Positions 1-64,000 of a DNA stretch of 64,000 nt are shown piece after piece (position 1 is the first letter of the stretch; each line of letters opens with the position of its first letter). The notes below the pieces were generated by a model, which was not told the DNA's origin, ran no database searches, and saw only the letters and a program-made list of their open reading frames with translations. The stretch covers positions 66,806,356 to 66,870,355 of the forward strand of contig CM055905.1 of assembly GCA_029582155.1 (NCBI GenBank). The letters run 5' to 3'. The stretch is from Panopea generosa (Eukaryota > Mollusca > Bivalvia > Adapedonta > Hiatellidae). Made by a program: the position numbers and the translations under genes.

Positions 1-187
1 CAGAGTAACAGATGCACGCACATGAAACTTACACGAAATATGTTAATCTGAACCATGGCCATACAATTTGTGATTAATGTTAATGACAGTAGTCCACTGT
101 GTTTGTACGGTACCGTTTAAATCATGTTTCATGTTTCTTTCATGTGAGAATGAGTCTCCGGTCATTATTTTTGCCATAAATTAACAG

Positions 188-382
188 TATAAATCGAATA
201 CGCTATTGTGAAACTACGTCATTCTATTTATAATTCGACTCGTTCAATACAGGTGACACAATAATATTGAATATATTGTATTATATAATGTTTGTAACCG
301 ATATATATTCTGTCATACCTCATACGGTAGGACCATCTAAAATTATAATGACGTAGTTTCAAAATAGCGTATTGGGTTTATA
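188..382. mobile_element. MITE-like element with about 35-bp terminal inverted repeats
   Basis: The segment at 188-223 and the reverse complement of 347-382 match over about 35 bases with three or four mismatches; both carry AATACGCTATT followed by GAAACTACGTCATT. The 120 bp between them is AT-rich and non-coding. Size and structure fit a small non-autonomous DNA transposon. The outermost bases are TATAAA on one side and TTTATA on the other, so a TA target duplication is possible but cannot be proved. Confidence 0.6.
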
Positions 383-420
383 AGCCAACCATGTTAAAGA
401 TATACATGTACGTCACGTGT

Positions 421-683
421 CAATATGGCAGCCACAAGTAGCCATTAGGTAAATCAACCTAGGTAAAGGATAAGATGACAATATGGCAGCCACAAGTAGC
501 CATTGGGTAAATCAACCTGGGTAAAGGATGAGATGACAATATGGCAGCCATAAGTAGCCATTGGGTAAATCAACCTGGGTAAACGATTAGATGACAATAT
601 GGCAGCCATTAGGTAAATCAATCTGGGTAAAGGATTAGATGACAATATGGCAGCCATAAGTAGCCATTGGGTAAATCATCCTG
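421..683. repeat. 59-bp tandem repeat, cut by the assembly gap
   Basis: About four and a half copies of a 59-bp unit starting CAATATGGCAGCCA and containing GTAGCCATTGGGTAAATCA. Starts are near 422, 480, 539, 598 and 647. The fourth unit lacks about 10 bases. The array runs into the run of N, so its true length is unknown. Confidence 0.9.
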
Positions 684-1183
684 NNNNNNNNNNNNNNNNN
701 NNNNNNNNNNNNNNNNNNNNNNNNNNNNNNNNNNNNNNNNNNNNNNNNNNNNNNNNNNNNNNNNNNNNNNNNNNNNNNNNNNNNNNNNNNNNNNNNNNNN
801 NNNNNNNNNNNNNNNNNNNNNNNNNNNNNNNNNNNNNNNNNNNNNNNNNNNNNNNNNNNNNNNNNNNNNNNNNNNNNNNNNNNNNNNNNNNNNNNNNNNN
901 NNNNNNNNNNNNNNNNNNNNNNNNNNNNNNNNNNNNNNNNNNNNNNNNNNNNNNNNNNNNNNNNNNNNNNNNNNNNNNNNNNNNNNNNNNNNNNNNNNNN
1001 NNNNNNNNNNNNNNNNNNNNNNNNNNNNNNNNNNNNNNNNNNNNNNNNNNNNNNNNNNNNNNNNNNNNNNNNNNNNNNNNNNNNNNNNNNNNNNNNNNNN
1101 NNNNNNNNNNNNNNNNNNNNNNNNNNNNNNNNNNNNNNNNNNNNNNNNNNNNNNNNNNNNNNNNNNNNNNNNNNNNNNNNNNN
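684..1183. other. Assembly gap (500 N)
   Basis: Exactly 500 N separate a 59-bp tandem repeat on the left from a 14-bp minisatellite on the right. The round number suggests a placeholder rather than a measured distance. Any reading frame crossing it is meaningless. Confidence 0.99.
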
Positions 1184-3050
1184 GAGTGTAAGGTGGTGAG
1201 TGTAAGGTGGTAAGTGTAAAGTGGTAAGTGTAAGGTGGTGAGTGTAAGGTGGTGAGTGTAAGATGGTGAGTGAAAGGTAAGTGTAAGATGGTGAGTGTAA
1301 GATGGTGAGTGTTGGGGTGAGTGTAAGGAGGTTAGTGTTATGTGGTGAGTGTAAGGGGGTGAGTGTAATGTAGTGTGTGTAAGGTTGTTATGAGATAGTG
1401 AGTGTAAGGGGGTGAGTGTAAAGTAGAAAGTGTAAGATGGTTAGCTGGTGAGTGTAAGGTAGTGAATAGTAGGTGGTGAGTGTAAGGTGGTGAATATTAG
1501 GTGGTGAGTGTAAGATGATGAGTGTAATGTGTGGTGTAAGGTGGTGAGTGTAAGATTGTGAGTGTTAGGTGGTGAGTGTTAGGTGGTAAGTGTAAGGTGG
1601 TGAATGTAAAATGGTGAGTGTAAGGTGATGAGTGTAAGATGGTGAGTGTTAAGTTGTGAGTGTAAAATAGTGAGTATAAGGTGGTGGGTGTAAAGTGGTT
1701 ATTGTTCGGAGATTAGTGTGTTCGGTGGTGAGTGTAAGGTGGTGTATGTAAAGTGGTGAGTGTAAGGTGTGAGTGTATGGTGGTGAATGTAAGGTGGTGG
1801 ATGGTGAGTGTAAGGAAATGTGTGTTGGGTGGTGAGTGTGAGGATATGTGTGTTAGGTGGTGAGTGTAAAGTGGTGAGTACAAGATGGTGAATGTAAAGT
1901 GGTGAGTTTGAGGTGGTGATTGTTAGGTGATGAGTGTAAAGTGGTAAGTGTAAAGTTGTGAGTGTTAGGTGGTAAGTATACAGTGGTGAGTGTAAGGTGG
2001 TTAACGTTATTTGGTGAGTGTATGGTGGTGAATGTAAGGTGGTTGGTGGTGAGTGTAAGGAAATGTGTGTTGGGTGGTGAGTGCAAGGTGGTGAGTGTAA
2101 GGAGATGTGTGTTAGGTGGTGAGTGTGAGGTGGTGAGTGCAAGATGGTGACTGTAAGGTGGTGAGTGTAAAGTGGTGAGTTGTAAGGTGGTTAATGTTAG
2201 GTGGTGAGTGTAAAGTGGTATGTGTAAGGTTGTGAGTGTAAAGAGCTGAGTGTAAGATGGAGAGTGTAAGGTGATGAGTGTAAAATGGTGAGTGTAAGGT
2301 GATGAGTGTAAGGTGGTGAGTGTTAAGTTGTGAGTGTAAAGTATTGATTATAAGGTGGTGGGTGTAAAGTGGTTATTGTTCGGAGATTAGTGTGTTCGGT
2401 GGTGAGTGTAAGGTGGTGTATGTAAAGTGGTGAGTGTAAGGTGTGAGTGTATGGTGGTGAGTGTAAGGTGGTGTATGTGAAGTGGTGAGTGTAAGGAAAT
2501 GTGTGTTTGGTGGTGAGTGTAAAGTGGTGAGTGTAAGGAGGTGTGTGTTAGGTGGTGAGTGTGAGGAGGTGAGTGCAAGATGGTGAGTGTAAGGTGGTGA
2601 GTGTAAAGTGGTGAGTTGTAAGGTGGTTAATGTTAGGTGATGAGTGTAAAGTGGTATGTGTAAGGTTGTGAGTGTAAAGAGCTGAGTGTAAGTTGGAGAG
2701 TGTAAGGTGATGAGTGTAAAATGGTGAATGTAAGGTGATGATTGTAAGGTGGTGAGTGTTAAGTTGTGAGTGTAAAGTATTGATTATAAGGTGGTGGGTG
2801 TAAAGTGGTTATTGTTCGGAGATAAGTGTGTTCGGTGGTGAGTGTAAGGTGGTGTATGTAAAGTGGTGAGTGTAAGGTGTGAGTGTAAGGTCGTGAATGT
2901 TAGGTGGTGTATGTATGGTGGTGAGTGTAAGGAAATGAGTGTTAGGTGGTGAGTGCAAGGTGGTGAGAGTTAGGAGATGTGTGTAAGGTGGTGGGTGTAA
3001 AGTGGTGAATGTAAGATGGTGTTGGTAAGTTGGTGAGGGTAAGGTCTGAA
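1184..3050. repeat. 14-bp minisatellite (AGGTGGTGAGTGTA)n with higher-order structure
   Basis: About 1.87 kb of degenerate copies of a 14-bp unit, consensus AGGTGGTGAGTGTA on the plus strand. A distinctive variant containing TTATTGTTCGGAGAT occurs at 1699, 2373 and 2809 and is followed each time by the same order of variants. Blocks of about 674 and 436 bp have therefore been duplicated as wholes. Long minus-strand frames here (His/Thr/Leu-rich) are artefacts of the repeat. Confidence 0.95.
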
Positions 3051-3093
3051 CAATTGTTCGAAACTTCAATATATTCTCATACATAAAAACGCG

Positions 3094-3310
3094 TGTCCTT
3101 TGTGACCGAATGATCTAAGGCATTGTCTCAAGATCACTTACCTCTCTCTGCACTGTTAGATCGTAGGTTCGAGTTCCGCCTGCTCCAAAACCTTTTTGTG
3201 AAAAAGTTTGCCGGTTCCTTGCGTATGGAATATGGTTCTACTCAGATTCATTCTGAAGCTTTCCTCCTCCAATAAAACTGGATTTGACATATATAACCTG
3301 AAATATGTTG
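3094..3310 (+). mobile_element. tRNA-derived SINE, family A
   Basis: A tRNA-like head (A-box region TGACCGAATGATCTAAGG near 3112; B-box GGTTCGAGTTCC near 3166) is followed by a body containing GGTTCTACTCAGATTCATTC. The same head-plus-body order occurs at 11687-11890 (plus) and at 10158-10417, 36870-37127 and 49357-49614 (minus). Head and body at several loci identify a SINE; the head resembles type II (Ser/Leu) tRNAs in having a long variable region. Confidence 0.75.
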
Positions 3311-3692
3311 GAAATTAATTCATAAAAACCCTTGCGAAAACTGCTGACAAGTAAACTTTACGAGATTATTATGGAATAATGTTGATCAAGCCATTTATTG
3401 CATTCCAAGATTTTATTCTAAGAACATACGTGTACCCGTTGTTTGTATTTCGATATATATGCAACTCTTCAATGCTGGCGGCTGAGAAGGGTATGGTTAG
3501 AGTAACATTCGGAATACCTCGTCGATTATCCTATTTGAGGCAATTGGAACATCGCTCGTCCATTACGTACGTACATAGGCGGAAATGGCCCAGCAATGTT
3601 TCGAATGCTAATTGAGGATGACGGTTGTTAGAGTAAGTTTCTTGTTTAATGTTGAAAAACAAAACACCAATAACAATCTTACGTTTTTACAG

Positions 3693-6600
3693 CGATTATA
3701 TTCCGGTACCAAACAATAAAATCGATGTGGGATTCGGTCACCTTGACAAGAATAGTGATGGCCTTGTTCTGCCGGAGGAGTTTCGAATGTTGATATACAA
3801 AGATGATGTTGATGGTAAGAAATTAACTGTTCACAACCAATCGGAATTAGGTTTGTTACATAGAACAACCAATCAGAAGTAGGTATGGACATTACATAAT
3901 ACAACCAATCATAAGTAGGCTTATTACAGAATGTGACTATTCAGAGATCAGTTTGTTTAAATAAATATCATAGAAATTATTTGGCTCTTATACACGAATA
4001 AATTAAACGTAGCATTTATAAAATATTTGAAACTTTCATTTCTGACTTCTGCACCATATTTAGACGTTCCACTTAAAGCCCCATATGTCACAATATGGCT
4101 CTGATCAGGTTTGTATAGAATTATTATGCATAAGTCAAGTCAGGGTCAGAGGTTATATAAACTTAGCTCCTTGCTTAACTCCAGATTCCATGCTGAATTA
4201 AAAATGAATAGACTCAATATAACAAAATAGTTTTCGACTTCAATTCTACATTAATACTTTCAAATTTGAGGCCGAGTCAAGCGTTCGTACGTTAACGTGT
4301 GTGTTTATATGAATCTTGGAAATATTGTTTTGAGCATGAAAACACTTTTATAACCGCGGGGGCAGAAAGCTCTGTGTTTTTATAATTTGTAATCTCCACC
4401 GCTTTGATTTTTGTATAATTTGGAAAAATAATAAACAATATCTTTAAAAATAATTTGTGAAAGGTTTTACCCAAACTGCCATAAAATTGAAAATTTAGAG
4501 AGGGGCTAGTGAGAACATGAACTCAAAATAAAAAAAAAACAAACAAACATACAAGTATATTAACTTCTTTATATGATAATGCACAGTTTCAATAGGTTAA
4601 GCAGTCGATTAAGGATAAGGGTTCTACTTTTAGTTTACTGAAATATAACTGACAGGTTATGAAAATCACTTTGATATGCTAATCAAAGAACAATTCTAAT
4701 ATACAAGCTTGCCACCTCTGTGCTGTCCTTTCAGATGACGGATGTGTGTCGAGACTAGAGTACGAATCCGGGGCCACGGACGCGCCAACAGCCCTGGCCG
4801 ATACAATGTTCCGGTACTTCGATGTCAACTTTACCGACTGTTTGAATGCCCAAACGATGCAAAGGGAATTTACCAAAGCGGATAAGAATGGTGTAACAAA
4901 TTAACTGAAATTTCTTATTTAACCATATAGCTATAGCGTGGATTAGTGTGCATTATGCATTATGCAATATGAATGTCGTAGAGATTGAATTTCATATTAA
5001 CTGTTTTTTTTAGATGCATACATATAGATACATCACTTATACTTTTCTGTTCAGTAAATTATGGAAGTTTATTGCATTTTAAAGAGGAAGGTTCCATTCG
5101 AAGATAATGATTGATTTCGTACTTGTATTTAAATTCGTTAATACACAGGTCGGCATTTTCCGTTTTCTTCGTCAATGTTTTAGCATAACCCAGTACTGAC
5201 TTTATCGAGGGCCGTGATTTAGTATTTGGTCAACAAAGTTAAAGAATTGTACACTATAGAGACACAATACAAAATAAGTACAGAATTGAACAGAATATCA
5301 ATTATATATTTATGTTTGATATAAATGTGCAGTTTTACTGCTAATATAGAAAAAATATCTGCGATATAGGTGGGGCCTCTTTAAGAAAATAAAATATGGC
5401 CATTGTACTCAGGCCATATATCTTGTGTTTCTGTATGTTTGTCTCTCTATTTTGTGTTATTGTTATACAACTAAATTCAATGATTAAATAACTTTTTATG
5501 ACAATGGTAATTTTAGTGGATGGACAGATAACAGAACTGGAGTGGGAACAATATTTTCAAAATGTAAGTGGGACGAAATTATACAATGTATCACCTGTTC
5601 GGACAAACTGTGCAATATAGTACAGTTTTCCTTTAATTTGTGATTGCTGTCATGAAACCAAACATGTTCATGTGTGTCACTTGAACCATAATTCTACATC
5701 GATTATGAAACAAGTACTCATAACTTAGACAACTCACGCTAGAAGTATTTCTGGGTTGAACAAGTACCAAATGCATGCGGGCAAAGTGCCTTGCTAAAGG
5801 AATTACAAGGCAAGGCACTTTGCCCGCATGCTATGGTTGTTTTAGACCACCACACCTACATGTAGCTATGGCGAGGATCGACCCCACGTCCCTCTGATCT
5901 GATATGGCGGAGGATCAAAACCCATGTCCCTCTGATCTTCTATGGCGGAGGATCTGTCCCACGTCCTCTGATCTGCTATGGGTATGGATCGACCCACGTC
6001 CCTCTGATCTGTTATGGCGGAGGATCGGTCCCACGTCCCTCTGATATGCTATGGGTAAGGATCGAATCCACGTCCCTCTGATCTGCTATGGCGGATGATC
6101 TACCCACATCCCTCTTATCTGCTATGGCGGATGATCTACCCACATCCCTCTTATCTGCTATGGCGGATGATCTACCCACATCCCTCTGATCTGCTATGGC
6201 GGAGGATCGACCCCACGTCCCACTGATCTGCTATGGCGGAGGATCGGTCCCACGTCCCACTGATCTGCTATGGCGGAGGATCGGTCCCACGTCTCTCTTA
6301 TCTGCTTTGGCGCAGGATCAAACCTAAGTCCCTCTGATCTGCTATGGGTAAGGATCGACCCCGTGTCCCTCTGATCTGCTATGGGTAAGGATCGACACCA
6401 CGTCCCTCTGATCTGCTATGGGTAAGGATCGACCCCACGTCCCTCTGATCTGCTATGGGTAAGGATCGACCCCACGTCTCTCTGATCTGCTATGGCGGAT
6501 GATCGACCCCACGTCTCCCTTATCTGCTATGGCGGAGGATCAAACCCACGTCCCTCAGAGCCCTGGTCCATTGTTTTACCATTATTATATTCACAAGGTA

Positions 6601-6795
6601 TTTCATGCATTTTATGTTATTTTACACAATAATTGTTTTTCATATAATATTTGATACGCCAATGCTTAGAATACAGTTTTAAACAGACGCCGTCGTAATA
6701 TATTGATGACTTTTATTTTTCAGCTGATGAAACAAATCTTCAGTAACCATGGTAACATCCATCCTACCGCAACAGACGGTATCACCTCATCATAG
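3693..6795 (+). CDS. Calmodulin-like EF-hand protein, downstream four exons
   Basis: Four exons join in frame with AG/GT borders: 3693-3814, 4735-4890, 5517-5563 and 6724-6795 (stop TAG at 6793). They encode about 131 residues. Four EF-hand loops can be read: DKNSDGLVLPEE (exon 1), DVDDDGCVSRLE (formed across the first junction), a degenerate third loop starting DVNFTDCLN, and DKNVDGQITELE (formed across the second junction). Loops 1, 2 and 4 keep the acidic positions 1, 5 and 12 and Gly6, so they should bind calcium; loop 3 should not. A 23-residue tail follows. That two canonical loops are created only by splicing strongly supports the model. Exon 3693 starts in mid-codon, so at least one 5' exon with the initiator is missing; I could not place it and it may lie before the minisatellite. 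A Ca2+ sensor or extracellular calcium-binding role is possible; partners are unknown. Confidence 0.8.
5773..5831. repeat. Perfect 22-bp inverted repeat (hairpin) in the last EF-hand intron
   Basis: Bases 5773-5794 are the exact reverse complement of 5810-5831, with a 15-base spacer. The arm contains GGGCAAAGTGCCTTGC. The right arm leads into the 37-bp minisatellite after about 30 bp. Confidence 0.9.
5850..6565. repeat. 37-bp minisatellite in the last EF-hand intron
   Basis: About 19 copies of a 37-bp unit, consensus parts GCTATGGCGGAGGATC, GACCCCACGTCC and CTCTGATCT. Variants alternate between GGCGGAGGATC and GGGTAAGGATC. The array lies within the intron 5564-6723. Confidence 0.92.
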
Positions 6796-7084
6796 TTCAC
6801 CCCGTTATTATGGTTACGCGAAGACGTGACGACCCATATTCGAATCGGTAAATGGACAGTCAAATTTATGCAAATTTGATTCGTTTTTAATTAACTTAGT
6901 CGATTATCCAAATTAAACAGCTTTTATAAATTGTTATTTTCATGTTGTTGGTTTTTTATTTGAAGAACATGCATGCAGTGTACTCAGTAGGCCTTTAGCT
7001 CATGAAAGAATACAATCATAAATAAACAAATTAGTGTCGTTATACAGATGTGTTACTATCGCTGCATATTTATTTAAGTAAAAT

Positions 7085-7385
7085 CGAAACAACAAAACTA
7101 CGTTGATGAAAAGTAAAAACAACGACAGTGAAAAGTCGAAACAACAATGGTCACAAGTCGTAACTACGATGGTGAAAAGTCGATGGTGAAAAATCGAAAC
7201 TACGATAGTGAAAAGTGGAATTCATTTCGACTTTTCACCATCGTTGTTTCGTTTTTTACACCAGCGTAGTTTCGACTTTTAAACATAATTGTTTCGACTT
7301 TTAACCATAATTTTTTCTACTTTTCACCATCGTAGTTTCGACTTTTAACCACCCATTATCGTTTCGTTGATTCGACTCAACTTTA
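7085..7385. repeat. Inverted array of short units upstream of B-box gene 1
   Basis: Left side (7085-7216) holds direct copies of a roughly 22-bp unit of the type CTACGATGGTGAAAAGTCGAAA. Right side (7230-7380) holds the reverse complement, TTTCGACTTTTCACCATCGT and variants. The centre is about 13 bp, so a very long imperfect hairpin can form. Right-side-type units recur upstream of the other gene copies at 30910-30985, 43680-43755 and 62430-62490, where the opposite arm is missing. Confidence 0.85.
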
Positions 7386-7561
7386 TTTAATAAAAAAATC
7401 CGCGATGGCCCTAATGGGATACCGTAGTTATCGGAAAAAGATATCACGCGATATGTACCAACTGATTAATACCTGTGACGTAAACTGCGGTGCATGAATA
7501 CATTATATATCACTGATAATACGATAAAGAAAGTACAACGTTTAACGTATCATACTGGTCA

Positions 7562-7614
7562 GACATTATATAGGCATGTAGCATTAAGGAGTCGGACACA
7601 AAAGTCTGGACAAA
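7562..7614 (+). promoter_or_regulatory. Putative core promoter and short leader of B-box gene 1
   Basis: A TATA-like TTATATA lies at 7566-7572, 43 bp before the ATG, followed by GGAGTCGGACACA. The corresponding stretch is conserved before the copies at 33966, 45305 and 46429 and at the window's right end, although the TATA-like core reads TTATTTA in two of them. Placement of the start site is inference. Confidence 0.4.
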
Positions 7615-9531
7615 ATGTCAGTTCCCGGGAAGAAAGCTGAATGGGCATTTGAAGCTTCCGATGAAATGGGAGAATTAAACTGTCAGCCTTGTAACGAGGA
7701 AGGAAACGATTTACCTGCCGCGGGATTCTGTATAGATTGTTGTGAATACTTGTGTGACATATGTTTTACAACTCACCGCCGGGCTAGACCCTGCAGAAAC
7801 CACGTTCTGCAAGATTTAACGATGATAACAAGACACAAACCGCTTACAAAAACATCGGATATAACCGACGACGAATGTACCGAACACCAAGGAGAGACAG
7901 TTAAATTTTACTGCGGGTCACATGACCACCTTGGCTGCGGCACGTGTGTGGCTATTGGTCATCGAAGTTGTGGCGGTGTAATTTATGTTGAAACACAATA
8001 CGAACTTTTAAATAGGTCACTGACCGATATCAAACAGGACGTAGACATTCATGGCAAGAGAGCCGAACAAAATGGAAATGACGTTGATAAATATCACTCG
8101 AATGCTATACAAGAAATAAGACAGTTTAGAAAAGAAATAAACAACCATTTAGACAAACTTGAAAATGATGTTATCAGGGAGGTAGACAATGTTAAAGAAG
8201 AAGATAAAGTAATGGTGACGTCTTTACTTTCCAAACTGGACGCAATGAAAGTTGAAATTTTGTCTACAATCTCGGAACTAGATGCTTTGCACAACCTAAA
8301 ACGCAATCGAAAAATGTTCGCCTCTATGGCCAAAGCGGAAGAAAAAATACAGACCTTAGAGAACGGCATCAGTCAGATAACAGCCGACAACAAGATATGT
8401 AGTTACAGGTTTGAGCCCGAGAAGCAGTTGAAAGATTTGCTAAAAAATGTGAAATCTTTAGGGAATATAAGTATAATGGATTGCAACAAAAGTGTTATTA
8501 TGGAACCTAAATCACGACACATACCACTCCAAACACAGAACAAATCAAGACAATGCATATTGGAGCAAACAGAGACGAAGAGAAGTGGTAGACAAACACC
8601 ACCGGAACTTCCCCTGGACAGTGCAACAAAACAATCAGAAGCGCCCAGTGACAATTTCTTGATGAAAATAAACGATCAACAAACAAGAAATGACGAACTC
8701 CGAGTTGCGACACACATTTCTGACATCAATGTTCAATCACCAGGTGATACCATGTGCTGGATCACGGGAGCAGAACTTTTGCCTGGCAAACAACTCGTCA
8801 TTGCGGATTATAATAATAATAAGATTAAACTCGTAAACACAAAACAAAATGAAATTAACTCTGAAATACGACTGTCATCAGGACCATGGGACGTTACAAA
8901 GATCAACAACAGTAAAGTTGCCGTGACAGTACCAGGGACGGGTATAATACAATTAGTGTCAGTAGGGTCTCAATCACTGTCTACAGACCGAGATATAGAA
9001 GTGAATGGTCAGTGTCGTGGTATAGTATATAATGACGAGACAATTATAGTGACATTTGTGTACCCGGGGAGAGTGGAAATAATCAACATGAGTGGTGCCG
9101 TGTTGAAGACCCTGGTGAACGACACCAGTGGTACCCGACTGTTTGTCTGTCCGGAGTACATAGCCATCAACACAGATAAGACGGCCGTGTACGTGTCTGA
9201 TAGCGGCAATCACTCAGTGACCTGTATGACACTGGAGGGCAAGGTGAAGGCCGTCTACAAGGATGATGACCTGAAACGTTCCCGTGGTCTGACTTTAGAC
9301 AGGACCGGAACATTGTATGTCTGTGGGTTCAACTCCAATAACATCCACCAGATTACCGCTGGCTGTACCGAGATACAGAAACTGCTGGATCAGCGACATG
9401 GAATAACTAAACCACAATCCATTGCTTACTGTGATGAGGAGGACAAACTCTATGTTGGAATGAATCAGAGCAATGTCGTGAAAACGTTTCAGTTGAAATA
9501 TAATTTAACTGACAGTGATATATATAAATAA
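7615..9531 (+). CDS. RING-less TRIM-like protein 1: B-box, B-box, coiled coil, NHL-like propeller (638 aa)
   Basis: Single uninterrupted exon. Residues 23-63 form a B-box 1-type zinc site (C23, C26, C39, C42, C47, C50, H54, H63). Residues 88-119 form B-box 2 (C88, H91, C100, H103, C108, C111, H116). Residues about 125-270 are charged and heptad-like, as expected for a coiled coil. A linker rich in Q, S and T follows. From about residue 360 to the end, repeated strands such as QLVIADYNNNKIKLVN, TAVYVSDSGNHSVTCM and TLYVCGFNSNNIHQI mark a six-bladed NHL-type beta-propeller. No RING is present, so direct E3 activity is not expected. TRIM-type relatives of this architecture (TRIM2/3/45/56/71-like) are expanded in bivalves and often discussed in innate immunity; a role here is inference. 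Paralogues lie at 33966-35867 and 46429-48330. The N-terminus is about five residues shorter than theirs. Confidence 0.9.
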   Translation: MSVPGKKAEWAFEASDEMGELNCQPCNEEGNDLPAAGFCIDCCEYLCDICFTTHRRARPCRNHVLQDLTMITRHKPLTKTSDITDDECTEHQGETVKFYCGSHDHLGCGTCVAIGHRSCGGVIYVETQYELLNRSLTDIKQDVDIHGKRAEQNGNDVDKYHSNAIQEIRQFRKEINNHLDKLENDVIREVDNVKEEDKVMVTSLLSKLDAMKVEILSTISELDALHNLKRNRKMFASMAKAEEKIQTLENGISQITADNKICSYRFEPEKQLKDLLKNVKSLGNISIMDCNKSVIMEPKSRHIPLQTQNKSRQCILEQTETKRSGRQTPPELPLDSATKQSEAPSDNFLMKINDQQTRNDELRVATHISDINVQSPGDTMCWITGAELLPGKQLVIADYNNNKIKLVNTKQNEINSEIRLSSGPWDVTKINNSKVAVTVPGTGIIQLVSVGSQSLSTDRDIEVNGQCRGIVYNDETIIVTFVYPGRVEIINMSGAVLKTLVNDTSGTRLFVCPEYIAINTDKTAVYVSDSGNHSVTCMTLEGKVKAVYKDDDLKRSRGLTLDRTGTLYVCGFNSNNIHQITAGCTEIQKLLDQRHGITKPQSIAYCDEEDKLYVGMNQSNVVKTFQLKYNLTDSDIYK

Positions 9532-10157
9532 TGTAGTGTTTGAAGAAAAAAGTAATTATAGTTTATATCCATATGAGATTGTAGTGTAGTAAGACAAATA
9601 TATTATATTCAGGCTACATACGTGGATCACATATAAAGATAAACTGACAAGTTTTAATGAAGAGAAAATAAATAGAAAGGGGAGAATTAAATAACATATT
9701 TTAGATATTTCTAACTATAAAATTAATATTCGAATAATAATGACAAATAATAATAGTAACAATGATGATGATAACAATTAAAGAGGAAATGATAAATCAT
9801 GATTCATAATACTGGAAATAAATCAAAAGCTCATAAATGAATGATTAATACAAATATTTGTTTCATCATTTATAATATAAAATTGCATTAAAATATATTT
9901 TAAACAGAATCTAATTCACAAATATACAAAATAAAAACCGATTGTGACGATGAAAACACTTATACACAATAATATAGACAAAATATTTTCATTACATTTA
10001 TGAAGCATTTATTTTTAATGTTATTTTTGAATGTGATTTTTAATGTGATTTTTGAATGTGATTTAAGGTCATTTTCGTCAAATTTCTGGACATATACATC
10101 TATGTTTTATATGGCATCTTCATTTTCATTGAATACCGCATAATGAAAAGAAAAGTA
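9532..10157. other. Duplicated AT-rich 3' flank of gene 1
   Basis: No gene. The segment is homologous to 35868-36540 and 48331-49020, including repeated GAATGTGATTTT motifs near 10028-10065. Homology with the other copies resumes after 10140 without the SINE present there. Confidence 0.7.
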
Positions 10158-10417
10158 AAATGTTTTATTCTTTCAACACTTTTTGGAATGGGTTTTAACG
10201 CCATTTTTAACACATGGCAGGTTACATGTGACGTATGCCGTTTTATTGGTGATTCAACACACCAGAGTCTGAGTAGAACCATCGTTTTTTTTTTGCAAGA
10301 AACTTGCAACATTTCTCATACATTTTCTGTACCGAGCTGGACTCAAACCCACGACCTCAGTGGTGAGGGGTAAGGTCGTTAGCTGACAGTGCCTTAAACC
10401 ACTCGGCCACAGAGGAC
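10158..10417 (-). mobile_element. tRNA-derived SINE, family A, in gene 1 3' flank
   Basis: Read on the minus strand, a head with GTGGCCGAGTGGTTTAAGGC and a B-box GGGTTTGAGTCC is followed by the body GGTTCTACTCAGACTC and a tail ending near 10158. Orthologous insertions lie at 36870-37127 and 49357-49614, so it predates the block duplication. Confidence 0.8.
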
Positions 10418-10672
10418 ATTTCTAGGGTGTCCGTATTTCTTCAACAAATAACCGTTATACACATCAGTTCACACAAATTAACTTGATTTCAGAGAATAGG
10501 TTAGATATGAAGTCACATCAATGACTTCAATGAAATATAAAACATCAAAAACATTAAAATCAACATCAAAAACACTCCAAACGTAACAAAAGTTGACATA
10601 TTGTATAACATCCGATAGTGGTATATATTAAAGAAGGCAACATGCGAATTCCCGTATTACTTCCGTATCGAC

Positions 10673-10743
10673 GGGCCAGGTCAGCACAGTCATTAGCGCG
10701 TCTGACTTTCATTCCGGGGGTCGTGAGTTCGAATCCCCTTCCA
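10673..10743 (+). mobile_element. tRNA-like sequence (SINE family B head)
   Basis: GGTCAGCACAGTCATTAGCG resembles a tRNA D-arm/A-box and GTGAGTTCGAATCCC a T-arm/B-box. Matching copies occur at 37402-37471 and 49888-49957 in the other gene blocks. The acceptor stem does not close, so this is not a functional tRNA gene. Confidence 0.55.
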
Positions 10744-10789
10744 AATAGCTTGTGTTTTGTCAACAGAACTTAACTATCATCAATATCAG

Positions 10790-11345
10790 TAGCGTAGCTA
10801 AAATGATTCAAGCCTATCAGGCTCTAAGAAGTGTGTGTGAGGGTGTGTGGGCCGGGGGTCTGGATGCTTTACCTGCGTTCTGAGGGCATTTTCAGGAGAT
10901 AATTCTATGCATTCGCGAGAAAATTAAAGTTAGATAAAAAAACGTGCAAACCCGTTCGTTTTGGCGTAAAGACAGCTATGCCACCTAATATTATAATTTT
11001 GGTACTTTTCACATTGTTGATTTTGTTAAGAACACACACCTAACAATCACGTTACTATCTGTGCTGAAAATCGTCATTTGGATGTTTTACATTATAGAGC
11101 TCCGGAAATAGCGGTTAGGTTAACTGGTCGTCTGTTAGCTCTCGATAACATAAAACGACGCTAAATATTGAAACAGACGAAATCACTTTAATTTCTATTA
11201 CACCTGACAATATCCATGCACCTCATTCCTTGATCCGCCATTTGTATTTCTTGTACTTCCTTATTGTAACAAGACGCTTGAAACCGTCGCGATATGACTT
11301 AACATTGTTGAAAGAGTAGCTAATTGTCATGCAACAACAGCGACA
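10790..11345. other. Duplicated intergenic flank, no gene
   Basis: Contains the block sequence shared with 37500-37830 and 50000-50310, with short GTGTGTGAGGGT repeats near 10835. Near 11099-11170 there is the tail of SINE family C (seen complete at 38021-38345) without its head. Confidence 0.6.
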
Positions 11346-11600
11346 ATGACAACTTGATATAAATATAGATAAAAGCTTAAGGACTCACACCATTATTAAC
11401 ATTACACAAATGAAGGAGATGGAAATAAAAGTTAAGTTCTCTTTTTTTGTTTTTCAGGACTTTGTATTGCAGTGATTTTTTCTAACCATGTGGTAAATGG
11501 TCAGTATTTTAGAAATCACCCCTAATGTTGATACTAGCTTTCTAGGCATATCTTTGTTATTTTAGAATTGTTGGTTCGAACTGCACCGTGGACGAGTATT
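11346..11600. repeat. Local duplication B, copy 1 (partner 12958-13220)
   Basis: The stretch from ACAACTTGATATAAATATAG through TTTTCAGGACTTTGTATTGC and beyond is repeated almost identically at 12958-13220. No coding potential is evident. Confidence 0.85.
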
Positions 11601-11686
11601 TGAACAATAATTACTCTTGAAATTGATAGGTATCACAAAACTTTTAATCTTAAATAGAAAATGTAATAGTGTTGAGAGACGCTAAG

Positions 11687-11890
11687 GTTCTCCACGACCG
11701 AATGGTAAAAGGCGTCGTCTTAAAATCTCACATTTAAGGTCGTAGGTTCGAGTCCCGCTCGCTCCAAAATCTTTATGTTGGAAAGTTTGCCAGTTACTTC
11801 TGGAAAGACGATAGTTCTACTCTAATTCCTTCTGATGTCTTCTTCCAACAATAATATTTGACATTCCGTATATTAAATGAAATGTGTTGA
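11687..11890 (+). mobile_element. tRNA-derived SINE, family A
   Basis: Head with CGACCGAATGGTAAAAGGCG and B-box GTAGGTTCGAGTCCCG, then the family body with GGAAAGTTTGCCAGTTACTT and GATAGTTCTACTC. Closest in structure to 3094-3310. Confidence 0.75.
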
Positions 11891-12619
11891 AAATGGCGTT
11901 AGACATGCGCAAAGCTCCAACTTCCGTTAGTGTCGTCCGTACAGGGAAACGCACTTGAGTAACTTTATTACTGTTTATTATTGATGTCATTATTACATAG
12001 ATATGACCAGTATAAATGTGTAATTCATTTTTATCGTGCAGTATGTACAATTATGTATTATAAGGGAGATAACGTTTATATAATACAATTTTCACACATG
12101 TGCTGGTTACTATCCGTTATATACACAATATGGTTCAAATAGTATTACAGAAAATGTATCAGAAAATGACATATTACGATTTACAAGTATTTAATTTGAT
12201 TTTTATTGTTTCATTGAGACACCTCTAGACAATTTATAGACTTCTATAAATAAACGGTGTTATGTCAAGTAGCGCCAGTACTCAATACATGATGTGTAAT
12301 ATTGTCATGGCATCAAACCAAAACTGATCAACAATAACAATCCAGTCATTATCACTCATTAGTCTGTAGAACGAACCCGGTTCTCCCGATTTAGTCCGCA
12401 TTGTGTAAATAGCAATACTGGGAAGCACCAATTGAGCACGTTGATTGGTCAGTTCAACTGAAAATTTGATTTCGTCACAGTTTAGTAAGCGTTCAATTGC
12501 AATGAAATGTGGGACAGACATAGAACTCCCTTCTTTTAATTCGGGGTTAATAGTCCTGATTCGGGAGATACATGTATCAGCTTCTGGGATAGACTATCAA
12601 TATCATACTCAGTGTTTAA
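11891..12619. other. No recognisable gene
   Basis: AT-rich. A 79-codon minus-strand frame (12282-12521) has no recognisable domain, no splice context and no supporting neighbour. Confidence 0.5.
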
Positions 12620-12798
12620 TGAAGCGTAATGTCTCAAAAGGTGGATAGAAGAAATTGTATATAATAAATAACAAATCAATTCAATTCTTTTATCAAGCAC
12701 AAACAGCATACAATGTTAATATCCTTAACAACTTAAGCGGTTATATAATGAGAACAAAATGACCTATATAACATACAAATATATAGCAAAACTTTAAG
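12620..12798. repeat. Local duplication A, copy 1 (partner 13233-13411)
   Basis: Starts GAAGCGTAATGTCTCAA and continues through CTTAAGCGGTTATATAATGA; repeated at 13233-13411 with few changes. Duplications A and B interleave. Confidence 0.85.
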
Positions 12799-12957
12799 TC
12801 ATACCCTTTTTCTGAAGCTTGTTTCCTTCAATGTTTTCTCATGTAATAAACAGTAATATATAATTTTATGAAATTTAAACATCTTTGGGTATGTTCGCTT
12901 GTTTAGTTTGTAAGAAGATTATATTTTGCATGCAGGTTGGTAAAACATTAGTAACAA

Positions 12958-13411
12958 CGACAACTTGATATAAATATAGATAAAAGCTCAAGGACTCACA
13001 CCATTATTAACATTACACAAATGAAGGAGATGGAAATAAAAGTTAAGTTCTCTTTTTCTATTTTTCAGGACTTTGTATTGCAGTGATTTTTTCCTCCATG
13101 TGGTAAATGGTTAGTATTTTAGAAATCACCGCTGATGTTGATACTGGCTTTCCAGGCATATCTTTGTCATTTTAGAATTGTTAATTCGAACCGTATCGTG
13201 AACGAGGAGATGACAAATAACTACTTCTGAAATTGAAGCGTAATGTCTCAATAGGCGGGTGCAAGAAATTGTATATAATAAATAACAAATCAATTCAATT
13301 ATTTTATTAAGCACAAACATCATACAATGTTAATATCCTTAACAACTTAAGCGGTTCTATAATGAGAACAAAATGACCTATATAACATACAAATATATAG
13401 CAAAATTTCAC
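12958..13411. repeat. Second copies of local duplications B (12958-13220) and A (13233-13411)
   Basis: The second copies of the 11346 and 12620 segments lie side by side here, only about 12 bp apart, whereas the first copies are about 1 kb apart. Confidence 0.85.
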
Positions 13412-13442
13412 TCTCTAGTAGATCATTTATTCATAGTGTAAA

Positions 13443-13652
13443 TCATCGTCGGATACCCCCGGGTGACAATGCCGATACTCTCCATCCATCACCCGTGGGA
13501 TCTTTGTCATCTTCACGTCGTTTTATTTGTACAGAAGAGAATAACAACGGCCAATCAAAACGGCATTTACAAAATGGATACTCTTCAATGGGAAACAAAA
13601 AAAGAGCAAATCCGAACAATATGGCCGCGCCCATGGCCAAAAACGACAACAC
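13443..13652 (-). CDS. Possible small one-pass membrane protein or exon (69 aa)
   Basis: A minus-strand frame opening MLSFLAMGAAILFGFALFLF contains one clear hydrophobic helix, then a Cys-containing stretch (FCKCRFDWP) and a charged tail with KRREDDKD. The stretch is markedly richer in GC and CpG than its surroundings, which is unusual here. I recognise no family. The frame is open upstream of the ATG, so it may be an internal exon. Evidence is weak: length, composition and one membrane segment only. Confidence 0.25.
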   Translation of the reverse strand: MLSFLAMGAAILFGFALFLFPIEEYPFCKCRFDWPLLFSSVQIKRREDDKDPTGDGWRVSALSPGGIRR

Positions 13653-13679
13653 TTGTGTTTTCAGCTTTTCACAGTTAAA

Positions 13680-14569
13680 AGGCTAAATATACAGATGTTT
13701 AGGCTAAATATAAATGAAGAGTATCGTAATGAATTACTCGTTGGTATTCGACGATGAGTGCAAATGTGATTTATTCACACCTGGTACATTTAATAGAATT
13801 TATGAAAAGAGCATAGGTAAGCACTTTATACACAATTTTATATACAATTAAACAAATCAAATTGAATTATATTAAGATGTACGTAAACAAGATAATTAAC
13901 CATAAACACGCTTATTCGCTGCTTGTTCTTTCACGTCGTGCATTGGCCAGATGAACATATATTTCAAAATTATTAACAGTATGGATTTTATTTTCTGTCA
14001 TTAATATACTAAATGTTTGACTATTTGGTCATCGTCAAATATATTTTGGTAGATAGTGTGTCTTTAGATCTTTATAACATGGGAAAACTAGTATAAAATG
14101 GTATTTGTCTTCTATCACATTCATTTTACAACACATGTATTCGCGCACAGAGCTTTCCATATTGTTTTACCGTCCCTCTTCAATAGTTGGATTATGAGCG
14201 GTATTTTTACACAGTTTAAATATTTTTCAAATTCATACCCACAAAATTAATGTAGTTTTAATACTTTAAGTCTTCAGTTGTACACGCTATACAATCGATT
14301 CAAAGTTCATATAGCTTGGAAAGTTCAGCATTGAATAGTAGAGGTAAAGCGTATAATTGGATAATTACAGTTTCGAATGCGAACAATTCATAATTGAGTA
14401 CCTTAACCTGCATTACCTGTATTGAAAATACAAAATCAATGATATGTACAATCGCTATAAAATACCAAACAAGAACATATTATATATATACTGATATACA
14501 AAACTTCATATTGTTATACATATACACTGACCAAAAATGAAAACTTTACATCGACCTGTAATAATTCCG
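13680..14569. other. AT-rich intergenic DNA, no gene seen
   Basis: No conserved reading frame, RNA gene or repeat boundary could be identified in this stretch. Confidence 0.5.
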
Positions 14570-15074
14570 CTTTAAAGCAACACATCCACGTTTAAACTTT
14601 TTTAAAAAGTTTTTCAGTTGAGTTGTGAGCACGTTTCCCATACATAAATATATGGTCAGTGAGCTGTATATGTGCTAACAAACACTATCCAGAACGCTTT
14701 AGAATTATAAAAAAAAAGATGTCCAAATTATAAAGCGTGACAAACGCTTAATAAATTATTTTTAAATTGCCGAGGATTCCAACTTGGCTTCAAATTGAAT
14801 TATGCGAGTTGTATTAAAAAACTTCACGTTTTATTGCGAAGTGTACTTTACCTGCCTTGAAAGTCATTTTGACAATTTTTTTGACTCGGGTGAGTTACAC
14901 GCTTGTTTTATAAAGTGTTAGTCACGCATTATAATTTGGGCATCATTTTGTTTGGGATTGTGTTTATATGCTCATATACAGCTAATTTATTATATGTTTG
15001 TATGGGAAATGTGCTCATAACTCAATTAATTTTTTTTTTTAAAAAAGTTCAAACGTGGATGTGTTGCTTTAAAG
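14570..15074. mobile_element. 505-bp non-autonomous DNA transposon with about 190-bp inverted repeats
   Basis: The left arm (14570-about 14755) and right arm (about 14890-15074) are imperfect inverted repeats; both begin CTTTAAAGCAACACATCCAC read inwards. The centre is about 135 bp and non-coding. The target is the palindrome CTTTAAAG, so the duplication could be TTAA or the full 8 bp. A paralogous uninterrupted site exists near 15375-15400, where TTCC is followed by CTTTAAAGGG and CCAGTCTC. Confidence 0.8.
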
Positions 15075-15960
15075 AAACCAGTCTCGACGGTAATGACTAA
15101 ACAATGCCCAGGACATCAAGATGTTTGAAATAATACTTAAAAAATGAGAAAAACATATTTCCTGTTTTCCCATAGTATTCCTATGTAAAAATCAAAACCC
15201 CCTTACTGGGCCTCAATGGAACCTAGCAGCCGTTTTATTTGAACAAACTTGAAACCCCTATTTATAAAGATAATTTAAACTAACTATAAGAAAATGTGGT
15301 TTGTTGGTTCTTGAGAATATTTTTTTTGAAATTTCACAATTTTATCCCTTTATGTGACCCTGTTATCAAATTCCCTTTAAAGGGCCCAGTCTCAACTATT
15401 ATGACTAAAAATGCTGCAGACATCAATATTATTGGAATAATACCAAAAAGGATGAAAAAAACATAATTTCCTGTTTTCCAGTACTATTCCTATGTAAAAA
15501 AAATACTGGGCCCTAATAAACCCTAGCCTCTTTATTTGAACACACTTGAAATCCCTTCTCATAGGGATCATTTATACAAAATATAAACAGATTTGGCTGG
15601 TCAGCATTTTTAAATTAAAAAAGTCACTGTGTTAAACCGATATGTTCCCCGGGCGGGGCCAATTTTGACCCTAGGGTCATGGCTTGAACAAATCTGAGTG
15701 AAACTGATTGAGTTACTGATACTACATGCATAATATCAAAGGCCTTGCACTTGCACTTTCGGAGAAGAAGATTTTTTTATATTTTTTAAATGATAAGATG
15801 CTAGGGCGGGTTCAAATTTGAATGATCTTTATGGAACAATGTTTCACACAAAATTTTGGTGACATCCGTTTGAAGCAAAAGTTAAAAACGGATGGACGAC
15901 GGTCACTGGGCGATCAGAAAAGCTCTTCTTCAGTTTTGCTAAAACAGTTATAACTACCAC
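15075..15960. repeat. Tandem duplication of about 290 bp plus a dispersed repeat
   Basis: The segment starting CCAGTCTCGACGGTAATG (about 15078) recurs at about 15388 in diverged form; both copies share ATTTCCTGTTTTCC and the CTATGTAAAAA motif. From about 15640 a dispersed repeat follows with CCCCGGGCGGGGCC and TTTGACCCTAGGGTCATG, ending near CACTGGGCGATCAGAAAAGC. This repeat is of a kind I associate with bivalve assemblies. Confidence 0.65.
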
Positions 15961-16489
15961 GTGCGCATTAGACGTAATAGACATCATGAACGTCGATTTC
16001 ACGTGCATGTACGTACCAGTATATTCCGTGTTTATCATACTTAACTTTCAGTCTGATTATACAGCCGTTGAAAACATTGAAATTCGTGCAGTTTTCATAG
16101 TTTTAATATGCCTAAAATTCCATTAAATGTTTGTGAACATAAATTCACTGAACGAAAATACTTTCGGCTTTTCGATGTTTTCGATCTTGCCGCATTTAAT
16201 CATACTTTCATCATTTCCGTAACAAAAGGTTCATAATTATTGTTATACAAATGCAACTGAAAATACTCTTGCAATAATATATAAAAAAAAAATTCACTTA
16301 ATCAAAGTTTTTATTGTTTAGTAAATATTTTTATAATATTAGAGTGCTGTGTTGGAATAATTTCGTATCGCAATGTCACCATATACATCACTTTGTCAAT
16401 CATACAGAGCATGAACAATTCTGTCAGTAGCAGTGTTATTCACATTTGTTCAATCTGTATATTAACGTTTGAAGTTGGCATTGTACCAG

Positions 16490-16990
16490 GCGTATGAAAA
16501 GGAGCTAAATTAGACTTCTTAAGGATCCTCTGTATTCTTCTATGCTCGACTCTGATGGCACAATCCACGGATTATTAACCTATACGAGTTTACGCGCATT
16601 GTACAGAATGCCATCACGGAATTTGGTGATATCTTCATTAATGTAGATTCCATTGTAACTACGGTATTTGGCCAATTTGCGAGCATTAAACAGTCTCTGT
16701 CGATAGCAATAGGAAGTAAACTTGACTAAAATAGCTCATGGCGTCGAGACGACCCTGATAGTGGATGGTCGTCCTATTCGATGTGAACGATCGATGTCCT
16801 CTATCGCAGGAGATATGCAGTGTTGCCGTTGTCATTTTCAGGGATATCGGAAATGCGTACGAAGTTTCGACGGCTTTACTGCTCGGTAAAATTATCAAAT
16901 GACCCTAGCTGTTTGACTCCAGCCTTGAGTTGCTTGTTCTGGTTGTACAGAGATAGCATGCCATTGCGAAATCCACATAGAAGGCCAGAA
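16490..16990 (-). pseudogene. Decayed LINE ORF1 (coiled-coil/RRM-type)
   Basis: On the minus strand, broken in several frames, pieces resemble an L1-type ORF1 protein: an IPEND segment, an IDRSHRIGRP-like segment, a KFTSY segment and an INEDITKFRD segment, in the family order. The intact ORF1 at 52971-53819 has the corresponding IDRSHRVGKP, KFSSYRARDKF and INEDLTHHRN. At least two frame changes and several stops are present, so it is inactive. Confidence 0.6.
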
Positions 16991-17099
16991 ACTATTTTCT
17001 TGACTGAGGATTCCATCTGTCAAGTTTGGTTTCGAATTTTAAGTCCAAAACCAAAAAACCTGGTTGATATTGATGTTTGTTTTATTGGGTGTTAATTGA

Positions 17100-17970
17100 A
17101 CTACTGGAAATATCAAAATAAGATTCTAAGTCAAGTGTGAGATCTATCAAGGCAATTGGTGATAACACGATGTAGAAGTTACTGATTTGCACATACAAAG
17201 ACGCCCTTATTTTTGACTTTTGACAGTATACTCGATTTCTCCGTGTGCCCTAGGTGAATATAGAAGATATCGTGTCCGTGCAATAATTAGCTGACTACAC
17301 TGAAAATGTTATCGTCAAACTTATTAGCACTTCAAACGTAATTTGCAAATGTTGGATTTATAATTTCTTTGCAGCCTAGCGTTTCATACTTGTATTGTCC
17401 TACAACCGAGTAAGAACTAAATATCATCTTATTATGGAATTATTTTGTCCAATAATTTGTGTAATAGTTACAACTCCATCTTGTCGCGTCATGACAAAAT
17501 AATTTGAAAATGAACCATGATTTAAACTTACAACAGATAATTTGAAACTATAACTTACATCAGCCAACAAACACAACACCACTTTTTAAGCGATGGCTTT
17601 TACAATAAACACATGTGCACGCTGTAAATATTAAAAGTGAATAGTCTGACTGATTATTTGTATTTATTCTTTCTTATCTTATGATATGACGACGAGGAAA
17701 GAGCGAGGTTGACAATGGCATCATTTGCTACGGACCGTTTCAAGGCGGTGACCCTTATTATCCATGTATGTTTTTATTTTATCATTTCTTATATTGTTAT
17801 ACTTTAGTGGTTATGTAATTTGATTGCTACGTCTACTGTTGGTTATATGAATTCTTATTTGTATTAAATTGACACTAGAGCATGTACATCAATAGATAGG
17901 GTTATCATTTTTAGAGAATTCAGTAGGAACTGTTTTTATTTTTCAATCTTCTTGCTGCTGTTTTTATGAA
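17100..17970. other. Intergenic DNA 3' of the HEPN gene, no gene seen
   Basis: AT-rich; no convincing frame or repeat family recognised. Confidence 0.5.
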
Positions 17971-17972
17971 CC

Positions 17973-20900
17973 TCATATAAGGCGCATTGGTCCGCGTCCA
18001 GTTCTTTCATTGTTCAATAAATGCGCAACAAGCAATACAACAGCCATAGCAATCCATTTGCAAACTGTCCTCAACCTTCGTGAACGGCTTACATTTCTGT
18101 CATTTTCGATTGCTTTTGCACGATGAGATAACTGTTCATCAAATGTCTCCAAGAGAGTTTGATGCTCATTAATTAAATACCTCATACTTTCATTTCCGGT
18201 TCGAACAATATCAATTTCATTTCTTATTGACATTATTTTATCTCTTTCATTTACGCTTCCGTCTATATTCTCAACGATTTCTTCCACACGACGAAGCTGA
18301 TTTTGGAACTGAAATTGTACAGACCATACGTAAATTAAATTCATTACATACATTTTAAAATACAGTCCTATTTTAATATTAAGGGAATTGTCCGCCATAA
18401 TTTGGATTGCTTTGTTGCATTATTAACTTGGTTATTACAAATAACATTCACTTGAATGACAATTTTGCGAATGGTATGAATTCCATTTACTCAAATGCTA
18501 ATTTCTTATTTCCAACGTCTAAATTTAATGAAAATTAATAATATAAATTTAAACACAGCAATAAATTAAAACTGAGAACTTATGAATTGATCCCTCAAGA
18601 AAAGCAGTAGTACATGTATAATATAGGATAAAAGAACATCTTGGAAGCCCACAACACAGCCAAAAAATGAAGCAGACTCAGGGTAATATCACCTTCACAT
18701 CACTTAACACCGTCGTCTCTAGCAATACTGAAATCGTAAGTAAGTTTCCTTTCGATGAATGACAACCATATAAATATGCTTTTTATTAACAATAGAAATA
18801 AGAATAAAATCAAATCTTTACTCACCGATGTTATCTCTGATTTAGGATTACTTTGATTTAAATCGTTTCTTAATTTACCAAGCTCATTTTCCGTGGAATG
18901 TGTTACTTCATTTTTTATTTTTGTTGTACAATCCTTCAGGAATTGCTTTGTTTGATCTTCGTATTGGGATTGCCGTATACCCAGTTGTCTGACATATGCA
19001 TGTAGATGTTCAATAGAATCACCACACATTACATTGAAGTCTTCACGCTCCATCTGATGAAAATGTTTAAATCGGAAAAATTGATTGCAAGTTGAAAATG
19101 TGTCTATCAAAAACGGAGGAAAGTTTTTAACTTTAGTTGTTTTAAATTTACAGTATTTGTAGATTGTGATATAAATAAAAGAAAACAATTCGCTAACACA
19201 TCTCAAGTTTTATCAATTGATACATCTATAAACATAAGTGTAAAACAAATATTTTTTCTGATATATATAGACTATATAAACATTAATAGCACAATGGCTG
19301 AAAAGAAGCCATCAGCATTTTTGAAAAGTCCAGATTAGTTTCAAAAAAACAAACGTTCTTATGATTCAATACATTTAAGCAAATATATAGTTAAGCACAA
19401 CTACAATATAAGGGAATAGAGTTGTTCCTACATGAACAGTGTTACCTCAATAAGTTTTAACAAATAGTATAAATTTACTGTGAATACCTGTTATACACAT
19501 GTGCGCAATGGCATAGCTTAATACAAACTGTGGTTTAAATTTATATACTAATCAACATGTTACTTGTCCTTATTTATATATTGCATATCCTAACATAATT
19601 AATAATTATTATCATGCGCAGCTCTATGTTCTACAAAGTCAACGGATACATTTGTAAGTATATTCAATTGTTTAGCCTTATGTTTGTTTTGCCTGAGCAT
19701 ATATATTATTTGAACCACACATATTTATACTAACACATTCGTAAGAATCTCTTTCTAGTTTATTATCTTCGTCTCGTTCCTAGGCGATGGTCCCTATTGC
19801 ATTTATTCAGTATGTATGTTGCTACCGTATTTTATTTTTTAAGCGTATTTTTAAGCGATGTTTCTGTTTGTTTGTTTTTGCTAAGGCTGAGCTTTTTCAA
19901 TTTCATATGTAATTCATGTAACATGTAATTTCTTTTTGTACATGCGTTTGTCTCCTGTATACAATAGCATCTACAACACGTTTTTTTATCATATTTATCT
20001 AACATGTTTTGAACACACCTTAACTAAGTGTGAACATATTCCGACAATTATGTCATATTGGGAATGGTAAAACACTGTTTAACAATGACCATGTATAAAA
20101 TAGCAATTTATTACAAAATTTTAAAATTTCCTTACCTCAGATATGCGGTTGACAGCATCTTTGGCTTCTTGACAATCTAAAAGTGTTTGAGGATCCTGCA
20201 ACTCAGATTTAATGTCTTTGATAAGATCATCCAGGTCTTCTCGTTGAAGACTTAGATTTTCCGAATGCATTATCTTGTGTCTCATTTCTCGTATCTGAAA
20301 TGTAAACCAAACATATATTCTAGGAATTAAATAGAAAATATCTCTAATTATAAGAACATATATACAGCAGGGTATTATTCAAAAGGTAGAGTCACCCCAA
20401 CACAAAATAACACGTATGCGCATTGTACCATAGCAATCTTAAATAAGATAGCGTAAGGCGATTTAATTGATTTTATGTTCCGATTCAATCCAATGCGTGT
20501 TTCATACCCGATACATGTACGTGCGCATAACTATATATCATTTTTAACTATAGTTTACAACTAAACGTTTACAATTAGATTGATACAAATCTTTTACAGA
20601 AAGTATTATTTATAACACTATCAAAATGTAAAATTACAGACATAGTAAGTTTTAGTATCTGAGCGGGTTGGTAGTAAAGTGGATACAGTGCTGGCCGCTC
20701 ACGCCTGAATTGGCGCTTTCAATTCCAAATTCAACCAGATAACCTCTCAAAACCAACACCGAGTATTGGTTCTTCACAGTAAATAAGTTCGAGAGCACTT
20801 CGTATAAGCACTGAGTTTACATCACAATCAAGCTAAAATAAATTGTTTAGACAATGAATGTGGAATTTTTACCTAAATATCAGAAATATTAAACAAGACG

Positions 20901-21468
20901 TCACTAAAAATCAAAGAGCATACTAGTAAGCATTTGAGTGTAAAACTGAATTAATTTCCGATTGTGGTATCTTTCGGATTTTATGAATTGGCTGTGTTAT
21001 CGACACATCAAATTTCTTGCTGATAGTTAGACAATTAATGGCAAGAGCGAGTAAACCAGCACAGTCGGTTTCTGTCGCACTCTGTTTGTTCTCATACCCT
21101 GTTGGCATAAAACATTTCCCAATTTCCCAGGATCGGCTAGTATCTGTCCATGTATTTATATTCGTGTTTTCAAGTACAACCTTACCATATAAGTGTTTAC
21201 GTTTCAATAACTTGTATATTTTATGGCAAATGCCTTTCGGACAAATCCATTTGCGTCGTTTGGAGCTCACAATACTACATGAAGAGCAATGTTTGTGAGC
21301 TCCTGCGGGAAGATTTATTCGCACCTTTGAACAAATATGATGCTGCAGAGCTCCAACTTCTTTCTCTGAGAAGTTCACGAGACCATCATCCATGTACTTA
21401 AGTGCAAGTGCTCCCTTCATCCAGTTGATGAATTCTGGTTGGTTTGGTTGATCTTGTAGAGCCGCCAT
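17973..21468 (-). CDS. HEPN (DZIP3-type), coiled-coil, C-terminal membrane-anchor protein
   Basis: Spliced minus-strand gene. Exon 1 starts at 21468 (ATG) and runs to about 20970. Exon 2 is 20294-20136, exon 3 19053-18826 and exon 4 18308-17973 (TGA). Exons 2-4 are phase 0 with AG/GT borders. Exon 1 encodes a globular domain with C61-x2-C64, C76/C81 and SWEIGKCFMPTGY, a motif seen in large uncharacterised bivalve families assigned to DZIP3-like HEPN proteins. Exon 2 begins IREMRHKIMHSEN and carries R-x4-H (RHKIMH), the HEPN RNase-type signature, followed by a helical DDLIKDIKSELQDP stretch. Exon 3 is helical and charged. Exon 4 is coiled-coil-like and ends in a hydrophobic helix (WIAMAVVLLVAHLL) 13 residues before the stop, fitting a tail-anchored membrane protein. 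An acceptor-like site abuts the ATG, so a 5' non-coding exon is likely. I could not place the exon 1 donor: continuity of the fold suggests splicing near IHKI (residue 164), but no consensus GT lies there, so a broken gene is possible. Confidence 0.65.
20650..20775 (+). mobile_element. Possible tRNA-derived SINE head in HEPN gene intron 1
   Basis: GGTTGGTAGTAAAGTGGATA and GCTTTCAATTCC are spaced like A and B boxes, and the sequence recalls tRNA-headed molluscan SINEs. No second copy was found in the window. Confidence 0.3.
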
Positions 21469-21715
21469 TGTTAACCTGAAAATAGAAATATAAGATTATC
21501 TTTACAAAAGAAAATGGTTGATTGACAAGCGTAGTCAATAAGGTTTTCAATTCTCAATTATTTAATGAAAATTGGGATCGTATCCCATTCAATGCGTTAT
21601 ACATGAGAGGTCATATTGGTCATCTAATTGAATAAGTAGGTTTTTGGTTGCCCGTTTTATGAATACACAATAGACATGTAGATTATTTTGATATTGTAAT
21701 AAATATTATCTGTTA

Positions 21716-23578
21716 TAGTAGAAGTAGTAGTGGAAACAGCAATAGTAGTAGTAATAGCAATGGTAGAAGAAGTGTAGTGTAGTAATAATTGAAGAAGTAG
21801 TAGAAGTTGTAGTAGCAGTGTAGTAATAGTTGAAGTATAGTAACAGTAGTAGTAGTAATAGTTGTAGAAGTAATAGTAGTAGTGTAGTAATAGGTGTAGT
21901 AGTAAAAGTAGTAGTTTAGTAATAGTAGTAATAGTAGTAGTTGTAATAGTAGTAGAGTAGTACTAGTTGTAGTGTAGTAAAAGTAATAGTATTAGTAGTA
22001 ATAGTAGTAGTGTAGCAATAGTAGTAGTAGTATAAGTAGTAAAAGTAGTAGTGTAGTAATAGTTGTAGTGTAGTAATAGTAGAAGTAGTAATAGTAGAAG
22101 TAGTATTAGTAGCAAAAGTTGCTATAGTTGTAGTGTAGTGTAGTAATAGTTGTAGTGTAGTACTAGTTGTAGTGTAGTAAAAGTAATAGTATTAGTAGTA
22201 ATAGTAGTAGTGTAGCAATAGTAGTAGTAGTATAAGTAGCAATAGTAGTAGTGTAGTAATAGTTGTAGTGTAGTAATAGTAGAAGTAGTAATAGTAGAAG
22301 TAGTTATAGTAGAAGACGTATTAGTAGCAAAAGTTGCTATAGTTGTAGTGTAGTGTAGTAATAGTTGGAGTGTAGTTATGGTAGTAGTATAAATAGTAGT
22401 AGTAATAGTAGTAGTGTAGTCATAGTTGTAGTGTAGTAATAGTAGTAGTAGTAATAATAGAAGTAGTAATAGTAGAAGTAGTATTATTAGCAATAGTTGT
22501 AGTGTAGTGTAGTAATAGTTGTAGTGTAGTAATGGTAGTAGTATTAATAGTAGTAGTAATAGTTTTAGTAGTTATAGTAGTATTGTAGTAATAGAAGTGG
22601 TAATAGTAGTAGTAGTGTATAAATAGTAGTAGTAGTAATAGTAGAAGTAGTAATAGTAGAAGTAGTATTAGTAGCAATAGTTGTAGTGTAGTGTAGTCAT
22701 AGTTGTAGTGTAGTAATGGTAGTAGTATTAATAGTAGTAGTGATAGTTTTAATGGTTATAGTAGTAGTGTAGTAATAGAAGTGGTTATAGTAGTAGTAGT
22801 GTATAAATAGTAGTAGTAGTAATAGTAGTTGTGTTGTCATAGTTGTAGTGTAGTAATAGTAGTAGTATTAGTAGTATAGTATAAGTTGTTGTGTATTTAT
22901 AGTAGTAGTGAAGTAATAGTTGTAGTAGTAATAGTAGTTGTGTAGTAATAGTTGTAATTTAGTATTAGTAGTAGTATTAGTAGTATAGTAGTGTTGTAAT
23001 AGTAGTAGTGTAGTAATAGTTGTAGTAGTAATAGTTGAAGTAATAAAAATAGTAGTAGTAGTAGCATAAGTAGTATTAGTATGGTAGAAATAGTTTTAGT
23101 AGTAGTAGTGAGGTAATAGTAGTAGTAGTAATAGTAGTAGTGTAGTAATAGTTGTAATGTAGTAAAAGTAGTAGTGCTGTAATAGTAGTTGTAATAGCAG
23201 TAGTAGTGTAGTAATAGTAGTAGTTATAGTTGTAGTGTAGTAATAGTAGCAGTGTAGTAATAGTAGTAGTAGTAATTGTAGAAGTGTAGTAACAGTTGTA
23301 GTAATAAAAGTAGTAGTAGTAAAAGCATAAGTAGTATTAGTAGGGTAGTTGTAGTAGTAGTAGTGAGGTAATTAGTAGTAGTAATAGTAGTAATAGAAGT
23401 AGCAGTAGTATTAGCAGCAGTAGTAATAGTAGTAGTAAAAGAACTAGTGTAGTGATAGTAGTAGAGGTAATTGTAGTAGTAGTAATAGAAGAGTAGTAGT
23501 AGTAATAGTAGTAGTAGTTAAAGTAGTAGTATAAATAGCAGTAGTATTAGCAGTAGAGGTAATAGTAGAAGTAGAAGT
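21716..23578. repeat. TAG/TAA-rich trinucleotide microsatellite, about 1.86 kb
   Basis: Mixture of GTA, ATA and GTG steps (runs such as TAGTAGTAATAGTAGTAG) with recurrent TAGTGTAGTAATAG blocks. Some blocks are duplicated as wholes, for example about 21960-22150 versus 22160-22350. Frames through it (poly-Thr/Tyr/Leu) are artefacts. Confidence 0.95.
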
Positions 23579-23728
23579 TTACCATTATTTTGTTGATGAA
23601 GCTGAGTGTGTTTAATAATGGTGTACTAATGCTGCTTATAAGTATTGTAATGATGAAAACTTTGTGCATAATATAGGGATGATGCTTTTGATTAGTATGT
23701 TAAATCAGGTACTCATACAATACTTTCA

Positions 23729-25600
23729 GATGATAATGATACTATTGGTTATAATGTTGACATAGGTGATTATGTATATCGATGGAAGGAAGATATGAAC
23801 TGTTGAGCACTATGTTAACTACAATAATTATGCATATTGTTGGGATGATAATGATACTATTGGTTATTATGTTGCTGTAGCTGATTATGTACATGTATAT
23901 CGGTGAAAGGAATATATAAATTGTTGAGCACTATGTTAACTACAATAATTATACATATTGTTGGGATGATAATGATACTATTGGTTATTATGTTGCTGTA
24001 GCTGATTATTTATATCGATGGAACGAAGATATGAACTGTTGAATACTATGTTAACTACAATAATTATGCATATTGTTGAGATGATAATGATACTATTGGT
24101 TATTATGTTGCTGTAGCTGATTATGTACATGTATATCGGTGAAAGGAATATATAAATTGTTGAGCACTATGTTAACTACAATAATTATACATATTGTTGG
24201 GATGATAATGATACTATTGGTTATTATGTTGCTGTAGCTGATTATTTATATCGATGGAACGAAGATATGAACTGTTGAATACTATGTTAACTACAATAAT
24301 TATGCATATTGTTGGGATGATAATGATACTATTGGTTATTATGTTGCTGTAGCTGATTATGTACATGTATATCGGTGAAAGGAATATATAAATTGTTGAG
24401 CACTATGTTAACTACAATAATTATACATATTGTTGGGATGATAATGATACTATTGGTTATTATGTTGCTGTAGCTGATTATTTATATCGATGGAACGAAG
24501 ATATGAACTGTTGAATACTATGTTAACTACAATAATTATGCATATTGTTGAGATGACAATGATACTATTGGTTATAATGTTGATGTAGGTGATTATGAAT
24601 ATCGATGGAAGGAAGATATAAATTGTTGAGCACTATGTTAACTACAATAATTATACATATTGTTGGGATGATAATGATACTATTGGTTATAATGTAGATG
24701 TAGTTGATTATTTATATCGATGGAACGAAGATATGAACTGTTGAATACTATGTTAACTACAATAATTATGCATATTGTTGAGATGATAATGATACTATTG
24801 GTTATTATGTTGATGTAGGTGATTATTTATAGCGATGGAAGGAAGATATGAACTGTTGAATACTATTTTAACTACAATAATTATGCATATTGTTGGGATG
24901 ATAATGATACTATTGGTTATAATGTTGATGTAGGTGATTATGTATATCGATGGAAGGAAGATATGAACTGTTGAACACTATTTTAACTACAATAATTATG
25001 CATATTGTTGGGATGATAATGATACTATTGGTTATTATGTTGATGTAGGTGATTACTTATATCTATGGAAGGAAGATATGAACTGTTGAACACTATGTTA
25101 ACTACAATAATTATGCATATTGTTGGGATGATAATGATACTATTGGTTATAATGTTGATGTAGGTGATTATGTATATCGATGGAAGGAAGATATGAACTG
25201 TTGAACACTATTTTAACTACAATAATTATGCATATTGTTGGGATGATAATGATACTATTGGTTATTATGTTGATGTAGGCGATTATTTATATCGATGGAA
25301 GGAAGATATAAACTGTTGAGCACTATGTTAACTACAATAATTATGCATATTGTTGGGATGATAATGATACTATTGGTTATAATGTTGATGTAGGTGATTA
25401 TGAATATCGATGGAAGGAAGATATAAATTGTTGAGCACTATGTTAACTACAATAATTATGCATATTGTAGGGATGATAATGATACTATTGGTTATTATGT
25501 TGATGTAGGCGATTATTTATATCGATGGAAGGAAGATATAAACTGTTGAATACTATGTTAATTACAATAAGTAAACATATTGTTGGGATGGTAATGGTAC
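23729..25600. repeat. Satellite of 115/121-bp units with a dimeric higher-order section
   Basis: Units start GATGATAATGATACTATTGG at 23729, 23844, 23965, 24080, 24201, 24316, 24437, 24552 (variant), 24667, 24782, 24897, 25012, 25127, 25242, 25357 and 25472. From 23844 to 24552 spacings alternate 121 and 115 bp, that is, three copies of a 236-bp dimer; the long form carries GTACATGTATATCGGTG. After 24552 all spacings are 115 bp. No coding potential. Confidence 0.95.
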
Positions 25601-25879
25601 TTCTTATAGTGATGATAAGAATCAAGATAACAGTTGATTATCCTTCAATCAAGTGACATAATTAGTTATTTCTCACTTGTGATCAGTAATTATGAGTTAA
25701 CAAAATATATATATTGCCTCTTCTTTACCAAAACATGCTTATAAAAGCGCTTTCTTTTTTTTTTCTTAAATACACTTCGATTATGACATTCTGGACTACC
25801 GCGAGAGAGCTGGGGTAACATGTGGAGCAATGTAAATGTCATACAATTTTGTGCTTGAAGATCGCATTTGTACTGGTGT

Positions 25880-27500
25880 CGGATATGTTTTTATTTTATC
25901 TTTCAACAATTACATGACAATATTTTACCACCAATCCTATTACCAAGTGATAACACAGATAGCATATCAATTATTAGTATATCGCCTAACAATGTAAATA
26001 GTATCTTAGAAACACTGCCAAAGCCCCAGGTCCCGATGATATCAACAGTTACGTTTTGCGTGAAATATCTAATGAAATATCGATGCCTTTATGCAACTTA
26101 TTTAATGTTTGTCTGACCAAAGGTGTTTTCCAAAAAGTCTAGAAAGAAGCATTTGCATGCGCTGTTTATAAAAAGGGAGATCCTTCCTTGGTTAATAACT
26201 ATAGACCTATATCACTGTTAAGCGTAATTGGCAAATTGTTTGACAGACTTATTTATGAACACATACATGTATATAATTTCTTTCGTGATACCAAATTTAT
26301 TTCGTTATTTCAATCTGTTTTTGTTCCTAGCGATTTAACAATTAACCAGTTATCTTATCTGTACAATATATTCAGTAAAACTATTGATGACGGTAAAGAA
26401 GTTCGCGTTATATTTGACCTAAGCAAGGCTTTTAATAGAGTTTGGCACAGAGGTCTAATAGTCAAATTAAAAGGAGCAGAAATGCCAAATCAGCTTATAA
26501 ATTTACTAAATGACTACCTTAAAGATAGGCAACAATGTGTTGGTTTGCCTGGTGTCAAATCTGATTGGACATTAATCAAGGCTGGAGTGCCTCAGGGGTC
26601 CATTTTAGGTCCGCTTCTATTTTTAGTCTATATTAATGACATAGTATCTGATATCGCAACTAACATTCGTCTTTTTGCAGACGATACAAGCCTGTACTTT
26701 ATAATCGATCACTTTAACAACATCAACAATGCTGCACAATTTGTTTTTAATTCCGACATCAACAAAATCACTGAATGGTCAAAACAATGACTTGTAACTT
26801 TCAATCCGTCAAAGACTTAATCGCTTCTTATATCTAGGAAACGTAATCAACCCATCCAACCACCACTATATATGCATAACCAACAAATATCAGAAGTACA
26901 CTCACACAAACACTTGATATACTTTTATCAAATAACTGTACCTGGCACTCTCATATTGAATACATAAAGGATAAGGCATGGTCAAGAATTAAAATCATGA
27001 GAAAATTGAAATACCAGCTAGACAGAAGATTCCTGGAGACTATACATGTTTTATCCGACCACTGTTAGAATATGGTAACACATTCTGGGATAACTGTACT
27101 TATTAAGATAAACACGAGTTAGATAAAATTCAACACGAAGCAGCACGCATTGCGACAGGAACAACAAAACGAGTACAATTAATAATTTAAACACAGAAGT
27201 TGGGTGAGAAAGTCTAGAAACTCGAAGAACGAAACACAAATTAAATATGTTCTATAAAATGGTAAACCATATGACTCCTCCCTACTTATCTGCACTAGTA
27301 CATGTACCATCCCAAATAGGTGGAAAATTCCCCGTAAATCTCAGAAATAGTTATGACCTACAAATTCCAAGTTCGAGAACAGCGCTCTACTATAATTCTT
27401 TCATGCCATCCGTTGTCTGTGATTGGAACCATCTACCTATTGAAACAAGACGTCGAGTCGTTTCTATCAAATGTCTTTTAGCAACAGCTAAATAAAAAAT
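25880..27500 (+). pseudogene. Degenerate LINE ORF2 (reverse transcriptase and C-terminal part)
   Basis: RT motifs are readable in order: NNYRPISLLSVIGKL, VIFDLSKAFNRVW, KAGVPQGSILGPLLF and LFADDTSLYF, the last with the catalytic Asp pair. Upstream, out of frame, is a KAPGPDD-type thumb-proximal motif at about 26020; downstream the C-terminal region resumes near 27247 with WNHLPIETRR. No endonuclease region is present and at least three frame breaks occur, so it is a 5'-truncated dead copy. It resembles, but is clearly diverged from, the LINE at 55083. The 3' end is about 27630, with AATAAAATAAGATAAAA. Confidence 0.85.
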
Positions 27501-27859
27501 CTTACCAAAACATCAAAACACTTATTTGCCCTCATTGTATGCTTATTGAGTGAAATACTATGTTTATATGCTGATAGGCCTATGGCCTTCTGCATGAAAA
27601 TAAAATAAGATAAAAAAATACTTTGAAATACATTAACAAAACTTACCTAGAATAATTTCGCTCCGTAAGGATTTTCCGACCAAGTGACTATCTCAAATGT
27701 CTGCACATACTACGTACTTCCGACACGATTTATTATTTTACGAAATTCGAATTTAATTTTCAGACTTCTATACTTCCTGTTTAAATTCTTAAACAACTGA
27801 GAATAAGATTATTTTTGTTATAAATATAATACACAAGATTAATGAAATGTTGTATAATG

Positions 27860-29730
27860 ACAAATATGACAAACGAGCTATCTATCGAACCGATATGGCC
27901 GTCTATCCGCTCCTTAATGAAGTAATCACCCATGTGATTGCGTATATCGCATGTCTTTCATAAATTATCATAATTTATCTCTATCTGTTTAAGTCATATG
28001 CACAATTTGGCCCTTTGCCAATCTAATGATAGCGTCGCGAGTTTAGAAAAATATCAACCGTTGTTGCATTGCCAACAAAACTAAATACAATAAAAATCCT
28101 TTATTGTCAGTAGTATTGGTTAAGACAAGCGTTTAACTTAAAGGGTAACACGGCATTTTTTTTATAATTATTCATTTACCTCTATTTCTGAAAAGTATGT
28201 ATATATTATTTATTTCCGCTCCATCATAATATACCAACATATTCAATTTGTAATAAAATCAATGTACATTCGCATGAATAACGTATATTATGCCATTCAA
28301 CTTAGAATAATAAGAGACTCCGTATTTAAACCTTATCTTACGTGTATAATTACAGTATCTACACAATACAAATATGAAACTAAAATCAGAAATTTGGGTA
28401 TGCAGATTCTTATTGTCGTTTCTGTTTCGGAAAGGGGAATAACTTTCGTAAATGGATGAAACATCATCATATTTCAAACATTTGCGGTCAAATATGTCAA
28501 AAAGGGTAACAAATGTTTTCTTTTCTTCTGTTTTTTTTTCGGCATGAACTTTCACTCATATTTTTAAACTAAAGTAATGGATTTGTTTTATTAAACAAAA
28601 TATTAAACATATAATAGTATTCGATAACTGGCTATTACTTACTAATATAAGTTCAAAAATTAATTCGATGCGTAAACATAAGTTTAAAGATTTAAACATT
28701 GCTATGTGTCCCTTCAGTACAATGTATGTGCACGGGGAAGTAAAATAGCCCCATATATATCAATACATAAATATAAATATTTATATTCAGCGAGTAAATC
28801 AATGAATTATAAAGAGATACAAGTCCTTGGTGTAAACGAAAATACACAACATAAACGTTTTCTTTAAATGAACAACGTACAAGTGTTACAAAATGACTTA
28901 GTCCTCCTATTTTGCTAGGCCTAATTTTAGTAATTTTAAGAATGCTTATCTTAACTGTGACTTAATCACATTGGTATGTCTCTGTTGGAAGTCATGCAAT
29001 AATGTTATCTATATGAGAAGCCCCGCTCGTCTTTTAGTCGGTCCACAAGTGCTCGCCAAATTAGTTATTATGTGTTTATGTTTTATATATAATATTTTAT
29101 CAGTTTCAAGTATAAAGAAAGTTGTTACAATTATTGCTATATACTATGTTTACCATAGTGTTTATGTTGCGGTATAAAATATAAACTAGAATAAAGTTTT
29201 TTTTTAAAAATCATACAGTTAGGGTATATGAGCAGTGTATGTCATAATAATGACTTAATAAAATGTCTTCCATCGTACCACCGGATTCATATGGACGTGA
29301 CGACTGAAAAAATGTTGACCGGGCATACGGCAATTATTCTATATCAATATTTTTAATTATAATTTTCAGTAATAATTTAAGATAATACTATTAAAATTAC
29401 TGTTCAGAATTGAATTATTGTGTTTTATCTACCAGTAGTAGATCGACATAGAAATCAACAAAGAACTAATAAGCTCGTTACTGGATTTGTATTATGGTAT
29501 GATGCTTCAATTTTTAAAGTAGTGTGTGATATATATTAAGCTGTAAAATTTTCGTTGTTTTATTAAAGATAGTTTTATGTTATCAATATATAATATCCAG
29601 TAAATTGAGATTCTTTTAATGTTATTAAAGATGAGCAATATTATGGTTATTAAATTCTCCAATTCTAAAAAAAAAAGAGACATTTTATTTAATAAAAAAT
29701 AGAGATATTACACAATTGTATCGATATAAT
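27860..29730. repeat. Segmental duplication flank, copy 1 (partner 59710-61194)
   Basis: Starts near ATATGACAAACGAGCT (27866) and is collinear with 59718 onwards. Relative to the partner it has about 640 extra bases at roughly 28165-28805, whose ends (TTATAATTATTCATTTAC and, inverted, TTATAATTCATTGATTTAC) suggest an inserted element. No gene is evident. Confidence 0.75.
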
Positions 29731-30354
29731 TATGTGAAGTGCTTGGTCCAGTGGTAGAGTATCGGACCCAGAATCGCAGGGTCGTGGGTTTGGTCAATCT
29801 CCCGCGAATATGTGAAGTGCGTGGTCCAGTGGTAGAGTATCGGACCCAGAATCGCAGGGTCGTGGGTTCGGTCCTTTTCCCACGACAATGTGAAGTGCTT
29901 GGTCCAGTGGTAGAGTATCGGACCCAGAATCGCAGGGTCGTGGGTTCGATCCTTCTCCCACGACAATGTGAAGTGTGTGGTCCAGTGGTAGAGTATCGGA
30001 CCCAGAATCGCAGGGTCGTGGATTCGATCCTTCTCCCACGATTATGTGAAGTGCTTGGTCCAGTGGTAGAGTATCGGACCCAGAATCGCAGGGTCGTGGG
30101 TTCGGTCCTTCTCCCACGACTATGTGAAGTGTGTGGTCCAGTGGTAGAGTATCGGACCCAGAATCGCACGGTCGTGGGTTCGGTCCTTCTCCCACGACTA
30201 TGTGAAGTGTGTGGTCCAGTGGTAGAGTATCGGATCCAGAATCGCAGGATCGTGGGTTCGATCCTTCTCCCACGACTTTGTGGAGTGCTTGGTCCAGTGG
30301 TAGAGTATCGGACCCAGAATTGTAGGGTCGTGGGCTCGATCCTTCTCCCACGAC
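29731..30354 (+). repeat. tRNA-like 78-bp tandem array, locus 1 (8 units)
   Basis: Exactly 8 x 78 bp. Each unit holds an A-box-like TGGTCCAGTGG (fits TRGYNNARNNG) and a B-box-like GGTTCGATCC about 33 bp later, plus a GACCC/GGGTC stem and a CGTGGG/CCCACG stem. The T-loop is too long and there is no acceptor stem, so it is tRNA-derived but not a tRNA. The whole array is open in several frames, giving long artefactual repeat proteins. Related arrays lie at 38371-39454, 42289-42461 and 61195-61810. Confidence 0.9.
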
Positions 30355-31100
30355 TATGTGAGAACAGTCTCACTGAAATATATTTTAGATATTTTTATAC
30401 TTTCCGGAAATTTCGGGAAAGCATATAGTCGTGGCGGCCTCGTCCGTTCGTCCAAACGTCCCAATATCCTTGTCCAAGCTATTTCCCTATAAACTTTTGT
30501 TTTTTGATAGCTATATATAGTAAATAATGAACCATTATCCATAAGCTATAGTAAGATAGAGCCTGTGTCACTAACTACCAAGTGGAAATGTGCATATCGT
30601 CTTCGCGTTACTGTTCAGTGAGTTTTCATAGAGTTATTGCCCTCTTGTATTCTTTTAATTACCAAGTCCTTGTTCAAAGTTTGCGTATTTATGTTTGTCT
30701 GCCTATTTACCTCCAGTCACTGGTTGGAATTTGAAGAAATTTGCTAGAATGCATCACTTCCGAATGGAGATGCGCATATTGTCTTTGTGTTTTGGTTTGA
30801 TGATTTTTTCACAGAGTTGTGGCCCTTTGAGAATATACATTACATTGAGCAACACGTTTTCTACGGTGACCAATTTGGGCCATCGCTGCATTTTTTTTTC
30901 ACCACCGTCATTTGGACTTTTCATCATTGTAGTTTCAACTTTTTACCGTCGTTGTTTCGCCTTTTCATCACCGTAGTTTCGTTGTGCCGATTTCACTTAA
31001 TTTAATAAATATGCCACGATGGCCTAAAGAGGACACCGTAGTTTTCGGGAAACATATGATGTCACGCGATATTTACCTACCATAGGCGTAGAGCCGCGGG
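30355..31100. repeat. Array-adjacent dispersed repeat, copy 1
   Basis: Begins GAACAGTCTCACTGAAATA with the inverted motif CCGGAAATTTCGGG and continues to GTCACGCGATATTTACCTAC. Homologous stretches follow the tRNA-like arrays at 43083-43870 and 61818-62595. Ends with the TTTCGACTTTTCACC-type units also seen upstream of gene 1. Confidence 0.8.
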
Positions 31101-31289
31101 GGCCAATATTCAGGTTGGGTGGGCAGCATATAATTCTCCGCCCCCTACCCCCCCCCCCCCCCTCCCTAATAATTTGACAAAAAATGTCTAAATTTCAAAA
31201 CTTACCAAACATCTGGAGTAAATGACAACATATTTTTTTGCTCCCCAAAAAATTTTTTTGGTCGCATCAAGTAATCGTAGCGTCCGTCC

Positions 31290-32400
31290 GTCCGTCCATC
31301 CGGTATTTCGTTTCCGGCCTACAACTTTGTCATGCATAGATGGATTTTGTTGAAACTTGCTACAAATGATCAACATAACATGATGACATGTTGCGAGTAA
31401 GACCCACACCCGTACCTCAAAGGTAAAGGTCATAATTTGAGTTTGTTTGACAACACTTTGAGTTTGTGTGAGATTTCGTGTCTGGTCTGTAACTTTGTCA
31501 TGCATAGATGGGTTTTATAAATACTTGCTACAAATGATCAACATAACATGACGATGTGTTGCAAGTAAGACCCATACCCATACCTCAAAGGTCACGGTCA
31601 CACTTTGAGTTTGTTTGACAACACTTTTCGTCTGTTTGAGATTTCGTGTCTGGTCTGTAGTTTTGTCATGCATAGATGGATTTTGTTAATACTAGCTACA
31701 AATGACCGACATAACATGACGATGTGTCTCGCAATACACCCGGAATCCCACTTCAAAGGTCAAGTTCACAATTTAACTTTGGTTGATGCATTTCTGTCTG
31801 ATTGAGATTTCGTGTCCGGTCTGAAACTTTGTCACATATGGATAAATTTCAAAAACACTTGGCTCAATTCATCAGCATGCCATTACAAAGTGTCACGTGT
31901 AAGACCCACATGCGTACCTCAAAAGTCAAGGTCACACTTTGAGTTTGTTTGACAGCACTTTCAGTCTGTGTGAGATTTCTTGTCCGATCTATAACTTTGT
32001 CATCTATGGATATATTTTGATAACACTAGGCTCAGCTGATAAATATGACATAATTAAGTGTCGCATGTAAGACCCAGAACCTTTCCCCAAAGGTCAAGGT
32101 CACACTATCAATTTGTTTGATATTGTGTGACTGGTCTGTGAGTTTGTCTTTAACTTGGCTCAATTTATCAAGATGACATGACGACGTGTCATAAGAAATA
32201 CCTAGACACTGTCACACTTTGAGTATGTATGACAACACTTTGAATCTGTTTGAAATTTCACGTCTGTCCTATAACTTTATCATACATGGATGGATTTCAA
32301 AAACACTTGGTTCAATTTATCAATTGATCGACAATTGATCTGTAACTTACATTTAGGGATTTTAAAATAGCTTGACACAAGTGATCAGCATGTCATGAAA
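31290..32400. repeat. Degenerate tandem repeat, period about 165-175 bp
   Basis: About seven or eight units, each with a form of GTCTGGTCTGTAACTTTGTC then CATGCATAGATGG, AAGACCCACA and AAAGGTCAAGGTCACAC. Starts are near 31305, 31481, 31651, 31816, 31982, 32133 and 32264. Divergence increases rightwards. Absent from the partner blocks at 43.9 and 62.6 kb, so it is an insertion or expansion in this copy. Confidence 0.8.
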
Positions 32401-33749
32401 ATGTTTCACTTGCATGTACCGTTTTGAAATACCCAGACCATTACATCGGATGTCAAGGTCAAGGTTATACAAAGGTCAAAGTCATGCTTTAATGAAAAAA
32501 AAACATGGAATTGCATGTCTAGTCAGAATCATTAGTCCATTACTCTTGATATTCATGGATACATCGCTACCTATTATATCATATATTGTTATTTTTCACA
32601 GACCATTGGGGGAGGGGGGGGGGGGGGGGGGGGGGCATGTGACACTTAACAGTGACATTTCTTGTTTACTTTAAAAACTCAATACTGCAGCAGTTATTGT
32701 TTTAAATATCAAAATTTTACGGGTTAAGACCCGCCACCAGCCCTCGTTTTGGCTTGTCATGCATGTGGTTTAAACCCATAGGAAGCTAATTCTAGTTTTT
32801 TTCTTAATAAAACGTTTAAATGACACAAAATATATTGGAGTAAAATAACAACCATCCCCCCCCCCTTATTGTTACTAAATAACAGTATTTGATTATATTC
32901 AAAACGTTTCCACATGAGGCCCCTCGTACACAAATCAGCAAACGACACCCTCTCCCGCACTGGAGTAAATGACAATCATATATGTTATTCTAAAAACTCA
33001 CTAGAATGCAGCATTTGGTGTCTTTAATATCATTTTTATTTCAGGTGCAGGCAGGAGGGGGTGGGGTGGTGCGTGTCCCCCCCCCCCCCCCCACACCCCT
33101 AGAATAATCCAACATTTTCCCTCACGTTTTAACATACAGTGCATGAGTCTTTGGTTTTGAAATCTGGTTTTTAATACATCTAATATATGTATTTGTTAAA
33201 AGTATTCGATAAATAACCCCCCCCCCCCCCTTAATCTTACTCAAGTAGAGCATTCGGTTTTTAGAATACAAAAACATCCAGGGGCCTACACCAACCAGCA
33301 GATAACGCCATACTCTCTCAGTGTACGACGTACCAGGTTTAAAACCCAGTGGAATTCATTTTAACATGTTATAGTTTGATAAAAACGTGTCAAAGTCACA
33401 AAATATTCGGGGATAAATAACAATCTTTTCTCTCTAAAAAAACAGAATTAGGTTTTTAAGATCACAAAAGTTTCAAGGCACCCACAGCAGGAAGGGGCAC
33501 CCCCCCCCCCCCCCCCCCCGCTCCGTACATGTACCAGGGAATTCATCCACCCATATGCCCCGTATTTTGCAACTCATTGCATGAGGTTATAGAATTATGT
33601 ATCTTATATTTTCAATCAAAATGTTCCTCATACACTCTCTTCATAACCACCCCCCTTATTGAAACGCTCCTACGACCATGCCCTATGTACTACTTAATAC
33701 CAGTGGCGTAAACTACATGTATACGAATATGTTATATATCACTGTCAAG
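32400..33749. other. Poly-C/G-rich spacer upstream of gene 2, no gene
   Basis: Homologous to 44030-45180 and 62760-63890. Contains homopolymer runs at about 32606-32634 (G), 32857-32866, 33077-33092, 33218-33230 and 33499-33519 (C). Repeated phrases such as GGAGTAAATGACAA and AGGTTTAAAACCCAGTGGAA recur within it. Confidence 0.7.
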
Positions 33750-33938
33750 ACGATAACGAAAGTACAAAGTTAAACATAGCATACGTATCAGTCATTATTT
33801 AGGCGTATAAATACGATAACGAAAGTATAAAGTTTAACATAGCATACGTGTCAGTCATTATTTAGGCGTGTAAATACGATAACGAAAGTACAAAGTTTAA
33901 CATAGCATACGTGTCAGTCATTATTTAGGCCTGTAGTA
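33750..33938 (+). promoter_or_regulatory. Triplicated 63-bp putative promoter segment of gene 2
   Basis: Three tandem copies starting ACGATAACGAAAGTA at 33750, 33813 and 33876, each with TCAGTCATTATTTAGGC. The equivalent sequence occurs once before gene 3 (about 46336) and in diverged form before gene 1. The third copy leads directly into the leader, which lacks a few bases of the GGAGTCGGACAC found elsewhere. Confidence 0.6.
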
Positions 33939-33965
33939 TTGAGTAGACACATTAAACTGAACAAA

Positions 33966-35867
33966 ATGTCAGTTCCCGGGAAGAAAGCTAGATATATTGG
34001 GGCATCTGAAGCTCCAGGTGATTCCGAGGAAATGGGAAAATCAATCTGTCAGCCTTGTAACGAGGAAGGAAACGATATACCTGCCGCGGGATTCTGTGTA
34101 GATTGTTGTGAATACTTGTGTGACATGTGTTTTACAACACACCGCCGGGCTAGACCCTTCAGAAAACATGTTCTTCAAGAAAAGACGACGATGACAAGAC
34201 GCAAACCCATTACAAAAACATCGGATATAACCGACGACGAATGTACTGAACACCAAGGAGAGAAAATTAAATTTTACTGCGGGTCACATGACCACCTTGG
34301 CTGCGGTACATGTGTGGCTATTGGTCATCGAAGTTGTGACGGTGTAATTTATGTTGAAACACAATACGAACATTTAAATAGGTCACTGACCGATATCAAA
34401 CAGGAAGTAGACAGTCATGAAAAGAGAGCCGAACATAATGGAAATGACGTTGATAAATATCACTCGAATGCTATACAGGAAATAAGACAGTTTAGAAAAG
34501 AAATAAACAACTCTTTAGACAAATTTGAAAATGATGTTATCAGCGAAGTAGACAAGGTTAAAGAAGAAGATAAAGTAGTGATGACGTCATTATCTTCGAA
34601 ACTGGACGCAATGAAAGTTGAAATATCGTCTACAATCACAGAACTAAATGCTCTGTACGACTTAAAACGCAATCGGAAACTGTTCGCTACTATGGCCAAA
34701 GCGGAAGAAAAAATACAGACCTTAGAGAACGGCATCAGTCAGATAACGGCCGACAACAAGATATGTAGTTACAGGTTTGAGCCCGAGAAGCAGTTGAAAG
34801 ATTTGCTCGAAAATGTGAAATCTATAGGGAAAATAAGTGTAATGGATTGCAACAAAAGTGTTATTATGGAACCTATACCACGACACATACCACTCCAAAC
34901 ACAGAACAAGTCCAGACAATGCAAATTGGAGCAAACAGAGACGAGCAGAAGTGGTCAGCAAACACAACCGGAACCTCCACTGGACAGTGCAATGAAACAA
35001 TCAGAAGTGTCCAGTGACCGTCTATTGATGCAAAGACACGATCAACAAACAAGAACTGACGAACTTCAAGTTGCAACGTACATTTCTGACATCAATGTTC
35101 AATCACCAGGTGATACCATATGCTCCATCGTGGGATCAATACTGTTGCCTGGCAACCAATTCGTCATTGAGGATTATGACAATAAAAAGATTAAACTCTT
35201 AAGCACAAAACAAAATAAAATTAAATCTAAAATACGACTGTCATCAGGACCATGGGACGTTACAAAGATCAACAACAGTAAAGTTGCCGTGACACTACCT
35301 TTGCTGGGTATGATACAGTTAGTGTCAGTAGGGTATCAGTCACTGTCTACAGACCGAGATATAAAAGTGAATGGTCGGTGTTATGGTATAGTATATAATA
35401 ATGCGACACTTATAGTGACATTTGTACTACCGGAGAGAGTGGAAATAATCAACATGAGTGGTGCCGTGTTGAAGACCTTGGTGAACGACGCCAGTGGAAC
35501 ACCACTGTTTAAATGGCCGCAGTACATAGCCATCAACCCAGATAAGACGGCCGTGTACGTGTCTGATTACAACAAGCACTCAGTGACCTGTATGACACTG
35601 GAGGGCAAGGTGAAGGCCGTCTACAAGGATGATAACCTGGAACGTCCCCGTGGTTTGACTTTAGACAGGACCGGAACAGTGTATGTCTGTGGAAACTGCT
35701 CCGATAACATCCACCAGATTACCGCTGACTGTACCAAGATACAGATACTGCTGGATCAGCGACATGGACTAGCTAGTGCGGAATCAATCGCTTACTGTGA
35801 TAAGGAGGACAAACTGTTTGTTGGAATGTGTAAGATCAATGTCGTAAAAATGTTTCAGTTGAAATAG
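33966..35867 (+). CDS. RING-less TRIM-like protein 2: B-box, B-box, coiled coil, NHL-like propeller (633 aa)
   Basis: Intact single-exon paralogue of 7615-9531. I chose the ATG at 33966, which gives the shared start MSVPGKKA; the frame is open to 33939 but that codon is TTG. Both B-boxes keep their Cys/His set (CQPC, FCVDCCEYLCDMC, then CTEH, FYCGSHDHLGCGTC, GHRSC). The coiled-coil region is almost unchanged relative to gene 3. Differences concentrate in the propeller, for example CSIVGSILLPGNQFVIEDYDNK where gene 1 has CWITGAELLPGKQLVIADYNNN, which may reflect divergent ligand surfaces (inference). The first 26 residues carry a GASEAPGDSEEMG segment shared with gene 3 and absent from gene 1. 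Likely cytoplasmic adaptor-like protein; target unknown. Confidence 0.9.
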   Translation: MSVPGKKARYIGASEAPGDSEEMGKSICQPCNEEGNDIPAAGFCVDCCEYLCDMCFTTHRRARPFRKHVLQEKTTMTRRKPITKTSDITDDECTEHQGEKIKFYCGSHDHLGCGTCVAIGHRSCDGVIYVETQYEHLNRSLTDIKQEVDSHEKRAEHNGNDVDKYHSNAIQEIRQFRKEINNSLDKFENDVISEVDKVKEEDKVVMTSLSSKLDAMKVEISSTITELNALYDLKRNRKLFATMAKAEEKIQTLENGISQITADNKICSYRFEPEKQLKDLLENVKSIGKISVMDCNKSVIMEPIPRHIPLQTQNKSRQCKLEQTETSRSGQQTQPEPPLDSAMKQSEVSSDRLLMQRHDQQTRTDELQVATYISDINVQSPGDTICSIVGSILLPGNQFVIEDYDNKKIKLLSTKQNKIKSKIRLSSGPWDVTKINNSKVAVTLPLLGMIQLVSVGYQSLSTDRDIKVNGRCYGIVYNNATLIVTFVLPERVEIINMSGAVLKTLVNDASGTPLFKWPQYIAINPDKTAVYVSDYNKHSVTCMTLEGKVKAVYKDDNLERPRGLTLDRTGTVYVCGNCSDNIHQITADCTKIQILLDQRHGLASAESIAYCDKEDKLFVGMCKINVVKMFQLK

Positions 35868-36538
35868 GATTTAACTGACTGATATATAAATAATGAAGTG
35901 TTTGAAGAAAATAGTAATTATAGTTGACATCCGTAATACATTGTAGTGTAGTAAGACACATACATTATAATCAGACTACGTACGTGGATCCAATATAAAG
36001 ATAAACTGATCAGTTTCAATGAAGAGAAAATAAAGAGAAAGCGGAGAATTAAATAACAGATTTTAGATATTTATAGCTATAAAAATAAATATTCGAATAA
36101 TAATGACAAATAATAATAGAAACAATGATGATAATAACAATTAAAGAGGAAATGATAAAACAAACCAATAAAATAGTAAGAATAAATATGTAACAATACT
36201 AATACAAGATTCATAATACTGGAAATATATTAAATGCTTATATTATACAAATAGTTGTATCATTGTTCATAATATGAAATTGCATTAAAATATATTCTAA
36301 ACAGAATCTAATTGACAAATTTACAAAACAAAAACTGATTATGACGATGAAAATACTTTAAAAATAACATAAACAAAATATTTTCATTACATTTTTTAAG
36401 CATACTCTTTTGAATGTGATTTTGAATGTGATTTTGAATGTGATATTTGAATGTGATTTATAGCCATTTTCAACTGTTTTCTGGTGATATATATCTATGG
36501 TTATATGGCATCTCCATTTTCATTGAATACCTCACAAT
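35868..36538. other. Duplicated 3' flank of gene 2, no gene
   Basis: AT-rich and collinear with 9532-10157 and 48331-49019, including repeated TTTTGAATGTGA motifs near 36410-36455. Confidence 0.7.
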
Positions 36539-36685
36539 GAAAAGAACCATCGTGTTTCCGCAATTAACTGGTAAACGTTTTCACATAAAGTTTATTTATC
36601 GATCAATACTCGAACCACCAAACTCAGCGATGAGAGGTCAGCGATCTTGAGACGGCGCCTTAGACCTTTCGGCCACGGAGGATCC
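36539..36685 (-). mobile_element. tRNA-headed SINE-like insertion in gene 2 3' flank
   Basis: On the minus strand the sequence starts GGATCCTCCGTGGCCGAAAG, with a B-box-like GGTTCGAGTATTG. The same insertion lies at 49020-49166 behind gene 3 and is missing behind gene 1 (about 10140), where the flanks are directly joined. Confidence 0.7.
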
Positions 36686-36869
36686 TACTTAATGATACGT
36701 AGTATTGCATTCCTGTATAATTATATATGAGTAATATAAATATTTATTTTCATTCTTCTTTTGTAAAAATGTATCAATTAAATAAACATCAATATGAAAG
36801 TATGGGTAAATGTATCTTCCTGAATCACATGTATTCCACAATAAATATAAGTGTTTAACATTTATGTTG

Positions 36870-37127
36870 TAAAATGTTTTGTTCTTTCAACACTTTTGGA
36901 ATGGGTTTGAACGCCATTTTCATCACATGGCAGGTTACATGTGACGTATGCCGTTTTATTGGTGACTGAACACACCAGAATGAGTCTGAGTAGAACCATC
37001 GTTTTATTCGCAAGTAACTGACAACCTTTCTCATACATTTTTTGTGCCAAGCTGGGCTCAAACCCACGACCTCTGTGGGGTAAGGTCGTTAGCTGATAGT
37101 GCCTTAAACCACTCGGTCAAAGAGGAC
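36870..37127 (-). mobile_element. tRNA-derived SINE, family A
   Basis: Counterpart of the copies at 10158-10417 and 49357-49614: head near 37127 read leftwards, body GGTTCTACTCAGACTCATTC, tail ending near 36870. Confidence 0.8.
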
Positions 37128-37401
37128 ATTTCTAGGGTGTCCGTATTTCTTTAACAAATAACTGTTATACACATCAGTTAACTATACTAAACACAAATTA
37201 ACTTGGTTCCAGAGAACAGGTTAGATATGAAGTCACAAAATACATCAATGACTTCAATAAAATATAAAACATAAAAAAAACATTAAAATCAACATCAAAA
37301 ACACTCCAAACGTAACAAAAGGTGACATATTGTATAACATCCGATAGCGGTATATATTAAAGAAGGCAACATGCAAATTCCCGTATTACTTCCGTACAGC
37401 C

Positions 37402-37471
37402 GGGCCAGGTCAGCACAGTTAGTAGCGCGTCTGACTTTCATTCGAGGGGTCGTGAGTTCGAACCCCCACCC
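37402..37471 (+). mobile_element. tRNA-like sequence (SINE family B head)
   Basis: Counterpart of 10673-10743. CAGCACAGTTAGTAGCGCG and GTGAGTTCGAACCCCC mark the A- and B-box regions. Confidence 0.55.
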
Positions 37472-37534
37472 GAATAACGTGTGTTTTGTCAATAGAACTT
37501 AGCTATCATCAATATCAGTAGCGTAGCCACCAGG

Positions 37535-37602
37535 TTCTAATGAGTGTGTGTGTGAGGGTGTGTGAGGGTGTGTGAGGGTGTGTGGGGCGGGGGTGTGGAT
37601 GC
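37535..37602. repeat. 10-bp GTGTGTGAGG minisatellite
   Basis: Four to five copies of GTGTGTGAGG ending in GGGGCGGGGG. The gene 1 block has one to two copies, the gene 3 block a poly-G run at the same place. Confidence 0.8.
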
Positions 37603-38020
37603 ATTACCTGCGTTCTGAGGGCTTTTCCAGGAGATAATTATATGTATTCGCGAGAAAATAAAAGGTAGATAAAAAACGTGCAAACCCGTTCGTTGTGGTG
37701 TTAAGAGAGCTACGCCACTGAATATAATATTTTTGGCACTTTTCACATTGTAGATTTTGTTACGAACACACACCTAACAATCACTTTACTATCTGTGCGG
37801 AAAAGCGTAATTTGGATGTTTTACATTATAGAGCGCCCTCTGTGACAGGCCCTCTTTGACAGAAAATGGTAAAACACTATGAACATATGCCACTGACCTT
37901 GTCGAAGTTACGTATACGTGTACTTAGTCCAGTGAACATATAACTTCCACTTAAGAAACAGTTTATTTCATTAAAAAGATGGCTTGTACTTATAATGGAC
38001 AACAAGAAAATTATTTCCGG

Positions 38021-38345
38021 ACAATGTCTGTAACGCGTCAGACTATCAACCGAGGGGTCTTGAGTTTGAATCCCCGCCAGGCCAGAATCTTCGTGATGAT
38101 TGATATACGACATTACGCCTCATTGTCATTCGTCTCTCACTGCTAATTGAAATGGGAAAGTTGTCAGCTTCTTACGGACGGATGGGTGTGCTCTAATACT
38201 GGTCAATCTTCCAGGATTCCAGAAAATAGTGGTTAGGTTTACTGATCGTCTGTGAGCTCTCGATGGCATAAAAACGACGCTAAATATTGAAACAGACAAA
38301 ATGAGCCTCATTCCTTGATCCGCCATTAGAATTTCTTGTACTTCA
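38021..38345 (+). mobile_element. SINE family C (tRNA-like head plus body)
   Basis: TCTGTAACGCGTCAGACTAT and GAGTTTGAATCCCCGCCAG form a truncated tRNA-like head. The body runs through CATTACGCCTCATTGTCATT to ACGACGCTAAATATTGAAAC. Copies at 45672-45935 and 50490-50815 occupy the same place in other blocks; the gene 1 block has only the 3' part (11099-11170). Confidence 0.65.
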
Positions 38346-38370
38346 CTAATCTAATATGAATTTACTCTGT

Positions 38371-39454
38371 AGTGCTTGGTCCAGTGGTAGCGTGTAGGAC
38401 CCAGAATCGCAGGGTCGTGGGCTCGATATTTCTCCCAAGACTTTGTGAAGTGCTTGGTCCAGTGGTAGCATGTAGGACCCAGAAACGCAGGGTCGTGGGT
38501 TCGATCCTTCTCCAACGACTTTTTGAAGTGCATGGTGTAATGGTAGAGTATCTGACCCAGAATTGCAGGGTCGTTGGTTCGATCCAGCTCCCACGACTAT
38601 GTGAAGTGCGTTGTCCAGTGGTACAGTTTCGGACCGAGAATCGCAGGGTCGTGGGTTCGAACCTTCTCCCACGACTATGTGAAGTGCGTTTTCCAGTGGC
38701 AGAGTTTAGTTTCGGACTCAGAATCACAGGGTTGTTGGTTCGAACCTTCTCCCACGACTTTGTGAATTGCTTGGTCCAGTGGTAGAGTTTCGGACTCAGA
38801 ATCGTAGGGTCATGGGTTTGATCCTTCTGCCACGACTATGTGAAGTGAGTGTTCCAGTGGTAGAGTGTCGGACCCAGAGTCGCAGTGTCGTTGGTTCGAT
38901 CCTTCTCCCGCGAATATGTGAAGTGCTTGGTCCAGTGGTAGAGTATCGGACCCAGAATCGCAGGGTCATGGGTTCGATCCTTCTCCCACGACCATGTGAA
39001 GTGCTTGGTCCAGTGGTAGTGTGTAGGACCCAGAATGGCAGGGTCGTGGGTTTGATCCTACTCCCACGACTATGTGAAGTGAGTGTTCCAGTGGTAGAGT
39101 ATCGGACCCAGAATCGCAGTGTCGTGGGTTCGATCCTACTCCCGCGAATATGTGAAGTGTTTGGTCCAGTGGTAGAATATCGGACCCAGAATCGCAGGGT
39201 CGTGGGTTCGATCCTTCTCCCGCGACTATGTAAAGTGCTTGGTCCAGTGGTAGAGTATCGGACCTAGAATCGCAGGGTCGTGGGTTCGATCCTTCTCCCA
39301 CGACTATGTGAAGTGCTTGGTCCAGTGGTAGAGTATCGGACCCAGATTCGCAGAGTCGTGGGTTCAATCCTTCTCCCACGACTATGTGAAGTGCTTGGTC
39401 CAGTGGTAGCGTGTAGGACCGAGAATCGCAGTGTCGTTTGTTCGACCGTTCTCT
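38371..39454 (+). repeat. tRNA-like 78-bp tandem array, locus 2 left part (14 units)
   Basis: Fourteen units of the 78-bp tRNA-like repeat, more diverged than locus 1 (GCGTTGTCCAG, GAGTGTTCCAG and other A-box variants). The last unit is interrupted at 39454 by a DNA transposon and resumes at 42289. Confidence 0.9.
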
Positions 39455-42288
39455 CACGGTCAGGGAACTCTGTCACAACGTAGAGTGATTCGCGTCGACA
39501 GTTTGTCACAGATTCACGTCGACAGTATTATTCTTTTGTAAATTTTGTCACAGTTGCTAGTCGATAGCGGGGACATAATCGCTGATATGTTTTTATAATC
39601 AAATGTATGAAGTATATATTTGACATTCCGGGGAATGTAGTGTATTATAAGTAAAATACGATCAAATTGAACATCTGATTATGAATATTTCTTCAAGTTT
39701 AAAATTTTTAAAATGTCACAGGTTTGTGACGACAGTGTAACGGAGGCGTGTCGATCCTTATTTAAATGTCACGGATTCAGTGTCGATAGTTTAACATTGT
39801 AGAATAGTGCAACCCTGCGCCATTACTGCCATTTACACTTCGAGTCTCGTACAGAGGCTGTCCGGCATATAGTTTTAGAGGATTGTCGTTATGTTACGGA
39901 TTATGTTTGTGAAAGTTAGAACCGACACACAGAAGCAAAATAATACCTCGGTACTTACAACCCAATAGCAATAGTCATGTTTCGTGAGACTTGCGCTGTT
40001 AGTTTAAAACTCTACATATAACGAATCATTTTAGGGAAAAATTGTCACTTTTTATACGTATTTCCGTATTTACGTTTTGAGTGATGTATTTATCCAGCTC
40101 ATCGATTGTGTCATGTCTTGTCCTCAATTAACTACCCAAGTTTGAGACTCGGATTAAAATCTTCCGTTATTCTCCATTATTCGTTTTCTTTTATCTAACA
40201 AATAAGAAATTTAATTAAGATTTGAACTTGAAATAATAAAACAAAATGTACACAAAAACTATCATGATCTGCAGGGGAAAATATGAAAGACAATTTAGGG
40301 TAACGTGAACACCAGCAAGTATACTTGGGATTCTGGAGATGTGCTTATTTACACATGTCAATATATCGTACATTTGACTCACACTCACACAACAATAAAT
40401 CTTGTATTTATGTGTTTTATACGTTTTATATGAGTATATGATCATCTGAAGGGAAAATATGTTGTAATGTTATCTTATATATAGGCCTTACTCAGCAAAA
40501 AAAAACCGTTCCTCTTTTTTATAACTGATGTTGCTCTGTCTTTGTTTCATGCCCAGTGTACATGTATTTTTTACCTTGGTGATGTTGTGATCATATGCAC
40601 CGTGTACATAGATAGCACTCAGTGTCCAGAACATTCATTTCCACTTTTTCCACGTGCACATGCAGTCGACAGTTTTTCAGTCCACGTCATACGATTCATG
40701 CAATAAAGGCCGATTTGATTTTGTTTTCAGTTTTCAACATGCAACGGATTTCTGAAACGGATGCAATAAAATGATAGTGGGTGGTGTAACGGCCATGGTG
40801 TTGTCGCAAATATAATGAGCGACTTGAGGCACGTTTCCGATCAACCTGAACTGTTTACAGTCGCCTCGTTAACGGTAAACCTGGAGAGACAAAGACCGGA
40901 ACCGAACGTTGACGTAGTTACGTTAGTGTCTGTTGCGAGCTTCCTTCGCTGCTGGGCAGCATGGCGTTTCAGTACAGACTATTCGTTACCGTTTGCGTCG
41001 TAACTCCAAACTAATCAGAGTAGCGCGGCGCCCATACACTAGTACTGGTCAAATAATGACCCGACGTCACATCGCTGCCATGTTTTTATGTGTGCGACGT
41101 CATCTGAACTGGCAATCTGATCAACTCGGCCATTATGCTTCGCAACAGTGTATTATACGGAGGATACGGAAATACCCGATGTTTCACGATTGCTTTACTG
41201 GAGCTAAATGGCAGCACATGTTCACCAGGCAATACTTGACCCAGGTCAATGTTTTCACATGGCCGGAAGTTTCACTTGATCCTTGCAAAAATTAAGAATA
41301 TCTGGGTCATAAAAATGATAATCTCTATGATTTGGCTCAGGCGTTGTTACGGTGATCGAGTAAATTGCAAAATGCATTGGTTTTGCGTTACGTTATGTCG
41401 AGACGCCGTTAAATTATTGAATACATACCTGCAAATGGTAGATTGGCAAATTCTTACTCAAACTCGATGACCTAAACTTTACATAATGAGTGTCTGATAG
41501 TTTGTGACTTTTTATTTTGATCCCCCCCCCCCCGCCCCAACCCACCCAACATACACACAGACACACGCGCGCGTACGCGCACACACACAAATACGCACAT
41601 ACGCACGCACGCACGCACGCACGCACACACAGGAAAGAAGTTAACATCTACTGACAGTCATGACATTTAATGTAAAATGAAATGTTTTATTTTCAAAAAT
41701 CTGAGCTGTTTCATTGATGGCTGAGAAAGGACATCTAATCAATGATAGGCCTTTATTCAGATCACAATACAGCGAGGAATCTTAGACAAAAGATATGTCC
41801 ATTTCTGCCAATAGTGTCGACTAGAATCTGTGACCCTGTAGAGAAGAATCCGTGACTTTTAAATCAACATCGACACAAACCTGTGACACGTGAAGCTTTT
41901 TTCAAACGGAATTTCTCACATAGAATAAGTAAAAAGTCAATTAGTTATAACTCTTGTTTTAAACAAAAATACTTAAACAACAGTTATAAATGATGTTTTG
42001 CACTGATTAATGTTTTTATTGACAATTTCATCGCTACTTTCGTTTTATATACATATTTAGCGAGGATTCATTAATTCTTGCGTTTTAAACATTTACTAAT
42101 TAACACATGATTGTTTGGAACATTGAAAATATTTAATTAATATCAGGTGAAACTCAATCTTGTAAAACGTTTAAAACTTATAGCTGTATCCAGTAAATAA
42201 TTTATTTTATATGCATCAGATCGACGTGAATCTGTGACAAACTGTCGACGCGAATCACTCTACGTTGTGACAGAGTTCCCTAACCGTG
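39455..42288. mobile_element. 2.8-kb DNA transposon with about 70-bp inverted repeats and repeated subterminal motifs
   Basis: The ends are inverted repeats: the left starts CACGGTCAGGGAACTCTG, and the right end is its reverse complement with one change (CACGGTTAGGG read inwards), extending about 68 bp. The 5-bp TCTCT is duplicated at 39450-39454 and 42289-42293; removing the element and one TCTCT restores a normal tRNA-like array unit. Inside each end, motifs of the form TGTCAC(A/G)GATTC...GTCGA(C/T)AGT recur about four times in direct orientation on the left (to about 39795) and inverted on the right (from about 41808). Most of the interior is non-coding. I cannot assign a superfamily. Confidence 0.85.
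40933..41295 (+). pseudogene. Tc1/mariner-like transposase fragment inside the transposon
   Basis: The frame contains GVSVQTIRYRLRR, matching the second helix-turn-helix of Tc1-type transposases, then RRPYTSTGQIMTRRHIAAM and VRRHLNWQSDQ, matching the linker before the DDE core. The catalytic DDE region is absent or unreadable and the N-terminal part is in another frame. Tc1 elements duplicate TA, not 5 bp, so this is probably a nested relic rather than the element's own enzyme. Confidence 0.6.
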
Positions 42289-42461
42289 TCTCTCGCGACT
42301 ATGTAAAGTACTTGATCCAGTGGTAGAATATTGGACCCAGAATCGCAGGGTCGTGGGTTCGACCCTTCTCCCATGACTACGTGAAGTACTTGATCCAGTG
42401 GTGGAGTATCGGACCCAGAATCGCAGGGTCGTGGGTTCGATCCTTCTCCCACGAATATGTG
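42289..42461 (+). repeat. tRNA-like 78-bp tandem array, locus 2 right part
   Basis: Remainder of the interrupted unit plus two further units (TACTTGATCCAGTGG variants), ending at CACGAATATGTGAAG. Together with 38371-39454 the pre-insertion array had about 16 units. Confidence 0.88.
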
Positions 42462-43082
42462 AAGTGGTCTTGATCAAGACACTTAAACCTTTTATGCTTA
42501 GTACTAGTTTTACCTAGGAACACGTGCCTAAGTTGTAATAACTTGTTTCACAATCGAAGTAAACTAAATACTTATTAGATATAAAATATTTTTTAACCGA
42601 AGTATATCTGTCTAGATCTCTTTTATGTATGCATTGCCAAATTAGTCATGTCTTCTATGTATTATGTTACGAACATGTCTATTCAATTGTCTCTGTCTGG
42701 CCAAGGCTATAAACATTATTATCTGGCGGAGCCCCAAGTTTTTAAAAGTTACGTACTTCTCGTGGTTGTAAGCGCCTATGTGATATCGATTTTCACGGAT
42801 TAGACATTTAATACGAATGGTCTATGCACAATACAGAAGCAGATTTAGTAAATGAGTTTACCGAATGTATTTACAGCACTCCGCAGCTGCCCCTGGGCTG
42901 CGTTCAGCACATTTAAACAGCAAACACGTTTTAATGCCTGGTTCCCTAAAGTTTTCGCGTATTGCGTGCTCATATGAGGTCGAACCGGTGTATAAAAATG
43001 TGTTAGCTAACGTTATCAAACGTTTAACCGTACTGAACGCAGCCATTATTTAACACGAAAATCTGTCTGTTAAAGGCTAATC
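42462..43082. other. No gene recognised
   Basis: Mixed-composition DNA. Short overlapping frames on both strands at 42858-43053 show no recognisable domain. Confidence 0.5.
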
Positions 43083-43918
43083 CCGAGAACAGTGTCACTG
43101 AAATATATTTTAGTATTTTTATACTTCCCGAAAGTTTCGGGAAAGCATATAGTCGCGGCCACCTCGTCCGTCGTCCGTACGTTCCCATATCCTTGTCCTA
43201 GCTATTTCCCTATCAACTTTTGTTGGAATTTTATGAAACTTGCTAGGATATATCATAACCCGCAGGCCCTATCTTGCTATAGCTTTTGGTTAACTATATA
43301 TTGTGAATAATGGACCATTATCCACAAGCTATAGTAAGATAGAGCCTGTGTCACTAACTACCAAGTGGAAACGTCTTCGCGTTACGGTTTAGTGAGTTTT
43401 CACAGAGTTATGGCCCTATTTTTCTTTCAATTACCAAGTCCCTGTTCAAAGTTTGCGTATTTATGTTTGTTTGCCTATTTACCTCCAGTCACTGGTTGGA
43501 ATTTTAAGAAACTTGCTAGAATGTATCACTTCCAAGTAGAGATGCGCATATTGTCTTTGTTTTTCGGTTTGATGATTTTTCCACAGAGTTGTGGCCCTTT
43601 GAGTATGTACATTACATGGAGCAACACGTTTACTACGGTGACCAATTTGGACCATCGTTGCATTGTTGTTTTTTTTCACAATCGTCGTTTCGACTTTTCA
43701 CCATCGTAGTTTCGACTTTTTACCGTCTTTGTTTCGACTTTTTATCACTGTAGTTTCGTTGTGTAGATTTTATTTAATTTAATAAATATGCCGCGATGGC
43801 CCAATCAGGACACCGTAGTTTTATGAACACATAATGATGTCACGCGATATTTACCTACCATAGGCGTAGGGCCGCGGGGGCCAATGTTCAGGTTTGTAGG
43901 GCAGCATATACTTCACCC

Positions 43919-43949
<31 letters not shown>

Positions 43950-45180
43950 CCTACCCCCAATATTTTGATTAAAATGTCAACATTTCACAAAAATACCTTA
44001 AACATCTGGAGTAAATGACAACATTTTCTTTTAGAATACAGCAGTTATTGTTTTAAATATAAAAAAAAATTCCGGGTTAAGACCCACCACCAGCTCTCGT
44101 TTTGACTTGTCTTGCATGTGGTTTAAAACCCATCGGAAGCTAATTCTTAAAACATCTTACAAAAATCTTATTAAAACGTTTAAATGACACAAAAAATATT
44201 GGAATAAATAACAACCATGTTCACACTTCACGTTATCAAAAAACAGTATTATTTTTTTTTAATTATATTCAAAACGTTTTCACATGAGGCCCCTCGTACC
44301 CCAATCAGCAAACGACACCCTCTCCCGCACTGGAGTAAATGACAGTCCTATATGTTATTCTAAAAACTCACTAGAATGCAGCATTTGGTGTCTTTAATAT
44401 AATTTTTATTTCAGGGGCAGGCAGGAGGGGGTGGGGTGGCGCGTGCCGACACTAGATTAATCCAACATTCTCCCTCACATTTTAAAAGTATTGAATAAAT
44501 AACAACCATCCCCCCACCCCCTAAAACTAACTCGAATAGAGAATTCGGTTTTTAGAATACAAAACAAATCCAGGGGCCTGCGCCAATCAGTAGAGCACGC
44601 CACACTCTCTCAGTGCATGACGTACCAGGTTTAAAACCCAGTGAAAGTTCATTTTAATTGGTACATGTTATAGTTTGATAAAAACATGTCAAAGTCGCAA
44701 AATATTCGGGAGTGAAGAACAATTTTTTTTCTCTAAAACTTGTTAAAATACTGTATTAGGTTTTTAAGATCACAAAAGTTTCAAAGTACCCTCATCAGCA
44801 GGGACCCCCCCCCCCCCCCCCCACCCCCATGTCGAGAAAGGTGACCCCTCCGGTATTTGTTCTCACATCGCAAGCCTCGTGCATTTCCTGGCCACAAACG
44901 GTTTGCCTTGATAAAAATTCCTTTCTGGCTATGTCACTGCTCTTTTTCTTGACAAAAAACGCAGCCTTTTTTTCAAAACTTTTTTGGGGACCCCCCCCCC
45001 CCCCCCCCACCAGGGAATTCATCCACACATATACCCCATCGGGAGGGCGATACATCCTCATGCACTCTCTCCACAACACCTCCCCACCCCCATCGCCCCA
45101 ATTATTGAAACGCTCCTACGACCATGCCCACTGTTCCGCTTAATACCATTGACGTATACTACCTGTTTACCTGCAAGACA
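43083..45180. repeat. Segmental duplication, array-adjacent repeat and poly-C spacer (copy 2)
   Basis: Collinear with 61818-63890 and, with interruptions, with 30355-33700. Contains the palindromic pair CTATCTTGCTATAGCTT / AAGCTATAGTAAGATAG at about 43271-43345, TTTCGACTTTTCACC units at 43690-43755, and C-runs at about 43916-43934, 44805-44822 and 44991-45008. No gene. Confidence 0.8.
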
Positions 45181-45304
45181 CGAATATGTATTAAATCACT
45201 GATAATACGATAAAGACAGTACAAAAAAACATAAAACATATCATATTTGTCATTCATTATATAGGCCTGTAGATTGAGGAGTCAGACACATAAACCTGAA
45301 CAAA

Positions 45305-45385
45305 ATGTCAGTTCCTGGGAAGAAAGCTGGATATATTGGGGCATCTGAAGCTCAAGGTGATTCCGGGAAAATGTTTTTTATTTGA
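45305..45385 (+). pseudogene. Truncated B-box gene copy (about 23 codons retained)
   Basis: Leader and ATG match the intact copies. The frame starts MSVPGKKAGYIGASEAQGDS and leaves the family after about 23 codons, reaching a TGA at 45383. Beyond the break the sequence matches the far 3' flank of gene 2 (from about 37800: GAGCGCCCTCTGTGACAG), so the rest of the gene and about 2 kb of 3' flank have been deleted. Confidence 0.85.
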
Positions 45386-46335
45386 TCGTCCGCTAAAGCA
45401 GCAGTTAGTCTCATGCCTATTACGGCGATTATATGAGACTTCTGTCTACCTTTCAATCCGAAAAAAAGAGTAATATGGATATGTTACATTAAAGAGCGCC
45501 CTCTGTGACAGAAAATGGTAAAACACTATGAACATTTGCCACTGACCTTGTCAACGTTTAGTACACAGGTACGTAGTCAAGTGTACGTATAAGTTCAGCT
45601 TTAGAAACAAGTTATTTAATTAAAAAGATGACATGTACTTTTATAGACGGCAAGAAAATCATTGTCAATGTGCAGTCTGTAACGCGTCAGACTATCAACC
45701 GAGGGGTCTAGAGTTTACATCCACGTCAGGCCAGAGTATTCATGATAATTGATATACGACATTACGCCTCGTTGTCATTCGTCTCTCACCGCTGATTAAA
45801 ATATGAAAGTTATAACTTCCTTACGGAGATGGGTACTAGTTAATCTTCCAGAATTCCAGGAAATAGTGGTTAGGTTAACTGATCGTCTGTTAGCTCTCGA
45901 TGGCATAAAAAAGACGCTACTTCCTTATTGTAGTAGGAACTTACACTCTTGTGGTATTGATTTAGTATTTGGTCAATAAAAAAGATAGCATTAGGTTTTT
46001 AAGATCACAAAAGTTTCAAGGTACCCCCAACAGGAAGGGACATCCCCCACGTACCAGGGAATTCATCCACGCATATGCGCCGTATTTTGCAACTCATTTC
46101 ATGAGGTACCGGGTTAAAAACCCGTTGGAAGTTATGGAATTATGTATCTTATATTTTCAACATTAATTAAAATGTTCTTCTTCATACACTCTCTTCATAA
46201 CCCCCCCCCCCCCCCCCCCCACTCCTTCCTTATTGAAACGCTCCTACGACCATGCCCACTGTACTACTTCATACCAGTGACGTAAACTACGTGTATACCT
46301 GCGATACATGAATATGTTATATATCACTGTCAATA
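45386..46335. other. Remnant 3' flank of the truncated copy and spacer before gene 3
   Basis: 45450-45935 corresponds to 37790-38290 and includes SINE family C (45672-45935). From about 45985 the spacer before gene 3 begins, matching 33440-33740, with a C-run at 46201-46220. Confidence 0.7.
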
Positions 46336-46428
46336 CGATAACGGAAGTACAAAGTTTAACATAGCATACATGTCAGTCATTATTTAGGCCTGTAGCGTTG
46401 AGGAGTCGGACACATAAAGCTGAACAAA
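46336..46428 (+). promoter_or_regulatory. Putative promoter and leader of gene 3 (single copy)
   Basis: One copy of the ACGATAACGGAAGTACAAAG to TTATTTAGGC segment followed by GAGGAGTCGGACACATAAA and the ATG. Compare the triplicated version before gene 2. Confidence 0.4.
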
Positions 46429-48330
46429 ATGTCAGTTCCCGGGAAGAAAGCTGGATATATTGGGGCATCTGAAGCTCCAGGTGATTCCGAGGAAATGGGA
46501 AAATCAATCTGTCAGCCTTGTAACGAGGAAGGAAACGATATACCTGCCGCGGGATTCTGTGTAGATTGTTGTGAATACTTGTGTGACATGTGTTTTACAA
46601 CTCACCGCCGGGCTAGACCCTTCAGAAAACATGTTCTTCAAGAAAAGACGACGATGACAAGACGCAAACCCATTACAAAAACATCGGATATAACCGACGA
46701 CGAATGTACTGAACATCAAGGAGAGAAAGTTAAATTTTACTGCGGTTCACATGACCACCTTGGCTGCGGTACATGTGTGGCTATTGGTCATCGAAGTTGT
46801 GACAGTGTAATTTATGTAGAAACACAATACGAACATTTAAATAGGTCACTGACCGATATCAAACAGGAAGTAGACAGTCATGAAAAGAGAGCCAAACAAA
46901 ATGGAAATGACGTTGATAAATATCACTCGAATGCTATACAAGAAATAAGACAGTTTAGAAAAGAAATAAACAACTCTTTAGACAAATTTGAAAATGATGT
47001 TATAAGGGAGGTAGACAATGTTAAAGAAGAAGATAAAGTAATGGTGACGTCATTATCTTCGAAACTGGACGCAATGAAAGTTGAAATATCGTCTACAATC
47101 ACAGAACTAGATGCTTTGCACGACTTAAAACACAATCGGAAACTGTTCGCTACTATGGCCAAAGCGGAAGAAAAAATACAGACCTTAGAGAACGGCATCA
47201 GTCAGATAACGGCCGACGACAAGATACGTAGTTACAGGTTTGAGCCCGACAAGCAGTTGAATGATTTGCTCAAAAATGTGAAATCTATAGGGAATATAAG
47301 TGTAATGGATTGCAACAAAAGTGTTATTATGGAACCTATACCACGACACATACCACGCCAAACACAGAACAAGTCAAGACAATGCAATTTGGAGCAAACA
47401 GAGACGAGCAGAAGTGGTCAGCAACCACCACCGGAACTTCCACTGGACAGTGCAATGAAACAATTAGAAGTGCCCAATGACCGTCTCTTGATGCAAAGAA
47501 ACGATCAAAAAACAAGAACTGACGAACTCCGAGTTGCGACGTACATTTCTGACACCAATGTTCAATCACCAGGTGATACCACGTGCTACATCACGGGATC
47601 AGTATTGTTGCCTGGCAACCAACTCCTTATTGCGGATTATGATAATAAGAAGATTAAACTCGTAAACACAAAACAAAATAAAATTATCTCTGAAATACGA
47701 CTGTCATCACATCCATGGGACGTTACAAAGATCAACAACAGTAAAGTTGCTGTGACACTACCTTACAACGGTATAATACAGTTAGTGTCAGTAGTGTCTC
47801 AGTCACTGTCTACAGACCGAAATATAAAAGTGAATGTTCAGTGTCATGGTATAGTATATAATGGTGATACACTTATAGTGACATTTATGCACCCGGGGAG
47901 AGTGGAAATAATCAACATGAGTGGTGCCGTGTTGAAGACCTTGGTGAACGACGCCAGTGGAACACAACTGTTTGACTGGCCCAGGTACATAGCCATCAAC
48001 CCAGATAAGACGGCCGTGTACGTGTCTGATTACGGCAATCACTCAGTGATCTGTATGACACTGAAGGGCAAGGTTAAGGCCGTCTACAAGGATGATAACC
48101 TGGAACGTCCCCGTGGCCTGACTATAGACAGGACCGGGACAGTGTATGTCTGTGGATTCGTCTCCGATAACATCCACAAGATTACCGCTGACTGTACCAA
48201 GAAACAGAAACTGCTGAATCAACAACATGGAATAACTACACCACAATGCATCGCTTACTGTGATAAGGAGGACAAACTGTATGTTGGAATGTGGAAGAGC
48301 AATGTTGTGAAAATGTTTCAGTTGCACTAG
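46429..48330 (+). CDS. RING-less TRIM-like protein 3: B-box, B-box, coiled coil, NHL-like propeller (633 aa)
   Basis: Intact single-exon paralogue, closest to gene 2 (same N-terminal GASEAPGDSEEMG segment, same 3'-flank insertions). Both zinc-binding B-boxes are complete, including GCGTCVAIGHRSC. The coiled coil matches gene 2 closely. The propeller ends in KLYVGMWKSNVVKMFQLH. Local changes such as CYITGSVLLPGNQLLIADYDN show the beta-propeller diverging faster than the zinc modules. No RING and no membrane segment. Expected to act as an oligomeric cytoplasmic adaptor; function not shown by sequence. Confidence 0.9.
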   Translation: MSVPGKKAGYIGASEAPGDSEEMGKSICQPCNEEGNDIPAAGFCVDCCEYLCDMCFTTHRRARPFRKHVLQEKTTMTRRKPITKTSDITDDECTEHQGEKVKFYCGSHDHLGCGTCVAIGHRSCDSVIYVETQYEHLNRSLTDIKQEVDSHEKRAKQNGNDVDKYHSNAIQEIRQFRKEINNSLDKFENDVIREVDNVKEEDKVMVTSLSSKLDAMKVEISSTITELDALHDLKHNRKLFATMAKAEEKIQTLENGISQITADDKIRSYRFEPDKQLNDLLKNVKSIGNISVMDCNKSVIMEPIPRHIPRQTQNKSRQCNLEQTETSRSGQQPPPELPLDSAMKQLEVPNDRLLMQRNDQKTRTDELRVATYISDTNVQSPGDTTCYITGSVLLPGNQLLIADYDNKKIKLVNTKQNKIISEIRLSSHPWDVTKINNSKVAVTLPYNGIIQLVSVVSQSLSTDRNIKVNVQCHGIVYNGDTLIVTFMHPGRVEIINMSGAVLKTLVNDASGTQLFDWPRYIAINPDKTAVYVSDYGNHSVICMTLKGKVKAVYKDDNLERPRGLTIDRTGTVYVCGFVSDNIHKITADCTKKQKLLNQQHGITTPQCIAYCDKEDKLYVGMWKSNVVKMFQLH

Positions 48331-49019
48331 GATTTAACTAACAGTGATATATAAATAATGACGTGTTTGAAGAAAATAGTAATTATAGTTGACATCCGTA
48401 ATACATTGTAGTGTGTAATAAGACACATACATTATAATCAGGCTACATACGTCGATCTCACATAAACAAGATAAACTGATAAGTTTCAGCGAAGAGACAA
48501 TGAAGAGACAGGGGAGAATTAATTAACAGATTTAAGATATTAATAACTATTCAATTAATATTCGAATAATAATGACAAATAATAATAGAAACAATGATGA
48601 TAATAACAAATAAAAAGGAAATGATAAAACAAACCAATATAATAGTAAGAATAAATAGGTAACAATACTAATACATGATTCATAATACTGGAAATATATT
48701 AAATGCTAATTAATTAATGATTAATACAAATAGTTGTATCATTGTTTATAATATGAAAAAGCATTAAAATATATTTTAAACAGAATCTAATTCACAAATA
48801 AACCAAATAAAAACTGATTATGACGATGAAAACACTTTAAAAAATAACATAGAAAAAATATTTTCATTACATTTTTTAAGCATTCTTTTCTTAATGTGAT
48901 TTTTAACGTGATTTTGAATGTGATTTTTGAATGTAATTTAAAGCCATTTAACAGATTTCTGGTGATATATATCTATGTATTATATGGCATCTTTATTTTT
49001 TTATTGAATACCTCACAAT
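48331..49019. other. Duplicated 3' flank of gene 3, no gene
   Basis: AT-rich and collinear with the 3' flanks of genes 1 and 2; contains the same GTGATTTTGAATGTG motifs near 48896-48935. Confidence 0.7.
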
Positions 49020-49166
49020 GAAAAGTACCTTCGTCTTTCCTCAAGTAACTGGTAAACGTTTTCACATAAAGTTTATTGACCGATCAGGACTCGAACCTTC
49101 AGCCTCAGCGATGAGAGGTTAGCGATCTTGAGCCAGCGCCTTAGACCACTCGGCCACGGAGGATCC
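49020..49166 (-). mobile_element. tRNA-headed SINE-like insertion in gene 3 3' flank
   Basis: Same insertion as 36539-36685, with a better preserved head: CGTGGCCGAGTGGTCTAAGG on the minus strand. Confidence 0.72.
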
Positions 49167-49356
49167 TACTGAATGATACGTAGTATTACATTTCTGTATA
49201 ATTATATATGAGTCATATAAATATAAATTTGTATTCTTCTTTTGTAAAACTGTATAAACTAAATACAAATCAATATGAATGTATGGGTAAATGTATCTTC
49301 CTGAATCACATGTATTCCACAATAAATATAAGTGTTTAACATTTATGTTGTAAAAT

Positions 49357-49614
49357 GTTTTATTCTTTCAACACTTTTTGGAATGGGTTTGAACGCCATT
49401 TTCATCACATGGCAGGTAACATGTGACGTATGCCGTTTTATTGGTGACTGAACACACCAGAATGAGTCTGAGTAGAACCATCGTTTTATTCGCAAGTAAC
49501 TGACAACCTTTCTCATACATTTTTTGTGCCAAGCTGGGCTCAAACCCACGACCTCAGTGGTGAGGGGTAAGGTCGTTAGCTGATAGTGCCTTAAACCACT
49601 CGGTCATAGAGGAC
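49357..49614 (-). mobile_element. tRNA-derived SINE, family A
   Basis: Counterpart of 10158-10417 and 36870-37127; near-identical to the gene 2 copy. Confidence 0.8.
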
Positions 49615-49887
49615 ATTTCTATGGTGTCCGTATTTCTTCAACAAATAACCGTTATACACATCAGTTAACTATACTAAACACAAATTAACTTGATTCCAGA
49701 GAACAGGTTAGATATGAAGTCACAAAATACATCAATGACTTCAATAAAATATAAAACATAAAAAAACATTAAAATCAACATCAAAAACACTCCAAACGTA
49801 ACAAAAGGTGACATATTGTATAACCTCCGATAGCGGTATATATTAAAGAAGGCAACATGAAAATCCCCGTATTACTTCCATACAGCC

Positions 49888-49957
49888 GGGTCAGGTCAGC
49901 ACAGTCAGTAGCGAGTCTGACTTTCGTTCCAGGGGTTGTGAGTTCGAATCCCCATCC
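49888..49957 (+). mobile_element. tRNA-like sequence (SINE family B head)
   Basis: Counterpart of 10673-10743 and 37402-37471, with GTCAGCACAGTCAGTAGCG and GTGAGTTCGAATCCCC. Confidence 0.55.
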
Positions 49958-50489
49958 GAATAGCTTGTGTTTTGTCAACAGAACTTAACTATCATCAATA
50001 TCATGATTCAATAAATGATTCAAGCCCACCAGGTTCTAAGGAGTGTGTCTGTGGTGGGGGGGGGGGGGGGAGTCTGGATGTTCTGAGGGCATTTCCAGGA
50101 GATAATTCCGTGCATTCGCGAGAAAAAATAAAATGTAGATCAAAACTGTGCAAACCCGTTCGTTGTGGCGTAAAGACAGCTACGCCACTGAATATAATAA
50201 TTTTGGTACTTTTCACATTATAGATTTTGTTAAGATCCCCTAACACCTAACAATCACGTTACTATCTGTGTGGAAAAGCGTAATTTGGAAGTTTTACATT
50301 ATAGAGCGCCCTCTGTGACAGAAAATGGTAAAACACTATGAACATATGCCACTGACTTTGTCGAAGTTTAATACACGTGTACTTAGTCCAGTGCACGTAT
50401 AAGTTCAATTTTAAATACATTTTATTTCATTAAAAAGATGGCATGTACTTCTTATGGACGGCAAGAAAATAATTTTCGGACACTGTTCA

Positions 50490-50815
50490 GTTTGTAACGC
50501 GTCAGACTATCAATAGAGGGATCTTGAGTTTGAATCCCCGCCAGGCCAGAGTCTTCGTGATGATTGATATACGACATTACGCCTCATTGTCATTCGTCTC
50601 TCACTGCTGATTGAAATGGGAAAGTTATCAGCTTCTTACGGACGGATGGGTGTGCTCTAATACTGGTCAATCTTCTAGGATTCCAGAAAATAGTGGTTAG
50701 GTTTACTGATCGTCCGTGAGCTCTCGATGGCATAAAAACGACGCTAAATATTGAAACAGACGAAATGAGCCTCATTCCTTGATCCGCCATTAGAATGTCT
50801 TGTACTTCACTAATG
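50490..50815 (+). mobile_element. SINE family C
   Basis: Counterpart of 38021-38345, ending at the point where a CT microsatellite begins here and where the tRNA-like array begins in the gene 2 block. Confidence 0.65.
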
Positions 50816-50821
50816 TAATAT

Positions 50822-50824
<3 letters not shown>

Positions 50825-50869
<45 letters not shown>
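50825..50869. repeat. (CT)n microsatellite
   Basis: About 22 perfect CT units. Confidence 0.98.
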
Positions 50870-50872
<3 letters not shown>

Positions 50873-51520
50873 GTTTTGAGTTCAGCATAGCATAATCTTT
50901 TTTGACAGTTGACTAAAACCATTGTTACTTGAAAATGATATACATATATGATGATATATCATTATAAACTGCTTGTTAAACTCAGCCGGAATTTTCAAAC
51001 TTTGAACGGCCAAAAATTGTCAAAAATTAATAAAAAAAATAACTTTCAAGTCTGTATTAAAGGCACTGTCATTTACTAGCTTGCAGCTGAATATTGCCGG
51101 GTCAACTAGAACCGGGCCGGGTTTTAGTATCATCCCGAAGGATGACGGAATTGGCCGAGTATGCACGAACCAGATTTTATAATAGAGTTCGCTCCCTTGC
51201 TATGTTGATGTGGATGAAAATGTTTATTTTACTGAAATAAGTTGCAAGCTCTTAATGTTCTATTAAGGTACAAGCTGTTTCATTTTTTATAAAGTTACAA
51301 CAAGAAGGCAACAATCACATGTCAAAGGTACAGTCACATAGGTTCGCGTGCTTGCTGTATTGCTCGACTAATCGCCCAAACTTTCGTTCTCCAACTAGTC
51401 CGTACCTAGTATGCATATATAGTAAAACCTCTCGTTATATGGTCATGGAATAAAACATTGTAATCAATTAATTATCTTGAATCCACTATATAATATCAAA
51501 TAAAATACAAGTAATATATA
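50870..51520. other. No gene recognised
   Basis: Ordinary AT-rich sequence without recognised frames or repeats. Confidence 0.5.
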
Positions 51521-51524
51521 CAGC

Positions 51525-51602
51525 CCCATTAGCTCAGTTGGTAGAGCACATGTATGACTTCTAGTTTCAAGGTCGCGTGTTTGAATCCCAGAGCTGGCTG
51601 TC
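51525..51602 (+). pseudogene. tRNA-like pseudogene or SINE head
   Basis: TAGCTCAGTTGGTAGAGCA is a good D-arm/A-box and GTGTTTGAATCCCAGAGC a plausible T-arm/B-box, with CAGCCCC and AGAGCTG giving an acceptor stem with two mismatches. The anticodon region is oversized and does not form a clean 5-bp stem, so a working tRNA is unlikely. Confidence 0.5.
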
Positions 51603-52220
51603 TAAAAATACTAACAGTCGTTTAGATGCGACTTTAAACAGATAGTCTGTTTGACGATGCTTTACACCAAGCATGCAAAAGAATCAGAACAAACTTACTA
51701 TGCACTATCCCCCATAAACCTAAAATGACTAACACTCTTCTGGGGTATTGCCCATATGGGAAACCAGTGGCGATGTAAGACAAGCTTATATACAACAAGT
51801 AAACTACAGTTAAACCTGTCTTAAGCAGCCAGTCAAGCGAAGGAGTAAAAATGGCTTTTTAAGACAGGTTGTTGCTAACTACAGTTTTATTTGCCCTAAA
51901 AGCATAGCTTAGAAAGGGAAATAGTAATGTTTAATGCTTAAGAGAAGCGGTTGCTTAATAGAGGTGACCATTTACACAGGTTTTACTGTATAAATGATTG
52001 CAGTGAAACAGTAGGCATGAACAAAAAGGGTCAAAACAGGGGTCAGAAACTTAGCAAGGTCCGGGACCTTTGCTTTTAGCTGTCGGACCTTTGTCACATG
52101 ACTTGAACTAGGTTCATTGGACCTTTCATAATTTATAAAACTTGAAAAAAGTTGGTACTCCAACTAGTACAAGCAGTAAACCCATTTCTGCATTTCCATT
52201 GCGGTGACCAAAAACAAAAA
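51603..52220. repeat. Dispersed repeat with inverted motifs, no gene
   Basis: The AACCTGTCTTAAGCAGCCA near 51815 and TTTTTAAGACAGGTTGTTG near 51857 form an inverted pair; TGCTTAATAGAGGTGACC follows at about 51952. I associate such sequence with dispersed bivalve repeats. Confidence 0.4.
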
Positions 52221-52414
52221 TTAACCCTTTACTCCATACGTGTTTTCCCTCACCAATCACAGAAGGCCTTTGAAAACAGTGCAGGTAACGAGCAATCTGT
52301 ACACTTCCTGCATTGTTTTCCACTCTGTCAGTTAATATTAACATAATTCACACAATAATTCAAAAGCCTTCTATATAAGGTGTCCAAAGGCGTCTATATG
52401 AAGTAAAGGGTTAA
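52221..52414. mobile_element. piggyBac-type MITE with TTAA target duplication
   Basis: TTAA at 52221-52224 and 52411-52414 flank a 186-bp element whose ends are inverted repeats CCCTTTACTCCATA (left) and CCCTTTACTTCATA (right, read inwards). TTAA duplication and CCC-starting ends are the piggyBac hallmarks. No coding capacity. Confidence 0.8.
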
Positions 52415-52559
52415 GTAATATTTAATACAGCATATCATCATGGTGTGGACAATCCTGGTAATCTATTCTCAGATTTTGAATTTATGTGCAGCGCAGTTGA
52501 AAAATGATGTGAATTTGGGTGACAATTAATTGAATTATATCAAATGCCTATATTTGTTT

Positions 52560-52970
52560 CGTTGATGTCATTTTAAAGGCCCCAAGACTAATGTTATCTT
52601 ACAAGAATGAATTGTCTCCCTTGCTCAAAATGGCGTAGGACGTGTTTTGTTTTTAGAGCCACCGAACTGTAAATAATAGTAATTAACTGATGAATTAGCG
52701 TTGTTATAGTGTTGTTTTCGCAAGGACGTGTAATTAAGGAAATATTTGGACATATTTGAACATATATTTGACTCGTGAGTAACTTGTATGTGTGACTATT
52801 GTGTATATAGAATATTGTATAAAAACGTTAACTTTGACCCTAGTTGACCTTAATGTTAATTGAAGGTACACGAATTGGGGGCACGCTGAAAATTTCAAAC
52901 TCTATACTGCAGAGCAAAGTTTACGCATCATTGCTGTTACTCTGTACTAGTCAACACCAAGTATACCAAA
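52560..52970 (+). other. Probable 5' untranslated region of the LINE
   Basis: Sequence between the piggyBac-type MITE and the ORF1 start; no other feature seen. The LINE's 5' end cannot be fixed without a second copy. Confidence 0.35.
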
Positions 52971-53819
52971 ATGAATCCCGATCAGTGTAATGCATCAACT
53001 CCAATGACGGTTGATGACATGAACACCAAGAAACGGGAATTATCGTCACCATTTACGGATGCTGAACTAAATCCCGAGAAGAAAAATAAACATGCAAGTG
53101 AATTAGACTCCTCCTATATATCAGACATAATAGAAACACCATTACTTAAAACCAAGCCTGTTCATCTTGCCGATAGTGACTTTAAGAGAATCGCCAGCAT
53201 GGTCAAAGAAACCCTTACATGTCAGGTTGAATCACTTGTACAGTCAATTGTAGAAGGTGTCACACTTTCGATGAACAAGAAAATATCGGAACTCGAAACC
53301 AACAACGCGAAACTGTCAGCTGAAGTCAAGCGATTGAATGACAGGATTGCAAAGCTTGAAACCTCATCGGATGAAGCCGAACAATATAGTAGGCGCAACT
53401 GCTTACGCATTGTTGGCCTTCCCGAATCACCCGAGGAGAGCACAGATAACCTTGTTATTGAAATAGCCAAAGCTTGTGATTCTGAAATTTCGATTTCGGA
53501 AATTGACAGGTCACATCGAGTCGGCAAGCCAGTCAACGGCAGACCAAAGGCCATCATTGTAAAGTTTTCTTCTTACCGAGCTCGTGACAAATTTTTCCGC
53601 GGCAGATATAAACTCAAGGACAATAAGCGATTTAATCGTGTTTTTATTAATGAGGATCTGACTCATCATCGGAACCAACTTTTTCACAAAGCCAGGCAAC
53701 TTGTGAAAGACAAGTTTATCTCGCAGGCATGGACAACAGATGGACGAATCTTCATCAAGGATAAGAACGGGTCTCGCTCCATTATAACAAAATCTTCGGA
53801 CTTGGACAATTTTTCGTAA
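52971..53819 (+). CDS. LINE ORF1 protein (coiled coil plus RRM-type, 282 aa)
   Basis: Residues about 70-140 are rich in charged heptads (KISELETNNAKLSAEVKRL) and should form the trimerising coiled coil. A YSRRNCLRIVGLPES segment opens an RRM-like domain, followed by ISEIDRSHRVGKP, KAIIVKFSSYRARDKFF and VFINEDLTHHRNQLF, the conserved order of L1-type ORF1 proteins. The product binds element RNA as a chaperone in known families. Frame is intact with ATG in a good context (CAAAATGAA). ORF2 starts 1,263 bp downstream on the same strand. Confidence 0.88.
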   Translation: MNPDQCNASTPMTVDDMNTKKRELSSPFTDAELNPEKKNKHASELDSSYISDIIETPLLKTKPVHLADSDFKRIASMVKETLTCQVESLVQSIVEGVTLSMNKKISELETNNAKLSAEVKRLNDRIAKLETSSDEAEQYSRRNCLRIVGLPESPEESTDNLVIEIAKACDSEISISEIDRSHRVGKPVNGRPKAIIVKFSSYRARDKFFRGRYKLKDNKRFNRVFINEDLTHHRNQLFHKARQLVKDKFISQAWTTDGRIFIKDKNGSRSIITKSSDLDNFS

Positions 53820-55082
53820 ATGCCACGCTTTATTTGCTGGCTAGTGTATTTTCAGTCAGTTAACCGTGCACGTTTTTCAGTTGGTCTCTTAACAAAGAGA
53901 CATAACAAATTATTATACATGTTGAACTATTTTAATGACAGTTATGTTGCCATAATGCGTACTTTACACAATAGGTAGACCAATAGTGAAATGCTATAAC
54001 CATGTGGTGTGCTGAGCTCAATCAAACAAAACAGAAAAGATGAAAATTAAACATTAATATCAAATAATATTCTGTATAAAACTGTAAATTGATTTTTTGA
54101 TTATCTCTGTCTAAATATGTATTTATGCGCAGACTGGCTCTTACATTGTATCATGATGATATTGTTTTGCTTTGATGTGATGCACATATATGATAAACTG
54201 CGATACGTATGTTCTATATATCATGGTCACGCCTTTGTCCAAAACAAGTGGGGTCAATATGTATTTAAACCATAATGGTTATGAGTACTGTCCAATGATG
54301 AATTTGTGTATTGAAACATACTGGTATATACATTGTAATATGATGAATATGTATACTGTGCCGTGAGGGGAATGTGTATTGTACAAAGAATGTATGTCTA
54401 CTGTACTATGATAGGTGTGTATATAATACTATGTATGTCCGTATTGCTATTATATGCGTATGCATTGCACAGTGATGGTACCTCTGTATTTCTATTATTG
54501 GTTCGTATATTATGCCAAGATGGGCACGCCTGTATTGCTGTGATGAGTGTGTCTATTGTGCCGTGGGTATATAATGCATTGTGTGTATATTGCGCCATGA
54601 TGATGTGTATAGTGTCATGAGGTGTACGTATATATTGTATGAATATTGCACAACGACTGTACGTCTATATTGTTCGAATATTGCACCAACGATGGGTGTG
54701 TATATAGTTCATGATAGGTACGTCTGTATTGCTATTATGGGTATGTGTATTATGCCATTGAAGGTACGTTCTTTATTTAAGTATACAATCGTTAGATTTA
54801 AGCATATAGATTCAACACAATATAATTTTCATTTCACTTTATTATCTGTTTGTAAATGTTTGGCTCTTCAAGCAATATTGATGAATACAATGTCACCATC
54901 TTTCATTCTTCTTAATCTGATTATTTGCTTTTTACATTTCTCATTCATATACTACAATCTCTTTCTTTTCTCATCTTTTTCTCTTTACTCTTTTTTGGAA
55001 GGGTTGTTTATTGGGCCGATGCTTCTAGAATGCACATCTTTCCGATTGTCACTCATTTATATACGTGTTGTGATGTTACCCA
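53820..55082 (+). other. Long ORF1-ORF2 spacer with degenerate repeats
   Basis: Unusually long intergenic part of the LINE. About 54240-54770 consists of loosely repeated pieces such as GTGTATATTG, TGTACTATGATAGGTGTGT and CGTCTGTATTGCTATTAT, giving a degenerate minisatellite. Frames through it are not convincing genes. Confidence 0.6.
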
Positions 55083-58000
55083 ATGGGTAGTGATGTAAAT
55101 GCATGGAGGGTGGCTATCGGAAATTTTTACAATAGAAATCATCACGTTTTGATGGCACATGTGTTTAAAAGTTATCCATTGATGTTTTATTTGTTGATGT
55201 TTCTTAAACGACTACAATTTACAATCGCAAATGCTTTTAATCATTGCAATAATATAGCAGTTGAAAGTATTTTAAACATAAGATTTACCATTGTAATTAC
55301 TTTGTTAGTGCTCATGTCTGGAGATGTAGAGTTAAATCCTGGACCCTTCACAGAAAATAGACAACACTGTCTTTCATTTTTACATTTAAATATACGTAGT
55401 ATCCGAAACAAACTAGAGTATATAAAGCAACATTTTTTGGACTTCGATATTATTTGTTTTACAGAATCTCATTTAACTACCGTTATTACTGGGATTGATT
55501 TAGACGGATACTCTGAACCATTTCGTAAAGATAACACTGCACACTCTAGTGGACTTCTAAGTTATATATCTACTAAGCTTATGTCGAAACGAATGTTAAT
55601 TTTAGAATGTCCCTTTGTTGATAGTATATGGGTAGAGGTGAACTACGGGCGGGAAAGCTTTTTACTTTGTAATGTGTATCGTCCTCCGAATACGCCTGTT
55701 TCATTTTGGAACTATTTCAGTATAAGTATAGAAAAAGCACTTGATCTATCCAAAAATATTGTCATCGTCGGCGACATAAACGAAGATCAATTTAATATAA
55801 ATAATTATCACTTAAAGAATGTCATGCTTATCAATAACTTAACTAATGTTATAACTGAACCCACCAGAACAACGCGTACCTCATCAACTCTTATTGACCC
55901 AATTATAATCTCAGACACATATACCAGTTTGAATTCTGGTACTTTAGATGTCCCAAACGAAATAAGTGATCATAAAGCTACATATGTTTTTATCCCTTTT
56001 GGTAATATTTTACCCACTATTGTTACTCGACAGGTTTGGTTTTATAATCGGGGTGATTATGAGAAAATGAACGAATTGATAATCAATTTTAACTGGGGTT
56101 TTTTGAACACATGTTCTGTAGACTTGGCCTGCGAGCGTTTTACTGAATCTATTTTAGTTTTGATGCAATCTTGTATTCCTTCTAAAGAAGTACAAATTCG
56201 ACCAAATGACAAACCATGGTATGACTCAGAAATAAGACGACATTCAAGACAACGTGACAGACAAAAGACAAAGGCCGTAAGGACTCAAAAGACAGAAGCA
56301 TGGACAAAATACAAACAATTAAGGAATAAAGTTAATAATTTGAAAACACATGCTAAAGAACAATATTTTAATAATATTGAAAACACTGTTTTAGATGCGA
56401 ATGTGTCAAATTCTAAATTATATTGGAAACTACTTAAACAGTTTATTAAATCTAACAAAAACTCAGAAATAATTCCTCCACTAAAATATACATCTGTTAA
56501 TGGTGAGGATTCAGTCTATTTTAATGATGCAGATAAAGCTAACTGCTTAAACGACTATTTCGTCTCCATCTCAACAATAGATGAAAATATAAACAATAAT
56601 ACTCTACTTCCAGAGTGTATCTTTAAAACTAATAATACCATTGCAAACATGATCATTACTGAATCAGACATAATTGATATTATCGGTACTTTAGACCCAA
56701 ATAAAGCTGTCGGAGAAGACAAAATTAGTCACAGAATTTTACAGTTTACTAAACACACTATATCTAAACCCCTGTCTATGTTATTTAATAAATCCTTACT
56801 TGAATGTAAATTTCCAGAGTCATGGAAGTCAGCTACTGTAATGCCTCTTTTTAAGAAGGGTCAAACAAACGTGCCATCTAATTATCGGCCAATATCTTTA
56901 TTAAGCTGTGTTGGTAAACTTATGGAAAGAGTTGTCTACAAACATATTTATAATTTTCTGATTGAAAATAAACTAATTTACAAATTGCAATCCGGATTTC
57001 TTAAGGGACATTCGACAGTTTACCAACTCATAGACATCTATAACCAAATTGCTCAAGGATTGGATTCCAGACAATACACTTGTATGATCTTTTGTGATGT
57101 ATCAAAGGCATTTGACCGAGTTTGGATCAAAGGTCTATTATTCAAGTTAAGGCAAAATGGAATAAGAGGAGATATATTGAAATGGATCGAAAGTTATTTA
57201 GTGAAACGGAAACAAAAGGTTTTTATTGGTTCAAGTGTGTCAAATATTAAGGAAACATCTGCTGGTGTTCCCCAGGGTTCGGTCTTAGGTCCTTTATTTT
57301 TTCTTGTGTACATTAACGATATTGCAGAACATCTCTTAAGCATAACTCGTATTTTTGCAGACGATACATCGCTTGCATCTACAGCTTCTAACTTACCAGA
57401 TTTAGAAGGTATTCTTAATCATGATCTTACTGTCATATCGCAGTGGTCCAAGCAGTGGTTAGTAAATTTTAACCCGAACAAAACAGAAGCAATTATGTTC
57501 ACACTAAATAAAAATGTTTCTTATCCATTTTTAATTTTTGATAATGTCCCAGTAAAATTTGTTGATCACCACAAACATTTAGGCATAACTTTTAGTCATA
57601 ATGCAAAGTGGCACCATCATATAGATAACATTGTAAATTCGGCTTGTAAGATTTTGGGAATGATGCGTAAAATTAAATTCCTGTTAAATAGAAAATCACT
57701 CAACCAAATATACATTTCATTTCTCAGACCCACTCTAGAGTATGCATCAGTTGTTTGGGATGGCTGCACTCATTACGAAAAGGACAGATTGGAGAAAGTA
57801 CAAAATGAGGCAGCGCGTATTGTTACAGGGTTAACTCGTTCTGTGTCTATTCAAAAATTGTATACCGAAATCGGATGGCTGTCTTTGTCAGAGAGAAGAA
57901 ATTATCAAAAAATTAATTACGGCATATAAAATTAAAACTGGCTTATTACCGGACTATCTTAATAATTTATTTCCTGAAACAATAGGTGTTAATATACCAT

Positions 58001-58527
58001 ACAACCTTAGAAATGCATCCGATTACATAGTTCCAAATATGAGAACACAATTATATGCAAATTCATTTATTCCCTCGTGTATTTCTTATTGGAACACCCT
58101 TCCTCTACACATACGTTGCTCAGAATCATTAATGTCCTTCAAACGTATTTTAGTCACCAATTTCTTTAACGTACAACCAGTGCCACAGTATTATCTTACT
58201 GGAAATAGAAAGTTATCTTTAATACACGCACGCATTAGAAATGGGTGTAGTAATTTAGGTTTTGATAAATTTACAAATCGACTAACAACAGATTCTAGAT
58301 GCCCGGGTTGTGGTAACGAAAAAGAAGACGTCGAACATTATTTTATGAAATGTATTATATTCTCAAATGAACGAATCCGACTTTTTAGAGCCACACGTCG
58401 ATTTCATCCTCTAAGTCATCATACTTTACTGTTCGGTAAAGACACTTATACTGACGATGAAAACTCATTTATATTCACATCTGTGCAGCAATTTATCAAA
58501 GACTCAAAACGATTTGATATTAATTAA
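55083..58527 (+). CDS. LINE ORF2: 2A-like peptide, APE endonuclease, reverse transcriptase, zinc knuckle (one frameshift)
   Basis: The N-terminus (residues 30-80) is hydrophobic and ends in GDVELNPGP; DVELNPGP is residues 81-88, the ribosome-skipping 2A consensus. The endonuclease follows: LHLNIRSIRNK (about 98), TESHL, VGDINEDQF and SDH (about 295). RT motifs are NYRPISLLSCVGKL (about 600), FCDVSKAFDRVW, SAGVPQGSVLGP (about 725) and the catalytic FADD (about 757). After residue about 940 the frame breaks at a run of six A near 57908-57914 and hits TAA at 57927; the downstream frame continues to 58527 and includes CPGCGNEKEDVEHYFMKC, a Cx2Cx8Hx4C zinc knuckle. Otherwise intact, so the copy is young or the break is a sequencing error. 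Motifs place it in the CR1/Jockey group of APE-type LINEs; I do not assign a clade. Confidence 0.88.
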
Positions 58528-58870
58528 CTAAAGAATATATGTGCATAAAAAGTTGGCCTGATGACGATTCTTCTAATTATAGGGTATATTTAGATTATCT
58601 TATTATTATATCATACAACCATTATTTCCAATTTCCTTTTTCTTTCTTACTAAATCCTTTTTCTCTATAATAGTTATCTAATATCTAAACTGTTTTATTT
58701 ATAATATGTTGTTTATCTGCAATTGTCATTTTGAGTATTTGTAATTCATTTTGTGTAGGGAAGGGCCGTAACTAATGTTGGTAGAACTTGTGGCCCAACC
58801 CTTTTGCTTATATATGTATATATATATATATATGTTAAAAGGCAATAAAATATGTTTAAACTAAACTAAT
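58528..58870 (+). other. LINE 3' end
   Basis: Ends with a TATA dinucleotide run (58808-58833), an AATAAA signal at about 58846 and ATGTTTAAACTAAAC. The same terminal sequence occurs inverted at about 60217-60245. Confidence 0.7.
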
Positions 58871-59709
58871 GAATACTCTTTGTAAATTTTATCAGTAAAG
58901 TTTGAACCTTTCTAAAATTCTTGAACACCTTAAGACTCTTAAAAATTTACTGGAAGTCCCTAATCTGAGACTGTTAGTAAAATTCACCTTTTAGAGTCCT
59001 ATGTCATACTTATCATAGAAATATTATTATAGAAATAAAGGTCTGGCTTTTCTGCAAACACACAGCTATATCTTCATAATGTTTTTCATATCTGAATATT
59101 TCAGATAAATGATGTTATTTTGAAGATGAACACAGTTGCAGAGTCATAATTATGTACTCCTTGTCATTGTCTGTGTCCTCAATACTTCTTTCTTCATTGC
59201 TGTGTGCACCTTTATCATTTCATATTTTCATTATTTAATCATGTTTTGTAAGAGAGGAATATTACCTGAAGAGTTGGATGACAAGTATTCTTTCAATTTC
59301 ATCAAATTTCCTTTTTTATTTGCTTGTTTCTTTCTTGAATAAGTGTGTATTTCTCGGTATAACACCTCTCATGAAATGACCAGCAGAACTTATACAGGAC
59401 AAATACAGGTAATAACTTAGTATCTGACCTTTATATTGTACACATTGAACCTTTATGCATTGATTTGTATATAACGGTTCCATCTGACACATGGAACCTT
59501 TATGCAGAATAATATTGAAGATGGAACCGTTATGCAGGCAAATTTTAAGTACTTTGCATATGTCACCTTTAGACATTAACTCATATAAGTGCTTTATTCG
59601 TGGAAGTAAGATCTAATAAATTTACAGCATATGTAAACCATAATTATTGGTTTAATCACAAAAAGTCATTTTTGGACGAAAGTGCAGATGGCACCTTTAT
59701 GCTCTCACC
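58871..59709. repeat. Intergenic DNA with GGAACCTTTATGC-type repeats, no gene
   Basis: Between about 59447 and 59705, forms of GAACCTTTATGC or GGAACCGTTATGC recur five or six times at irregular intervals of 30-60 bp. The rest is plain AT-rich DNA. Confidence 0.55.
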
Positions 59710-61194
59710 CGACGAAATATGACAAACGAGCTAGCTATCGAACCGATATGGTCGTCTCTCCATTCCGTAATGAAGTAATCACCCATGTGATTGCGTATAT
59801 AGCATGTCTTTCATAAATTATTATCTCTATCTGTTTAAACGAGTTCAATAAATATGCACAAATTGGCCCATTGCCAAAATAATGATAGCGTCGCATGTTT
59901 AACTATCAGCCGTTGCAGGCAAAACTCAGTACAACAAAAACCTTTTATTGTCAGTAGTATTGGCTAACTTAAAGGGTAACATGGCTTTTTTTAATTATAA
60001 AGAGATACAAGTCCTTGGTGTAAAAGAAAATACATGACATAAGCGTTTTCTTTAAATAAACAACGTGCAAGTGTTACCAAATTGCTTAGTCCTCCTATTT
60101 TGCTTGAGCTTATATTAGTGATTTTAAAAATGTTTATCGTTGGAAGCATTGGTATGTCTCTGTTGGAAGTCATGCAATAATGTTATCGATTGGAGAAGCA
60201 CCCGCTCGTCTTTCTTTGTTTAGTTTAAACATATTTTAATGCCAATATAGTTAAACAAACACACACACACACACACACACTCACATAATAAGCAAACAAG
60301 GAACATTGCAATAAATAAGGCAACTAGTTTGGCCACAGTGCTCTTCGCCAAATTAGTTATCACGTGTTTATGTTTTATATATAATATTTTATCAGTTTCA
60401 AGTATAAAGAAAGTTGTTACAATTATTGCTATATACTATGTTTACCATAGTGTTTATGTTGCAGTATAAAAAATAAAGTTTTTTTTAAAAATCACACAGT
60501 TAGGGTATATGACCAGTGTTTGTCATAATAATGATTTAATAAAATGTCTTCCATCGTACCACCGGATTCATATGGACGTGACGACTGAATAAATGTTGAC
60601 CATACGGCAATTATTCTATATCAATATTTTTAATTACTGTTTTCAGTAATAATTTTAGATAACATTATTAAAATTGCTGTTCAGAATTGAATTATTGTGT
60701 TTTATCTACCAGTAGTAGATCTACATAGAAATCAACAAAGAACTAATAAGCTCGTTACTTGATTTGTATTATGGTATGATGCTTCAATTTTTAAAGTAGT
60801 GTGTGATATATATTAAGCTGTAAAATTTACGTTGTTTTATTAAGGATATTTTTATGTTATCAATATATAATATCCAGTATAAGCTGTAATATTAACGTTG
60901 TTTTATTAAGGATATTTTAATGTTATCAATATATAATATCCAGTATAAGCTGTAAAATTTACGTTGTTTTATTAAGGATATTTTTATGTTATCAATATAT
61001 AATATCCAGTATAAGCTGTAAAATTTACGTTGTTTTATTAAGAATACTTTTATGTTATCAATATATAATATCCAGTATATTGAGATTCTATTAATGATGA
61101 GCGATATAATGGTTATCAAATTCTCCAATTCTAAAAAAAAGAGACATTTTATTTTATAAAAAATAGAGATATTACACGATTGTATCGATATAAT
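59710..61194. repeat. Segmental duplication flank, copy 2 (partner 27860-29730)
   Basis: Collinear with the partner but lacking its 640-bp insert at about 59990. It carries a short insertion at about 60215-60335 with LINE 3'-end sequence (inverted) and a CA run, and four tandem 66-bp copies (about 60820-61080, with ACGTTGTTTTATTAAGGATA) where the partner has one. Confidence 0.8.
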
Positions 61195-61810
61195 TATGTG
61201 AAGTGAGTGCTCCATTGGTAGAGTATCAGACCCAGAATCGCAGGGTCGTGGGCTCGATCCTTTTCCCACGACAATGTGAAATGCGTGGTCCAGTGGTAGA
61301 GTATCAGACCCAGAATCGCAGGGTCGTGGGCTCGATCCTTCTCCCACGACAATGTGAAATGCGTGGTCCAGTGGAAGAGTATCCGACACAGAATCGCAGC
61401 GTCGTGGGCTCGATCCTTCTCCAACGACTATGTGAAATACGTGGTCCAGTGGTAGAGCATCGGACCCAGAATTGCAGCGTCGTGGGCTCAATCCTTCTCC
61501 CACGACAATGTGAAATGCGTGCTCCAGTGGTATAGTATCGGACCAAGAATCGCAGAGTCATGGGCTCAATCCTTCTCCCACGACAATGTGAAGTGCTTGT
61601 TCCAGTGGTAGAGTATCGAACCCAGAATCGCAGGGTCTTTAGCCCGATCCTTCTCCCACGACAATGTGAAATGTGTGGTCCAGTGGGGGAGTATCAGACC
61701 CAGAATCGAAGGGACGTGGGTTCGATTCTTCTCCCACGACAATTTGAAATGCGTGTTCCAGTGGTAGAGTATCGGACGCTGGGTCGTGGGTTCGATCCTT
61801 TTCCAACGAC
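61195..61810 (+). repeat. tRNA-like tandem array, locus 3 (8 units)
   Basis: Eight units averaging 77 bp, same family as 29731-30354 but with GCGTGGTCCAGTGG and GCTCGATCC variants and one internally deleted last unit. Position and copy number match locus 1. Confidence 0.9.
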
Positions 61811-63959
61811 TATGTGAAAACAGTCTCACTGAACTATTTTAGATTGTTTTATACTTCCCGAAAATTTCGGGAAAGCATATAGTCGCGGCCGCCACGTCCG
61901 TTCGTCCGTCCATCCGTCCATACGTTCCCATATCCTTGTCCGAGCTATTTCACTTTAAACTTTTGTTGGAATTTTATGAAACTTGCTAGGATATATCACT
62001 ACCCGCAGGCCCTATCTTGCTATAGCTTTTGGATAACTATATATAGTGAATAATGGACCATTATCCACAAGCTATAGTAAGATAGAGCCTGTGTCACTAA
62101 CTACCAATTTGAAATGTGCATATCGTCTTCGCGATACGGTTCAGTGAGTTTTCACAGAGTTATGGCCCTTTTATTCTTTCAATTACCAAGTCCTTGTTCA
62201 AAGTTTGCGTTTGTCTGCCTATTTACCTCCAGTCACTGGTTGGAATTTTAAGAAACTTGCTAGAATGTATCGCTTCCAAGTGGAGATGCTTATATTGTCT
62301 TTGTGTTTCGGTTTGATGATATTTCCACAGAGTTGTGGCCCTTTGAGTATTAACATTACATGGAGCAACACGTTCACTACGATGACCAATTTGGACCATC
62401 GTTGCATTGTTGTTTTTTTTTCACAATCGACGTTTCGACTTTTCACCATCGTAGTTTCGACTTTTACCGTCTTTTATCACCGTAGTTTCGTTGTGAAGAT
62501 TTTATTTAATTTAATAAATATGCCGCGATGGACCAATCAGGACACCGTAGTTTGATGAAAACATAATGATGTCACGCGATATTTACCTACCATAGGCGTA
62601 GGGCCGCGGGGGCCAATGTTCAGGTTTGTAGGGCAGCATATACTTCACCCCCCCCCCCCACACACACACACACACACACCCACACCCTACCCCCAATATT
62701 TTGATTAAAATGTCAAAATTTCACAAAATACCTTAAACATCTGGAGTAAATGACAACATTTTCTTTTATAATACAGCAGTTATTGTTTTAAATATAAAAA
62801 ATTTCCGGGTTAAGACCCACCACCAGCCCTCGTTTTGACTTGTTTTGCATGTGGTTTAAAACCCATCGGAAGCTAATTCTTAATACATCTTACAAAAATC
62901 TTATTAAAACGTTTAAATGACACAAAATATATTGGAGTAAATAACAACCATTTTCCCACTAAACGTTATCATAGTATTATTTTTTTAATATATTCAAAAC
63001 GTTTCCACATGAGGCCCCTCGTACCCCAATGAGCAAACGACACCCTCTCCCGCACTGGAGTAAATGACAGTCTTATATGTTATTCTAAAAACTCACTAGA
63101 ATGCAGCATTTTGTGTCTTTAATATAATTTTTATTTCAGGGGCAAGCAGGAGGGGTGGGATGGTGCGTGCCGCCACTAGATTAATCCAACATTCTCCCTC
63201 ACATTTTAAAAGTATTGAATAAATAACAACCATTCCCCCCTAAAACTAACTCGAATAGAGCATTCGGTTTTTAGAATACAAAACAAATCCAGGGGCCTAC
63301 ACCAACCAGTAGAGCACGACACACTCTCTCAGCGCATGACGTACCAGGTTTTAAACCCAGTGGAAGTTCATTTTAATTGGTACAGGTTATAGTTTGATAA
63401 AAACGTATCAAAGTCGCAAAATATTCGGGAGTGAATAACAATCTTTTTTCTCTAAAACTTGTTAAAATTCTGTATTAGGTTTTTAAGATCACAAAAGTTT
63501 CAAGGTACCCCCAACAGTAGGGACCCCCCCCCCCCCCAACCCACCCCCATGGCGAGAAAGGTGACCCCTCCGGTATTCGTTCTCACATCGCAAGCCGCGT
63601 GCATTTCCTGGCCACAAACGGTTTGCCTTGATAAAAATTCCTTTCTTGCTATGTCACTGCTCTTTTTCTTGACAAAAAACGCAGCATTTTTTTCAAAACT
63701 TTTTTGGGGACCACCACCCCCACCCCGTACCAGGGAATTCATCCACACATATACCCCATCGGGAGGGGGAAACATCCTCATGCACTCTCTCCTCAACACC
63801 TCCCCAACCCCACCTCCCCAATTATTGAAACGCTCCTACGACCATGCCCACTGTACCGCTTAATACCATTGACGTATACTACCTGTTTACCTGAAAGACA
63901 CGAATATGTTGTAAATCACTGATAATACGATAAAGACAGTACAAAGAAAACATAAAACA
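61811..63959. repeat. Array-adjacent repeat and poly-C spacer (copy 3)
   Basis: Collinear with 43083-45260. Includes the GCTATAGC palindromic pair (about 62009-62085), TTTCGACTTTTCACC units (62436-62490), C-runs at about 62648-62659 and 63523-63537, and a CA run at 62660-62678. No gene. Confidence 0.8.
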
Positions 63960-64000
63960 TATACTTGTCATTCATCATATAGGCCTGTAGATTGAGGAGT
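63960..64000 (+). promoter_or_regulatory. Leader of a further B-box gene copy, cut by the window end
   Basis: TTGTCATTCATCATATAGGC and CTGTAGATTGAGGAGT match the leader immediately before the truncated copy at 45305. By alignment the ATG should fall near 64023, outside the window. Confidence 0.6.

Follow-up and report, generated by a model that had tools for sequence, protein, structure and literature searches.

Tandem arrays of a SINE head in the genome of Panopea generosa and the probable origin of a 78-bp minisatellite

Array A1, a tandem repeat of 78-bp units in the 64,000-nucleotide stretch of Panopea generosa DNA analysed here (the window), is very probably a SINE-derived minisatellite, formed by duplication of the SINE head in place and changed in length by unequal exchange. 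A preliminary description of this DNA had offered three readings of each unit: a polymerase III (pol III) start, a TFIIIC site, or a satellite born from a SINE head. It is the last of these that fits the evidence. In this one genome the step from dispersed retroelement to tandem repeat can be seen many times over, with the parent SINE, the joints and several sizes of array all in view.

Array A1 and its relatives in the window

The array was called by TRF at 29731-30361, with a period of 78, 8.1 copies, 92% matches and 0% indels, and alignment gave eight units, each of 78 bp, in agreement with what had been reported for 29731-30354. The array had also been called exact, but its eight units are all distinct: 19 of the 78 columns are variable, and the mean pairwise identity is 0.933 (93.3%). 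Absent from the preliminary description were three more stretches of the 78-bp unit and an array of a 37-bp half-unit, which are given here with the features that surround them.

5689-5801, minus strand: SINE body 3' of the 37-bp array, with about 40 bp of other sequence between them; model positions 87-200
5865-6556, minus strand: 37-bp array, 18.8 copies, from the box-B half of the SINE head (TRF)
29035-29730, plus strand: left flank of A1, common to A3 (60325-61194) and locus L030
29731-30354, plus strand: array A1, eight SINE-head units of 78 bp, without body (TRF, unit alignment)
30360-31239, plus strand: right flank of A1, common to 43085-44032 and A3
33906-35867, plus strand: B-box/NHL (TRIM-like) ORF downstream of A1
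about 38368-39454 (unit matches to 39458), plus strand: array A2, first 14 units (TRF, unit alignment)
39455-42288, no strand assigned: DNA transposon of 2,834 bp inside A2, flanked by the target duplication TCTCT and ending in 68-nt inverted repeats (99%)
42289-42454, plus strand: array A2 continued, the rest of the interrupted unit followed by two further ones (42301-42454)
42461-42573, plus strand: SINE body and tail straight after the last A2 head (SINE model)
61195-61810, plus strand: array A3, eight more of the 78-bp units, without body

The two A2 pieces, at 38 and 42 kb, belong to a single array that the DNA transposon interrupts. At the end of A2 the SINE model matches 42381-42573, over model positions 2-206 of 211. 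The transposon itself contains a 122-aa ORF without a Pfam match.

Two further loci belong to the same group. L029, which lies about 9 kb beyond the window end on this chromosome, has four units, the last of which runs straight into the body, while L030 has two units and no body. Both flanks of A1 and of A3 are common to L029, and both flanks of L030 are common to A1 and A3. The B-box/NHL ORF downstream of A1 has relatives at 7588-9531 and 46402-48330, and these three window copies are part of a larger set of duplications that includes the arrays. We considered a large transposon carrying the array and rejected it, because what flanks A1, A3, L030 and L029 alike is a duplicated gene region. 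No unit was found in L039 and L040, 6 kb either side of the window.

The earlier statement that the units occur without SINE bodies holds for A1 but not for sister arrays in which the body is kept. A model match at 30279-30419, by which A1 would run into a SINE body, was rejected because the same stretch, in the copy at 43085, starts 512 bp beyond the end of the true body match. Since the flanks of A1 are shared with the body-bearing L029, and the flank that begins at 30360 lies that far past the body at 42 kb, the simplest reading of these alignments is that A1 would be a paralog that lost its body.

Several other repeats were seen in the window. The right flank of A1 holds a 168-bp tandem repeat of about five copies (31305-32120), which is matched in L030 and falls within sequence that the A2 and A3 alignments lack. 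At 21716-25601 lie a TAG-rich repeat and an array with 16 copies of a 115-bp unit, and a run of 500 Ns (684-1183) lies beside a 14-bp minisatellite (1184-3045). The ORFs at 26143-26790, 52890-53819 and 55074-57929 resemble non-LTR retrotransposons by eye (reverse transcriptase-like or ORF1-like); among them 52890-53816 was scanned and gave weak matches.

The parent SINE

The assembly searched comprises 1.47 Gb in 39 contigs. A search with two units returned at least 60 matches, both arrays and single heads, and the best 40 of 1,609 first-look candidates were scored. A consensus and model were built from 22 single copies (20 fetched sites together with L037 and L038), and the matches of these 22 copies to the model are by construction, since the model was built from them. 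Their alignment defines a SINE of about 210 bp, with a head, a body starting with TGTGTGGTGTCCTTGAGCAAGACACTT and a tail ending with TTTCACAATCGAAGTAAAATAAATAAGTTTAAA. The tail is recognisable by eye in 17 of the 22 copies; L009, L011 and L015 have the body start only, and L013 and L026 have no clear body. Exact searches of the genome gave 6,326 copies of the head motif GGTCCAGTGGTAGAG and 5,611 of the tail motif TTTCACAATCGAAGT. Target duplications were assessed in 16 copies with near full-length model matches, truncated copies having been dropped beforehand: four have duplications of 8-11 bp and 12 have no clear one, against a null in which 0.3% of 2,000 mismatched flank pairs reach at least 8 bp. 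The element is thus short and dispersed, combines a pol III-type head with a body and a tail, and shows target duplications, as expected of a tRNA-derived SINE. TTGAGCAAGACACTT may resemble the conserved V domain of the V-SINE superfamily, and to judge from the likeness of the body the element possibly belongs to the same group as RUDI. An exact 28-base search of viral contigs gave 0 matches.

The likeness of the head to a tRNA was examined in this genome. Six loci were fetched out of 38 tRNA matches, and the SINE head gave a collinear 50-bp match to tRNA-Cys(GCA) with a score of 28, the maximum of 500 single-base shuffles being 24. One of the six compared loci, not called a tRNA by ARAGORN, scored 31 over 18 bp. 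With the Rfam tRNA model, one of 18 SINE loci was matched (E 2.5, 21.2 bits versus a cut-off of 29) and the remaining loci had no match at E 10; by Rfam the SINE head is a poor tRNA. Intact tRNA genes were rejected as an identity for the units: ARAGORN found none in the window and none in 20 of the loci, Rfam at its cut-offs found none in the window, and at E up to 10 it found no tRNA in A1 or in a single unit. In a separate observation, tRNA matches cluster at C9:62665606-62679307, many of them at a spacing of about 280 bp; the one fetched is a tRNA-Arg TCT.

Head arrays across the genome and their origin

We inspected 15 individual arrays, a count that leaves out six places, two on C3 (20-bp units) and four on C4. 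The SINE body stands at the 3' end of 11 of the 15, or of nine of the ten families when paralogs are counted once: A2, L029, L031, L033, L034, L035, the C27 array, three arrays on C2 and the 37-bp array. In these 11 the unit is a part of the SINE and the terminal unit runs to the SINE end, which is the form that defines a SINE-derived satellite (sSat). The four arrays without a body are an 80-bp array on C18 and three paralogs of A2 and L029, namely A1, A3 and L030. The preliminary description had named units embedded in a larger transposon among the findings that would refute it, and the units are indeed largely embedded in such an element, the SINE.

The whole-head arrays counted range from 2 to 94 units. 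Two 73-bp arrays on C9, L031 with three units and L034 with eight, have flanks that look alike. The 76-bp array on C18 (L033) consists of 22 units followed by the body and then by a second, partial body. There are 79-bp arrays on C6 (L035, 35 units) and on C27 (94 units), and the 80-bp array on C18 has 56 units. The arrays on C2 have units of 18 bp (57.7 copies), 83 bp (10.6 copies) and 65 bp (32.5 copies in one stretch). Units of about 20 bp from the box-A part of the head occur at C3:560507-561261 and C3:4192526-4193280, on opposite strands; the two arrays are perhaps one duplicated locus.

These structures suggest the following course of events. A SINE with a tRNA-like head inserted in a region upstream of a B-box/NHL gene, as homology to its dispersed copies shows. 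Sister arrays in which the heads lead into a body show that it was the head, not the body, that was duplicated in tandem. The first step would probably have been recombination or slippage between the SINE 5' end, TGTGGAGTG, and the head/body joint, TGTGTGGTGTC, which it resembles and which lies 77-79 bp downstream. Measured against the family consensus, the joints of six arrays fall at differing points of that stretch and share 1-6 bp, from which we infer independent duplications by slippage or unequal exchange; the differing periods and joints together point to repeated origin. Against this, the joint similarity of 1-6 bp is short, and the 18-, 20-, 37- and 65-bp units are left unexplained and need other joints.

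The length of the array would subsequently have been altered by unequal exchange, since five paralogs hold 2, 4, 8, 8 and 16 units, and the differing unit numbers between shared flanks support length change in place. The locus would have been copied along with the gene cluster, and on the simplest reading the body disappeared in the lineage that comprises A1, A3 and L030. The comparison of units is divided. Identity is higher among the units of A1 (0.933) than between A1 and A3 units (0.879), and A3-8, at the edge of its array, has L030-2 as its nearest match (0.942), both in favour of this course; against it, identity within A3 (0.867) is below that of A3 to A1 (0.879), and identity within A2 (0.855) is below that of A2 to A1 (0.885). 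Homogenisation is seen in A1 only. Also on the contrary side stand the absence of a body from four arrays, the second body of the 76-bp array, and a head that barely scores as a tRNA. When four array-bearing SINEs were tested end to end, no clear target duplication was detected (best 6-7 nt), so the case for origin from one insertion rests on structure.

The heads could instead have arisen before or during retrotransposition, in which case the array was inserted ready-made as a multi-headed SINE. Heads and body do form one collinear unit in the 11 body-bearing arrays, but the number of units varies among paralogs that share flanks (A1 8, A3 8 and L030 2; L031 3 and L034 8), and no multi-head form was seen at two unlinked sites among the arrays inspected. 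Moreover, the C6 and C27 arrays have the same 79-bp period, yet their units differ at the joint. We consider a ready-made insertion to be very unlikely, and duplication in place followed by unequal exchange remains the preferred reading of A1.

Boxes A and B, known SINE-derived satellites and the head bias

Another reading gives the units a maintained role as pol III promoters or TFIIIC sites next to the B-box/NHL genes, where they could act as an insulator, a boundary or a source of small RNA. Gene copies do lie downstream of A1 and of the end of A2, and box A (TGGTCCAGTGG), which had been attributed to each A1 unit, is present in all eight, with none of the eleven-column windows of the alignment better conserved. 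Box B (GGTTCGATCC) had likewise been attributed to each unit, but it is found in two of the eight, as is the pattern GWTCRANNC, and is broken in the other six; 65 of 68 eleven-column windows are better conserved. The two A1 units that keep both boxes by pattern have them 44 bp apart, start to start. In the rest of the window, with the 78-bp arrays excluded, the plus strand has 0 pairs of boxes A and B 30-60 bp apart and the minus strand 1. A1 contains one TTTT, which counts against a maintained role of this kind, and the next after the array is at 30383.

The same comparison was made in eleven other sets of at least two units. Box A was the best conserved part once (the two units at 42301), and box B twice (the four units of L029 and two units of L031); elsewhere neither was. 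Of the 94 units of the C27 array, 70 retain both boxes, as a maintained role would predict, but a strict box B is absent from every unit scored in four other array families: 0 of 2 and 0 of 7 in the 73-bp arrays, 0 of 21 in the 76-bp array, 0 of 35 in the 79-bp array on C6 and 0 of 55 in the 80-bp array. The constraint on boxes A and B that is expected of a functional pol III gene array was not found. Since the boxes are not consistently better conserved than the remainder of the unit, the evidence does not support maintenance of the units for pol III or TFIIIC, and we regard such a role as highly improbable. Weaker boxes may still work; judged from sequence, the array is probably without maintained function, and occasional transcription from sporadic pol III starts is possible. 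That the repeat is an unrelated satellite resembling the SINE head by chance, as the body-less A1, A3, L030 and C18 80-bp arrays might suggest, can be dismissed as next to impossible, as the SINE model matches the 78-bp units of A1, A2 and A3 with 37.7-95.6 bits, and in both A2 and L029 the heads are in register with the body that follows.

SINE-derived satellites are known from a search of 56 squamate genomes, whose authors call older published SINE-satellite examples inconclusive and the restriction of such satellites to squamates uncertain (PMC10702118). The arrays described here resemble the squamate ones in that a part of a tRNA-derived SINE is repeated in tandem, with a longer terminal unit that reaches the SINE end, and in the existence of independent variants of few to many units; they differ from the 67-nt unit of the snake sSat, which takes in the box-B-bearing 3' portion of the head and a section of the body, whereas in P. 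generosa the whole head or sub-pieces of it are repeated (PMC10702118). Squamate sSats are described as preferring subtelomeres (PMC10702118). Hydromantes Hy/Pol III and Xenopus laevis Satellite 1 are amphibian repeats listed as deriving from a tRNA-related region (PMC9659126); these too are tandem repeats with such a region, while in the present case the genome that holds the arrays also contains the parent SINE. Among molluscs, PcH-sat of the limpet Patella is reported to derive from Nin-SINE, and is likewise a satellite from a SINE, but one without boxes A and B (PMC11121367). The V-SINE RUDI is described as widespread in molluscs (Luchetti 2016, cited in PMC11121367 and PMC10294476), and the conserved V domain of V-SINEs as about 120 bp long (PMC6887750). 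Among papers searched by title and abstract opening, a set outside which most subscription papers and RUDI's own lie, none was seen to report a mollusc in which entire tRNA-like heads are arrayed in tandem and joined to a SINE body. The letters of the SINE motifs had no match in the literature search, and the accessible parts of PMC10900743 and PMC5874043 contain nothing on SINE heads. As a kind, SINE-derived satellites are known in reptiles; the notable part here is the head bias.

This bias appears in the spacing of the two exact motifs. The head motif forms 366 tandem pairs at a spacing of 65-94 bp, and its reversed control forms 0; at least 100 of these pairs were located, at nine places on C2-C4 among the matches listed. 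The tail motif forms six such pairs, at two places. The resulting excess of head over tail is roughly 50-fold for this spacing, a rough measure because pairs within an array are not independent, arrays inflate the count for the head, and the chosen spacing would miss any tail arrays with other periods. As a hint open to testing, the excess points to the promoter part of the SINE as the seed of satellites. It is conceivable, though on balance doubtful, that the head is intrinsically a hot spot for tandem duplication beyond what its short repeats would give: bound pol III or TFIIIC could stall forks or hold the DNA open, so that pieces of the head (18 to 83 bp) would be recopied and the tail rarely. 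If this were true, SINE families would seed minisatellites at their promoters. A counter-example is found at C4:94505313-94506336, where the SINE body and tail are repeated in tandem at a spacing of 92 bp.
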